Assembly: GCA_015345905.1 (NCBI GenBank)
Contig: JADDTR010000004.1
Span: 930,001 to 994,000 of the forward strand
Direction: 5' to 3'
DNA: 64,000 nucleotides
From: Aotearoamyces nothofagi
Lineage: Eukaryota > Ascomycota > Leotiomycetes > Leotiales > Tympanidaceae
Of the stretch, positions 1 through 64,000 are shown piece by piece. The notes under the pieces were generated by a model. It saw nothing but the letters and a program-made list of their open reading frames with translations, was not told where the DNA came from and searched no databases. Within the stretch, counting starts at the first letter, position 1. The number at the start of each line of letters is the position of its first letter. The translations under genes were made by a program, and so were the position numbers.

Positions 1-383
1 TACTTACCATGTACTTGTTGCTGTCCGAGAACAGGTTGGATCATTGACAAAACCGTTGCCAGCCTTTTCCTGATGTCTGCATTCTCGGCCTCGACAGCTT
101 CCTTCTGCCTGATAGCATGCTGTAGTTCTTGATATGGTTGCTGCGACGTCAGGTCGTGAATTCTTCTCTCAAGAGTCTCAATCTGATTCTTGGTGCGCTC
201 TCTGATAGCCCTCTGCGCTTCCCTATCATTTGCCCGTTTCTTAGCCAATTGCTCTGGGGTTAGATTGGCAACGCCTCTTGAACTTGCAGTTTGTCCACGT
301 CGCTTCTTAGCATCTGTGGACTCTGGCGACGCCTCGCCGATATCATCGGAGATTTCCCGCTTGCCTGGATGTGTAGGATCCAT
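1..383 (-). CDS. bZIP transcription factor, 3' part cut off by window edge
   Basis: The first exon is 8-383 on the minus strand. Its ATG at 383-381 is the first Met after an in-frame TGA. The start reads MDPTHPGKREISDD. At about residues 38-56 lies a fungal basic region, RANDREAQRAIRERTKNQI, followed by a leucine-zipper-like coiled coil (IETLERRIHDL and on). This NDREAQRAIRxRTK form is typical of Pezizomycotina bZIP proteins that carry a C-terminal DUF3425-type region, which would lie outside the window. Bases 7-1 on the minus strand read GTAAGTA, a perfect donor in phase 1, so the gene continues in a further exon to the left. Family membership is seen directly. Target genes cannot be inferred. 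Confidence 0.88.
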   Translation of the reverse strand, partial: MDPTHPGKREISDDIGEASPESTDAKKRRGQTASSRGVANLTPEQLAKKRANDREAQRAIRERTKNQIETLERRIHDLTSQQPYQELQHAIRQKEAVEAENADIRKRLATVLSMIQPVLGQQQVHGK

Positions 384-1154
384 TGGAATGGCAGCGGGTA
401 GTTGCTTCCCCACACAGTAGCGCTGGGATGCTCATGTAACGATTGGCGACGATCCCTAAAAAACAATCAAAGTGATTGTTTGTGTTTGTAGGGGCTCATT
501 GGAAAGATGGGGGGGCGGGGATGCAACAGGTGTCATGTATTTCTTCAAGAGGCTTGACACTCGAGTCATGAACAAGAGCAGAGAGCGCCATGGTGCATCT
601 TCGGCTGCACTTTCTCCACTGTCGCTACATCCAATTCGCCCAATGCTCCATCCTGCGCAACCCACTCGGTAATAAGTGTCCTGGTCGAATAATGAGATGA
701 TGCGACCACTACAGGCACAACTTAATTATCCTATGAAGCGGTGTATCTACTTTGCTCCATTACCGTTTTACCTGGACATGTCTTTCTAGAAGGCGATGCC
801 AGATAAAATTATATATAGATATCTAAGTTATAACTCATGAGTAAGATTTTATTCGACTAATATTAGCTGTAAGAAAGAAAGAAAGAAAGACAGATACATT
901 GGTTCTAAAATGGTTGTCTTGTCTTAATGATAAGACTAGAGTTTGCCATCAGTCGCTGATATCGGGTTTACAGCACTAAAAGGGAAGTGATGGAATGTGT
1001 TTGGCGCAACGTCACTCAGCATACACAACGATGAGATGGAATAGTGGAAAGATTTAGAATATGATATAGGTTTGTCACATGCTTTCTATTTGTTACAAAG
1101 AGCCGCAGCCTATCTGGGCGTTGCTCTAATAAATGCAGCCACACCCCCACAAAC
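384..1154. other. intergenic, no gene seen
   Basis: This stretch holds the promoter of the bZIP gene and the 3' region of Rpt6. It contains a short GAAA microsatellite near 872-890 and AT-rich sequence around 800-870. No ORF here has family resemblance. Confidence 0.6.
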
Positions 1155-2423
1155 CTACTTCCATAACTTCCCAAGACTGATTTCCTTGTCGTCATGCTTG
1201 TTCAACACCTTTGCGGTTGCAAGATCGAAGTCCTCCTGAGTAACATGCACTCGGCGTTCTCTTAAAGCAAACATACCAGCCTCCGTGCACACACCCTTAA
1301 GCTCAGCCCCAGAGCATCCATTCATCTTCTCGGCGATTTTCGTCAAGTTGATTCCACGTGTCAGATTCATGCTTCTGCTGTGGATCCGTAGAATATCTGC
1401 TCTGGCTTCAACGGTTGGAGGTGGGAACTCGATCTTCCTGTCGATACGACCGGGTCTTAATAGAGCTGGGTCGAGGATATCGAGGCGATTGGTTGCCATA
1501 ATGACCTTGATGTTTTTCGTGGGCTCGAAACCATCGAGCTGATTGAGAAGTTCCAACATGGTCCGCTGGACTTCGGAGTCTCCACCTGAAGAGCCTTCTA
1601 CACGAGATGAACCAATAGAATCGATCTCATCCATGAAAATGATGGAGGGCGCATGCTCTCGTGCCATGACGAAGAGTTCTCGGACCATGCGAGAACCCTC
1701 ACCAATATATTTCTGGACCAATTCAGAACCGGAAACTCGAATAAACTTGCAATCAGTGTGGTGTGCAACTGCTCTTGCTAGAAGTGTCTTTCCCGTTCCT
1801 GGAGGTCCATATAGAAGGACACCTTTTGGCTGCGCTATTCCGAGAGATTCGAAAAGTTCTGGATGTTTGAGACCCAGCTCGATAACTTCTTTTATTTCCT
1901 TTATCTGCTGATCTAGTCCACCAATCATGTCGTAAGTGCTGTCTGGTACCTTTTCAACCATCATAAGGGATACTAGAGGATCTACTGATGACGGGAGCAT
2001 CTTCTCGAGCTTATATGAGTCGGAGAGGAGGGTAACTCGTTTACCAACGGTGAGCTTGGAAATATCCACACTGTCGGATATGTCCACCACTGTTGCTGAT
2101 TAGTATAACAGCACGGATTATATGATGCAGATACAAACCATATTTGCCTTCGGGATGGACCTTCACCAAGACCTTCTTTGTTCCCATCACCTTGACCACT
2201 TCACCGACGTATGATCCAGGCTGTTGTAATAGGCCAAGTTCTTCTCGTAGAAGCCGTACTACTATCACATTAGAAGCTGCGGGCTAAATCGAAGCTGGGC
2301 AGGGCTACCTCTTGAGTTGTAATCATTTCGTTGCGCCTCCAGCCTTCGTAACACAGCTTGACCCTGGATGATCTCGAGCTTCATGCTCTCGATTTTGTTG
2401 TGGAAGAAACTATCGAGCGCCAT
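1155..2423 (-). CDS. RPT6: 26S proteasome regulatory ATPase subunit Rpt6
   Basis: Exons on the minus strand are 2309-2423, 2139-2258 and 1155-2089. They join into a 389-residue protein, the usual length of filamentous-fungal Rpt6 (also called Sug1/Let1). The N-terminus [19 protein letters not shown] begins a coiled coil, followed by an OB domain. The AAA+ module has Walker A GPPGTGKT (about 173-180), Walker B IIFMDEID and the arginine finger stretch [10 protein letters not shown]. The C-terminus ends ISLGKLWK, matching the end of human and yeast Rpt6. It is one of six ATPases of the 19S base that unfold ubiquitylated substrates. The last intron acceptor is CAACAG just before 2089, with a TACTAAT branch site only ten bases upstream; using it restores the conserved EGKYVVDIS. 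The gene is divergent from the Vnx1-like gene, 488 bases apart. Confidence 0.97.
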
Positions 2424-2911
2424 CTTGATAGATAGACGAGCTGCTGAAAGGGAATCCGATGAAGGGATGGGGAGGATCGACTGGTATCAGGCCAACTTGT
2501 GTCTCGTTATGTCGTTAAGCCGGTGTTTGGCGTTGTTGCGTACGAGTAGAGCTCGCCGCCTAAGGAACGCGGCTGCGATTTGTGATGATACGCTACGAGA
2601 GGATTAGGCAACGCCAAAGGCTAATCGCAGGAAGCGAAAGTGCATACAGGGACCCCGGGGGGTAAACACAACTTGGCAGGCGCGAAAGTCTACGAAGGTT
2701 CATCTGACCTCGAATTCGAGTCGCGTGCAAACTTGGTGTCCTCGTCGCTCTTCGGATTATGTCTGCAATCTTTTGCTTATTGCACGCCAAAGTGCTTATA
2801 TTGGCACAGGATTGCTAAGCAACAACCTTGGTGGTCCCTTAACAGCAGCAGTTGATAAAGCTCTCAGCTTATCATATTTACTGTCGCTGGGCTTCTAGAA
2901 ACAGTTTCGCC

Positions 2912-5900
2912 ATGCCTCCTCTACCCCAAGGCGACGAGCCTCCAGCAACGCCTGTGTCCCGGGTCGAGATACAGCGCGACCCATCGAATATGTCAACACC
3001 CATTTCGCCTACTGATACGAGACATCCCTTATCACGATATGAGTCGATAACGCAAGGAGCAGATGATATGTTGTCTACAAGCTTCCAGTCTACAGACACT
3101 GTACGGAGAAGACCAGAAGGGTTGACAGGCGGATATGGTACGTAACCTCTACTCCATATGGCTTATATAGGGTGCTCCTATTTCTTATCAACCCATTATA
3201 CTATAGGTTCTCGTTTATGTACTATATCTACAAATTGCAAGTGACTATAGTCATTGGATGAAAGACTGACTGTGATTTAGGCTCTATGTCAGTTTCACCT
3301 GCTCAAGCACCTAACGATGACCGATCCAGCGATACTCCTCAACCCGGTGACCGACAGCCTCGAGGATTAGATTCTGCTCGTCCTCTCCAGCAAGCTCGAT
3401 CGCCCCTTCTTGGACCGGAGCGTGGAAGGCTAGGTCAGCGAGCCAAAAAGCCTGGAATGCCCCGCCGCGCTTCTTCAAATATTCAAGGTCCTCATAGGGG
3501 ACAGGAATTCTCCGTGGATGATGATGTGAGCGAGATCGAGGATGACTTCGCCTCAAGACACACAACTGTGGCTGGGTCTACATCTGGGTTTGGTACTGTT
3601 AGACATCAACCCTCTACGTTGAGACGACGGCCCACAGGTGCACCGGCCCTTTCTCGTGTTGAATCGTCCAATGAAGAAGAGGCAAGGGCAGCAGCTGCGA
3701 CGGCGACATTTAACGGACCTGATGAACTATCCGAAGATGATATAGTTATATCAGATGAACGGGAGGGTACGATACGAGGAGACCCGGACTCGGAGCCGGA
3801 AGACAATATTCACGAAGACGATGAAGACGATGCGGATGTTAGTGATACTGAAAGCTTCACATTGAAGGATCGTCAGGAGGCCATCAACGAGACACATCCT
3901 TTTGGCATCCGGATTTGGAAACCGGCATTGTACAAAAAGGATAGATCTGTACAGAAAACCGCGGAAGGAGACATTCACTCATCACCGGGTGGGAGAGTTA
4001 GCAATTGGCTTCTTTTCTTCAACCTGATATGGACTCTCTGCTTTGGATGGTGGTTAGCACTTGTTGCTTTCACCGGAGCAGTAGTATGTTTCATATTCGC
4101 GGCTGCTCCCAGTGCTGTAGAATATGGAAGGGTCCTTTGGGGGCTATCTGGATATCTGTTTTACCCATTTGGCAAGTTTGTTCGATTAGAGCAGGACGAA
4201 GCATATGCTCAAGAGGATGAGGGCGAAGGACGAAGTATCACGGAGTATGAGCAGTGGCAGAGTGGGGACCTTGAAGATGGAAGACTTTTTTTTGGGCCTC
4301 AAGGCGGCAATCGATCGATAGTTGGGCGTAGAAGGGGAAGCATAGATTCTACTGCCACCGAAACGGATAGTCTCCTTGGTCGAACACGACGTGGTGGCCA
4401 GCGAGATCCGTCAGTGCCAAGAATGAAGAGACGACGATTGTTTGGAAGAGGCCAATGGAACCTTGGACGAGTGATTTTCTTTCTCTTTTTTTACGGTTTG
4501 ATAACCCCGTTATTGTTCATTGTCTCTGGCATTTGCTGGTTCATGGTTTTCTGGATTCCCATGGGCAAAGTTACGCTACTCCTGTTTTACCATCTTCGCC
4601 GACATCCTTTGGCCTTGTCCTTCCAGTCAGACACAGCATACTCGCGTGGATCGAATGTGCCAAACTCATCCATATTGTTGTGCACGTATCGTGCTGTTGG
4701 CCTTAAATATTGGAAATACACCATCGACGGAACAAATATCTTCCTCATCAATTTGATGGGTGTTGTCTTGTTTGTCATTTTAGATTACTGGATCCTGCTG
4801 GAGGTTATGGATCTGGAGCTCACCATCACACACCCAGCCTTTCTTTTTGTGGCTGCATTGTTCTCCATCATCCCTCTTGCATACTTTATTGGCCAAGCCG
4901 TTGCTTCCATTTCAGCACAGTCGTCGATGGGACTCGGAGCTGCAATCAACGCCTTCTTCTCTACCATCGTTGAAGTATTTCTGTACTGTGTGGCTCTTAA
5001 TCAGGGAAAGGGACAGCTTGTCGAGGGTAGTATAATTGGCAGCATCTTTGCTGGCATATTGTTTCTCCCAGGCTTGTCCATGTGCTTTGGAGCTATTAAG
5101 AGGAAGACGCAAAGGTTTAACGTAAAGTCAGCCGGTGTGACATCTACTATGCTTCTTTTTGCAGTGATCGCAGCCTTTGGACCAACACTATTTTACCAAA
5201 TATATGGCACCGTAAGTAAAACTGCTATAACCGACTATTATATTCACTGACTATATTATCTAGCATGAGCTCAATTGTTTGACATGTGTCGACACCGATG
5301 ATCATTCACCTAGTCGAGATTGCCGTCGTTGCTATTTCTCACAAGTTCCCGCCTTTGATGATCGCTTCTATCTCGAAGCTGTACGACCATACTGCTGGCT
5401 CGCTGCCGTACTTTTATTCTTGTCTTATATCATTGGCCTGTGGTTTACATTGAGAACACATGCTGCTGTAATATGGAACAACGAAATTGACGAAAAGAAG
5501 CTCCAGAGCGGGGAACAAGGCACCACGGGCACCCAGCAACCTTTCGGTGGAGCACCTTATGGACGTCTGACGCGCCAAACCACAAACAATAGCACAGATG
5601 CAGCTCATGGGGCCGAAATTCGGGAATCACAGCTGTATAAGAAGATTCTTGGCCAATCGTTGAAACAGGTAGGGCTTGGGCCTCGAAGTGAAGATAACTC
5701 GCGGCAGAATTCTTCTTCTGAAAGACCCATTATAGGTCCGAATGGCTCTGCCACCACACCTCATATGGTTCCTCCAAAAAGCAGTGGCAATGACAGCGTT
5801 ATTTCAGAGGTCCATATCCCAGGGTTTTCTGAGGTTCAAAACACAAATCTGGTTCGCGAGGTCGCTGAGATGGCAGCTACGGCAGCTACAATTGCAGTTC

Positions 5901-6717
5901 GTGATGCAAAAGCAGCATCTCGTAAAGTTTCCACAAATCCTCTTAGCCGTGGGCATGTGTCACATACCCACCGTCCACCTATCATACGTACAACCACTGT
6001 ACTCCCCGATGGAGACGAAACAACAGGGGCTGATGCATTAGCTCAGAGCGGTGGTGGCCATGATGCGCCAAATTGGAGTCGAACAAAAAGTGCCGTCATA
6101 TTGATGGGCGCGACAGTCTTGTATGCCCTTATTGCCGAGATCTTGGTAAATACTGTCGATGTAGTTCTCACTAGAGTCGCAATCGATGAAAAGTTCTTGG
6201 GCATAACTTTGTTCGCGCTCGTTCCGAATACGACAGAGTTCCTGGTAAGTCTTTATATTTTATCTCTAACAAGACGTAAACTAATCCAACGTAGAACGCT
6301 ATCTCTTTTGCTATGAATGGAAATATCGCACTCTCCATGGAGATTGGGTCCGCGTATGCCTTGCAAGTCTGCCTTCTCCAGATCCCAGCTCTAGTACTAT
6401 TTAGTGCCATAACAGCTCAATGGGTAGAAGGCGGCAATGCGGTTAACAGGACTTTCAGCCTAATATTCCCACAGTGGGACATGGTGACTGTGATTCTTTG
6501 CGTCTTTCTCTTGAGCTATATGTACGGCGAAGGCAAGAGCAACTATTTCAAAGGCTCGATCTTGTTATTGAGTTACCTTGTCGTCATAGTCGGCTTCTGG
6601 TTTTCAGGAATGACAGACCTAGAGTCGATGGGCGCCAGCAGATTCGATATCATGCAGGCAGGAGGAAGCTATAAAACCATTGGACGTGGTAAGGTAGGAT
6701 ACGCATTTCAGCAATAA
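2912..6717 (+). CDS. VNX1: Vnx1-like vacuolar cation/H+ antiporter (CaCA family) with YccF-like region
   Basis: Exons are 2912-3137, 3281-5211, 5264-6244 and 6295-6717, giving 1186 residues. The N-terminal third is polar and acidic (EDDEDDADVSD). It is followed by two hydrophobic blocks, FNLIWTLCFGWWLALV and FLFFYGLITPLLFIVSGICW, each ending in a FPFGK/PMGK-like turn, which resemble the YccF (DUF307) inner-membrane domain. The C-terminal part is a cation/Ca2+ exchanger: the first alpha repeat has AAINAFFSTIVEVFLYCVAL, the second PNTTEFLNAISFAMNGNIAL, with several TM helices around each. Fungal Vnx1 is a low-affinity vacuolar Na+(K+)/H+ antiporter in the same superfamily as Vcx1; the substrate here is inferred. 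The start is the first ATG of the long frame. An alternative last exon using GTAAGG near 6690 cannot be excluded. Confidence 0.87.
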
Positions 6718-7080
6718 AGCTAAGAGGGAGATGTCTCTACATATCTCAGGCGTTTGCGCTTCCCTGTCATTATTTCAGCGAGGCGTTTGAGAGCGCAATG
6801 ATACGCTTTTCTCCTCATTACTAAGCCCTGATCTTACATTTCTTCGAGATATCATAGCGTGTGATTCTGTATTTGTATGTTAGAACTGAAGCGCCAGTCT
6901 GCTATACTGATGCCAGGTTGTGACGGCAATAGAGCCATCCAGGATTCCAGGTTATGATGGAAGAATAATAAAAGTAATATATTGTTGCTAATAATTCCGA
7001 AATTGAACATGTAAATTATTTACTTCTATAGAGTTGATATGCTCAACCTTTCGGGGTCTTGGGGGACAATATACAGATTT
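6718..7080. other. convergent intergenic
   Basis: This is the 3' region shared by the Vnx1-like gene and the reductase on the opposite strand. It is AT-rich, with AATAA-like polyadenylation motifs near 6966-6980. No gene is seen. Confidence 0.55.
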
Positions 7081-8332
7081 TCAGGCGCCTACGGCCTGGA
7101 GACTCTTAACCAAGTCAACAATACTATCTTCCAGCGTTGTCCACTTCAGGCCAAGAACGTTGACCGCCCTGCTGTTATCAAACTTGTAGACGCCGCCCTC
7201 GGGATAGTCACCACCCTTCGTTTCCGGGCTGGGCAGCTTGTCCTTGAGCTCTGGGAAGTTCTTGCGGATGATATCTGCAATCTCCTTGTTACTGAAGTAG
7301 CCCGCCGTGACAAAGAAGCGCTTATCAGCTGCTTCCGGTAGCTCGACGGCCTTGACGTGAGCCAGGGCCAGGTCCCGGACGTCAACCCAGAGGTAAGTTC
7401 CGGTGTCTGGAATCTCGTCCTTGTTTTTGCCAGTGATGAGGTTTCGAACGCGCTGGTTCGAGGTGTTGAGGGCATCGAGGGAGTTGAGGTAGTGCACGAT
7501 AGGACCAAGGACGAGCGGTGGGTTTATGGTTGCAATTGTGAAGTTTGGCTTCTCGTTCTTGACGAAATCCCAAGCTGCCTTCTCTGCGAAGGTCTTCGAT
7601 GCTGTACGCAGTTCTGTTAGTGTGTCAAGACATTCGCTTGGAGTTCAGACGAACCTCTGTATCCATCGGATGGGTTCTTGACGGCCTGCTCTTCGGTGAC
7701 GGGGTTCCAATCGGTCTCGGAGTATGTTTTGTCAGGTATACTGGCGCTTTTGTTTCCGTCGAGGATAGCTGCAAATGATGAGGTGATCACTACTCTCTTT
7801 ACAGATGGAGCATTTTTCTTGATGGACTTGAGGATACCTGAATAAAGACTATTGGTTAATAATTGCTTTTGCAATGCGTGTCGAACCCGAGGAAGAGCTT
7901 ACCAGTAGTACCCAGAATAGCCGGGTCTAAAAGATCCTTCTTCGTGTCCGTGACATTGAAGTGGAACTACCAACTGGTTAGTATAGTACTGGAATACTAC
8001 ATATTCATTGACTTACAGGTGAGGCTGTGTGAATCACTGCCTCAAACGGAGGGTTGGAGACCACGGCCTTATCAAAAGCACCTTCTTGTGCGATGTCTTG
8101 GACAATCGCAAAGTCAAGCTTGCTGACTGGCGTATCCGCATGTGCTGCCTTGATCTTGTCGGCCTTCTCCTGCGATCGGACAGTGGTGACGACTGAGTGT
8201 CCATGTTGTAAAAGAACGTCGATGATATTGGCGGCAATGAAGCCGCTGCCACCTGGAAGCTATTAGTGGGGTAATCCTTATCGTAAATGCACAGTAAGCA
8301 TGCAACTTACCTGTGAGGAGTATACGTGTCAT
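7081..8332 (-). CDS. NAD(P)-dependent short-chain reductase, GRE2 / dihydroflavonol-reductase type
   Basis: Exons on the minus strand are 8311-8332, 8017-8252, 7903-7966, 7655-7837 and 7081-7601, giving 341 residues. The first, 22-base exon encodes MTRILLT and splices into the nucleotide-binding loop GGSGFIAANI, rebuilding the extended-SDR TGGSGFIA motif. Next come VIHTASP, the active-site serine region VVITSSFAAI and the catalytic YRASK (Tyr167, Lys171), whose Ala codon is also split by an intron. Relatives (yeast Gre2 and fungal ketone reductases) reduce methylglyoxal, 3-methylbutanal or bulky ketones with NADPH. The exact substrate is unknown. Soluble, cytosolic, no signal peptide. It is convergent with the Vnx1-like gene. 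Confidence 0.93.
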
Positions 8333-8931
8333 GCTGGACTGTGCAGCAGCTTGAAAGGGTCTTTGAATGTAGCGATGGAATATATGACTCTAACAAGGTA
8401 GATGAAAGAATTGGGAGTTTGGGGAAAGTCGTCGATTTATTCTCGCCATGAAGGGTATGTCTTGCCAGTCAGGGTGTGTCTGACGTGCTCAACGTGGGGC
8501 GCGTTATAGTGGCATCATACAGATAGCCAGCCAGCTAGTCATAATTATGGATTTGCTATAGGACTACCACCACTATGCACTATCCTAATGAGCACTGCAA
8601 TTATTCTTCCGTCGCCTTGCTATTGCGACATCGAGGCCAATAAGCATTTAATCATGGCTCGGGCAATGCCAAATGGCTTCATGCCCCTCTTCTGCCCCGC
8701 CGGTACGACTAGCAACTGCTATTTATCCGTTTAAGATTTATTATTTGTATGCCTATGGCGTGCATTTCTGTTATATCGTGGTTCTAGGCTATTAATGACC
8801 TGCAGGTTTATCCTATTGACCGAAAGCACTCGTTGCGATGCAGCAAACGCTGCTGGCTCCTTTACAGCCTCTATGGTATCACCCATTGAAGACTGGACTG
8901 ACCCTTCCATAAGCCGCTGCTATACCTAGCT
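8333..8931. other. intergenic, no gene seen
   Basis: This holds the promoter of the reductase and the 3' region of the F-box gene; both lie on the minus strand. No repeat or ORF of note. Confidence 0.55.
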
Positions 8932-11331
8932 TCATTCCATCTCTGCTTCCTGTTCTTGTTCTGGTAGTTGAATGTTCCTATCGTAGCACCATACGACAAA
9001 ATCATATTCTCCGAACAGCACAACAAAGGTCCCATCCCCTCGAACCTCCCGTTCCATATGATATTCAGGAGGAGGAACATTTACAGCGAAGGGCTTTGGA
9101 CATGGCGCTTGCTGAGCAAGACGTGGATCTCCTACCCAGCAATACATAAGCCCGAGATCACGGGTAGCGAATCTTCCTGCACAGCTCCAAATCTGCTTGT
9201 CTGCTGGACCATACCCGCCGATATAGCGAATACTGGTTGGCCGTCCGTTTATCTGATCACAAGACTTGATAGTCATCAGCAACGCCCTTTTAACTGGAGG
9301 CCGGTAAAGCGGGTCTCTCAATGCCACTGGATCAACTAGTTTGATGATGGGGAGGAAGATCTGACCACCCCAGAGGTGCAAATTCTCCTTTAATGGTCGT
9401 TCTCCATCTTGCGGTATGACAAAGTTGACGTAGTCGTGATCTTTCTGGCCTCCAGGTAGATGGTAGAATCGGATAGAGATGTGCTCCTCGTAGACGTTGA
9501 AAATAATTTGCGAAGCTAGATGCCGATGTCCCCGTCGTCGATACCATCTGTCCCAGTGGTGATGGCACCCAAGATCAAGGAAACGTGACGCAAAGTCCAC
9601 AGGAACAGGACCGATACTGTATATGCCATTGTCGTCAATCTTTTGTGGGCACAACCAGAAGCTTTCGCTTGGCTCATCGCCACTTCTGTATTCTAGCCCT
9701 TGAAGAGGGAGAGTCAATTTGAAGGTCTCCTTTAGTGACTCTCTGTGATATTTCTGAACGACCCAGTTAATATTCCCAGTTACTTCTGTGTCCTCGTCCA
9801 CTTTATTGCAGGCAACAAAGACGATAAAGACTGTCTCAGCAGAGTCGGGATGAAAAAGAACAGCCATATCGCGAAAGCCTTTGTGGTCAGGAAACGGGTC
9901 CGTGATTTCCATCTGATGGATACTACCCCTGTCTCCAACTGTCCAAATCATAACTTCTCTTTTGATGGTGATGATTCCAACCTTGTTGTCTTGAACGGTG
10001 AGGCTTTTGTTTGACATAGTTGGAAGACGAACGGTGAACTGGCTATCTCTATCTAAGTCCCATGCATGAACCTTTGTCCTGCAGATGGTCAGTATTATCA
10101 TAAATATCAGTTTAGTCGATTCAGTCAAAAACCACCGGCTCTCATATAAAATACATAAGTCGAATCTAATCCGTAGGGCATCCTCTGACATCATTGAATA
10201 TATTAGCATTGCATCATGCAATGCTGTGCCCAGACGGCTGTTGGATATATAATATATTGGTGATGCATTATAATCAAAGATCATCCCGAAGGACTTGTAT
10301 GCTTCCGACTTCAATCATAACTCCATATAAGTCTGCCTCTACTCCGGAGAGAACTGTACAGTACTTTGGAATTTAAAAGTTATAAAGAGCGAAAAGAACC
10401 AGGTATCACTCACTTATCATCGGACAAAGCAACCAAAAGTTTCTCGGAAAGCCTCCACGTTTGAACAGTCCCTCTATCTGGCGTCATATATATTCTCGCA
10501 TTGCCAGTACGCAAGGCAAAGACCTTGATATACCCATCAACGGTCCATGCTATGCGGCCATTATTATAACAGCGGTCAAGGATCGGAGTTGACTGTGGGG
10601 GTCCCAATTCGTCTCGGTGATATGTCAAAATTTTCATCGAATGGTACTCTCCATTCTGCATCGCATGTAATCGTTCAGCTGCTGCCATGAATGTAGATAC
10701 TCTTTGATCATTAGGTAAGAATTTGTAGCTGTTTTCAAATGCAGAACGAAAATACTCCTTCATCAACTTGTTACAGATAGATACCTGGGCCCAGGATCCA
10801 TGCCATTCTTTGGAAACATTGCAGATATTCAGGATATCAGAAAGATCCAGAAACCCTGTAATGCATATTCGAATCTCGACAGGCAGTCTGGGGATGAAAT
10901 CGGTGATAAATGTCACATTTGCAAGACGCTGTTGGAGAAGCCGTATCTCTGACGGAAGCAGCAAAGAGATAAGGCCGTCGAGCCTATAAAAGGAGTTAGT
11001 TATGAAAGCTGTAGTTCTTTTATATACTAGGCTTGCTTGACGGGCTTGAAGATGAAGCTGCAATCTGGATGCAGGCCAGAAACTCTCACCACTGACTGAT
11101 CAGAGTCTCTCGCGCAACCACAGACTGCCAAAGTTGCAGTAATAGATTGAGGCAGTTTATTAAGCTGTACTTGACCTCCTAGAGTGCGAAAGAAATCACC
11201 TTATGCTAGGCATGGAAATGGGCAAGCTGTGGACCAGAATAAGCAAACACTCACTCTTCCCTTCTCCTAACGATGTCGGGGTTGCCATCTTCTCGTGTCA
11301 AAGAGTTCACTGCAAGAGCGAGGCTAGCCAT
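8932..11331 (-). CDS. F-box protein, substrate domain unknown
   Basis: Exons on the minus strand are 11255-11331, 10414-10983 and 8932-10078, giving 597 residues. The first exon (MASLALAVNSLTRED) ends in phase 2 and joins REELDGLISLLLPSEI of exon 2, in front of an F-box: RLPVEIRICITGFLDLSDIL then CNVSKEWHGSW. F-box proteins dock substrates to SCF ubiquitin ligases through Skp1. The remaining ~500 residues have scattered Trp and beta-rich repeats (ARIYMTPDRGTVQTWRLSE, REVMIWTVGDRGSI). This is compatible with a degenerate beta-propeller but not diagnostic. The introns are unusually long for this window (271 and 335 bases). The first exon is supported by phase and by sequence continuity; RNA would settle it. 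Confidence 0.8.
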
Positions 11332-12266
11332 GGTGCTACTCCAGGACCCGCATCAAAACCGCCGTCGTGGCCGAGCGACTCATTCATCAAGGGACGTCTT
11401 GGGCTAGGGAAAGGGAGAGGAATATGCTGCTTTATTGCCGTCGAATATCAAGGCTATATCTATACTGATCTGGGGACGGACTGATGATACGTAGGTTGAG
11501 GTGGTAAGGTGCACGACGACGAGGCTGAGCTAACGGTCAGCTTCGTGAAGCGGGCCTATGGAGTTATCTTGGTGCGTTCGCTTGCTTCCCCGGCACAATC
11601 CCCAGTGCCGGCTACGTAGGGATGGGCTTGAGCATTACGATCGGATGGCTGATAGATAGATACCTGTAGCTGCAAAAAAGGGTCGAAAGCTCCAGCAGTC
11701 ATGCGGCGGATGCTTCCTACTATTTCCAAATCTACAGCGTCTTGTTCAACTCGTTGAGGTCGACTATCGATACTCGAGGGAACACTCCATTACTCCGTAT
11801 CATCCACCGACCGATCTGACGTGAACACCAAGACTTCCCGTGCTATTCTACCCTTCTATAGTTATGTAGTCATCCCTCGAATTCGGGATGCTTCTATCGA
11901 CGCTGGGAGACAGTGAGACACCACACGAACATGCTGAACAAAACCATCTGCTGTATACAGCCAGGGGTATAGGCTATCTACCGCCACAGATACCAAGCTT
12001 TAAAAAGCAAGAATGAAAGGAGAGGCTATCAACACGTCAGGCCGTACAGCATCTAAGGTTTCCACCTCCACCTCTACTTCCATCCCCAAGCTCGATCTGT
12101 AGGGACTGACACACCTGCTGCGCTGTGCATTAGACAGGACGCGTCTAGACGTCTCCAGCGCCTTGTGCAGCCGCAGCAGGACCTCCCTCGGTGCAAGCAC
12201 AGGCACTATAGGTAGGTAGCCAAGCTGCCAAGGGCCTGAAAGGCTGGGCCTGGATACGGGACTCGT

Positions 12267-12322
12267 GCTGTACCGTAGCTGTACCGTAGCTGTACCGTAG
12301 CTGTACCGTGTGCTGTACCGTC
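12267..12322. repeat. 11-bp tandem repeat GCTGTACCGTA, about 5 copies
   Basis: Copies start at 12267, 12278, 12289 and 12300, with a further copy after a small offset at 12312. The array is perfect except for its end. Confidence 0.9.
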
Positions 12323-12442
12323 TCCAGGCCTGACAGAACCCCGACCGGCAAGAAGCCTAGCGATGCCCGAAAGTTCCCTGTAGCCGGCAGCCACCCAGAT
12401 TCTCGATCCGCCATAATGGCATCCCTGCCGCACGCCAGCACC

Positions 12443-12470
12443 GCACTGCACTGCACTGCACTGCACTGTA
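12443..12470. repeat. CTGCA pentanucleotide microsatellite
   Basis: Uninterrupted GCACT units, read directly. Confidence 0.85.
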
Positions 12471-12480
12471 CTCTGCTGCA

Positions 12481-12547
12481 CTGCACAGAAGGCGAGGCAG
12501 TGAGCGATTTCCTGTCCTGTGCTGCACAGAAGGCGAGGCAGTGAGCG
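12481..12547. repeat. 26-bp direct repeat, 41-bp period
   Basis: The unit beginning CTGCACAGAAGGCGAGGCAG occurs at 12481-12506 and again at 12522-12547 without a mismatch. Confidence 0.9.
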
Positions 12548-13727
12548 GTCTCCCACTGGTGAAGCCGCACGGTGACACTGGCCGGCCGCGGGACAGCGAA
12601 GGGCAGCAGTGGACGATCCGCTGAAGTCCCGCTGGAGCCCCGCTGGAGGGCCACTGGAGGGCCACTGTGGTGCCGAGCGAGTCCTGGATCCGCGCAGGCA
12701 GGCATCCCCCTTCATTCCCTCATTCGTACTGCGCCGTCCTGCAGTGCATCGCTCAGCTTCCAGAACATCTTTCCTTTCGGGGCACGGGGGCAGAGCTGAG
12801 CTGAGCTTATCCGCACACCCACTATCGCATCGCCGCCGTCGTATCTTCCCTTCCATGCATGCCCTGAGCTGTCTCCAGGTCGAGAGGTAGTAGAGAGGCC
12901 ACAGCCCATTGTAGAAAAGAAGGAGCCAGGACACCCTCCGTCCGCATCTGCCTTTCTTGCCGGTGGAGACTCCTTCTCCCCTCTTCCGAACCCGGAACAA
13001 AACGATCTTGCTCGGTGCTGTGCGATATCTCTCTGTGCTGGACCCCATATCCCCATCAGCTCGCAGCCAGATCCATACACTCTACACTCTACACACTACA
13101 CAATACACAATACACAATACACACTGTCTGTCGCTTGAGCCCATTCCATTACCTTGCTGTCTACGGCGTCAAACGCCAATCGCGCTCCGTGCTGGCCTTC
13201 GGTGCTGCCCTGTTCATGCCGGTCGAGATATCCATAATAAATTATATTCCTCGCCTTCGGAACACCCATTGCGGTACCGACGCTCTACCTAGTGGGCACT
13301 ACTATCCTGCCCCGTTCAGCGCAGCGCTCCTTTGGCCTTTTGTCCCAAGCACTCCATCATCCAAGCCATCATTCAACTGCTCCATCGTGCTCTCGCCCAG
13401 TCACCCCCGATTCCTTTCGCATTTCCAGAACGACGTGCTACGTGCTACTTCATATGCGAGGCTGAGTGGCTGCTATACACGGCTGGAGGTGGGCGCGGAC
13501 CCTAGTCTCGGCGGCGCGGGAAGCAGCAGCTATAGTATCGCCGCGACAAAGAAGAGCTTCCGGTGTCTTCAGCAGACGAACGGATACACGTCGCAGCGAC
13601 TGGGGGAGCAATGAGGTCTGTTCGCGCACCTCTCCTGATTCTGAAGGAACTCATATTTTCATTCTGTCTCCATCACTAGGAGAGACCGCCGTCGCACCAT
13701 GCTAATAGCTCTCTAGGCCTTGGGAAG

Positions 13728-15754
13728 ATGGGCCAACAGGATGAAAGCATATTATCAACGCCATACGTGAGCGACACAGCACAATCCCCGTCGATTCGAA
13801 CTGTACCGATTCTACAACCTTCGGGACAGAGCCTCGTGCCTTCTACTGGAGATGCAATGGACGTCACTTCTCCATCGATAGCGACTATGGGACCCCCCGC
13901 GAGGACAAGTCCTGAGACTGATACAAACGGAACAAATGAGCAATCTGGGGGACCGACAGAACACCCACATATTAAGAGTATGTCAGGGCCGAATGCTGCA
14001 GCAGCAGCACAAGCAGGCTCACAACAGCCTAAAGTGGTACAAACAGCATTCATTCACAAGCTGTACAAGTACGTTGTCAATCCTGGAAGCCGAGGAAAGC
14101 ATTCGTAGCTAATGCGAATACAGTATGCTCGAAGACCCAAACATACAACATCTAATCTCTTGGTCTAATTCGGCGGAGAGTTTTGTAATGTCCCCTTCTA
14201 ATGACTTCTCAAAAGTGCTTTCGTATGCTCTCCCCATCTCGCCAATCGGCACACAACCTTACGGTATATAGGTCATATTTTAAACATACCAACATTTCAT
14301 CTTTCGTCCGGCAATTGAATATGTATGGCTTTCATAAAGGTTAGTATTGCCTCTACGTATATATTAAACCATCCGCTGACGAGACAAAGTAAGCGATGTC
14401 TTCCACACAGGATCCCCCGAGTCACCTCTGTGGGAATTTAAGCATGGCAACGGGAGTTTCAAGCGCGGTGATTTGGTCGGCCTTCGAGAGATCAAGCGAC
14501 GGGCATCTAGACATGCGCTGGTACATCGAGATTCATATCCAACGGTGAAGCCACCGCCATATTCGCAACCTGGTACACCAGCAGAACCTGTACAGCCTAT
14601 GCTGGACTCGACAGAGTCAAGGTTGACCCAGTTAGAGCACATGTTATATGACATGCATGCTCGGCTCGCTAGGAGCGAGGAGAATACCCAATTTCTCCAT
14701 GTCAGGAATCATATTGTTATGGAAGCTTTGAGCCGCTCTCTTCAAGTAAGATATTTATTTGCTATTGGATTGAATACAGGCTCATTACTTCCGCAGATAA
14801 ACCATGAGATGTCACAAGCAGTCCTTAGTGCTATACCTAACCCTGATTCACCCGTACACCGCAGCAGTGAGTCTAAATTGCGGAGAATAAAAGCTTGTAC
14901 TGACTCGCAGCATAGTCATCGATATGCAAAGAGAGATCCAGCGCCAAGCCGACATACTCAGATCTATTGATGACCCCCCTGAACCGCCGTTCTCTGGTTC
15001 TCGTCCATACTTCTCAAATCTATCTCTTGATGGGGCACCTGTCTCTCCTCGCCAGGTAGCACAAGATGACCCTCGTCGGCAACAAATGATGGGTGGCCCC
15101 TCGAGACAGAATACCTTTAGACCAGCAGTCCCATCACATCTGTCTCTCACTCCTCGAAGATATGGTTCAATTGGTGCTAGCACATCTGCTTCATCACCAA
15201 GCTCTTTACGCTACCAAGCCCCTCCACCCCCGCCGCCTCCGCCGCATCCACTTGCTGCTGTAGCATCTCCTCCAGCGAACATGACACGTCGACACACCTC
15301 GGCAGATATCCGTGTTCAGGGCTGGCAACAACCCGTTCCATCCCCGTTTCCTTCCGGTTTTGCTTCTGGCCAATCATCCTCTCACTATCCCTCGTCACCG
15401 AAAAGAGGTCCGACACCACTGAGTGAAGAGCAGCGTATTCGTGATAGCTTCTCATCCTACTCGTTGCAGGGTGCTTCACAAAGCCACAACCCTACCTCAC
15501 GCCCTGGCACGCCACCTTTTAGTAATGGCAACGGCAATGGTGTCGAAGGGTTTGGAACTTGGTCGTGGGGGAATTCTTCAAGATTTGGCGGTTCAGGCTT
15601 TGGTAGTTCTGGCCTCCTCAAAGATAGCTCAGCCCCACCGACTCGAAGAGGCAGCATGGCCCATATATTAAACCCCGCGGAGACAGCAGAGCGCACCGAG
15701 GAACGCGAGGAAGAGATGCGGGAAGAAGACCGCAAGAGAAAGCGGGTACAGTAG
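13728..15754 (+). CDS. SFL1: Sfl1-like HSF-type transcription factor
   Basis: Exons are 13728-14068, 14124-14222, 14272-14339, 14390-14745, 14797-14866 and 14916-15754, giving 590 residues. After a Ser/Thr/Pro-rich start comes an HSF-type winged-helix DNA-binding domain at about residues 105-195. It contains FIHKLYNMLED, ISWSNSAESFVMSP, the recognition helix SSFVRQLNMYGFHKVSDV and LWEFKHGNGSFKRGD. The following GLREIKRRASRHAL with HRDS is characteristic of Sfl1/Mga1 rather than Hsf1 or Skn7. A coiled coil follows (TQLEHMLYDMHARLARSEEN), then a disordered tail with an 8-Pro run and an acidic/basic end. Sfl1 proteins act in the nucleus as regulators of stress, flocculation and invasive growth. 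The last acceptor is GCATAG before 14916; the nearer CAG would create an immediate stop. Confidence 0.93.
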
Positions 15755-16924
15755 TCTCGCTCTGATCTAACAATATAGGTCTAGCACCTATGGTTCACTA
15801 GGGTCATTGTTTATGTTCTCTTTCCGTCCGCAGCATCATTAGCTTTGGCTTTACTGTATGAGGTGTGTCTGGTCCGCGTTCACTGCAGCATTTGAATGGA
15901 TCAGGTAGAGCCGGCGTTATTGCCATAAGGTCATTGACTCCCTGACATAACTTGGCTCAGGGAGATTTTGGGTTTAATGGACAGCATCGGCTTATGATAT
16001 CGATATCGGCACTGGGGGTAATCATGCTGGACTGAATTGGATACAGCCGACACGGAGTTCTGGGTTGCGCTACATAATACTGACTTACTACAAAATATGA
16101 CTTATTACAAAATACTCCAAATGCGCGAGCTAACCATTTAACTTGGACCAATATGTCGTCAATAACTCAACGCGTGCTTCTCGTCAATTGGTACTAGTCC
16201 ACAACCTTGGGAGTACGTGATTCTCGCGTCCATAGGGCTATGGAAGATTCCACCTCGCCTTGGGCACATGGATCATACATGGCCCGAAAGCACTTCCTCC
16301 GACGGAGCCTTCTGTCTCCCGGTACACACTACCATATCCGGGCATGCAATGCACACTCCCACGTGAGGCAGGCGCTAGCTCTGGACAAAGCCGGCCACGC
16401 TGCATTTCCGGTGCCTCCCTTGCTTCTGGCTCTGCAAGCGAGGCGTGCGAGGCGTGCATGTAACGGCGAAGCAGCCGAGACACTCCACGTGCCATGGGGG
16501 GCCCGCGCGTCTGGTGCTGCGAGGCAGGGCGCCTGGTCTAAACGCTGCACGTGTGCGTGCGAGTAAAGGGGGGGGGGTGTGGCATTAACGGTCGTGGATG
16601 TCTTGGCAGGATGGCAGAGCCGCGTCGGATATAAGCTTATCATAATTCGTGCATAGCAGCGGCCTGGTTGCTCTGCAGATTTAGTAGCCCATTCTTTCAT
16701 CGTCTGATGACTTTTAGGAGTTTTAGACAGGAGGTACAGCTCGCAAGGCACATTATCTTTTGGCTTGATTTGGAAGTGCCAATGATAATCTAACACGTGA
16801 ATCAATTGTAGAGAGGGTATTGTTGGTTCTGACTGCTATTCATAATAACCATATCTAGGTAGCAATAGCACTAAAGGGTCATCGTAATGAACTTTGACAC
16901 CGAACATGCCGTAATGCCATACAA
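15755..16924. other. convergent intergenic, no gene seen
   Basis: This is the 3' side of the Sfl1-like gene and of the minus-strand gene ending at 16925. Base composition turns GC-rich at 16330-16580, with a G9 run near 16570. Overlapping frames there on both strands lack any domain. Confidence 0.5.
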
Positions 16925-18106
16925 TCATCTGCCATTGCCGTTCGCATCGAGCAGTCTATCCTTGAGCTTCCCCTTGCCCTCATTTGACGATGGAAGTGGC
17001 ACAGCCTTGTCTGTAGCACTACTTGCTGATGCAGCCTTCTCCCTCTCCTGCTGCTTCCTCTCCTTTTTCTTGGTCTTCTTGAGCCGATTCTTTTGTCTCT
17101 TGGCTTCGACCTCCGCTTGGTCCTTGCCCAATCCCGCGTCCAAAATGGAGGTTTGTGGTATGACATCTGATGTTAAAGCTAGAGGTATTGCAGTCTCCAT
17201 GTCTGACGGTTCAGAGTCGCTGGTGGAAGCTGTAGAAGATCGTTTCGAACGTGAGATGGAGGCAGCCTGGGGAGCCCGCTTCCCCTCGGCCTTGTCTGCT
17301 TTTTTGATACTTTTGACATCGGGCTTGGTACTTTCCTTAGCATTCGAGTCTAGCTTCGATAGCGAGTCAAAAGGCTTATCAAGCTTCTGCTTCTTTGTAG
17401 GCAATAAAGTATCTTCATCCTCCTCGCTTGTGTAATCAACCAAGCGCTTCTTCTGGCCGTCTTTCTGCTTATTTGGAGCCTTGCTAGATGCCTTTTCTTC
17501 TGGCACCGTTGGCTTGAGTTCCTGCTTGGCTAGTGGCTTGCCTTCAAGCCCCGAGTTCCCCACGGCCCTCCCAGTGATATCCAGTTGTGATTTAGTCGCT
17601 GGCTCTAAGAATAATTTTATTGGATCCTTCAGAGAATTCGCGGACACCGAAATCGAAGGATGAGAGCCGCCCTTGATCTTTTTCGCTCTCCCCAAACTCG
17701 ATCGGCCCTCTTCCTCATCGCTACTTTCCTGCATCAAACCCCTCCTGAGACTTCCAGCCTTTTCCTCCGCATCTCGAGGCTTGCTGGCCTGAAAGCCTGC
17801 CCTTTTCCCCAGCATCAAGTTCCTCAATTTGTCGTTACTCGAAATATCTTTCCGCTTAACGTCGCCATTCAAGTACTGTTTTGGGACCGGAGCACCAAGG
17901 CCCAGGCGTGGTGGTTCGATCTGAAAGAGCTCGGAATCTTCTGCATCAATCTCTTCTTGTGTCTTCGCCGGTGGGCGTGGTCTGGAAGACGATGCTGTCC
18001 ATGACTGTATGAGGCGTTCACGTTGTGCAAGTGCAACTGCTACACGATTCTGGATGATATCGAAATCGGCCGCGGTGGGAATTTTGGTCGAATCGATCGG
18101 GGCCAT
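16925..18106 (-). CDS. charged low-complexity protein, DUF3245-like N-terminus
   Basis: Single exon of 393 residues. The N-terminus has a short conserved-looking helix, FDIIQNRVAVALAQRERLI then QSW, and QEEIDAEDSELF with PPRLGLGAP. The middle has LMQESSDEEEGRSSLGRAKK. This arrangement of a N-terminal helix, PRLGLGAP and an acidic SSDEEEGRSSLGR motif resembles fungal DUF3245 proteins (recognition from memory, moderate). The rest is Lys/Ser/Glu-rich with several KKxK clusters near the end (KKTKKKERKQQ), suggesting nuclear or nucleolar location. The function is unknown. It is divergent from succinyl-CoA ligase beta with only 267 bases between the two ATGs, so the two share a promoter. Confidence 0.75.
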   Translation of the reverse strand: MAPIDSTKIPTAADFDIIQNRVAVALAQRERLIQSWTASSSRPRPPAKTQEEIDAEDSELFQIEPPRLGLGAPVPKQYLNGDVKRKDISSNDKLRNLMLGKRAGFQASKPRDAEEKAGSLRRGLMQESSDEEEGRSSLGRAKKIKGGSHPSISVSANSLKDPIKLFLEPATKSQLDITGRAVGNSGLEGKPLAKQELKPTVPEEKASSKAPNKQKDGQKKRLVDYTSEEDEDTLLPTKKQKLDKPFDSLSKLDSNAKESTKPDVKSIKKADKAEGKRAPQAASISRSKRSSTASTSDSEPSDMETAIPLALTSDVIPQTSILDAGLGKDQAEVEAKRQKNRLKKTKKKERKQQEREKAASASSATDKAVPLPSSNEGKGKLKDRLLDANGNGR

Positions 18107-18373
18107 ATTGGGATGAGAATATTGTTCGAAAAGTCAAATGCCCAGCATTGACTCTGCGTATGTGTCTGATGTTTTCGATCTGGGGTAAGATAATCAGGTC
18201 AAATTCACCGTTGATGTTTGATGCATTTGCATTTAAATTTATAGCCAATCAACGAAAGCTTCCGTAGCGCCATAGCTCCAGTCCGAGGATCCCTTATCTG
18301 CCGAAAACACCTACGACAACCTTGAAACCATTTACTCCGGATTTGACAGCATTTATTTTACTTTGCTGTCAAG
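18107..18373. promoter_or_regulatory. short shared divergent promoter
   Basis: These 267 bases separate the start codons of the DUF3245-like gene (minus) and LSC2 (plus). No other feature fits in it. Confidence 0.6.
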
Positions 18374-19874
18374 ATGTTCAAAACCACTTGTGGCAGGCCA
18401 TTGGCTGCTGCTCTAAAGGCCGTCAAGGTACGCATATATTTCATATGTTCAATAGCGCACAATTGATGGAATAAAGCTAACATAGCTCTAGGGCCCTGCG
18501 CCTTTCAGATCCACTGGAATTGCACAACAGAAGAGACTGTTGAGCATCCACGAATACCTTTCTGCAGATCTTCTCCGAAGGGTATGTTCTAGTGATATTA
18601 GTATTGACACGGAAGCTTACGGAGATAGTATGGCGTTGGTGTTCCCCAAGGCTCTGTTGCAAAGACAGCTGAGGAAGCTGAGGCGATTGCGAAGAAGATT
18701 GGCGGCGATGACATGGTTATCAAGGCTCAGGTTCTTGCCGGTGGACGTGGAAAGGGCACATTTGACAACGGGTTGAAAGGAGGTGTCAGAATCATCTATT
18801 CGCCAACGGAAGCCAAAATGTTTGCTGAGCAAATGATTGGACACAAGTTGGTGACCAAGCAGACTGGTGCGCAAGGACGTCTATGTAACTCAGTCTACAT
18901 CTGCGAACGCAAGTTTGCTCGCCGCGAGTTCTACCTGGCAATTCTTATGGACAGAGCTACACAAGGCCCGGTCATCGTGTCGTCATCGCAGGGAGGTATG
19001 GACATTGAGACTGTGGCTAAGGAGACACCAGAAGCTATCACCACAACATACATTGATATACACAAGGGCGTTACCGATGAAATTGCGCGCCAGATTTCAG
19101 TCGACCTTGGCTTCAGCGAGCAATGCGTTGAGGAAGCAAAGGATACCATCCAGAAGCTCTACAAGATCTTTATGGAGAAGGATGCTACTCAAATCGAGAT
19201 CAACCCTCTTTCCGAGACTTCCGACCACAAGGTCGTAGCCATGGATGCTAAGCTGGGCTTTGATGACAATGCCCAATTCCGTCAACAGGAGATTTTCTCG
19301 TGGCGTGATACCACCCAAGAAGATGCGGATGAGGTCAGGGCTGCTGAGTCTGGCTTGAACTTCATCAAGCTCGGGGGTGATATCGGCTGCTTGGTCAATG
19401 GTGCTGGTCTTGCCATGGCAACTATGGATATCATCAAGCTGAACGGCGGTGAGCCTGCCAACTTTCTTGATGTCGGAGGTGGAGCAACTCCCAAAGCTAT
19501 TAAGGAAGCCTTTACTCTTATAACCAGCGATTCTAAGGTTACCGCCATCTTTGTCAACATCTTCGGTGGAATTGTTCGATGTGACGCTATCGCGCAAGGT
19601 CTCATCAGCACTGTTGAGAGCATGAACCTTAGAATCCCCATCATCGCCAGATTGCAGGGTACAAACATGGCCGCTGCGCATAAGCTTATTGACGAGTCGG
19701 GCCTGAAGATCTTCTCCATTGATGACCTACAGAGCGCAGCCGAGAAGGCTGTTCAGTTCTCGAAGGTTGTTAAGATGGGTAAGTTTAGACTCCTTTTTTT
19801 TGATAGAAAAGATATAGCTAACAGTTTCAGCACGTGACATCGATGTTGGTGTTGAGTTCACACTGGGAATCTGA
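18374..19874 (+). CDS. LSC2: succinyl-CoA ligase (ADP/GDP-forming) beta subunit, mitochondrial
   Basis: Exons are 18374-18427, 18492-18581, 18629-19778 and 19831-19874, giving 445 residues. The N-terminus MFKTTCGRPLAAALKAVK is basic and lacks acidic residues, as a mitochondrial presequence should. The mature part begins KRLLSIHEYLSADLL. An ATP-grasp domain follows (VIKAQVLAGGRGKGTF, QIEINPLSETSD, MDAKLGFDDNA), then the ligase CoA-type domain with NGAGLAMATMDIIKLNGGEP, NFLDVGGGATPKAI and VNIFGGIVRCD. With the alpha subunit it converts succinyl-CoA to succinate in the TCA cycle while making ATP or GTP. The last 44-base exon supplies ARDIDVGVEFTLGI and the stop. Near-certain family assignment. 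Confidence 0.97.
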
Positions 19875-20357
19875 GCGAATAGACAGGATTTGGTGGTTTC
19901 TTAATATATTGATTCCCACTAGCTCTCATGTATACAATTCTATGATTTTAGTCCTTTGAAGAACTGTCCTAAATTTGCAGTAAACTTTAGCCATAGGCCC
20001 ATAGAGGCGTTTTAAAATTGAAAGCTAGGAGGCATGTGAGAGGTAATTGAAATTATAATGCCGATTGCAAAACTGTGCTAGGCATATGAAATGCACGAAG
20101 CTATTTTTATTACAGAATAAATAATAGAAAGGTATTGAAAGGGAATCAAAAGTATCTATCCATCGGTGGCGAGAGATATACTCATCAACGGTTCGGGATA
20201 GCATTGGCATGACTGATGTTTGAATAACGAATCTCTAATTGAGAGAAACTAGTACGCAGATTTTGATAAAGAATAGTAGACTGGCTTTAAGCTCCTTGCT
20301 ACCTTGACCTAGTCACAAGGTCGCAACATTGGAGCAAGATGCCACGGCTTATATCTG
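19875..20357. other. convergent intergenic, no gene seen
   Basis: An AT-rich 3' region between LSC2 and the minus-strand membrane protein gene. Confidence 0.5.
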
Positions 20358-20900
20358 TTAGCAAACTCCTTTCAACCCGAATATATCATTGAACATACCC
20401 CAACGACGGAAATCCTTGACGAGACCATACCGTAGCTCTTCGCGGATCCGGAATTCCACTTCCTCCGTGACCTCCTTGTGCACCGAAAGCGGCGATAGCA
20501 CAGCTGCGAGGAAGAAAGCAATGAGAAGCCACCAATCTAGAGCACAGATGAAGCTGTACACTGCCCGCGCGGGCATCCACAACAAATAATACGCAAGCCC
20601 GCTGAGGAATATGATGAGCAAATTGACTGAGAAAGTAGCACATTGCCGGAAAGCCGCAGCGATCCGAAGAGGATTTGATGGCCAATTCCAACGAGATTCA
20701 CTTTCTGGGACTTCCTGCTGGGCGAATCTATCTGGCCATGAGCCAGGCCTGGACAGGTCATATTGGGACTGTATGAACTCGCTCAACCTGGCGGCGCTGC
20801 GGCGGCGATGCCAGGGTGGAATCGGCCTGGGCGGAATTGGACGATGGTAACGGTTTGAGTAATGATTGCCCAGCCCCAAGTGCCAGTTATTCGCCTCCAT
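20358..20900 (-). CDS. small membrane protein of unknown function
   Basis: I call 180 residues from the ATG at 20900 (MEANNWHLGLGNH). The frame stays open to 20927 but has no earlier ATG. The N-terminal half is Arg/Pro-rich (PIPPRPIPPWHRRRSAA). The C-terminal half has two hydrophobic segments, FSVNLLIIFLSGLAYYLLW and ALDWWLLIAFFLAAVLSPL, followed by a charged tail, so it is probably a two-TM protein. I do not recognise a family. A short upstream exon in another frame, with ATGs around 20950-21010, is possible, so the start is unsure. It is convergent with LSC2. Confidence 0.6.
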   Translation of the reverse strand: MEANNWHLGLGNHYSNRYHRPIPPRPIPPWHRRRSAARLSEFIQSQYDLSRPGSWPDRFAQQEVPESESRWNWPSNPLRIAAAFRQCATFSVNLLIIFLSGLAYYLLWMPARAVYSFICALDWWLLIAFFLAAVLSPLSVHKEVTEEVEFRIREELRYGLVKDFRRWGMFNDIFGLKGVC

Positions 20901-21630
20901 GGATCGCCCACGGAGAAGACTCTGCAAAGAGAGTACTGGCCTGTGGTAGGGTTGATCGTAGCTTCTGAGGCCTCCATGGACTTTATCATCTCAGCAGCCA
21001 TTGAGCCTACATTCATAGTGGTGAACCTGTGGTTTCGGATCTTCAGTCGCTGAGTTCATAAGACATTCAGAGGTCGTCCATGCAGCCTTGTTGAAACAAC
21101 CTCACGGGATAGGTCAAAGGGAAGAATTTCAACAAAGACTGCCACTGTTGCAACTCAATATCCACATCATTTAAACAAGGAAGATGCTGGTAGAAAAGTT
21201 CCACTGTGTTCTGCCTTTTGATCTTGTAGAAATACATGCACAGATGGTGAAAACGTGACGTGCATCTTATGAGTAGCTTGGAACAGGTAGACGGTGACGG
21301 AAGAAAGAAAGAGCAAAACGGTACCACCAGTATAGATGACCTAGTTCTGCAGAGAGGCGCTTCGGAGAATGTAGTAGATGTCATGGCCAAGATGATATGT
21401 ATACGTGTAGAAAGCTTGGTTGATAGAAACTGATGCGCCACCGATAATCGTCAGAATTGGCCATCGGTAGATGGTCAAATTCCGACGATTGCTCGGAATG
21501 TGACATGATTCCGGAAAGCCGCCTATATAACCCACGCTATAACCTATAGAAATATATCTATAATTTAACCTCCTAATAATTCTAGCACCATATGCCGATT
21601 AAACCATTGCTGGTTCTTACATAGCTCACA
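20901..21630. other. intergenic, possible unresolved small gene
   Basis: This contains the upstream regions of the small membrane protein gene and the MDR gene. On the minus strand, two frames at about 21190-21535 have hydrophobic stretches (YRWPILTIIGGASVSI; VLLFLSSVTVYLF) that could be exons, but I could not connect them with good splice sites. Confidence 0.4.
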
Positions 21631-22732
21631 ATGCGTGCCCTAGGTGTCCCCAGATTCGGCAAAGCCGACAGACTCGAAGTCCTGGATATTGCGAAGCCCG
21701 AAATTGTCAACGAGGACGACATCCTCGTGCATGTAAAAGCAGTCGCTCTCAATCCAGGAGATGCTATCAAAATACAGGGATACTCGCGACTGATCGAGAC
21801 AGTTAGGTATCTCTTCTTATATGCTTAGATTTACCTATATTAACCAGACCAGACTTCCTCTGATAATCGGCCATGACTATTCTGGTACTGTTGCTGCTGT
21901 AGGCACAGCAATTACTGATTTTGCACCTGGTGATGATGTCTTTGGCATGATCATGGCAGGCGGGGCTGCAGCAGAGTACTTGCTTTTGTCATCGAAGAGC
22001 AAGTACTCCATCGCCAAAAAGCCGTCATCAGTATCATTCAAAGATGCAAGTGGCCTTGCCATCGCGGCGCATACAACAGTTCAGTCTCTGGAGCGGGCAG
22101 ATGCTGAGGTCCCAGGCGGGCTCAAGGGCAAGACGGTGTTTATCCCTGCAGGGCTCGGCGGTGTTGGAAGCATAGCGCTGCAGGTCGTAAAGAATGTTTT
22201 CGGCGCCGGGAAGGTCATCACAACTGTGAGCAGCAAAAAGGTCAAACTGGTTCCAGAATTGCTCGGCCAGGGTGTCGTGGACCAGATTGTTGATTATACG
22301 ACGCAAGATGTGGCCAAGGAGATTGGGAAAGAGACGGTGGATTTCATGCTCGACACGACATTTGTCGCAATTTCGTGTATTGGAGTCCTGAAGCCGAATT
22401 CGGGGGTCTTGCTTACCATCACGGGAAAATCTGGCAAGTCGTTGGCAAAAGATTATCCGGCGGCGCCGTGGCTGCTGTTCAAGATTTTGGACATTGCTGA
22501 TGCCGTTTATAAGTGGAGGGCGGCAAGATGGAAAGTCACTTACGATCATGTGTATGTCCCAACGCTCAGTGCAGATTTGGAAAAGTTTGTAGCGTGGGTG
22601 GAGGAAGGGAAAGTCAAGGCTGTAATAGGGAGGACGGAGAGGGTGGCGGATATTGAGGCTGTAAAGGAGATGTTGGCGATGGTTGCATCGGGGAAAGGAG
22701 GAGTGGGCAGATTTGTGATTGATCTGGAATAA
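21631..22732 (+). CDS. MDR-family zinc-type alcohol dehydrogenase / quinone or enoyl reductase
   Basis: Exons are 21631-21806 and 21853-22732, giving 351 residues. The N-terminal GroES-like part has EVLDIAKPEIVNEDDILVHV and VALNPGD. The splice joins VR to LPLIIGHDYSGTVAAVG, the usual substrate-domain motif. The Rossmann part has FIPAGLGGVGSIALQVVKN. It lacks the Cys/His pattern of zinc alcohol dehydrogenases, which points to the zinc-independent quinone-oxidoreductase or trans-enoyl-reductase-like branch common beside fungal metabolic clusters. It would be an NADPH-dependent soluble enzyme; the substrate is unknown. The gene ends 78 bases from the end of the four-TM gene on the other strand. 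Confidence 0.9.
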
Positions 22733-22810
22733 GTTTTACTCGGACATATGATAACTTAGGCATCGTACTGACATTATATGTTTATATAACTAATCAATAA
22801 AGCTTTTCTA

Positions 22811-23683
22811 TTATGAACTTGGGTTAGTTCTATTATCATTAAAATCCGGCATCTCAATAGCATCTTCTTCCTTCTTCATATGCGCTGACTTCGGTCCAAA
22901 TTTATCATCATGAGAATGAGATAAAAACAGAATACATGTACTATTGCCCATCAGCATTGGCTCCCAACTGCAAGACGTGGAGATAGCAGCTATAACTAAC
23001 TTACCTTGCCCACGTAGCAACAAGGCCTGGCCACAGAATTACAACCGCTGCAACAGCACGACCATTATGCCTATAGACTATTGGCAAGTCAGAGATGATT
23101 CCAGAAGATCACAAATATAACATACTCAAAGGTGGCTTATGCCTCAATGAAGCTAATCTAAGCGCCTCAGCCTTAGCAACGCCATCAATATGCGCGCTCC
23201 TCGTCGCTACGATATACGTCAAGGCAATAGCATCGGCAAGTATCATGCATGAAACGGTGACTGCAAAAATCTTCCATGCAATTCGTACGGCTCTGCTCTC
23301 ATGTCGTTCAGGCCAGAATAGGTCGAAGAAGAACGCCGCGCCGAAAATGGTGGCGACCGCAATACCGACGAAGATATTGTAGGAGCCGATGCCGACGAAA
23401 TCGTTGTTGTATTCAATGGCGAGGCTGTTGAGAGACTGGAAGAAGGATTCTTGGGATACGTAATCTGGAGGTATACTTTAGCATACGCAGCGGAGAATTC
23501 AAGAAGAGCCGTACCAGATAACGCAGCTGTCCCTAAGGACTCGGAAACAACACATAGGATCATGGCGATCTGATAAACCACCATCTTTGTCCGACGAAGA
23601 TGATATACTGTGTTGAACATGTAGGAGCCCTTGAATTTCGCCCATTGCATCTCATGGAGATCGAGTCCCCAAATGGCTACCAT
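22811..23683 (-). CDS. orphan four-TM integral membrane protein
   Basis: Exons on the minus strand are 23515-23683, 23126-23464, 23005-23077 and 22811-22967, giving 245 residues with all phases consistent. Likely TM segments are MVVYQIAMILCVVSESLGTA, SYNIFVGIAVATIFGAAFFF, IFAVTVSCMILADAIALTYI and AVAAVVILWPGLVATWAS. The short cytosolic-type tail is rich in His, Asp and Lys (SHSHDDKFG, MKKEEDAIEMPDFNDN). I recognise no family and no catalytic motif. The position between an MDR enzyme and an esterase suggests a role in the same accessory neighbourhood, but that is only a guess. Confidence 0.72.
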
Positions 23684-24498
23684 CTTGTGCTATAATGAAT
23701 GTATCTTACAAGAGATGTTGAAGAGAAGGCGTTGGAAGGAAAAAAGTACCTTTAGATGAATGCTTGGCTTGTCGGAAAGCCGTGGGATAGTAAATGACGT
23801 CAAGCCATGTAGTTTTTCGCATTTCCGTGCGGAAACCATAAAACCCCAGCTACTTACTTAGTAATCGAGGGATCTTCATCCCTGACGTTATTCCCTGATA
23901 TCCCTAAGTCGAGAACGACATGTTACTCGAGGAGAAGGACAGGAACCCCGGGACGACGGCGGTGGGCGGTGACGGTGAGAGTTACCCGTCACAGCAGGAG
24001 CCGGGTCGCAGTTGTCACAAACAATGTCATCCAGCATCAAGATTTAGGATCCACGGGTCAATATGTATTTTCAACATTCCAACAGTGTGGATGGCCAAAG
24101 TGCCTCGATAACGAGTAACTTGCTGTCGGTATTTAAATGTAGTCTCGGAGGCGTTGCCGGCGGCAGCGGCAGCAGCCGGCACGCTTTCCCACACCAAGCG
24201 TTCCATGCCTCATCTCCAAGATCTTCATTTTCACAGCTACAAGGTTGGATATGATGACAGACTCTTAGCTCGCGCTCCGTATTTCGTTTTCCTTTGCTTA
24301 CATCCCGCTGAAAGCGCGCCCTCGAATACAGATCTACGCCCACCTTTTAGCGTTTCTCATCTCCTTATCATACATAGTAGCTCACCCTTCAGAGGCCCAG
24401 TATTAGAATTAAGGCCGTTCAGAAATCGATCTCTTACGAAAATAATACACTGTATTAGAAGACATTGATAACTCTCATTTCAATCTCTCGCTGGGAAG
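23684..24498. promoter_or_regulatory. divergent intergenic
   Basis: This 815-base upstream region lies between the four-TM gene (minus) and the hydrolase (plus). No clear gene; a GC-rich block lies at 23935-24010. Confidence 0.5.
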
Positions 24499-25660
24499 AT
24501 GTCATCACGAAAGATCCACCAGCCAATCCACCCCTCGGTCCTCCCCAAACTCGATCCCGAATACGTTGACTTCCACAACACCCAGCTCCAGTACATTCAG
24601 CCGTCGGAAACATTTCAATGGGATCCGGCCGTTCGCAATGTCCCATCTGTCATGTCGCTCGGTGGCTCAGCACCCGTCGAAGTCGGCAGCATCAAGGACC
24701 ACGACCTTCCTAATTGTCAAGTTCGTACATTCACGCCTAAAGGAGAGCGGCCGGAAGATGGCTGGCCGGTCTGTATCTGGTTCCATGGCGGTATGTTGCG
24801 TAATTCAACTTATTTATTATTGAAGTCTAGACTAATGATTTTGCCCTATCTAGGAGGCTGGACACTGGGAGACTTGAATAGTGAAAATAGTATCTGCACT
24901 GTCTTGTGCCAACGTAAGCCCCCTTTGGATTCTCTCAAAATCATTTCCTGCTAACTTGGCTGTGTAGGAGCATCTTGCGTGGTAGTAAATGTCAACTATC
25001 GTCACGCACCCGAGCACCCATTTCCAGCAGCTGTTGATGACGCATTTGAAGCACTACAATGGGTCGTAACGCACGGAGTCGCCAAACTCGGAATCAATCC
25101 TTCAAAAATAGCAGTCGGCGGAAGTTCCGCGTAAGTAACCCTCTTCCTCGCATCAGGCAAAAAAGACTGACCAGATCCCCAGCGGCGGAAACATATCTGC
25201 AGTTCTGACCCTCAAAGCCGCCTCTGCATCTCCTCCGATTCCGCTAACCTTACAGCTTCTGATTGTCCCAGTGATTGACAACACCGCTGCCGCTGAGACT
25301 ATCTGGGCGGCAAACTGCAATGCGCCCTGGCTCACTCCCTCGCGCATGACGTGGTATCGTCGCATGTATCTTCCCAACGAAGCGGATTGGAGCTTGTGGA
25401 CCGCATCGCCAAATCTCGCGCCTAGCGAATTAGTCGCCAAGTCTCCCAAGACCTGGATTGGAGTCGCGGAGCAAGACCTCCTTGCTCCTGAGGGTGTGGC
25501 GTATGGAAGGCTGTTGAGAAGGACGGGTGTTGAGACTCAGATCAAGGTTTATGAAGGCTCGACGCACTCAATCCTTGCTCTTGATGGGATTTTGAGTATT
25601 GGAAAGCGTCTTGTAGCTGATGCGGCCGAGCAACTTGCTGAAGCTTTTGGTACTTTATAG
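24499..25660 (+). CDS. alpha/beta-hydrolase fold-3 (HSL-type) esterase
   Basis: Exons are 24499-24790, 24854-24913, 24968-25130 and 25183-25660, giving 330 residues. The oxyanion-hole motif HGGG is built across the first intron (WFHG, then GGWTLGDL). The hormone-sensitive-lipase signature VNYRHAPEHPFPAAVDD follows. The nucleophile elbow GGSSAGG, with Ser171, is completed across the third intron. The acid is likely Asp in AEQDLLAPEG and the catalytic His is in YEGSTHSIL. There is no signal peptide, so it is intracellular. Such enzymes cleave short-chain esters, lactones or aryl esters; the natural substrate is not readable from sequence. It is convergent with the Zn2Cys6 regulator, 217 bases apart. 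Confidence 0.95.
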
Positions 25661-25877
25661 GTTATAGAATTATTTTAGATGATTTCGTGCAATATATAGA
25701 ACCGTGAATCTATGTCTCAATAACCTACATCGGCTGCATGGCTTAGAGTTTTCTTTAATATATAAAAAACTCGACCTTGACGCCATCTTCGTGAAGCATC
25801 CAATTTCGTAAAGCATCCAAAGTCCTCCCATAACCGATCTAAAAAGAAGCACCCTTCAACGCCAGCCAATATCAAAT

Positions 25878-28733
25878 TTACTGCCGATCCCAATCATCAA
25901 AAACTTCATATTGTACCTCTCCCTGCAGGAAGGCCGTAAGTTCAGCCTCAAAGCTGTCCATCTGCAGCGCATTACCGAAAGGACCAAACTGTGGTAACTG
26001 ATTTGTCGCATCTTTTGTAATAGGTGGAACTCGAGATCCTACATTGTACACGTTTGCAGGCTCTGGTATGATAGGAGCATTGAGCAACGCTGTGGGACCT
26101 CCAGAGCTAATAGACCCCGGTATATGGCGTTGTCGAGGAGCGCCATGACTGCCTCGGCTCGTTACCTCGGTACCTCTATGATTTGAACCGACCTGAAAAG
26201 ATATTAGAAAAGCTACTAGCTTGTAACAGGAAACATCAAGATGGTAGGAGACTGACTGGGAAGACGGGCAAGCGTTCCAGAGAGGTTTCGCCATAGCCTG
26301 GTTGAGCGTTTGACTCCAATATGGGGACTGCTACTTTACGCAGGGCTTGCTGCCATTTTGAGGCCATTGGCCATGCGTACTGAAGGTCTGTAAGTGCCTT
26401 AAGAGAGCTTTGGAAAATTGTTTCTGCCTGTGGTGCTAGCTGAGGACAGACTGTTTTATTACAGGTCAGCAAATTGTAATGGAAGTAGTCTCTCTTACCT
26501 TCATAGATAATACATACGCTGTGGTGTTTTCCAGAGATAAGATGCTAAAGAACCGCAGATATAAACGCAGAAGACCTTTTAAAAATTTGTTAGTTGATAT
26601 GCCTATACTCCTGAAATATATCAAAAGTAGGTTTTTCTCTTACAATAATAGCAGGGAAACCTTCCTCACGAGAGCGAAGAGGCAAATATGCATTGATTTG
26701 TTCATGGAGGCCAAGCACATTCTCGAACAACTCATTTGCCATGTTTTCCCAAAACCCAGGAGGTGCTCCATCACTGACTTCTGATGTGTCCTGTGATGCA
26801 GCAATGATTCTGATGAGGCCATTAGTGAAATTGTATGAACTTAGACTTCACCTAACTCACTCTTGGAGATAAATACGGCGTACCACAATGTTACTTAACC
26901 GCAGTACCATGACAATAGCTAAGTATGCCTATGAGATTATTTTAGATTGTGGTAACTCGCACAAGACCTGAAAACTTACAAGATCTAAAGACTCTGCTTT
27001 GTATCCACGTAGATTTCGGATTGACCACCGATGCCGCGCCGGAAGATCCTGTTCCCATCGATGAAGAGCGTTTGATAACTGTCTGTATTCGCTCACGCTC
27101 TCCCAAGGTTTAGCAGTTGCGCCTGTTAACTCACGTTCACTACGACACGCTCGACGAGCTACTTGACCCCATAGATTATGCGCTTGAATGAGGCTGGCAA
27201 AGAGTGACCGGTTCGGTGTAGACACTAGTGATGGGTTTGCTGCTGCTGCTTGTGTGCCAAATAGTACGGCACGTTCTCTAGGTATCATACCAAAGGCAAA
27301 GTCACCCTCATCACAAGGTAACTTGGTCGTGATGTCGCTAAGAGCGAAAGAATACGGAGTGCTATACCCCGAATGGAGATTATTCTGACCTGGACAACGT
27401 TAAACCTTGCTAGAATTTAAGGCAATATTTAATCTTACTCTCAATCATCCAAAAAGTACGTCTCGCCATTTCAGAATCAACTATGTCATCTGCTGTGGCA
27501 TCGACGGGTAAGCGATATGTTTCTTCTCGGTGCAAACAAAGAATGCTAGCCACTATAGACCCATCAGTATTAGCACAATAGCTATGGACCGAGGGGCCAC
27601 ATACTTGTGACTGCGATACCCATGTGCATCTTCAATGTTGTTCAGTCAGCGCAACCAAAATTATATACCGACGAGGAGCAAAGACATACGGCACTGCGAT
27701 CTTTGTCGCCGTTGCCCCATTCAGCAATTCCTAGTAAGAAAAATGCTTGTGTGCGATCCAAAGTTGGTCTATACATTTCTTCCGGTACGAGTTCAGCAGC
27801 TCTACTCATGAAGTATTCAGTTGCCTTGGCACCTCCTTCATATCTTTGTACCAAGCTCGGCGTAAAGCGAGCGGAAACACTAAGAATACCCAATAGCAAA
27901 AACACGCTGACAGACTCATAGTCTTTTGCTAGGCGTTCTAAAAATATAGCTTTGGGTATGAAGCCTTGGATATTTAGTTTGAATACTACATGGTTCCAGT
28001 ATACCCAACTTACCTAACTGAAAGTATGATGTACTAAATACTTTGCAACCCTGAACGACTTCTTCGTATGGAGGCAGAAGATCTCTTTGGGATGCATCTC
28101 TTTGGGGGCTCGTTGTATTGGAAACGGCAGGAGATGTTATGGCATGGTCAGACCCAGATGCTGCTGGGACAGTACGATATCTTTTTACATGATATAATTA
28201 ATTATTAATAGCTCGTGAGGATGAGTCAAACAGGACAAACCTTTTGTCTTGGTCGGATCTATGTGCAGGAGTAGTTCGTGGTCGCCGAAACTGGAAGTAG
28301 AAGATTTAGTACCAAATACAGGAACCAGATAGTTCTTGTTGCACACTTCTCGGTCTTCATCCTTTGCACCTCGTGGAGGAAATCTGCTGCGAGTCACGTG
28401 AATACGTGCTCTACAAGAACTGCTGAATGGGTACGAACGAACCATTCTGCCGCAATTGCTGGACCTGCTTTCCGGCAACCGAAGCAGGGAGGCAACGCAT
28501 TGTCATGCCTACATTTGCTACGAAGACGGCGGCACCTGGCACCCACAAACATGTCAGCAAGGTCGACTTGATCTTTCAGCCTCAATGGGAGAGCGGCGCA
28601 GGCACCTTTTGCAAGCCACAGAAGCTCTCTTGACCTTATCCGCAGCGTCGCGGGGTGGACCCGCGGGGCGCGAAAGAGGATGCCACTGACCTGCCGACGC
28701 GGCATCGGGCGGCAGGTCCATTTCCATGTCCAT
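25878..28733 (-). CDS. Zn2Cys6 fungal-specific transcription factor
   Basis: Fourteen exons on the minus strand: 28606-28733, 28443-28535, 28347-28386, 28241-28290, 28014-28180, 27690-27964, 27607-27631, 27439-27552, 26980-27389, 26861-26928, 26644-26809, 26518-26575, 26257-26450 and 25878-26192. They give 700 residues, with every phase matching. The zinc cluster is spread over the first three exons: CKRC, LRSKC, LPPCFGC, and a sixth Cys whose TGC codon is assembled across an intron just before RFPPRGAKDEDRE. A linker follows, then the fungal_trans middle homology region (LLPPYEEVVQGCKVFSTSYF, ARRTFWMIESQNNLHSGYS, SLDLAYLAIVMVLRLSN). It is a nuclear DNA-binding activator or repressor. It is divergent from the P450 reductase with 573 bases between, so a local-regulator role is plausible but unproven. 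Confidence 0.92.
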
Positions 28734-29306
28734 TGCAGTTGCAGGTGCAGCTGCACTTACAGTGGGCGGATAGATCTGCGATATACTCTGCCGGTCGCTG
28801 TGGAAGAAAGACGGAGTTGACAGAACGACGTTCACAGGACGTTGCCGGTCGGCAAAGTCGCGGCGCCGGCCTCCGGTTGACAATGGGCGGCGCCGTGGTA
28901 ATCAGGTCAGTGCCGCATCTTATTGGCCATCCTGCGCCGGCAGCTCACTATCAGTGCGCCGTGCCAGGCCTGGTCCACTTTCCAGGCCCCGGCACCCGCT
29001 ACTTACTATGAGAGCCGCATGCCCCGATGGCACGACTTCTCGTCCGAAGATACGGAGACATGCTGTGCGGTTGCGACTGTCTCTACAACTACAATGGCCA
29101 CATAGTGCCTTACGGAGAGCTCTAAGAAGCCCCTGGCAAGGAGTCCTTTGGGAAGAATGATTAGTACATCCGGGCGTGCTAAGACTTCCTTTAAAACATC
29201 CGTTCCAGTGAGACGGTCTGTCACTTTGACGTCCGAGTACTATTCCAAAAGGCCCTCCTTTAGGCAATCCGAACGTCTTTGAGCCCGAAAGTGACGCCGC
29301 GATTCA
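28734..29306. promoter_or_regulatory. divergent promoter between Zn2Cys6 regulator and P450 reductase
   Basis: This GC-rich 573-base region separates the two start codons. The frame of the regulator stays open upstream of its ATG to about 28883, without an ATG. Possible CGG-type half sites occur (28841-28905), but none forms a convincing operator. Confidence 0.5.
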
Positions 29307-31699
29307 ATGCTGACCCTTTCGGATCTTGAGCTGACCGTCCTGGCTGTTGTTCTGGCCATTACTGCAGCTTTCCTTTACTACCCATCCTTCCAGAAGGTGC
29401 CCTTTTGGAACAAAAGCAAGAATGTAGGAGGTGTTACGGCCTTGGCTGGAGGGGGCAGTGGTAAAGACTTTGTGGAGGCCATGCAGAAGACAGTAAGCTG
29501 GTCTACCATGTTCCAGCATAGAAACACCAACTCACAGGTTCAATAGGGAAAGAAGCTCGTATTTTTCTATGGCTCCCAAACTGGTACTGCGTAAGTTATA
29601 AAGCTATGAAAGGACCTAACAATCTCACGAGAGACTGACAGTTGTATGTCGAATTTAGTGAAGATTATGCAACGCGGCTTGCAAAAGAGGCAAAATCACG
29701 ATATGGTCTGTCATCGCTTGTATGCGATCCTCAAGAGTAGGTGGCAGAATTTCCCGTTATTCTAAAATCAAAGTTCTAATGTTATTTAAAAGATATGATT
29801 TCAACGTCCTCGATCAGGTCCCTAGCGATTCATTAGTTTTCTTCATTATCGCTACTTATGGCGAGGGTGAGCCAACTGATAACGCAGTTGGATTGATTGA
29901 CTTTTTGAAAGCGGATAAACTTGAGTTATCCAACGGTGGTACTTCTTTGCCAAATTTGAATTACGTCGTCTTCTCTCTCGGCAATAGCACATATGAGGAC
30001 TTTTGTGCAACTGGACGATTTGTCGCTCAACGTCTTCATCATGCTGGCGCAACCATAGTTGGTCGCGCAGGTGAAGGGGACGATGACAAGGCCATAGAAG
30101 AAGACTATCTAGCATGGAAAGATGAAATGTGGAAAGAGGTGGAGAAAAGGATGGGATGGGAAGAAGGAACGGGTGCAGGCGTTCCAGACTTTGAAGTCAC
30201 AGAACTAGGACCTGCTCATGATAAAAGAAAGGTATATCTCGGGGAACTGTCCCATCAAGCTTTAGTAGGTTCTCGAGGGGTCCATGACTTCAAGAACCCA
30301 TTTATATCTCCAGTTGCCAGAGTGAAAGAGCTCTTCCAAGATGGAGACCGAAATTGCGTGTCCGTCGAGTTTGATATAACGAACTCAGGTATGAAATATC
30401 AAACAGGCGATCACGTTGGTGTTTGGCCGCTCAACCCAGACCGAGAGGTTGAGCGTTTTCTGCGTGTCCTTCAGTTGGATTCAAAGCGGGACCAGGCAAT
30501 AGACGTCACTTCACTTGACCCAGCACTTGCCAAAGTCTCCTTCCCTGCGCCGACGACCTACGACAGCATCTTCCGGTATTACTTAGATATCTCGCAGCTT
30601 TCATCACGTCAAGCCATTCATTCTTTAGCCAAATTCGCCCCAACGGAAAAGGCTAGAGCAATTCTCGAGAAGCTGGGTACAGATAGGGATTATTACCACT
30701 CCGTCGTCGCCGAGAGAGGTCTCAGACTTTCCGAAGTACTCGTCCTAGCGGCTGGAGACTCACTGACGGCCGATCCGACCACTGCCAAATACACGCCTTG
30801 GAATATCCCATTTGAGCATATAATCTCCTGCATTTCCCGTCTGCAGCCTCGATACTATTCAATTTCCTCCTCCTCACGACTATATCCAAACTCCATCCAC
30901 ATCACCGTGGTTGTCGTAAAATTCAAGCCATCCCCGTCCGCGAAGAACATCTACGGACTAGGATCCAACTACCTCCTCAACCTCAAGAAAGCTACCACTG
31001 GCGAGATCGCCTCGGAAGGTGTGGAATCTCCCATCTACACCATCGACGGACCCCGGGGCAAATACAAAACCGCAAAACCCTACGCGGTTCCCATACACAC
31101 CCGCCTCTCCAAATTCCGACTACCTAAAAGCGTCAAGATACCCCTCATCATGATCGGACCCGGCACCGGCGTCGCGCCTTTCCGCGCCTTCATCCAAGAG
31201 CGCGTCGCTCTCGCCCGACGAGCCAAAGCCACCAAGGGGCCCGACGCACTCAAAGACTGGGCGACGATGGATCTCTTCTACGGGTGCCGGCGCTCCGACT
31301 GGGATTTCCTGTATAAGGACGAGTGGGCAGAATATGCGAAGGAGCTGGACGGGAAGTTCAGACTCCACGTTGCACTGTCCCGAGAGCCGGGACAGAAGAA
31401 GAAGTATGTGCAGCAACTTATCGAGGAGCAGGGCGAGACGGTTGTGGAGTCGCTTGTCCAGAAGAAAGGTATGTGCTCTCGAATATCCTGCGGGTTGGGT
31501 TGTCTCTCTTTTGCTGACGGCGATCTGTTGAATAGGTTATCTGTACATCTGCGGCGATGCGAAACACATGGCTCGCGAGGTCGAGGCCACGCTAGAATCG
31601 GTGATTGGTAAATCGACGGGCGGGGGACAGGCTGAAGGCGCGAAGGAGTTGAAGATTCTGAAGGATCGGAAAAGAATCATGTTGGATGTATGGTCTTAG
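29307..31699 (+). CDS. NADPH-cytochrome P450 reductase
   Basis: Exons are 29307-29492, 29547-29590, 29659-29736, 29793-31468 and 31536-31699, giving 715 residues. The N-terminal anchor LELTVLAVVLAITAAFLYY would place it in the ER membrane. The FMN domain has FYGSQTGTAEDYATRLA (joined over an intron), IIATYGEGEPTDNA and YVVFSLGNSTYEDFC. The FAD domain has PRYYSISSSS and IGPGTGVAPFRAFIQER. The NADPH domain has LFYGCRRSDWDFLY and LYICGDAKHMAREVE, with the FAD-stacking Trp at the end, DVWS. It passes electrons from NADPH to microsomal P450s. The N-terminus does not look like the housekeeping fungal CPR start I know, so it may be an additional, pathway-linked copy; that is inference. It is tail-to-tail with a P450. 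Confidence 0.95.
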
Positions 31700-32012
31700 G
31701 ATAAGATATGGATCTAGAACTAGACTTTACGAGTTCCTTTAATTACAATTTACATGCTCGAATACCCATCTTCGATGACGAGAAATAATGAGGAACCCCA
31801 TTTCAGCATTCAGTATCGCGTAAATATATGTTCTCCTCGACGACTCGTGCACTCAACATTAATATGGTAATCTAAGATGTGTAGCATTTACTATCGAGAC
31901 GATTTTAAATTTCTGCTATGGAGAGATCCTTCAGAACAGTACAGTGTACTGACTTTCCGTTATTACCTAATATAGATTCGAGATGCTTAACACATTAATA
32001 CATTATCCCTTG
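31700..32012. other. convergent 3' region
   Basis: An AT-rich region between the P450 reductase and the P450. No gene. Confidence 0.55.
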
Positions 32013-33623
32013 TCACAGCGAGTCCGACACCAAATCTTCCGCCAGGCGTGACCGAGGTGTCATAACACAAGGGAAATGTTCCGGATGACTATACCGACAA
32101 GAAATTAGCATGGATTCGACAAACCCGGATATGTGAGGAGTTTCATACCTCGTAAGACCAGCTGTCAGTTCCACATCCGGCGTAATCTCCTTCCCATCAG
32201 GCCCGATTGCCTTTGTGATATTGAGGGTAGCAAGCATGGTGACTGCGACGAACCACACGCTCGCTTCTGCTAGATGACGACCAGGACAGATTCTCCGACC
32301 AAAGCCGAATTGCCCGATTGGGAAGGGCTCGCCAGCTCCACCTTGGGATTGTGGGGTGAAGCGATCTGGATTGAAGACGTCCGGGTTCTGGTATGTATCT
32401 TCGTCGTGGGTCATGGCGAGGGCGTTTGCGTAGACGAAAGATCCTTTGGGTATAAACATGCCGTTGTAGACGTCGTCCTCGAGTGACTTGTGTGGCACAC
32501 CAACCGGCGAGACCGGACCCCATCTGAGAGTTTCTTGTACGATGAAGTCAATGTAGGGAAGAGAAGGACGATCGTTGAAGTCTGGGAGTCGATCATGTCC
32601 GACAACCGAGTCGATCTCATCTTGAGCCTTCTTCTGGATTTCAGGATGCAGAACCATATTAAGAATGAAGACTACTAAAGTTGACCAAGTAGTGTCTTGC
32701 CCAGCAGCGTAAATTGCTCCGGCTGCTCCCTTAATATCATCCGAGTTGAACTCGATCGGCTCTCCTCTTTCAGCTTTGAGAGCGTTATTTTCTAACAGAG
32801 TATGGATAAATGATGGCTGGGCTGTTCCATCTTTCATTTCCTGCTCGACTGCTGCAAAAGGCGCATTATGGATTTGTTGAATGGCCCATTTCCAATCCCG
32901 GGCAAATTTGAGTGACCACGATCTAGCAAGCCAATTCGGCAGATGCTTAATGAATGGGAAAAAATCAACCACAGTTCCAGCAGGTGCACCTCCATGGCCC
33001 AAAGCATAAGATGCGTCAATGGCCATCTGGATATAGGGATCATTGTCATCGTTGATGTTTACTCCAAATCCAATACCTAGGACGATAGCAGTCGCAAATC
33101 TCCTCATCAGACGCTCCCACTCGTTTGGTGCCTTCATGATCCCACCAATGAGTTGGTGAGTCTCGCGCTCTTGGAGATCTTGATACTGAACGCAATTAGG
33201 CTTTGTAAAAGAGCCCTGGATAAGTTTTCGGTGCATTTGAAAACGTGGACCCCATCGTAGAAAAGTCAACGTCATGCCCCAGCCCATTACTTCAAACAAC
33301 ACAAAACGTGGTCTGTCACAATAATTTGATCCACGCTTATCCAACAGGTCTACGGCTGCTTGAACGCTGTTCAGGACCACAACTGGCTGGCCTAATATAT
33401 TGAAGTACAGGACATCCGATCCATACTCTTTTGACCATTTTGCGTAGGCAATTTCTGGCTTGCCAGACGGGACGACACGCAGATGTCCAATAATTGGCTC
33501 TCCTGGAGGGCCGGGTGGTAAGGGATATGGAGTGGACTTGGTAAAGAGCAGAGTTGAAGGGATTTTCCAAAGTACAACGGCGAGGAGCAGACAGACAACA
33601 GTCTCAAGAGCGGATAGAGCCAT
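32013..33623 (-). CDS. cytochrome P450, OrdA-like
   Basis: Exons on the minus strand are 32149-33623 and 32013-32088, giving 516 residues. The N-terminus has a TM anchor (TVVCLLLAVVLWKIP) and the proline hinge YPLPPGPPGEPIIGH. Diagnostic motifs are the I-helix AAGQDTTWS, ExxR in QETLRWGP and the heme loop FGFGRRICPGRHLAE. The body (RPRFVLFEVMGWGMTLTFLR) resembles fungal P450s annotated as O-methylsterigmatocystin-oxidoreductase-like (CYP64/CYP620 type). The 60-base intron 32089-32148 contains no stop and keeps frame, but removing it gives the family C-terminus GLTSHPEHFPC. It is probably an ER monooxygenase using the neighbouring reductase; the substrate is unknown. Confidence 0.94.
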   Translation of the reverse strand: MALSALETVVCLLLAVVLWKIPSTLLFTKSTPYPLPPGPPGEPIIGHLRVVPSGKPEIAYAKWSKEYGSDVLYFNILGQPVVVLNSVQAAVDLLDKRGSNYCDRPRFVLFEVMGWGMTLTFLRWGPRFQMHRKLIQGSFTKPNCVQYQDLQERETHQLIGGIMKAPNEWERLMRRFATAIVLGIGFGVNINDDNDPYIQMAIDASYALGHGGAPAGTVVDFFPFIKHLPNWLARSWSLKFARDWKWAIQQIHNAPFAAVEQEMKDGTAQPSFIHTLLENNALKAERGEPIEFNSDDIKGAAGAIYAAGQDTTWSTLVVFILNMVLHPEIQKKAQDEIDSVVGHDRLPDFNDRPSLPYIDFIVQETLRWGPVSPVGVPHKSLEDDVYNGMFIPKGSFVYANALAMTHDEDTYQNPDVFNPDRFTPQSQGGAGEPFPIGQFGFGRRICPGRHLAEASVWFVAVTMLATLNITKAIGPDGKEITPDVELTAGLTRYETPHISGFVESMLISCRYSHPEHFPCVMTPRSRLAEDLVSDSL

Positions 33624-34565
33624 TGCCTCTGGCCCAAGTGATGTTCGTGGTCGATGTTGCGTGGTATGGTACGTGAGCCAGTTTGTGACGGAGGGACGTA
33701 GCAGCTGGGGTCAGGATGTCACGGCTGAAATGTAGATTCCATGTGAGTAGCCGGTTGGTACGGCATGTCGATGTCAGTGAAGATCCACCATAATAGCATT
33801 GTATCAAACGGAGACCAGCAGGAGATGTATTGCTAATCAGGGCGTATCGTGGTGTCGTGATGGCGGAGTCGCGGTGTGGTGATGTGCTTGCTCAGATAAG
33901 GAGGGCTTATCTTATCGCCGTGCGGTGCAATGGAATGGGCGCGAGTGGAGGGCAGTTGCCGGCCGGCAAGGAAGCCTGGGGGGCGGAGCAGAGGGCAGCT
34001 CGCAGGCCCATCCTGCCGTGAAATGGGGGGCTGTAGGGCCTGTAACAGCCTGTAACAGCCTATAACTACATGCCTATAACAGCCTACAACAGCCTGTAAC
34101 AGCCTGTAACTACATGCCTACAACAGCCTACAACAGCCTACAACAACAGCCTACAACGGCTCCCACAGGGGCCTGCTCGGGGCATGGGGCTCCACCGTAC
34201 CGTGCGAACAATCCCCCATCCCAGCAGCAACATTCGCCGTGCCGGCTTGCTTCCACCTCCCTCTCCCGCAACCTTGCGCGGTAGATCACAGACGCACAGC
34301 AGTATGCCATGTCTACCACCTCTATCACCTCACGGCAGCAGTGCCGGCAGCCTCATCATGGATCCTGATAGCCAGCTAGTGATTGCGATGGCAATCTAGA
34401 TCTGGATCTCTACAGTCTCTTCCGGCAGGCAGCTCAAGCTCTTCCACAGCAGCTCCGCCGCCACCGTACAGTTGCCTCTTTCTTATTTCTCAAGTCGCCC
34501 TCAGATCTCAAACTGTCATCTCATCTTCTTCATAGAATTCCGTACTTTCTTCCGCCTCTCCCAAC
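33624..34565. promoter_or_regulatory. divergent promoter between P450 and homogentisate dioxygenase
   Basis: This 942-base region separates two start codons on opposite strands. It includes a G-rich block (33930-34035) and a tandem repeat at 34038-34158. It may be a shared control region. Confidence 0.55.
34038..34158. repeat. imperfect 10-11-bp tandem repeat (CCTRYAACAG type)
   Basis: At least ten copies of CCTGTAACAG or CCTACAACAG are arranged in two higher-order blocks, each including TACATGCCTA. It lies in the P450/dioxygenase promoter. Confidence 0.88.
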
Positions 34566-36073
34566 ATGGTCGCTGCAACATTTGGCGCGAGTGCGCAGGC
34601 CTCATTCTCAACGGCACCGACACTAGAAGACCCATATCGTTACCAGGTCGGATTTGGAAATCGATTCGCGACAGAGGCCATCCCTGGCACCCTTCCACTT
34701 GCCCGCAACACACCTCAGAAGTGCAAATACGACCTCTATTCAGAGCAGTTGAACGGCTCGCCATTTATCTCGTCTCGAGCCACTTTACAACATGCCTGGT
34801 TCTATCGAATACGCCCATCGGTAGCAACCGGCGGACTCAGTAAACTTACGCACAATCCTGATATCGAGGCAAACTTCTCCCTGAGCAATCCTAGAGTACA
34901 GTATGTTCCGACCCAGGTTGCCTGGGATCCATTCACGATCCCGTCATCTCCAGAGGCGGTCGACTTCATAGATGGGTTGAAGACAATCGGTGGCCAAGGA
35001 GACCCAACTCTGAACGAGGGATTAGCGGTTCACATATATGCCGCAAACACCTCGATGGGAAATAGAGCATACTGCAGCAACGATGGCGATATGTTGATCC
35101 TGCCCCAGCAAGGTCGTCTAGACATCCAGACCGAGTATGGGCACATCATGGCCCGCCCCGGAGAGTTAGTCGTGATCCAGGCTGGAATCCGGTTCAAGGT
35201 CACTCTCCCAGACGGCCCGGTGCGAGGATACATCCAAGAAGTTTTCGGCAGTCATTACGAGCTTCCTGAACTTGGCCCGGTAGGATCCAATGGCATGGCT
35301 CTGCCACGGGATTTCGAAATCCCCGTCGCGTCGTTCGACATAGACCAGTCGCCGTGGGAGGTCGTGTACAAGCTCGCGGGCGAGCTCTACAGCTGCAAGC
35401 AGAACCACACGCCCTTCGACGTCGTCGCGTGGCACGGCACCTACGCGCCGTACAAGTACGCCATCGAGAAGTTCGTCAGCTACGGCTGCGTCGACAAGGA
35501 CCAGCCCGACCCCACCATCTCCTGCATCCTGCTCGCCAAGTCCAAGATCCCCGGCATCTCCATCTGCGAGTTCCTGGCCTTCACGCCCAAGTGGAACGTC
35601 ACGTCAAACACCTTCCGCCCGCCATACTACCACCGCAACATGGCTTCCGAGGTCATGGGCCTCTTGTACGGGAAGTACGGCGGCAGCAGCCATGTCCTGG
35701 AGCCCGGCGGGCTGAGCTACGAGGCGAGCTTCATGCCCCACGGCGAAACGTACGACACTTTCAAGCAGGCTTCGACAGTCGAGCTCGCACCACAGCGCGT
35801 CTGCGAAGGCACCATCGCATTCATGTTCCACATCAGCGTCCAGTTCTCCCTCACCGATTTTGCGCTCCAGCGCTCCGGCGTGCTACACCGTAAGTCTCGT
35901 CTGCGAACATGCCAGCCCCGTATCCCCCCTCTCCCCAGCTTGCTAACTCCATACCAGTATCCCCGGATAATCAATGGGACGACGTGCAGGGCCACTTCCT
36001 CGATCACCTCGACGAGATAAACCATGATCTGAAAGCAGCCGGTCTGCCAGCGCTGGGTCGCGGCACCGTATAG
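34566..36073 (+). CDS. hmgA: homogentisate 1,2-dioxygenase
   Basis: Exons are 34566-35889 and 35958-36073, giving 479 residues, somewhat longer than the ~445-450 usual. The N-terminus DPYRYQVGFGNRFATEAIPG is the family start. Iron ligands are visible with the same spacing as in the human enzyme: His356 in YYHRN, Glu362 in ASEVMG and His392 in MPHGETYD. LIQPQQG-like and GYIQEVFGSHYELPELGPVG segments complete the cupin fold. It opens the homogentisate ring to maleylacetoacetate with O2, in phenylalanine, tyrosine and phenylacetate breakdown. Its usual partners (fumarylacetoacetase, maleylacetoacetate isomerase) are not in the window. It is divergent from the P450. Confidence 0.96.
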
Positions 36074-36756
36074 AGGCCAGGGCCCGCTTAGAGATCAGGA
36101 GCCCGTCGGAAGTTTATATACTTAGAGAGGCCTGCCAGAGCCGTTTTGCTGGGAGCTGTTACTCGTGGAGTAGTCATAGCATTCGAGGGGACCGTGTTTC
36201 ATAGAACCTGCGGACTGTATATACAACCATACCATATAATGAGGGATAATGAGCAATTCCAAAATTTATCTAGTTGAGATTCTTCTATACCTCCTGGCCG
36301 TCCTACCTACCATATGGACAGGACAGGACACATTACCTAGCCGTCTCACGTATCTAGAATCACGCAGTGCGTCTTGCTACACCCATTGGATCCCGTCACG
36401 CCCAATGCAGCCTACCGAGGCGAGCACGCTGGCAACAGTCGAGCTTCTCACGCCGCGGCACCTCCTCTGTCTCGAAAAGCACGTCACTCTATATGAACTT
36501 CAGGGCCTGAACGCGAGCATGTGAACGTTGAATCATTTGATAAATAAACATCCCGTCTTGAGACTCGGGTTTTTCTATTCTGCATGCAGGTGCTTGGTCC
36601 AAGCGTATATATATATATAGTAGGTAGTAAACAATTAAACAAGAAACAGCCGTCGAAGAAAGGAACAAAGAGAAGAAAAGGAAAAAAAAAAAAAAAAAAC
36701 CACCCAGCTCTCTCCTTTGCCGAGAGCAAGAAACAACCAAAAAAAAAATTAAACAT
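36074..36756. other. convergent intergenic, no gene seen
   Basis: This region contains a short TA-repeat near 36607-36620 and a poly-A run near 36680-36700. No gene. Confidence 0.55.
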
Positions 36757-38467
36757 CTACAAGTGTCCCCTGAGCCGGATCTCCAGATACCGCAGCGGGA
36801 TGTACAAGAGGGAGGTGACGCAGAAGGCCATCTCGAACCCGATGTCGCCCGTCTTCTCGGCGATGGGCCCGATGTACCAGTTCTCGTACATGCAAGGCAC
36901 GACCAGCCCGAACGAGGCGAAGCTGGCGACGAGGGCCGCGGCGCCCGAGGGGAGCTCGCTGGCGATGTTCCAGCTCGAGTGCCTGTACGAGGAGAAGTCC
37001 TTGTTGCGGAACACGACGTGCTCCATGAGGACCGCGGCGATGAAGGCCCCCGACCAGTATCCGATGAAGCCGATGAAGTTCTCGAGGGAATCGAAGAAGG
37101 ACACGGCCGCCTTGATGCTGACCGGGATGACCACGGCCGTGACGGCGATGGCGAACAGGGCTCGGGGAACCCGGGTGAGGACTGGGAGTAGCATCTGGAT
37201 GTTCAGGGATACAGAGTAGAGCGAGGCGCTGGTGTTGCCAAGAGGCGACATGGCGAGCAGGAAGACAACGAACTTGCCGAAGCCACCTGCGGACTCAAGC
37301 ATGGCCGCGAGCACTCCGCCGACGGATTCGCTTTCATATCCGGCTGTCCATGAAGGCACGTTCCCGACTGCTCCCCCGATTGCGGCACCGAGAACCAGTA
37401 GAAGCACCGAGGGTATTAATATTCCAGCATATGTATACCAGAAAATGCGCCATCTGGTCGTGGTTAGAAGGTGGACTGCATATGCAACATTGCGACGAGA
37501 ACTTACGAGGACACCTCAGGGCGCATATATGTTGAAAAGTCTGCTGCGAGACCGGTGTATGGAAGGAAGAACCCAGCAATCAGGGCGCCAAAAGAGATGA
37601 CTGTACTGGCTTCTGCCGGGATAGTCTCGACTTGCTGGCTCAGATGTTTCCCTCCACAGCCTGTTGCAATGAGGATGGCGATAAAAGCGGGTATCCAACT
37701 CCAGCGTTCAAAGTAGTGGATGATCTTGAAACCACAGAAGGATAGCAAAAGTGTGAGGATACCAAGCACCACGATGCCGACGTTAACACTCAGGTTTCCA
37801 TCACTTATTGCGGACAGTGTTTGTCCTCCAATGATACATCCGATCAATATAAATCCAGTGACGGTGGCCATATTCAGTAAGACCGGGATGTAGATGCCGT
37901 ATAATCTGCTCGGCGGTTAGTAGGTGTCCAGTACACATTTTCAAGGAAGAAGTCACTCACCCGAATGTAAATCGTGCCTGGATCAATTGTCGAAGTCCAG
38001 TCTTGGGACCAAAGGTACAGAAGTACGCCACTGGCACGATGGTGAGGGCAGAGAAGAATAGGATAACCAGAGACGCATCCCGCAGGCTGAGGCCGTAGGA
38101 AAAGGTCCCAACCATCCCAGTAGAGAGCCTAGCATAGTATTAGCAACCCTCATCCATCTTACGGGCAAGCAATCGGAAGCACGTACGGAAGAGTGTTGAT
38201 ACTCATCGCCAGCCACATGGAGAAAACGTTGATGTAGCGAGAGTTCGTCCTCTCCTCCACAGGGATCGGGAGAATGCCTCGGATCTCGACGCCCCAGTGC
38301 GACAGCCTCCTCCAGAAGGCCCTGGCCCTGCGAGGCAGGATCTCCCTCTCCGACGGCGACTCGGCGGCGAGGTCGACGACATCGGGGACCGCGAGGATCC
38401 CCTTCTCGGCGTCGACGACAGACTCGGCGCTCCTCTTGCCAGAGGCGGTCTCGGGGGCAGAATGCAT
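36757..38467 (-). CDS. NCS1-family nucleobase permease (Fcy2-like)
   Basis: Exons on the minus strand are 38187-38467, 37961-38128, 37507-37905 and 36757-37453, giving 514 residues with all phases consistent. The hydrophilic N-terminus ends in RLSHWGVEIRGILPIPVEER, the hallmark start of fungal purine-cytosine permeases. Next come NVFSMWLAMSINTLPLSTGM, FGPKTGLRQLIQARFTFG, and TGLAADFSTYMRPEVSSWRIFWYTY. About twelve TM helices can be counted. These plasma-membrane symporters take up cytosine, purines or related N-heterocycles with H+. The specific substrate here is not readable. Its presence next to an isochorismatase-fold amidohydrolase suggests uptake and degradation of an N-containing compound (inference). 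Confidence 0.93.
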
Positions 38468-39476
38468 GGCGGCGAGGTGGTGATGCAGCAGTCAGACAGA
38501 CGGACACCGTGGCGCGCTGCTTGTGGTTGTGACGGGAGGAGATGCCAGGCTCTGATGCTCGGGGCTGGGGAGCATCTTTCATAGAGTCATACACCGGCCT
38601 GGGCTTTCGCCTAGCCGGTCTAGTGACGCTGGCCGTCTCCGCAAAAAAATAGAGATAATCGGTAATCGGCCATATCTTATCTCTGCTGAGGGCGCGCACC
38701 GGGGATGCCGAACGGCAAACGGCCCCCTTCGACAGCTATCTCGACGTTTATACATCTCGACGCCGTCCTCCTGCGGCCGCGCCGGCCAATCGCCGCATGG
38801 CCATTGATAAGATAATGATCCGAGATCGCGATGTGTCAAGCGTCCAGGGGAGGAAGTCCAGGTTGCCCAGGATTGCGCTCCACTGCCGGCCGGCTCCTGC
38901 CTGCCGGGACTCTGCGCCGCGCCCCCAATCTCGCTTACCTGATGGCATCACGTGCGCTCGAGGAAAGATAAACTACTGCCGGGTTGCTTATATTGTGGGC
39001 TCGTATTGTGGAGCAGATGGTAGTCTGTTCACCCATTCTTAGCAGCTACAGTTTCTGCCCCTACCCGGCCTCTTATCACTCTCCGACGGGAGAGTTTGCT
39101 TGTCTAGGATGCGGCAATCTTCCCCACCTGTTCGACCTAGATGTTGGCTTATAACATAATGACACGATGTTATGAGAATTGAAAGCATTTGGAAGCGTGT
39201 AGATAAGCCTTTTTGGTGCTGGAAAGGCTGCGATGATTTGTTTAGTGTTGTCTCTAGATATTCCTATCTATAGCCTCTATAGGTCTAGTTACTACAAGTC
39301 TCGAATGTGAAAGTGAGAGCTTTTCTACATTTGATGATCGGATTAGCTCATATAAACAACACTTATTACAACAATAATGTACAAAGCCGGCACTGAGTGT
39401 TTTTGTAACGTGTTCCACAGTCTATCTGGTCCAAGGACAACAAGAACAAGGTTTCGTAATCATTAATCTTGACGTT
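38468..39476. other. intergenic, no gene seen
   Basis: This contains the promoter of the permease and the 3' region of the amidohydrolase (both minus strand). GC-rich up to about 38960, then AT-rich. Confidence 0.5.
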
Positions 39477-40203
39477 TCATTGCCACCCAGCCTTCAGTTT
39501 CTCCACAGCCTCCTCCTCGGCCACCACATCCGCATACTTGGCGTTCAGATCAAACAGATTCGAGTTTTGGATCTCTGGAGATCTGTCTCCGCAAGCCGAA
39601 CCCACAACCTGTAAGATCCTGTCAATAACAAGCACACGCGTCCAGCTAAAACGACCGACTTACCATGGGACGAAATCCATGCTGCATAGCATCCAGCGTC
39701 GTAGCCCTCACACAGCCACTCGTACTCACTCCACAGATGACCAACGTGTCGACATTCAGGACCTGAAGTTCCGACGCCAGCGACGTGCCGAAGAAGGCAC
39801 TCGCATACTTCTTCACGACGAGCGTGTCCGCATCACGCGGCTCCAAGCCGTCCACCCAGGCAGCGAGGCCCCTGCCATCGCCCTTCTGCCACACGTTCAG
39901 CACCTTGGCCTTCTTCCAGAACAGGCCGGCGTCAGCCATCTCGGGATGCGTGTACTCGACCGTGCTCCAGACGACGGGCACGTGGCCGGCGCGCGCGGCA
40001 GCCAGCAGGCGGCGCATGGAATCGGGAGATGCGGCGGCGTTCGGGTTCGCGCTGATATCGAGGGGCGAGCCGGCGGTCCAGTAGGCGGTGCAGACGTCAA
40101 TGAGGATGAGGGCCGGCCGCGAGCCCCATCCCATCTTGTTCGCGAAGCCTGAGCTTTGGTAGCTCGACGAGGCGGGGTGGGTTTCGTGGGCGAGCGCAGA
40201 CAT
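39477..40203 (-). CDS. isochorismatase-fold cysteine hydrolase (amidohydrolase type)
   Basis: Exons on the minus strand are 39664-40203 and 39477-39608, giving 223 residues. The catalytic triad of the family is visible: Asp36 in ALILIDVCTAYW, a Lys at 131-132 in LVVKKYASAFFGT and Cys164 in VSTSGCVRATTLDAM. The spacing resembles N-carbamoylsarcosine amidohydrolase rather than isochorismatase proper. Such enzymes hydrolyse C-N bonds (nicotinamide, carbamoylsarcosine, ureidoacrylate). It is cytosolic, without a signal peptide. It lies downstream of the NCS1 permease on the same strand, 1.0 kb away, which would fit uptake and breakdown of an N-heterocycle; the substrate is not proven. Confidence 0.93.
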
Positions 40204-41440
40204 GGTGGAGGTGTGACGGCGGAGGCGGAGGCGGGCTATATGGGAGAAGATGGCATCGTAGGAAGATTCGTCTACTGTGGGGATATAAAAGCAGTTGACT
40301 TACATATACCGCTGCGATGCTCTGTGGTTACCTTATCATCGCTAGCCGCATCGAATACTTCCCCATGCTCAGGGAGGGGATGGGATGGGACGAAACAGAA
40401 ACCGGCCGGCAAATTGGTGGGGAGGGCTACCGAGTGGCCCAGGCCACAGGCCTCAGGCACGGATAACAGCATGAGGGTGACCTCATACCCGATAAGGAAG
40501 CGAGAGGGCTGATCGTCAGCGATAGCGCACCTCCGGGCGATAAGATACCGCCCGCGTGGTCGTGCAGCTGCCCTGGCCTTGAGAAAGTCAACAATGGGTA
40601 GAGTTGTCTTGGCAGATTCCCGCCAAGTCTTGTGCCAAGTCCACTACGACGGGTACATCAAACCCTCAATCGCCTTGCGAACTCGCATTCGGTAATACCT
40701 GACGTGTTGCTGTATCGTTGCAGAAATCTTCTCGCAGGTGCTGTAGACATGCCCACGACAAACATCGCTGCAAGCAAGTCTAGTGAACGCAACTCGCCCG
40801 CATACGTTCGACGGGCTCAGCTGAGCGGCCAGAAGGTGGCGATTATAGGTAGGGGGGCGCTATTACCGCATACGGCAAAGAAATGTTCGCCGTAAAAAAA
40901 CAACTCGAGCCCGTTGAGACTCAGATGTTACCTGGTGCCCGATGTCCAGCAGGACTGTCAAGTAAATGCTGGCCGACGAGGAATTCGTCTCTTTGCCTAC
41001 TCGTCGTTCGCAGGGTTCTATACTATGTATGCGTGTGTGTTTCGCGATTCATCTCTGGCGATAACCCAAAATGATAAATGCCATGTTCCGGGTTTTAAGA
41101 TTCATAATTAGGGGGGAGTTGGACGTGGGATGACGGAATGGCGACGAAGGAGGCGCTGGGTATACATACCAATGCGGCCTGGATAGTAGCAGTATGTTGG
41201 CAACATGTTGGCAACACGTAGTAGTATAGTATTCGCATATGCAGTATTATTCGGAAGAATATATTCGGTAGAACAGTTGCGCCTCAGCTGATATGGCAAC
41301 ATTCAGCGATCCGAAGAAGGGCGATTCTGTGGCAACTCCTACACCAGATAGTACAGTCAGTACCTTTGCAGCCTCAGGTACATACCGAAGTCTACCAAGG
41401 TCCTGTCCCGCGGGACGAGCAGGAAGAGAAAAGGAGAAGG

Positions 41441-41491
41441 ATACCATACCTACTATAGTATACAGACCGTATACTATAGGAGGTATGGTAT
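41441..41491. repeat. 23-bp inverted repeat with 5-base loop
   Basis: Arm 41441-41463 (ATACCATACCTACTATAGTA and three more bases) is the reverse complement of 41469-41491 with one mismatch; the loop is AGACC. Confidence 0.88.
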
Positions 41492-41496
41492 GTATG

Positions 41497-41557
41497 CTCT
41501 CCTCTGCCTCTGTATCCCCGTATATATGTATACTCTCCTCTGCCTCTGTATCCCCGT
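41497..41557. repeat. 25-bp direct repeat, 36-bp period
   Basis: CTCTCCTCTGCCTCTGTATC and five further bases occur at 41497-41521 and 41533-41557 without mismatch, right after the hairpin. Confidence 0.9.
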
Positions 41558-42202
41558 CCACTCTGCATCCCCCATCTCAGCACCGAGGAGTGTGTTCCAT
41601 GCGTCGTAGGGATTCCTCGTACCGCCGTCGCAACAGAGGACGACGACGGGGCAGTAGGGATCCGATCCAGAGGACCGATCAAAAATAGGTCGCGTGCCCC
41701 CCCGACCGAAACGATATTGCCGATCCTGAGGTGTTCAGAGAGGGAGGAGGAAGAGGCCGCGTGCCCCCGAGACGAGACAAGACAAGACAGGAAGGAATAC
41801 TGTAAGTAATATTACCATCACAGCGCACCCATGCCTGCTGGGAGCGGATCCAGGGAGCGGAACAGGCGGTGCTTTGAATACCACGGTATCTCGTACTGGC
41901 TGTACCTGGGTGTACTGTGTACTGTACCTGGCGTAGCTGCGGTGCAGTACAACCAACAGCAGGATACGGCAATGTGACGAGATGCACAGTAATCCTGCTG
42001 TACATAGCATAGCGGAGGAGGAGAAGCAGGTGCGTGTCGGGGGATAATCCCTCCCCTCGCAGCACGGCACGCAGGAGATTAGGGGGATTTAAGACAGGGC
42101 ACGCCCACGCCCACGCACACGCCCGGGCCCTTCGAGCGGACCGCTTTTTCGCAGCTTTTCGCAGCTTTTCGCATGCAGCCGGGCCGGCCGCGTGTTCAGT
42201 TC

Positions 42203-42239
42203 CATCGCTCGATCGCTCGATCGCTCGATCGCTCAATCG
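42203..42239. repeat. GATCGCTC octamer tandem repeat
   Basis: Four nearly perfect units read directly. Confidence 0.88.
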
Positions 42240-42995
42240 TGCATTCCCCTGGTATCTCGTCTCGCTGGGCAGGATTGAGGATTGCAGCACAGCACAGTAC
42301 AGTACAGTACTGTAGCACTGTAGGAGGGGTGTAGACGCTGTAGACGCTGTAGACGCTGTGTGGGCGTGCATAGAGGGTATAGATAGATAGATGCAATGCA
42401 ATGCTGCGATGCGACCGTGCTGGGCAGTTGCTGGACAGCTTACGAGTCGCTGCACTGGCGCCCTGGCACCGCACTGCACCCTGGGCGCCCTCGTCATGAG
42501 CAAAGCGGCAAACAAACAACGCCAGCCGCGTACCTCGCACGCTGCACCCACTAAAATACACTGCACGGCAGAGCACAGCAGAGCACAGCAGAGCACAGCT
42601 ACACCGCCCGGAGAGTACAGTCCAGTCCTGTACGCACACGCTGACGGCCCCTGGGGCTTCTATCCCACCCCATCCAGGCTCTGTCTACAGCGCCAGGACA
42701 CAGCACGACAGCACGACAGCACGACAGCAGCACAGCCAGATGCAGCCGCGTCCGTCCGCCCCGGCGCCATGAGCTGGTCCGGGCGGGCGAGCAAGCCCGC
42801 GCTTCCTGCTGGTGGCTTGATGCCCAGCCGGCTCCTCGCGCTGGGCCGTGAGGCTGCTTCCGTCGATGTGCTGGGGGCTGCTGGGGCTGCTGGGCTGTGG
42901 GCTGCTGGGCACGCTGGGCACGCCGCTGGCACGCTGGCACGCTGGCACGCTGGCCCGCTGGGCTACTGCGCGGTACCTGCCAGAACCACATGCGC

Positions 42996-43054
42996 CCGCC
43001 CTACACAGCACAGTACACAGCACAGTACACTACACTACACTACACTACACTACA
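42996..43054. repeat. CACAGTA / ACTAC simple repeat tract
   Basis: Two CACAGCACAGTA units are followed by six TACAC units. Confidence 0.85.
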
Positions 43055-43392
43055 CCGCCACGCCACGCCACGCCAGCGCCCGTCCGCCGCCCCCCGGCTG
43101 CTCAGCGATCCTCCTGGTCCCTCCTGATCGATCCTGATCCTCCTCGCCCGGCCCCTCCCCTCCCCCCCCCTCCCTCTGGAGCTGGGCTGCGTCAGCTCCC
43201 GCGGCTTTGCTGCCAGGCCCGCTGGCCATTAATGATGCTGCTTCTCCACAGGCCCATCCATCCCCATCCAACTGGCTCTGCCTCTGCGTCTGCTCCGTCC
43301 ACGCTCACGCTCGGCGACTATATAGCCTTGCCGTGCTGCTGTCGCGTGCCGGCTTACCCTTTCCTGCTGTGCAAACCTCGTCGCCGTACTTT

Positions 43393-43498
43393 CTATATAC
43401 TTACATATACTTACATATACTTACTTATACTTACTTATACTCGCATATACTTACATATACACACACATACCTACCTACATACCTACCTACATACCTCC
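43393..43498. repeat. TATACTTACA tandem repeat passing into TACC repeats
   Basis: About seven decamers of the form ATATACTTAC, then ACAC and CTACCTACATAC units. It lies about 150-260 bases before the LicD start codon. Confidence 0.88.
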
Positions 43499-43654
43499 AT
43501 ACGCCTCTGCCGTGTTGGACATCTGTCAGGCAGCCTTCCTCATGTCCCTGTAATCATCGTCTCCCTCAATTATACTGCCTTTGTCTTTTTTTTTCTTTTT
43601 TTTTCTTCCTGTTTTGTTCAGCGGGCATCTATACCATAACCTCCTGCCTTCGTC

Positions 43655-44690
43655 ATGAGATTACATCTCCTCGGCCGCTCCCTCGCCCTGCTTTGTCTCG
43701 CGTCGACACTCCTCGCACACCCTGCGCCCCAGCCGGATGCCATCGTTCCTAGACGCAACGGTGGAGTGAGGTTAAATAATAAGTCTCACAAGTCGAGGCT
43801 GCCTTACGACAACCAAGGCCCCAAATATTTCAGTACGTTCTGCCCGCTCCGCTACCTTCTATCCCTAGATCCATCATGTGTGCATCATAGACGTGTATAC
43901 ATGGCGTTGGCCTCCGTCCACTGACCTCTCACAGATGAGCCGGGTGAGGGCCCGATCTATGGACATTATGACCTCCGCTACTACCATGGAAAACCCGTCG
44001 ACGACAAGGAGAGAATTCCGAGTCAGCGTCGTATGATCCGAAACTACCTCACGCAGTTCCGCACCCTTGGGATCGAGACCTGGATCGCGCACGGCACGTT
44101 GTTAGGCTGGTGGTGGAATGCCAAGGTCTTGCCGTGGGACGGCGACATCGACACTCAGGTCTGGGTCGAGTCGCTCACGGTCATGGCCCAGCAGTACAAC
44201 ATGACGACTTATGACTTCACGCAGATGGAGAAGAATGCGGCAGGCGAGGAAGTGGAGGTCAAAACGACATATCTACTCGATATAAATCCCAATTACCAGT
44301 ACCGCGATAGAGGAAACTGGATGAACGTCATCGATGCGCGCTGGATTGATATCAGCAACGGCCTATTCATTGACATCACAGGCCTCGCCGAACTCCGACC
44401 CGGCACATGGAGCTGCAAGAACTACCACGCATATAGTCTGGATGCCTTGACTCCAATGCGCGAGTCGTTTTTCGAGGGCGTGCCGGCACTAATTCCGCAC
44501 GACTACGAGAAGGTGCTTGAGAGCGAATACCACAAGGCGGCCTTGCTTCGAACCGAGTTTGAAGGGTATGTTCCCCCCCCGCCTTCTGATCCTGACTGCC
44601 GTGTACTGATTAGATGGCAGGCATCATTTCAACGTAAGGAAGCAACTATGGGTCAAAGATTCGGCAACTTGGACAAAGCATCATCCGTGA
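43655..44690 (+). CDS. LicD-family phosphotransferase, secretory pathway
   Basis: Exons are 43655-43832, 43935-44565 and 44621-44690, giving 292 residues. The N-terminus is a clear signal peptide (LGRSLALLCLASTLLAHPAP). The LicD core shows IETWIAHGTLLGWWWNAKVL and the acidic metal motif PWDGDIDTQVWVE, then NVIDARWIDISNGLFIDITG and a Cys/Tyr-rich YHAYSLDAL block. LicD/fukutin-like enzymes transfer phosphocholine, ribitol phosphate or, in yeast Mnn4-related proteins, mannosyl-phosphate to glycans, so a Golgi or cell-surface glycan role is expected. The last exon uses the CAG before 44621, giving GHHFNVRKQLWVKD and a stop. The gene is isolated behind a long repeat-rich upstream region. Confidence 0.9.
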
Positions 44691-45511
44691 TGCCGCTATT
44701 TGAGATTTTTTAAAAACTAAATCTCACGAGGCATGGGACACCAAGTATTCGTGAAACACTCGCTTCGACTTCTGCCATGTTCGGGCTCTCCGGGTGAGTC
44801 CTGCGCAGTTTGACAGGCCTGAGACCAGATATCCCTAGCACCATCACTCCCACTTTGGATGTAACCATCACTCCCACTTTGGATGTAAATAACCATCACT
44901 CCCACTTTGGATGTAAATCGATTTACATCCAAAGTGGGAGTGATGGTGCTAGGGATATCTGACGCCTAGAGAACCGCATTACCACATCCCATTAAAGGAC
45001 AACGACGACCTGTGAAAGGTATCTATCGCGAGTTGGAAACTGAGGAGTGGCAGGCGGTAATTAAACCGTGTCAAGAGAAGGCTTGACAGCGGATGTCTCG
45101 ATGGAAGGTGACGTGCGATGGAGAGGGCTATTGCTCAATATATGGGTGTAGTAGAATATTCTTGGTATGACTACAGCCGCATAGCTGGCTGCTCTAGCGT
45201 CCAGGATTAGAATGCAGGACGGGCTGGTAGCCAAGTCGAAGGGCTCTGTGAACACTACGTAGTGTTCGTGCTACGCAACCCCAGTGTCCGATCAAAAACA
45301 GAAAAAGCTCAAAAAATTCAAGATATCCTCAACACCTTATTCTATATTTACCTTGTATGCCGAAAGGATGACTACTTGACTACTCCTAATATAATTGGCC
45401 TCCCTCCATTGCATAGAGGAGGGCGCATAGATTTACAACTCGGCTACACGGGTATTTTCGTATACAACACATTTCTCACACCGCACTGCACTGCACTGCA
45501 CCGCTGCGGCC
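44691..45511. other. convergent intergenic with palindromic repeat
   Basis: The 3' regions of the LicD and thioesterase genes. It contains the palindrome and triplicated repeat listed separately. No gene. Confidence 0.55.
44827..44960. repeat. perfect 54-bp palindrome inside 38-bp inverted repeats, with triplicated 24-mer
   Basis: The outer arms 44827-44864 and 44923-44960 are perfect reverse complements (38 bases, starting AGATATCCCTAGCACC). The 24-mer CCATCACTCCCACTTTGGAT plus GTAA occurs in direct orientation at 44841-44864, 44865-44888 and 44893-44916. The third copy forms a perfect palindrome with the right arm at 44893-44946, centred on ATCGAT at 44919/44920, with no spacer. Confidence 0.95.
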
Positions 45512-47105
45512 CTACTGCATCACGCTCTCCTCCGGGGCCGCACTCGCAATGGACCTCTGCGACTGCAGCACCGTGGCGACGCGGCGCGCCCTCCTCCTCG
45601 CGTCGAGGTACACCATGAACTGCGAGTAGGACTGCGGGACGATGACGAGGTCGCCTTGGATTTCGAAGGTGTAGTTGAACTGGCCCGTCGGGTTCGTCTC
45701 GCCGTGCTCGATGTTGCGCACCTTGGAGTCGACGCGGACCTGGATGCGCGTCTTGGCCGCGGGCGAGGCCCTGCGCTCGCCCGACGCGGCGACGAGCGGC
45801 GAGTCGGTGTAGGCCACCGTGGCGGTCAGGTACAGCACGCTGCCGACCGGCACGGGGTTCTCAAAGGTCGACGGGTCCAGGGCGACGAAGCGCGGCCGCG
45901 CGTGCGAGACGGCCGAGGCGCAGGTGAAGGCGAGCTCGAAGGTCGTCTTGAGCAGGAAGCCGCCGAAGATCATGAAGTTGTGCCGGTTGCGGTATTGCGG
46001 CTGCATGATCTGCACCGACTGGATCCGCGTCGCCGCCATGTATAACGCGTTGTCGGGCTTCCTGGCGGCCGTGTTGGGGTCTTGTCTCTGTCGTCAGAGG
46101 GAGTGCTGTGGCGGTTTTCTAGGAGATAGGGTTGGAATTATTTGGAATTACGCACCGTGATAATCTAGCTCTCGTAGCCAGAGCGCATGGATGAGATCAG
46201 ACTCCTCGTCGTTGGGGGTTTGCTTCAGGAGCGCCGTCTTTGACATGCTCTTCTTGAGATTGTAGTTCTCTTGGCCCTGGGCGAAGAGACGACGCTCTTC
46301 TGCAGTCACGGCCTTTAAAGGGGCTATTGGTACAGGCTTCTTGGTGGCCGGGTCCAGGGACACCTATTGTACTTTGATAAGCAGGGGGGCTACGAATTAT
46401 ATAGAATAAAAACTTACCATGGTAAAGGCGCAAGTCAGCAGTACATCCTCCTCTTTGACCTTCTGGCCCTTCTCTGGGGCTTTTGCTACCTGCAGTGAGA
46501 CCTCCATACTACTTCTCCCAGTAGCAAAGGTAACCTGCCCACTCAGTTCCAAGTCGCATATACTACTCAACGAAGACTTGAGAGTGATCCGGTCCACAGC
46601 TGCAGTTACTGTCATTACCGAATCGCCGGTATGCTTATACGCGACAACGCCCGCCAGGGCATCCAAGTCCATGAAGATGGTGCCCAACCTAATATGCCCC
46701 GAAGAATTGATATACGAATCCAAAAGCCACGGATCCCGCGCCAGAGGCAGGAGCTATCAATCAAACATATCATCAGTCCAGGGCCTCAACACGAACAACA
46801 GCCTGCTACGGTTTACTGACCACACGATGGTAGCTGTCGGACATTGTTTTCGGCGTGAGGTCCGGCTTTGGGGCTGGGTTTGGCCCCGAGGCTGGCGATG
46901 CGGGCGTGCCGGCTTCGTTTTCTTCTTGTTGCTTTCTAAAGGCCTCTATGAATGGGGTGCGGGTTCGCATGGCTGTCAACTCTTGGTAGACACCATCGGT
47001 CATACAGGGCGAGCGGACTGAAAAACATCTACGCTGGCGCTGGATAGGCCGCAATATGGCTCGAACGAAAGTGAGACGGGGTAAAGACCCCAATTTACTC
47101 GCCAT
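45512..47105 (-). CDS. mitochondrial acyl-CoA thioesterase, double hotdog (ACOT9-like)
   Basis: Exons on the minus strand are 46821-47105, 46418-46753, 46156-46363 and 45512-46080, giving 465 residues. The N-terminus is Arg-rich without acidic residues (LPRLTFVRAILRPIQRQRRC), a likely mitochondrial presequence. The first hotdog domain has DPWLLDSYINSSGHIRLGTI, followed by FMDLDALAGVVAYKH. The second has MQPQYRNRHNFMIFGGFLLK and VPVGSVLYLTATVAYTD. This pairing matches the ACOT9/BFIT-like fungal thioester hydrolases, which release CoA from acyl-CoAs. The first intron uses the less common donor GTCAGT. Family assignment is firm; chain-length preference is unknown. Confidence 0.92.
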
Positions 47106-48133
47106 GCTGCTGAGTATATATTCTCACAATCGCGTTGGACGTCCTGAGTATTATATTAATAGCCGTAGTTTGACGTCACCGAAGCCGTACTCACCTAAGG
47201 ATTCATGCCTGAGGCAGCAAGTGCGTGACTTGGGACGAAGTTCAAGCATTATACAAGAGGGTCTAGTTTGTTGCTTTATACCATCACTCGCTGTCATTGG
47301 TAGGGTATTTATTCTTCATTTCTCCCTGGACCTGACGCCAAAGCAGTGCTTGACAAACACCCACGTCTTCTCTTAAAAAGAGGTATATCCAGGCTAAGTA
47401 GCCACAGAAGATTGTAGCATCGAAAGAATCACAGCTGAAGCAATTAAGATGCTATATCTGCACTTTTATATAGTCCTCAAGAGTCCTCGGATATTTCTGC
47501 GATAAGACTGCTGTTGGATTAGGTAGTTTTGTGACAGCTAGGTTCCTCCACCCTCCTAATCACGTGCCAAGTATTCCCAAGCTGCCAAGAAAGTTGGCGC
47601 GGCTCCACTGATAACATATTCGAAGGAAGGAGAGTGGAACAGGTTTCTCCAAGACCCCAACCTGGAGAGGCTGTGGAGAGCTGCCAAGTGTAGCCAAACC
47701 GAATGAGACTATGTGTTCCCTTCCTTATCAACGATCGAGCCTCTTGTAGTCTTGGTATCGTTTTCTATAACTCGATATCCTTTTGTCGACGGTATTCGGT
47801 GTATGTCTCTGTTATATATCTGCGAGTGTCCGATAGCGTCTCGGACTGTTGCACGTCTGTATGGCTCCGAGGCTTCCGTTGTGGCTTGTATGGCTTAGAG
47901 GTTTCCATCGTGAACAGCCACATGCCAAGTGATGTCTGCTCTTGGGCGCGCTTGGTCTGAAGCAGTGGTTTCTTTTGAATGGTGATGAATGATAAGATGA
48001 GATAGGAGGGGCCAGTCGATAAATAGGGCGTTCCGTCCATCCCTAAAACCTAACAGTTTTCTTCCTCGAAGCCGAAGTGCTGTTGGATAATAGACTGCGA
48101 GACCCGAAACCAATATAAAAATCGCTGTTCAAG
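47106..48133. promoter_or_regulatory. divergent intergenic, no gene seen
   Basis: This is the 1-kb upstream region of the thioesterase (minus) and ammonium transporter (plus). Short GATA-type motifs are present (for example near 47250-47600), as expected by chance; none is assigned. Confidence 0.5.
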
Positions 48134-49949
48134 ATGGCTTCAGAAATCATACCGGTCACAGAATGGCCCGATTACAGTGAAGATCCTACTGGGGGTGACC
48201 CCTTCACTCAAGATCTCAACGCTCCGTATGACAAGGTCTGGAAATTTCATTCGTCCGGTGTTATTGACTTGCTGATTTAACAATAGGGAGATCTGTGTTG
48301 GCTCCTTGTCTGTACGATACTATGTTGGTAAGTATACTTCCCGTACCTCTGACTGCGAGCCAATCTTCTACATGGAAGCAAAACTGACAACGAGGACAGG
48401 CAGATTACTCCGGTACGATCACCATCTTGCCTTATCATAAGCGCCCGCACTGATGACATCTAGGCCATCGGGTTCCTCTATGCCGGAATGCACCGTCGAA
48501 AGGCGGCCTTGACTATGATTTTCCAATCGCTCTTCTGCGCCTGTGCCTGCGGACTTCAGTTCTGGGTTTACGGATACTCGCTCTACCAAGCCCACACAAC
48601 TGGCCCCTTTATTGGAGATCTTTCCCTTGCCGGGCTGCACAATGTCTTGGCCCAACCCTCACTGGCAAACTCAGACATCCCGGACTTATTGTATGCTTGC
48701 TTTGGCTTTACCTTCGTCACTGCGACCGCGATGATCCTGGCTGGAGCAATGCTGGAGCGGGGACGTCTAGGCCCAAGCATGTTGTTCCTGCTCTGCTGGA
48801 CGACGTTTGTCTATTACATCCTCGCATACTGGGAATGGAACCCTAGCGGCTGGCTATACAAGCTCGGTGTATACGACTTTGCTGGCTCGGGTCCTGTCCA
48901 TGTCGCGAGCGGGTTTGCAGCTCTGGCATGGTCGCTGATGTTGGGTCCTAGAGTCGATCCGCACGGGGAGTCCATACACCACAAAATCCCGCATTTTAGG
49001 CCGCATAATCCCTTCCTTATTGGTCTAGGAACTGTCTTCATTTGGTTTGGATGGTTCGCTTTCAACGGAGCGTCTACAGCCAATCTGTCACTAAGATCGA
49101 TATACGTTGTCGTGAATACCAATCTTGCTGGCTGCGGTGGCGGTATTACTTGGGCCCTTCTCGATTATGCGTTCGACAGAAAATTTAGCATCATGGGATT
49201 CTGTTCTGGAATCATTGGTGGTCTAGTAGGCATTACTCCTGCTGCAGGCTTCGTGCCTGTCTACGTTGCTGCCTTAGTTGGATCCTTGACCTCCGTGTCC
49301 TGCTTCTTCGCTACAAAATACAAACACCTCCTCTCCATCGACGAAGGCCTCGACATTTTTGCGCTTCACGGCGTAGGAGGGTTTGTCGGTGACATCTTGA
49401 CGGGATTTTTTGCAGCATCCTATGTCCCGGCACTTGATGGTACCTCGGGATCATCTTATGACGGTGGCTGGTGGAACCGAAACTGGAAACAGATGGGCTA
49501 TCAACTAGCCGCCGCTACTGTGTGCGCTTCCTGGTCGTTTGTGATTTCTTGCATCTTGCTGTTTATTATCAACAGGATTCCTGGATGCCATATCCGGGCG
49601 TCTGAGGAGGAAGAATTGATGGGTCTTGATGCAAAGTATCTGAGGGATGTCGAGATTGAGAGCTTAGATATCAGAAGTATGTATAAATCCTCCATCGTGA
49701 TGAGCTATAGAGTCGAGGTGTCCTTACACACATCTTTCGACCGAACTTAACTTAATGTGTTTAGAATATCTACTGACGTATACTCCCAAAACTATAGGTT
49801 ACGATGCCATTGCTATGAGCCAGAGTTCAACTGTCGGTCGCCGACATAATGGAGATTCTGGCGTGTTAGGTGTTAAGGTACCCGCATTTCAGAAAACCAC
49901 CAGTGAGGCCAGCAAGAACGGGGATAAGGCCGTTGCAAAGGTAGATTAG
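48134..49949 (+). CDS. ammonium transporter (Mep/Amt family)
   Basis: Exons are 48134-48235, 48287-48327, 48400-48412, 48464-49676 and 49798-49949, giving 506 residues. Exon 3 is a 13-base micro-exon needed to complete WQITP in TM1. The Amt signature DFAGSGPVHVASG, the QSLFCACACGLQFWVYGYSL helix, the FNGASTANLSLRS loop and the pore histidine in FALHGVGGFVGD are all present, with about eleven TM helices. The cytosolic tail carries GLDAKYLRDVEIESLD. It imports ammonium at the plasma membrane; fungal Mep genes are nitrogen-catabolite regulated, though no site is proven here. The first intron has the unusual donor GTCTGG. Confidence 0.95.
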
Positions 49950-50816
49950 ACTAGAAAGGATGAAATTGCTTCAATGCTTGTTGGTGTCTCAAATTCCGAT
50001 TACTGCCCTTGTAGCGTTTGTTCCCATATGTTGAAGAAGGCAACCAATTCTAGCAGCATATAGATCAGACAAGATAAAAAGATAATGGTCTTAAATACAC
50101 TTTCCGTGATTGATGAACTGGAGTTGCCATCAGCTACCCTATTTCAAGAACTCGCTGTCGGGAGGAGGCATGTTGTGCAATAAAGCCTAAACTCCAGCCG
50201 AGAACAGGCGTGACTGGCGTCACCAGATGCCTGCCTGCCCCCTGGAAGCGGCGATAGAGGGAACGATGGACGCTGCAAGACCCGCGACCCTGCCGGCGTT
50301 CGTGGCGTTTAAGGCGAGCGGAAGGCAGCTCCGTAACACCACCTAGGAATGCCCTCTAGAATTCTATATCGAGGCACTCACGCACGACCTGTAGAGACCG
50401 CTAGAACCACGGGAATCAAATACCGCAACCGCTGAAATCAACTGCCGGAGCTGCTGGAACCACTGGAATCAACTGCCGGGGCCGCTGAGCAGCACGAAAT
50501 GGCATCACGTCCCCGTCCGACCCTACGCTGTACTACTGCTACCTGCACTCGTCATTCTCGACTACGACTACGACTACGGAGTATCGCCGTCTGGAAACAG
50601 CCGAGCACGGGCCAGCCTAATCCACAATACCCCAAGACCTCAGTCCCTTACTGAGTATCGTTTCGCATGTCGCACACCCTCTTTCTTCCTTTCTTCCCTT
50701 TCTCTCTTGTCCTCACTATGGCCTCGCCAGCACGGACAGAAGTGATAGCTTGATAATCTTGATCTTCCGCATCATGCTTGTCCACCACTGAGACCCAGCA
50801 CGACAGCGCCGCCATC
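49950..50816. other. intergenic, no gene seen
   Basis: The 3' end of the ammonium transporter and promoter of the histidine kinase. An imperfect repeat of the type CCGCTGRAATCAACTGCCGG occurs at about 50420-50485. A CT-rich leader is at 50660-50720. Confidence 0.5.
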
Positions 50817-53800
50817 ATGGTTCAGGCGCCTGCTCATGCCAGCCAGCCTCCCTCGCTCTTTGGGCAGCCAAGCTCGGCTCCAGAGCAGGTCGCCGAGCGT
50901 GTGCGGGTTCAAGAGCTACTAAAGTAGGTCATATCTGTTGCTCTCCAGAGAGCTACAAGAAGTAGCGGCTGAGCACTTTTGCAATACTAGATACTTCCAG
51001 CCTTTAGCTTCTACCATCAACAAGGATAAGAAGGCTCGGGTCGCTTGCGATACGACGTTGACGGCCTTCGCACAGCTTGCTGCATTGAAATTAGATTGCC
51101 AACGGACCTTCATCTCACTGATAGACCATGATAACCAACATGTTATTGCAGAAGCGACGCGGTCCGTATCTCTGGTGTCAGAAGACATCTGCGACGGCGA
51201 AGATGATGCAATATATCTGGGTGCTACAACCCTCGACCTTCAATGGGGGATCTGTGCGAGCACTCTCAAGCTCTTCACCTCTACAGACGGCAGTTTAAAC
51301 ATGTCTACAGATTACGTTAAGGCGGATGAATCTTATTATATCGTGAACGATTTATCCAAACAGCCCGACTGCATGGCACGACCCTATGTTTCGGGCTGGC
51401 CATATATGCGATACTATATAGAAGTACCGATTCACAGCCCGTCAGGATATACTATCGGCACTATTTGTGTCGTTGATAATAAACCACGGGCTGGACTCGA
51501 TGTGAAAGGGCTTGCAGCCCTCAGGGAGATCAGTGTTGCCGTGATGGACCACTTGGATCTTGTCGTGAGCAGAGTACAAAGGAAAAGAGCCGAACGGATG
51601 ATAAATGGTCTAGGTCTGTTTGTGGAAGGCAGCGACAGTCTGCGTCAATGGCGGAAGGATTCTAACGAAAGGTTCCGGAGTATTAACTGCAGGTCAACAA
51701 AGCTACCTGATCAAGTTTCCCATGACGATCTACCCGAGATACAAATCTCAAAGGTTGAAGTAGAGCTTGATCAAAGCAACTTGGAGCATGCTATCAGTGA
51801 CGACGTATTTGTTGATTCCCCTACATCACAACCCCATAAGTCGTCAAGTTTTAGTAACGAGGGGATTGTTGGAAAGATACGTACTACAACTTTTGGATCC
51901 GTGGATGAGCAGAGACCGCCGCCCGAAACTCCGGAAGTAATTACTTATACTTCGAGTACGAAGAGCTCGAAAGTTTCTGCATTCTCTACAGATCTTGAAA
52001 TAACACTAATACGAGCTACTAATCTGATAAGGGAGGCTGTTGGTCTGGATGGCGTTGTATTTTTCGATCCACGTATTGGTATTGGCACTCTTCAGAGCGA
52101 ATCGCCCGTCCTATCAAATAAGGGCAGACGAATGTCATCGGAACCGGTTGCATTCAATATGCCTATCTTTCGAGAGCGAGTACGATCCTCTTCCGATTTG
52201 CGTCCGGACCTAAAAGATGGCGAACCGTTTAGTAAGGTATTAGCTTGCTCTACAGGTAGAGGGGACTCTACTCTTCCTTTGAAGTTTTCCGAGGTCATAC
52301 TTCGTCGTCTCGTGGAACTATTTCCTAGGGGAGCAGTGCTTCAATTTGATCGTGCTGGGGAGCTCGTTGGCCAAAACGAACTCGAGTTTACTCTCGAAGG
52401 CAACGTTGTCAAGTCTGGACAACGGGCCTCTTCTACGGATTCAAGTGGAGCAAGAAGTAGCTCGGCTATTTTTGAATCGGATGGTCCAGATGAGGCTTAT
52501 GAACTTCGTCGTATTCTACCAGAGCCTGGTGTTCGATATGCAGTCTTATTTCCGCTTTGGAATACCAGTTGTGATAAGCTGTTTGGTTATGGAGTTGGCT
52601 ATACTGCAGACCCAACACGAGCATTCCAGCGGGAGGACTTTGCTTATATTGCAAGCTTTTCTAACTTGATAATGGCTGAACTCTCGCGACTTGATACAAT
52701 GGCTGCGGATCGTGCCAAGTCCGATTTTATCTCATCCATCAGTCATGAACTTCGCTCTCCCCTTCACGGTGTGTTAGCTAGCGCTGAATTACTGAAAGAT
52801 CTAGCAGACGACGACGTGACAATTAACGTCATTAGCACTATGGAGGCCTGTGGCTCTACGCTTCTAGATACGATGGATAACCTGCTGACTTTCGCCAAAA
52901 TAAACAACTTCACTATCAACCAGCAGCAGCAAAAAAGCTCCAAGGGAGTTCCATCACCTGGTCACGGTCTACCCGATAATCCGAGGAGCCTGACTTCCTC
53001 GACAAATCTTGCTATTCTTGTCGAGGATGTTATTCATGCAAGTATCTCGGGCCATCAGTTCCAGAAAAGCTTAGAGGTACATTCCTCTCAGAGCGTCCAT
53101 AACTCTTTCGCTACCAAGTCTCCACCAGAAACGAAGGATCTGATCACCGTGATATGTGAAATAGATGTTCGAGCCAATTGGATATTCGATACCCAACCTG
53201 GTGCTTGGAAGAGGATCCTGATGAATCTTGTTGGAAATTCTATGAAGTATACCAATACTGGCTTTATTCATGTGAGACTTTCGCAAGATGAAATGACGCC
53301 GTCCGAACTGAGGTTAGGGAAAAGAAGTGTTTGTCTATCTGTGGAGGATACAGGAAAGGGCATATCGGACGAGTACCTTACAAATCATCTCTATAAACCC
53401 TTTCGTCAAGAGAACGTTCTTCAGCCTGGCACTGGCTTGGGGCTAAGCATTGTCCACCAGCTTGTGACTTCACTCAATGGCACTATAGACGTTTCGAGCA
53501 AGGTGGGTTTGGGGACCAAGATCAAAGTTTCTGCTGTACTAGAGTCGTCCCCGGGCGATTTCACAAGTGGCATTCCTAGTTACTTTGTTTCCACTGAGAA
53601 TCTGGTAGAACTCAAAGGCTTCAAAATCGGGCTCATGAATATCGATGCATATATAGAAATTCATGGCGATACGACTGGAGTCCAAGAAAAACAAGCCAAA
53701 CGAGGCATCGCCATCAAAGAGGCTTTGACCTCTGCGATACGATCCTTTGGCTTGGAGGCTGTCACAATCGATTCACTAGATTCGGATTCTGTTGATATTT

Positions 53801-54766
53801 TGATGACGACTGAGGCTGGATATAAAACTCTTTCCCAACCACGTAAACGACCGTTGATTGTCTTGTGCGACAAGCTGATGATAGATTACCGTACTATGTC
53901 GAACGAGGATGGCCCGATTATATATTTATCCCAACCGTGAGTGCACATATTCTCTGTACTAGACAGGCTTTTATGTCATAAAGACCTATTCCAACGTTGT
54001 TTCCTTATAAATGAGCTAACACTTGTTCTTGACCAGATTCGGCCCGCAAAGACTCGCAAGAGCCTTGGAATCGTGTCTCCAGATTTGCAAGGGCATTGCT
54101 GAACCTCAGAGTGTCCCAATCTCCCTACCTGAACCAGATCAGTCGGCCGACCCAAAGGGACCCGAAACCTATATCGAAGCGATTAGCGTTGTTGCGGAAT
54201 TAACCTCAGTACCACTCAGACCAGCTTCCGTGAACGCAATCCAGCCGGAGAAGCCTGAAAATAAGCCAACCCGTCCTAGAATACTCTTAGTGGATGATAA
54301 CTCAATAAATCTTAAGGTATGCCAAATATTTGACCTGAAAATAACATCCATGGCTAACCGGATCTAGCTACTCGTCACATTCATAAAGAAGCTCGAATGT
54401 CCATATGAAACTGCGGTAGACGGTCTAGAGGCGTTGGAAGTTTACCAGAAATCTCATTTTGACATTGTCTTTATGGACATTCAGGTATGCTCCCTAAATA
54501 CTTCTTAGTTCTCGGGTAGGTATTGAATCCAGAAACAGATGCCCAAGATGGACGGGATGGCAGCAAGCTACGAGATCCGAAAGTTCGAAAGGCTCGAGTC
54601 TATTGAGCCGACTTACATTGTCGCGCTCACCGGACTCGCATCTGCGGAGGCACAGGAACAAGCTGTGTTAAGTGGCATCGATTTATTCCTCACGAAACCC
54701 GTGCCGATGAAGAGCTTGAAAGCTATTATCGATGATCGCTTCCCTTTAGCCCCTGATCATGATTAA
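50817..54766 (+). CDS. hybrid sensor histidine kinase / response regulator with GAF domain
   Basis: Exons are 50817-50923, 50991-53936, 54037-54316, 54368-54484 and 54539-54766, giving 1225 residues. No TM segment is evident, so it is cytosolic. An N-terminal GAF-like domain (about 40-215) includes LDCQRTFISLIDHDNQHVIA and VPIHSPSGYTIGTICVVDNK. The HisKA H-box is FISSISHELRSPLHGVL with the phospho-accepting His621. ATPase motifs are NLVGNSMKYTNTG, VEDTGKGIS and GTGLGLSIVHQLV. The receiver domain at the end has ILLVDDNSINLK, Asp1148 in IVFMDIQMPKMDG and LTKPV. Signals would pass on through Ypd1 to Ssk1/Skn7-type regulators. I chose the 50990 acceptor because it gives ELLKYFQPLAST, the junction expected for this fungal family. 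Confidence 0.93.
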
Positions 54767-55751
54767 CCGGAAGGTATTCCGGTATCGTTTATCAGACCGT
54801 GGGTTTCAATTGGTGAAGTCATCTACCGATCTATCATTATCTCTGTTATTATATCCCATCGTCCAGAGAGCGCATTCTCTTGCTGGCAAGATGAATACGT
54901 TAGATCAGTGGCAAATACCGGTACGCTGGAGGCGTGCACATAACGTTAAACGCCAAGCGTCGGACAGCGACAGGCGAATATATGCCGCTCGTTGGAGAAT
55001 CATGACAAGTAAAAAAGTCGCTAGAAAGAGCAAAACAGTGAATGCTAGATCCTATGGAATGTCTTATAGAGTTATCTACCTGCTATACGGGGCCTTCCTA
55101 TTGTTTATTGAACCTTGAATTGCTGTAGGGCATATTAGTATATCTACGTATTGAACACCGTCCAAACGCGAAGCAAGTGATAATATACATAGGTGAGGCT
55201 TTGGACGCTATATCTACTAAATAGATGGCGACGATAACTTCGAAATTCCTACTGTAATATAATTTATATCCATAGCTCTAGGCATAAACACCGGCCATAG
55301 TAATATTATCTAGACTTGACATATACGACTTTATCTCTGATTCCCGCTGAGAGCATTTTGCAGTACTCTCTGTATAGTTGTGCTCATCTGCAGGATGCCG
55401 CCAAGGTTGACCAATTCGTGATGGTATATACCGCCGATGCGTCCAAGTCCTTCAGTCACACTGCATAAAGCGGTCACACCGCTAACTAAGCAGGGATAGA
55501 GACAACTCAACTCTGCTTACAACTCTGCTCCTTCAGCTGCCTTATGGAGCAGCCTTGTTTGCTCAACTCTCGAGGCTATTGAAATTGACAATATATTTCT
55601 TCGAAAGGAAATATCTATTATAATTGTGCTGCCAATCTAAGCGTTATATCAGACTTATCTTATATAGATAGACCTACCCTACAGTTTTTATAAAGTTAGC
55701 ATACACACCTAGGGTCAACAACAATCTTCTTCAGCCCTACGGACTTGCGCG
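54767..55751. other. intergenic, no gene seen
   Basis: Tandem orientation between the kinase and the five-TM gene. AT-rich, no repeat of note. A 119-codon frame overlapping the kinase stop has no features. Confidence 0.5.
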
Positions 55752-57500
55752 ATGGAAGGTCCGACTCAAGAAAAGAGCTCTTTCACCGGGCTCTTCAATA
55801 TTGGCAATGGCATTATTGAAATCTCGGCTTTGACATCCTTGATAGGGTCATCGACAGCACAAACCCTCGCACTGGGTAACAAGGGAGCTGCCGGCCTAGT
55901 ATGGGCTACATTGAGCGTCTTTGGATCCGTATCTGTCGTCAAGTCATGTCTGGCAACAATGGCCTCCGGTGGTATTCGTGACAGCTTTGGAATAAGAAGT
56001 GCCGAGGCAGACGATGCTATTGGATTCAAGCTCGAACTGGAAACGCAGTATAAATACCGGACGGGACACCCGATTGCTAAGGGAATAGACGTCGAAGTCG
56101 AGACTGTAAGTCGAGTAAAACTCTCGCGCCGCCCAAGTCATGCCTGCTGATGGTATTAGCATGACTCAAAATCCGTGATCCATGAAGTCCCGATTAGGCT
56201 TAAACATCGAGACGTCCATGTTTTTGACCAACGCACAATAAACATGTTAAACAGCATCTCTTCGAGTGAACCAGGTGATGACTTGAAGATACATTTCTAT
56301 CTGGCCAACCCTTACCGAATGACAGTTATTAATTCCAATTTTCGAACTGACGTCGTTGGCCTTGTTTTCTCAATCGTCAAATGTGCCGAGGTGGTGACAC
56401 TCTGGTCCCAGGGAGCCACAACATTGGCTTTGGTTAGCTTTTTCAGCTGGCTATATTTCTTCGTTGCAAGCTTCATCCTTCTACTTCATGACTTCTTCCA
56501 CGAACGTGGTGAAAATGTTGTCAACGCCCAAATCGATGTGCTTACTGGCATACTACCAACACCATCAACAACTGGTGGTCCCCGTAAAGTGATCCTCGGC
56601 GTACCAAAAAGTTCACGAGAGACACTCCAATGGAAAGTTATTTGGGCAATTAGCGCAATTGCATCGGCAGGCTCAGTGATGGCTGCTTACATTTCAGTGG
56701 GTCAATCAAACAATATCAATGTCTTCTTTATATGGACGTTTTTCCAAATTGCCTGGCTTGTCATACGGTCGGTTTTCTTTCATTTGGTTGATGACCGGGA
56801 AAGACCTCGAGTCGCTACGATGAAGGGGAAAGATTTCACAACGTTAAACTCCAGAGAAAGAGCAAGAATACGACATCTGGTACTAGCGCTGTCAAAATAT
56901 CAGCAATATGTACACCCACGGGGCCCTTGGAGCTATCAGGAAAACCTATACCAGATGGAGAAACCTCAAGTTGTACAGCGCCAATATCCTCTACTACCAT
57001 CGTCTACGGATTTCATAGAAATATCCGTTCACGGGGTCGCTGGAGATACAATACTGTCCTCCGCATCTTGGATTTTAGGCTCGAATAAAGGCGGCTTCGA
57101 CTTCTATGACACGTGCGTAGTTCTCTTGATGATTGGGGACAGAATTGTCGCTATACCAGCAGCTCGCGTTCTCTCTGGCCCCCGAACTACGCCAACTATT
57201 GACGAGGAGACTGGTAATGAAACCGAAAGACCTCCACGAGGTGCTGCTAACACCGGATCTGGGATCGAGTGGTGGTATTGGGTTCCCTGCGAGAATGGTC
57301 GCTGGCTTTATTTCTCAACCGAATCCATGAAGTTGAAGGGTGCTAGGCAGGCAGCCGTTCTCAGTGACCAGCAGGTTACAGAGAAACTTGAGCTAGGAGA
57401 GCTGTTTATCAGTATGATGCATGTGAGCGAAGTCAAGGAAGTGGTGGGGAATTCTATGCTGGGGTGCGAGCACTTGCTTGAGCTTTTGGATGGCTTTTGA
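55752..57500 (+). CDS. multi-TM protein of unknown function
   Basis: Exons are 55752-56105 and 56160-57500, giving 564 residues. Hydrophobic segments are LVWATLSVFGSVSVV, VVGLVFSIVKCAEVV, LVSFFSWLYFFVASFILLL, IWAISAIASAGSVMAAYI and VFFIWTFFQIAWLVIRSVFF, so about five TM helices in the first 310 residues. A soluble C-terminal domain follows, with FIEISVHGVAGDTILSSASW, GFDFYDTCVVLL and WWYWVPCENGRWLYF. The N-terminal glycine-rich part (GIIEISALTSLIGS) recalls fungal membrane proteins of unknown role that I cannot name. No catalytic motif is seen. Confidence 0.75.
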
Positions 57501-58154
57501 GGTACCTCAAAAAATACAGCTATCGTCCAAAGCCACGATACTAAGCGGCAAGAATAAATAACTGTATTCTAACTCTCTGTCCATGGTGACGAATATATTT
57601 TCTGCAGCAGCGCAACAGCAAGGGATCATTACCATAAATGATAACCTGAGTAACCATCTCCTTGAAATTGATACAAATACTGATCGGTGTAAACTTGACA
57701 AGCTTGGATGGATTTTTACAAGAAGTATAACAAGATAAAGAAGAACTGTACACTTAAGACTGCTTTATTTCACCGCCAGCAGTCGAAATTAGACCACAGC
57801 CGCCTAGGCCAGATCTTATACCAATTTCTCCAGGAAATAAATACGTAAGTTACAGTTATCACGTTATCCTATCTAGCCGCGAACTATCAATCTGTGGTAT
57901 GCCTGAGGCGGTAATTGAATTAGATAGCATGTAACCTGTGGGTTTAATCTAGCTAGGCCAATCGGCGTTTACCCTACCGATTGAAAACTAAGTAAGTCGT
58001 GCTGCCGTCGCCATCGGCTGCTGATAATCTAAAGCCACATATACAGTCGTGGGTTTTCTCCTCCGATCACGTCGACCTAATCCGCCCATATCAGATGTCG
58101 AACTGAGTCTGGCATAAACAGATAATCTCCTTTTGTATCGGAACGCCCTGTGCA
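57501..58154. other. intergenic, no gene seen
   Basis: The upstream region of the P5A ATPase; AT-rich, nothing else supported. Confidence 0.5.
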
Positions 58155-61100
58155 ATGGCACCCCTCGTCGACAATCCGCAAATTGCGGCGGCGACTCTGC
58201 ATAATCCGCTCCCATTCTACCTGCACACATACATCTGGCCCTTTGCGATCATTTGGCCCGTCTTCTTCCGATATTATCTGTCTGCAGATCTCTATGAGAA
58301 GCATATCCAGTCGCAAGAGTGGACATTCGTCTGGTGCGGAACCATCATCACGGCTCAAAGTCTGGTGTGGCTCAGCACGCATTGGAACGTCAACCTGAAG
58401 TCTTTATTCACGTCTACCAAGGCGAACAACGTCCAGGAAGCTCGATTGATCAAGGTTCTACCAGTAGCAAATGCTGGTTCATCTGAAATCTGCAAGATTG
58501 TTCGTGATAACGTGAGGCAAATCTTTCGGAACTTCTTTAACATTGCTGATATCTGTCTTAGGCCGGAGGCAAACAGAATATTTCATTCCTCTTCCAGAAA
58601 CGAAGATTCTTATACAATGCCGACAAGAACACCTTCACTCCATTGACATACGAGATTGATGCGGAACCGAAGCCATCCATTGAGCACTTTCAGAAGTCGA
58701 ATGGTATTACTTCGGCTTCTGAGCTTTCAAGACTCCAACAACATTATGGCGACAACACCTTCGATATTCCAGTTCCGACCTTCCTTGAGCTGTTCCAAGA
58801 GCATGCTGTTGCACCATTTTTTGTGTTCCAGGTATTTTGCGTTGGATTGTGGATGCTGGACGAATACTGGTATTACTCGCTATTCACGCTCTTCATGCTT
58901 ATTGTCTTCGAGTGCACTGTTGTGTGGCAGCGCCAGAGAACCCTGAATGAATTCCGTGGAATGAGCATTAAGCCTTACGATATCTATGTTTACCGACAAA
59001 ATAAATGGGTGGAGACACACAGTGATAAGCTACTTCCTGGTGATCTGGTATCCGTTGGACGTACGAAGGAAGACAGTGGTGTTGCCTGCGACATGCTTCT
59101 GGTCGAAGGTAGCGTTATCGTCAACGAGGCCATGTTGTCTGGTGAGAGTACGCCATTGTTAAAGGATTCGGTTCAGCTTAGACCCGGCGATGCCATCCTG
59201 GAGCCAGAGGGCCTCGACAAGGTTTCATTTCTCTATGGAGGCACAAAAGTTCTTCAAATCACACACGGCAATAGCAACGAAGAGAGACCTAAAGTCATAT
59301 CCGGTGTCCCAGCTCCGCCAGATAATGGTGCCATGGCTATAGTGGTTAAGACCGGGTTCGAGACATCTCAGGGAAGCTTGGTTCGGACCATGATTTACTC
59401 TACCGAGCGTGTCTCCGCCAACAACGCTGAAGCTCTTTTCTTCATTCTATTCCTCTTAATTTTCGCAATCGCAGCATCCTGGTATGTCTGGACAGAAGGT
59501 GTTGAAAAGGATCGTAAACGTTCAAAGCTCTTGCTTGACTGCGTCCTGATTGTAACCAGCGTTGTTCCTCCAGAACTACCTATGGAACTCAGTCTTGCCG
59601 TAAACACGAGTCTTGCTGCATTAAGCAAGTATGCTATCTATTGTACCGAGCCATTCCGTATCCCCTACGCTGGACGTGTTGACGTTGCTTGTTTTGACAA
59701 GACTGGCACACTGACAGGTGAGGATCTTGTTGTTGAAGGCATTGCTGGCTTGGGTCTTGGCCAGAGCGGAACTGACACACCCCGTGAAAATGATGGCTCT
59801 CACAGCCACATCACACCAGTCACCGATGTCGGTTTAGAGACTACTCTTGTCCTAGCAACAGCGCACGCTCTAGTAAAACTCGATGAAGGCGACGTCGTCG
59901 GAGATCCTATGGAAAAGGCAACATTGTCCTCCCTTGGTTGGACTCTTGGCAAGAATGATATTCTTACAAGCAAGAAATCGATCACTTCGTCTAAAGGCCA
60001 TTCCACTTCATCTAATAGTGTGCAGATCAAGCGCAGATTCCAATTCTCATCTGCCTTGAAGCGCCAAAGCTCTATTGCAACTGTTACTACTACTGATCCT
60101 CACACACACAAGAAGACGAAGGGAACACTTGTAGGTGTCAAAGGTGCGCCTGAGACTATTCAAAGGATGCTTGTCGATGTTCCAGCCGACTATGAAGCAA
60201 CATACAAGTACTTCACGCGAAAGGGATCCAGAGTTCTTGCCTTAGCGTACAAGCATCTATCCACCGAATCTGAACTTGGCCCTACTAAAATCAACGACCT
60301 GAAGCGGGAGAACGTCGAGGCTGGTCTCACGTTTGCTGGCTTCCTCGTCTTGCATTGTCCACTAAAGGACGATGCCAAGAAATCTGTCCGCATGCTCAAC
60401 GAAAGCAGTCATCGGGTCGTCATGATCACTGGTGACAATCCGCTTACCGCTGTCCACGTCGCTAAAGAAGTCGAGATTGTGGATCGTGATGTCCTCATAC
60501 TAGATGCTCCTGAACATGATGATTCTGGCGAGAAGCTTGTGTGGCGCAGCGTTGATGATCTTATCAGTATTCCCGTTGACCCCACAAAGCCCTTGGACAA
60601 AGATATCATTGCTACTAAAGATCTATGTGTGACTGGTTACGCTCTGGCAAAATTCAAAGGTCAGGTCGCACTACCTTCTCTGATTAGGCACACCTGGGTG
60701 TACGCTCGAGTATCACCTAAGCAAAAGGAGGAAATCTTGATGGGTCTGAGAGATGCTGGTTACTACACGCTTATGGCTGGTGATGGTACCAATGATGTTG
60801 GTGCTCTTAAGCAAGCCCATATCGGTGTTGCACTGCTCAATGGAACCGCAGAGGATCTCACTAAGATCAGCGACCATTGGAGAAATACTAAGATGAAAGA
60901 GGTCTATGAGAAGCAGGTTGCGTTGATGAAGCGTTTCAACCAGCCTACTCCACCAGTTCCTGTTCTTATCGCTCAACTTTATCCACCTGGACCAACGAAC
61001 CCACACTACGAGAAAGCTATGATTCGGGAAGCTGAGAAGAAAGGAATAACTGCAGCTATAAACGAGGTTGCAGCCCAGCCAAATAACGTTGAGACCATCA

Positions 61101-62249
61101 CGTCTCCTGGTGCACAAGCCCTGATAGATGACAAGAATAAGCAACCTCGCAACGCTGCTTTCACTATGGCCGACAAGTTGTCTTCCTCAATGATGGAAGC
61201 TGAACTTGATGATGAGCCACCCACCATCAAACTCGGAGATGCATCAGTTGCCGCCCCTTTTACCAGCAAGCTTAGCAATGTCATCGCCATTCCTAACATT
61301 ATCCGACAAGGTCGTTGCACTCTCGTAGCAACAATCCAGATGTATAAAATTCTAGCTCTAAACTGTCTCATTAGTGCGTACAGTTTGAGCGTTTTATATC
61401 TCGAAGGAATCAAGTTTGGTGATGGACAAGTCACTGTCAGTGGCATGCTTATGAGTGTGTGCTTCTTGTCTATTTCGAGGGCGAAGGTACGTACATTGAA
61501 CAATCATTATTGAGAATCTACTAACTGATAACCAGTCGGTCGAGGGTCTCTCGAAAGAGCGTCCTCAGCCAGGTATCTGGAACTTTTACATCATCGGATC
61601 CATTCTCGGCCAATTCGCAATTCACATCGTTACTCTGATTTACATTGCACGATTCTGTGACAAGCTCCAACCGTAAGTAAAACTCGTATGCTTTGCATGC
61701 AGTAATAGACTGACAAATCTTAGCCGCGATCCTGACATCGATCTTGAACGAGAATTCTCACCATCCCTGCTAAATAGTGCCGTCTACCTGTTGCAACTCA
61801 TTCAGCAGATCTCAACTTTTGCAATCAACTACCAGGGTAGACCCTTCCGCGAGAATCTCTCTGAGAATCGTGGCATGTATCTTGGCATTCTCGCAGTCAG
61901 CGCTCTCGCATTCTCATGCTCCACTGAGTTCGTCCCAGAGATCAACGAGCAAATGCGTCTAGTCCCCTTCAGCACCGAATTTAAAGTCAAGATGACAGCC
62001 ACGATGATTGTCGATTATGCCGGCTGCTATGTTATTGAGAAGGGGCTGAAGTGGGCATTCAGCGACTACAAGGCGAAAGATATTGCGATTAGACGTCCTG
62101 ATCAGCTAGAAAGGGAAGAGAAGAGACTCGCAATTGAGAAGGCAGAGGCCTTAGTGAAGAAGATCGAAGAAGACGAACGAAAGGAGAGAGAGAAATTCGA
62201 GCTTCAACAGAAGAAGTTGGCAGAGTTTAGAGCGAAGTGGAACAGATGA
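58155..62249 (+). CDS. SPF1: P5A-type ATPase Spf1 (ER transmembrane-helix dislocase)
   Basis: Exons are 58155-58511, 58562-61486, 61536-61672 and 61724-62249, giving 1314 residues, normal for filamentous fungi. The N-terminal P5A-specific region has YLHTYIWPFAIIWPVFF and QNISFLFQKRRFLYN. The actuator loop is AMLSGESTPLLK. TM4 carries the P5A signature VVPPELPMELS. The phosphorylation site is Asp498 in CFDKTGTLTGED. Nucleotide-binding motifs include VKGAPETIQ, MITGDNPLTAVH and MAGDGTNDVGALKQAHIG. The C-terminus is a charged Lys/Glu coiled coil. Spf1 sits in the ER membrane and removes mistargeted tail-anchored proteins. The assignment is firm. Confidence 0.97.
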
Positions 62250-62548
62250 ACGAAGTGAACTGGCAACGACGTATCGAAGATATGTAGCATGTAGATTGTA
62301 AAGAATCATAGAATCTCGTTTGTAAATATATGCATTCAATTGCCACAGGTCACGCAAGAAGACGGTAAACATTCAAAGAGAGTATCGCATTCCATTGACT
62401 AGATACAACGAAGTAAGTGGGTATCCTGCCGCCCATCCCAGGAACGCCATATTTTCTAGTCATAGCACACTATAAAACAAAAACAAAAGACCAGATCTAA
62501 TATTAGGCCTTCCCCCCCATTATAAACAGCAATCTCGATCATCCTGCA
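62250..62548. other. convergent 3' region
   Basis: Between Spf1 and the SUN-domain gene. AT-rich, no gene. Confidence 0.5.
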
Positions 62549-64000
62549 CTATGACAGATCGCCGTGTACACGAACTCTATAAAAGCAAGTATGATCAGTA
62601 TCGGGGCTGCCCCAGTTATTCTTCGCGCGCACGACAAGCTGCGTCGTCGCAGCCCCAAACGTCTTCAGGTCCACCTGGACAGGGAAGGCCTGGATGTGGG
62701 TATCAGAGGTTGCATCATAAGTCCACTTGGCGATGCGGATCCACGAGTCGTCGAGGGTGAGCTCGGGGGGGTTGCTGAAGAGCTGCTCGCTCATGTCAGC
62801 TACATCGCCCGGGTTAGCCCAGTCCCCAACGAGGGCGAAGAGTTCCATTTCTCGAGGAGCGCTGCCGCGGTCGAGGGTTGCTGCAGCGGGGATGTGCTCG
62901 ATGACGATTTCGTCGGGGTAGATGGCATTTGCCATCAGGACGCCGAGCTGGGTACCGGAGCTGCTGCCTCTTGTGGGTGAGCACCAGCAGTCGCCTGGCT
63001 CGTCCCATTTAGACAGAGCTGTAATGGGAGGGTTGGGTGTAGGGAGGCCATTGCCAGTCCAGTAGAGGATAGCGCGCTTGTGGAAAGGAGCGCGTTGTTT
63101 GGCGAAGACGAAGGTTGGTGAAGTAGTCCCGGGGTTTACGATAGCACCGACACCAACAGAGAAGTGGTTAACGCGACGTAGAGCATTGTCGATGTTCTGC
63201 TGAAGCTTTACTCTTGAAAGTGCCTCTAGCTGAACGCTAGGGATCATATTCTTCAGAACCTGGGCAGCGATAGCTCTGACTTGTTCTTTAGTCAGCGTAT
63301 CACCTTGGCCAGTTTGTGTTTCGTGACGTCCTGATTCGAAGTGCTTGCGATCAAGGTGTTTAGCGATCTTAGAGACTTCGGCCTCAATCAGCTTCTGTGA
63401 GTCTTCCCAGCTCCGTTGGATCATCTGCAGTAGCTCTGACTTTGGAACAAGGACATCATTTTTGAAGGAGTCTTTTAGATGTTGAGACCACCTGTCATCG
63501 AAGACTTCACCTTGCCAACCTTTGATACGAGCTTCATTCTGGTCGAGAAATTCTATCCAGGCACCGCTAGCAATCTTCTTGACCTGTGAAGCGCTCAAGT
63601 CTGCATTGGGAACCACACTCGCACCCTCGGGTGAAGAGAGCTCGTGCTTTAAAAGTTGTGGCTCCTGTATAATCTTTGCCTTCAAGGCATTCCAAAAGTC
63701 AACAGGGATCTCCTTCTCGCCACGTTTATTCTTCTTGAGCACGACAAAATCGGGTAGAATGCTCTCAAGCTTCTTAACTGATGTATGATCAAGGTTGGTA
63801 CGCTGCTTGAGCCAAGCAATATCACGCTCGGCGTCAACCATGCGCTTTTGAAGATTTAGGACATCGCCCTCGTTGAAGTAGTTCAAAGGGTGCGCGATAA
63901 TGTGTGGAATGAACTGCCCAATATTATGTTTGATGTCAGAGCCGTACCAATGGAAATTATGGCCAGTGACGGACTCATCTACTCTATGAGAGCCTAACAG
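62549..64000 (-). CDS. SUN-domain (Sad1/UNC-84) protein, 5' part cut off by window edge
   Basis: The minus-strand frame is open from the window end (64000) to the stop at 62549, with no ATG needed inside, so the N-terminus and TM lie to the right. A lumenal coiled-coil-like stretch (VLNLQKRMVDAERDIAWLKQ) leads into a C-terminal SUN domain. This has NHFSVGVGAIVNPGTTSPTF, GDCWCSPTRGSSSGTQLGVL, IYPDEIVIEHIPAAATLDRG and SAPREMELFAL, and ends with FYRVRVHGD. SUN proteins span the inner nuclear membrane and pair with KASH proteins to link nucleus and cytoskeleton. The domain is recognised with high confidence. Confidence 0.92.
   Translation of the reverse strand: MLGSHRVDESVTGHNFHWYGSDIKHNIGQFIPHIIAHPLNYFNEGDVLNLQKRMVDAERDIAWLKQRTNLDHTSVKKLESILPDFVVLKKNKRGEKEIPVDFWNALKAKIIQEPQLLKHELSSPEGASVVPNADLSASQVKKIASGAWIEFLDQNEARIKGWQGEVFDDRWSQHLKDSFKNDVLVPKSELLQMIQRSWEDSQKLIEAEVSKIAKHLDRKHFESGRHETQTGQGDTLTKEQVRAIAAQVLKNMIPSVQLEALSRVKLQQNIDNALRRVNHFSVGVGAIVNPGTTSPTFVFAKQRAPFHKRAILYWTGNGLPTPNPPITALSKWDEPGDCWCSPTRGSSSGTQLGVLMANAIYPDEIVIEHIPAAATLDRGSAPREMELFALVGDWANPGDVADMSEQLFSNPPELTLDDSWIRIAKWTYDATSDTHIQAFPVQVDLKTFGAATTQLVVRAKNNWGSPDTDHTCFYRVRVHGDLS

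Follow-up and report, generated by a model that had tools for sequence, protein, structure and literature searches.

Nine intact genes at positions 21631-40203 of the window (the whole stretch of DNA analysed: 64,000 nt of Aotearoamyces nothofagi, assembly GCA_015345905.1, contig JADDTR010000004.1, positions 930,001-994,000 of the forward strand) are interpreted here, with moderate confidence, as a co-regulated fungal metabolic cluster that would hydroxylate an aromatic compound, cleave a para-hydroquinone other than homogentisate and hydrolyse the product. Judged from sequence, the aromatic ring is probably opened by a dioxygenase of the homogentisate-dioxygenase (HGD) family; this protein is a paralogue distinct from the genome's HmgA, and its altered active site indicates that its substrate probably differs from homogentisate.

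Gene content of the locus

Gene models were splice-aware, and domains were named by a Pfam scan of 15 distinct window proteins. The first-pass annotation had described a nine-gene neighbourhood without an interrupting housekeeping gene, and both statements hold: all nine genes were recovered intact, eight of the nine proteins gave Pfam matches, and no gene of housekeeping type occurs among the models within the interval. The left end is formed by an MDR oxidoreductase of the quinone-oxidoreductase type (21631-22732, forward strand, two exons; PF08240, PF13602), followed by the protein without a Pfam match, an orphan membrane protein (4TM; 22811-23683, reverse strand, four exons) with about 4-5 hydrophobic segments according to Kyte-Doolittle analysis. 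On either side, the closest genes with a Pfam name are of the succinyl-CoA-ligase type (left flank, about 18.4-19.9 kb of the window) and of the LicD family (right flank, 43.7-44.7 kb); between the former and the MDR gene sits an unnamed frame of 210 codons (20358-20990).

The ring-cleavage dioxygenase

The divergent dioxygenase gene (34566-36073, forward strand, two exons) was placed in the HGD family by Pfam, TIGR01015, alignment and tree. Both the HgmA_N and the HgmA_C domain are present (PF20510, 350.6 bits; PF04209, 138.7 bits); the earlier name "homogentisate 1,2-dioxygenase" is nevertheless too specific, as the protein scores 501.6 bits with TIGR01015, the curated homogentisate-dioxygenase equivalog, and thus falls about 9 bits short of the cut-off of 510.75. 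The other HGD copy of the genome, located on a different contig (C26) near an HPPD-like gene, reaches 688.9 bits against the same cut-off, its splicing having been confirmed, and represents the true hmgA; the two proteins share 42% identity. No fahA was found on the contig of the window, the genome's fahA being located on contig C11. Because the dioxygenase is not the genome's hmgA product and fahA lies on another contig, the substrate is unlikely to be tyrosine or phenylacetate.

In the alignment, the Fe(II) ligands H335, E341 and H371 are all matched, and three other positions are substituted (H292Q, H365E, K353S). Lys353, for which we presume a role in HGD enzymes, and His365 are conserved in all 11 alignment rows besides PDB entry 9pz4 and the window dioxygenase, and His292 was found in 9pz4 as well as in all six rows listed out of the same 11. 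The second-shell residues His292 and His365 of HmgA have been proposed to handle substrate protons (PMC4019311). Given that the active site of an HGD-family enzyme has changed, its substrate has probably changed too; this shift in specificity is suggested by the residues alone. The tree groups the window dioxygenase with 9pz4 (support 100/99), away from the remaining 11 rows, which take in human, bacterial and own-genome HmgA. This sister protein, itself named homogentisate 1,2-dioxygenase, is 49% identical to the window dioxygenase and likewise lacks His365 and Lys353, but differs from it by retaining His292 and by a Gly aligned to Tyr350.

Promoter palindromes and the candidate regulator

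Joint regulation of the cluster gains support from promoter sequences: A perfect everted palindrome, TTNCCGN2CGGNAA, occurs in the three divergent promoters between the 4TM and esterase genes (TTTCCG-TG-CGGAAA, 23822-23835), between the regulator and reductase genes (TTGCCG-GT-CGGCAA, 28842-28855, 109 bp before the regulator ATG) and between the P450 and dioxygenase genes (TTGCCG-GC-CGGCAA, 33956-33969). A copy with one outer mismatch (ATGCCG-AA-CGGCAA, 38705-38718) is positioned 238 bp before the ATG of the NCS1 permease gene, whereas the isochorismatase-type gene is preceded at 199 bp by a weak CCGN2CGG core (40402-40409) in which a single half site, CGGCAA, is good, and no CCGN2CGG is present in the 614 bp upstream of the MDR gene. 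The co-regulation inferred in the first-pass annotation is accordingly backed by sequence for the genes at the three divergent promoters, which share this rare palindrome, and, through the one-mismatch copy, for the permease gene; the isochorismatase-type gene has a half site only, and regulon membership of the MDR gene is not supported.

The exact pattern TTNCCGN2CGGNAA has 17 sites in the 25.5 Mb genome, three of them in the cluster, and TTGCCGGNCGGCAA has three sites per 25.5 Mb genome, two of them in cluster promoters. Allowing up to one mismatch, TTGCCGN2CGGCAA matches 40 genome sites (three in the cluster); the shorter TGCCGN2CGGCA matches 23, four of which are found inside 17 kb at this locus, three upstream of cluster genes and the fourth (45841) probably within the coding region of another gene. 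Over the whole genome, the patterns show no excess relative to reversed controls (23 versus 26 sites for TGCCGN2CGGCA, 17 versus 21 for TTNCCGN2CGGNAA), and the one-mismatch search gave 40 pattern sites versus 37 control sites. Exact TTNCCGN2CGGNAA sites are absent from contigs C26 (hmgA) and C20 (the other reductase gene), and the sole one on contig C11 is more than 450 kb away from fahA.

Within 5,250 bp of 5' regions, three perfect 6-N2-6 palindromes with a CCGN2CGG core were counted, compared with a shuffle mean of 0.014 and with none of 1000 shuffles reaching three, although the motif was first spotted by eye in two promoters, so that those two sites are not independent of the motif choice. 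Gene spans and 3' regions, 15,156 bp in total, contained no such core; the rest of the window (outside 21-41.5 kb) contains nine further cores and one further perfect 6-N2-6 palindrome (20565, within an open frame). Enumeration of spaced palindromes (half sites, spacers 0-15), with regions and half length fixed after the by-eye sighting, ranked TTGCCG-N2 at the top with a score of 9, the best score of 400 shuffles being 7, reached three times.

The regulator gene (25878-28733, reverse strand) encodes a fungal transcription factor with a Zn2Cys6-type N-terminus and a Fungal_trans domain. PF04082 scores over its cut-off, while PF00172 is matched at the right position with 16.9 bits (E 0.0072) below the cut-off of 21; the six cysteines (C-x2-C-x6-C-x8-C-x2-C-x7-C) depend on two introns with weak, non-consensus donors. 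The everted palindrome would fit this Zn2Cys6-type protein as its candidate site.

Oxygenation, hydrolysis and transport

The NADPH-cytochrome P450 reductase (CPR; 29307-31699, forward strand, five exons, Pfam) carries an N-terminal hydrophobic anchor and flavodoxin, FAD and NADPH domains. A second CPR in this genome, it shares 48% identity with the enzyme encoded on contig C20 and may serve many P450s. The adjacent cytochrome P450 (32013-33623, reverse strand, two exons, Pfam) has intact AGQDT, ETLR and FGFGRRICPG motifs, its best PDB matches being chains named CYP1, CYP17 and CYP2. The HSL-type esterase (Abhydrolase_3 by Pfam; 24499-25660, forward strand, exons 24499-24790, 24854-24913, 24968-25130 and 25183-25660) shows the HGGG and GSSAG motifs; it shares locus and palindrome with the dioxygenase but is 8.9 kb distant from it. 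The NCS1 permease (36757-38467, reverse strand, four exons) scores above the cut-off of PF02133 and below that of TIGR00800. The isochorismatase-fold hydrolase (39477-40203, reverse strand, two exons) was assigned by Pfam and alignment to the N-carbamoylsarcosine amidohydrolase / maleamate amidase group, with 136.6 bits to 26st, 105.1 bits to 4l07 and 99.4 bits to 3ot4 (the latter two we take to be maleamate amidases); the D, K and C positions, presumably the catalytic Asp, Lys and Cys of the group, are aligned.

Proposed pathway and alternative explanations

According to the favoured model, the regulator would recognise TTNCCGN2CGGNAA and switch on its own gene together with the reductase gene, the P450 and dioxygenase genes, the membrane protein and esterase genes, and the permease gene. 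The permease would import the substrate or a related compound, and the P450, supplied with electrons by the adjacent reductase, would oxygenate the aromatic substrate to a para-dihydroxylated ring, as the enzyme families suggest. The dioxygenase, with its iron site intact and both second-shell histidines replaced, would open the ring beside a non-carboxymethyl substituent, and the esterase, possibly also the amidohydrolase, would hydrolyse the ring-opened product, similar to OmeA after MhdA in Aspergillus niger.

A special case of this model, held tentatively, is a pathway for methoxyhydroquinone (guaiacyl lignin unit): the dioxygenase would be an orthologue of MhdA, cleaving an alkoxy-hydroquinone to give a methyl ester, the HSL esterase would carry out the OmeA step, and the P450/CPR pair would replace the flavin hydroxylase VhyA. 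In A. niger, as described in PMC8336404, mhdA (NRRL3_10111) is annotated as homogentisate dioxygenase, differs from HmgA and adjoins the esterase gene omeA (NRRL3_10110). By analogy, both systems would be catabolic and combine a non-HmgA HGD-family dioxygenase with a carboxylesterase in the neighbourhood, and in the window the paralogue and esterase genes are under a common palindrome. In A. niger, however, the hydroxylase is the FAD-dependent VhyA, whose locus number is distant, whereas P450, CPR, permease and regulator occur together at the window locus with the promoter palindrome; moreover, MhdA shares 50.8% identity with A. nidulans HmgA (PMC8336404) compared with 42% between the window copy and its own HmgA, because of which the window dioxygenase may lie further out than MhdA. 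Permease and amidohydrolase have no obvious fit to lignin phenols.

Accessory genes are commonly adjacent in fungal genomes, which counts for the possible, though rather doubtful, presence of two or three unrelated modules: P450/CPR/dioxygenase, permease plus amidohydrolase (ureide or nucleobase), and MDR/4TM/esterase. The MDR gene without a site and the amidohydrolase gene with its half site would agree with such a division, but the palindrome is common to promoters of the first and third modules as well as to that of the regulator, and recurs with one mismatch at the permease gene.

A secondary-metabolite cluster with a biosynthetic or tailoring role, whose dioxygenase would open the ring of a product, is unlikely. 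It would be in line with a P450 with adjoining CPR and a pathway-type regulator; however, polyketide synthase, peptide synthetase and terpene cyclase are absent among the 15 Pfam-scanned window proteins, and an NCS1 permease, a member of a family of importers, is present. Also unlikely is a shift of the HGD-family enzyme to a para-dihydroxy ring that contains nitrogen, e.g. 2,5-dihydroxypyridine, in a fungal counterpart of the bacterial lower nicotinate pathway built from different parts: the NCS1 importer would take up the N-heterocycle, P450/CPR would hydroxylate it, the cupin dioxygenase would cleave the ring, and deacylation by the alpha/beta-hydrolase would precede the release of ammonia by the maleamate-amidase-group amidohydrolase. 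An Amdase-family gene, presumably of the maleate-isomerase type, is located on another contig of the genome.

A second homogentisate dioxygenase for phenylacetate or tyrosine breakdown would agree with the HgmA domains, the iron ligands and the small TIGR01015 shortfall, but is highly improbable in view of the true hmgA elsewhere near the HPPD-like gene, the score below cut-off, the replaced Lys353, His365 and His292 and the lack of fahA on the window contig. The phenylacetate route, which runs through CYP504 hydroxylases, would resemble the proposed pathway in that a P450 feeds an HGD-family enzyme; the fahA-adjacent P450 gene is, however, on contig C11. The tyrosine-degradation cluster (hppD-hmgX-hmgA-fahA-maiA-hmgR; PMC3914699) likewise holds an HGD-family gene within a regulated fungal catabolic cluster, but its other genes were not recognised at the window locus, and in this genome both hmgA and fahA map to contigs other than that of the window.

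Significance

Annotation at the family level would label the dioxygenase homogentisate 1,2-dioxygenase and thereby direct readers toward tyrosine breakdown, whereas the data indicate that the ring-cleaving enzyme belongs to a clade of its own and is encoded alongside a P450, the genome's second reductase and a regulator for which a candidate DNA site can be named. For fungi, eight central ring-opening intermediates are known, two of them characterised only lately (PMC13094099). The locus is a compact candidate for another such intermediate, or for a variant of a known one, and offers a candidate system with a single regulator and palindrome, some seven target genes and one assayable dioxygenase.

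Gene content of the cluster

Splice-aware gene models placed nine intact genes within 21631-40203 of the window (C4:930001-994000; the genome, fungal judging from the genes it contains, totals 25.5 Mb on 55 contigs), exactly the bounds proposed in the first-pass annotation for a candidate catabolic neighbourhood. Eight of the nine were named by Pfam: the MDR oxidoreductase (21631-22732, plus strand), esterase (24499-25660, plus; Abhydrolase_3), regulator (25878-28733, minus; Fungal_trans), complete P450 reductase (29307-31699, plus), P450 (32013-33623, minus), dioxygenase (34566-36073, plus; HgmA_N/HgmA_C), NCS1 permease (36757-38467, minus) and isochorismatase-fold hydrolase (39477-40203, minus); the membrane protein (22811-23683, minus) had no match in Pfam. 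The nearest Pfam-named neighbours of the cluster were a succinyl-CoA-ligase-type gene (left) and a LicD-family gene (right).

The reductase was the second of its kind in the genome (48% identical to the other, on C20), and the P450 contained the anchor, I-helix, ExxR and haem motifs; since its best PDB chains were variously named CYP1, CYP17 and CYP2, no CYP family is claimed. A P450 paralogue in pieces (29-60% identity each) was present at C35:12660-14643, with stops in two pieces that perhaps reflect introns. The isochorismatase-fold protein scored 136.6 bits to N-carbamoylsarcosine amidohydrolase and 105.1 and 99.4 bits to 4l07 and 3ot4, which we take to be maleamate amidases; pyrazinamidase/nicotinamidase and RutB chains reached only approximately 40 bits or less. 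A single Amdase-family gene (PF17645, 57.1 bits; presumably the family of maleate isomerases) was located at C13:636514-637101, unlinked to the cluster. The NCS1 protein exceeded the PF02133 cut-off, its TIGR00800 match was below cut-off, and no PDB chain was matched at E 0.001.

The regulator N-terminus (ACKRCRRLRSKC..PPCFGCRKADREVC) exhibited the six-cysteine pattern C-x2-C-x6-C-x8-C-x2-C-x7-C, a reading that depends on two introns with weak donor sites; because these first two introns (28355-28605) have the non-consensus donors GTGCCT and GTCCAG, the zinc cluster may be overlooked by automatic annotation. PF00172 matched at the correct place with 16.9 bits, below its cut-off of 21; the identification therefore rests on the cysteines and PF04082.

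The dioxygenase is a paralogue of HmgA

Two genes of the homogentisate dioxygenase family were detected in the genome, one on C26 and one in the window. On the curated equivalog model TIGR01015 (cut-off 510.75) the C26 copy scored 688.9 and the window copy 501.6; the window protein is read as distinct from HmgA, and the name homogentisate dioxygenase originally given to it is rejected. The homogentisate route is present without the window gene, as an HPPD-like gene is located approximately 6 kb from the C26 copy and fahA, with an adjoining P450 piece, on C11. The true hmgA (C26:51665-53190) lies near this HPPD-like glyoxalase-fold gene and a P450 (region C26:44747-53190); with fahA on a different contig, the tyrosine-degradation genes are thus dispersed in the genome. 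The fahA neighbours (C11:308023-313084) included the P450 gene piece and a Zn2Cys6-like frame read by eye, possibly a phenylacetate-type arrangement. Genome-wide, maiA gave no confident match (best 33.1 bits, cut-off 171.05), and introns may hide the gene.

The window copy was 42% identical to the C26 copy and 49% to PDB 9pz4, with which it grouped as a clade (100/99) in a tree of 13 rows that set both apart from the human, bacterial and C26 sequences. According to the alignment, the iron ligands His335, Glu341 and His371 were retained, whereas His292 was replaced by Gln, His365 by Glu and Lys353 by Ser. Lys353 presumably contacts the substrate carboxylate. For His292 and His365, help in substrate deprotonation has been proposed, according to a review (PMC4019311). 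In consequence of these three replacements, a changed substrate of the window dioxygenase is likely.

A palindrome shared by the cluster promoters

The motif was first noticed by reading two divergent promoters, that of regulator and reductase (TTGCCGGTCGGCAA at 28842) and that of P450 and dioxygenase (TTGCCGGCCGGCAA at 33956); further motif tests were run because these two sites had suggested it. TTGCCGGNCGGCAA occurred three times genome-wide, at these positions and once on C9. The looser TGCCGN2CGGCA had 23 sites in the genome, four of them inside 17 kb of the window: the two promoter sites just described, a third ahead of the permease (38706) and a fourth (45841-45852) probably inside the coding region of another, minus-strand gene, which to us looks like an acyl-CoA thioesterase; its scanned part had no Pfam match. 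TTNCCGN2CGGNAA had 17 sites genome-wide (by simple proportion, approximately 0.01 expected per 18.6 kb), three of them in the cluster, the third, TTTCCGTGCGGAAA at 23822, being in the promoter between the membrane-protein and esterase genes; TTGCCGN2CGGCAA with at most one mismatch had 40, three of them here. A tandem array of approximately 10-base units (GCCTGTAACA / GCCTACAACA) occupied 34038-34157 in the P450/dioxygenase promoter, approximately 70 bp away from the palindrome there.

The six 5' regions (5,250 bp) contained seven CCGN2CGG cores and three perfect 6-N2-6 palindromes, numbers reached by none of 1000 dinucleotide shuffles (means 1.2 and 0.014); gene spans and 3' regions (15,156 bp) contained no core, and the window outside 21-41.5 kb contained nine cores and one perfect palindrome. 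When every six-base half site was enumerated with spacers of 0-15 in these 5' regions, TTGCCG-N2 came first with a score of 9 (best of 400 shuffled sets: 7, three times), half length and regions having been picked after the motif was seen. Genome-wide, the palindrome patterns were no commoner than reversed controls, and the longest word common to the first two promoters was unremarkable. Our reading is that the palindrome is rare, occurs elsewhere no more often than background, and clusters in these promoters.

Zn2Cys6 proteins are known to target everted CCG/CGG repeats, which makes the regulator encoded in the cluster the natural candidate for binding. The palindromes in the divergent promoters lend sequence support to the joint regulation already suggested in the first-pass annotation, which would cover most of the gene set; no site was found for the MDR gene, and for the isochorismatase-type gene there was just a half site (40402).

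Pathway interpretation

In fungi, eight central ring-opening intermediates are known according to a database paper (PMC13094099). The closest studied precedent found is Aspergillus niger mhdA, annotated as a homogentisate dioxygenase, the product of which shares 50.8% with HmgA but cleaves methoxyhydroquinone; the adjoining omeA is reported there as a 4-oxo-monomethyl adipate esterase (PMC8336404). By analogy, the window genes may follow a similar logic of ring cleavage and subsequent hydrolysis, in which oxygenation would precede the cleavage of a para-hydroquinone. Given the permease and the amidohydrolase, a nitrogen-containing substrate is conceivable.
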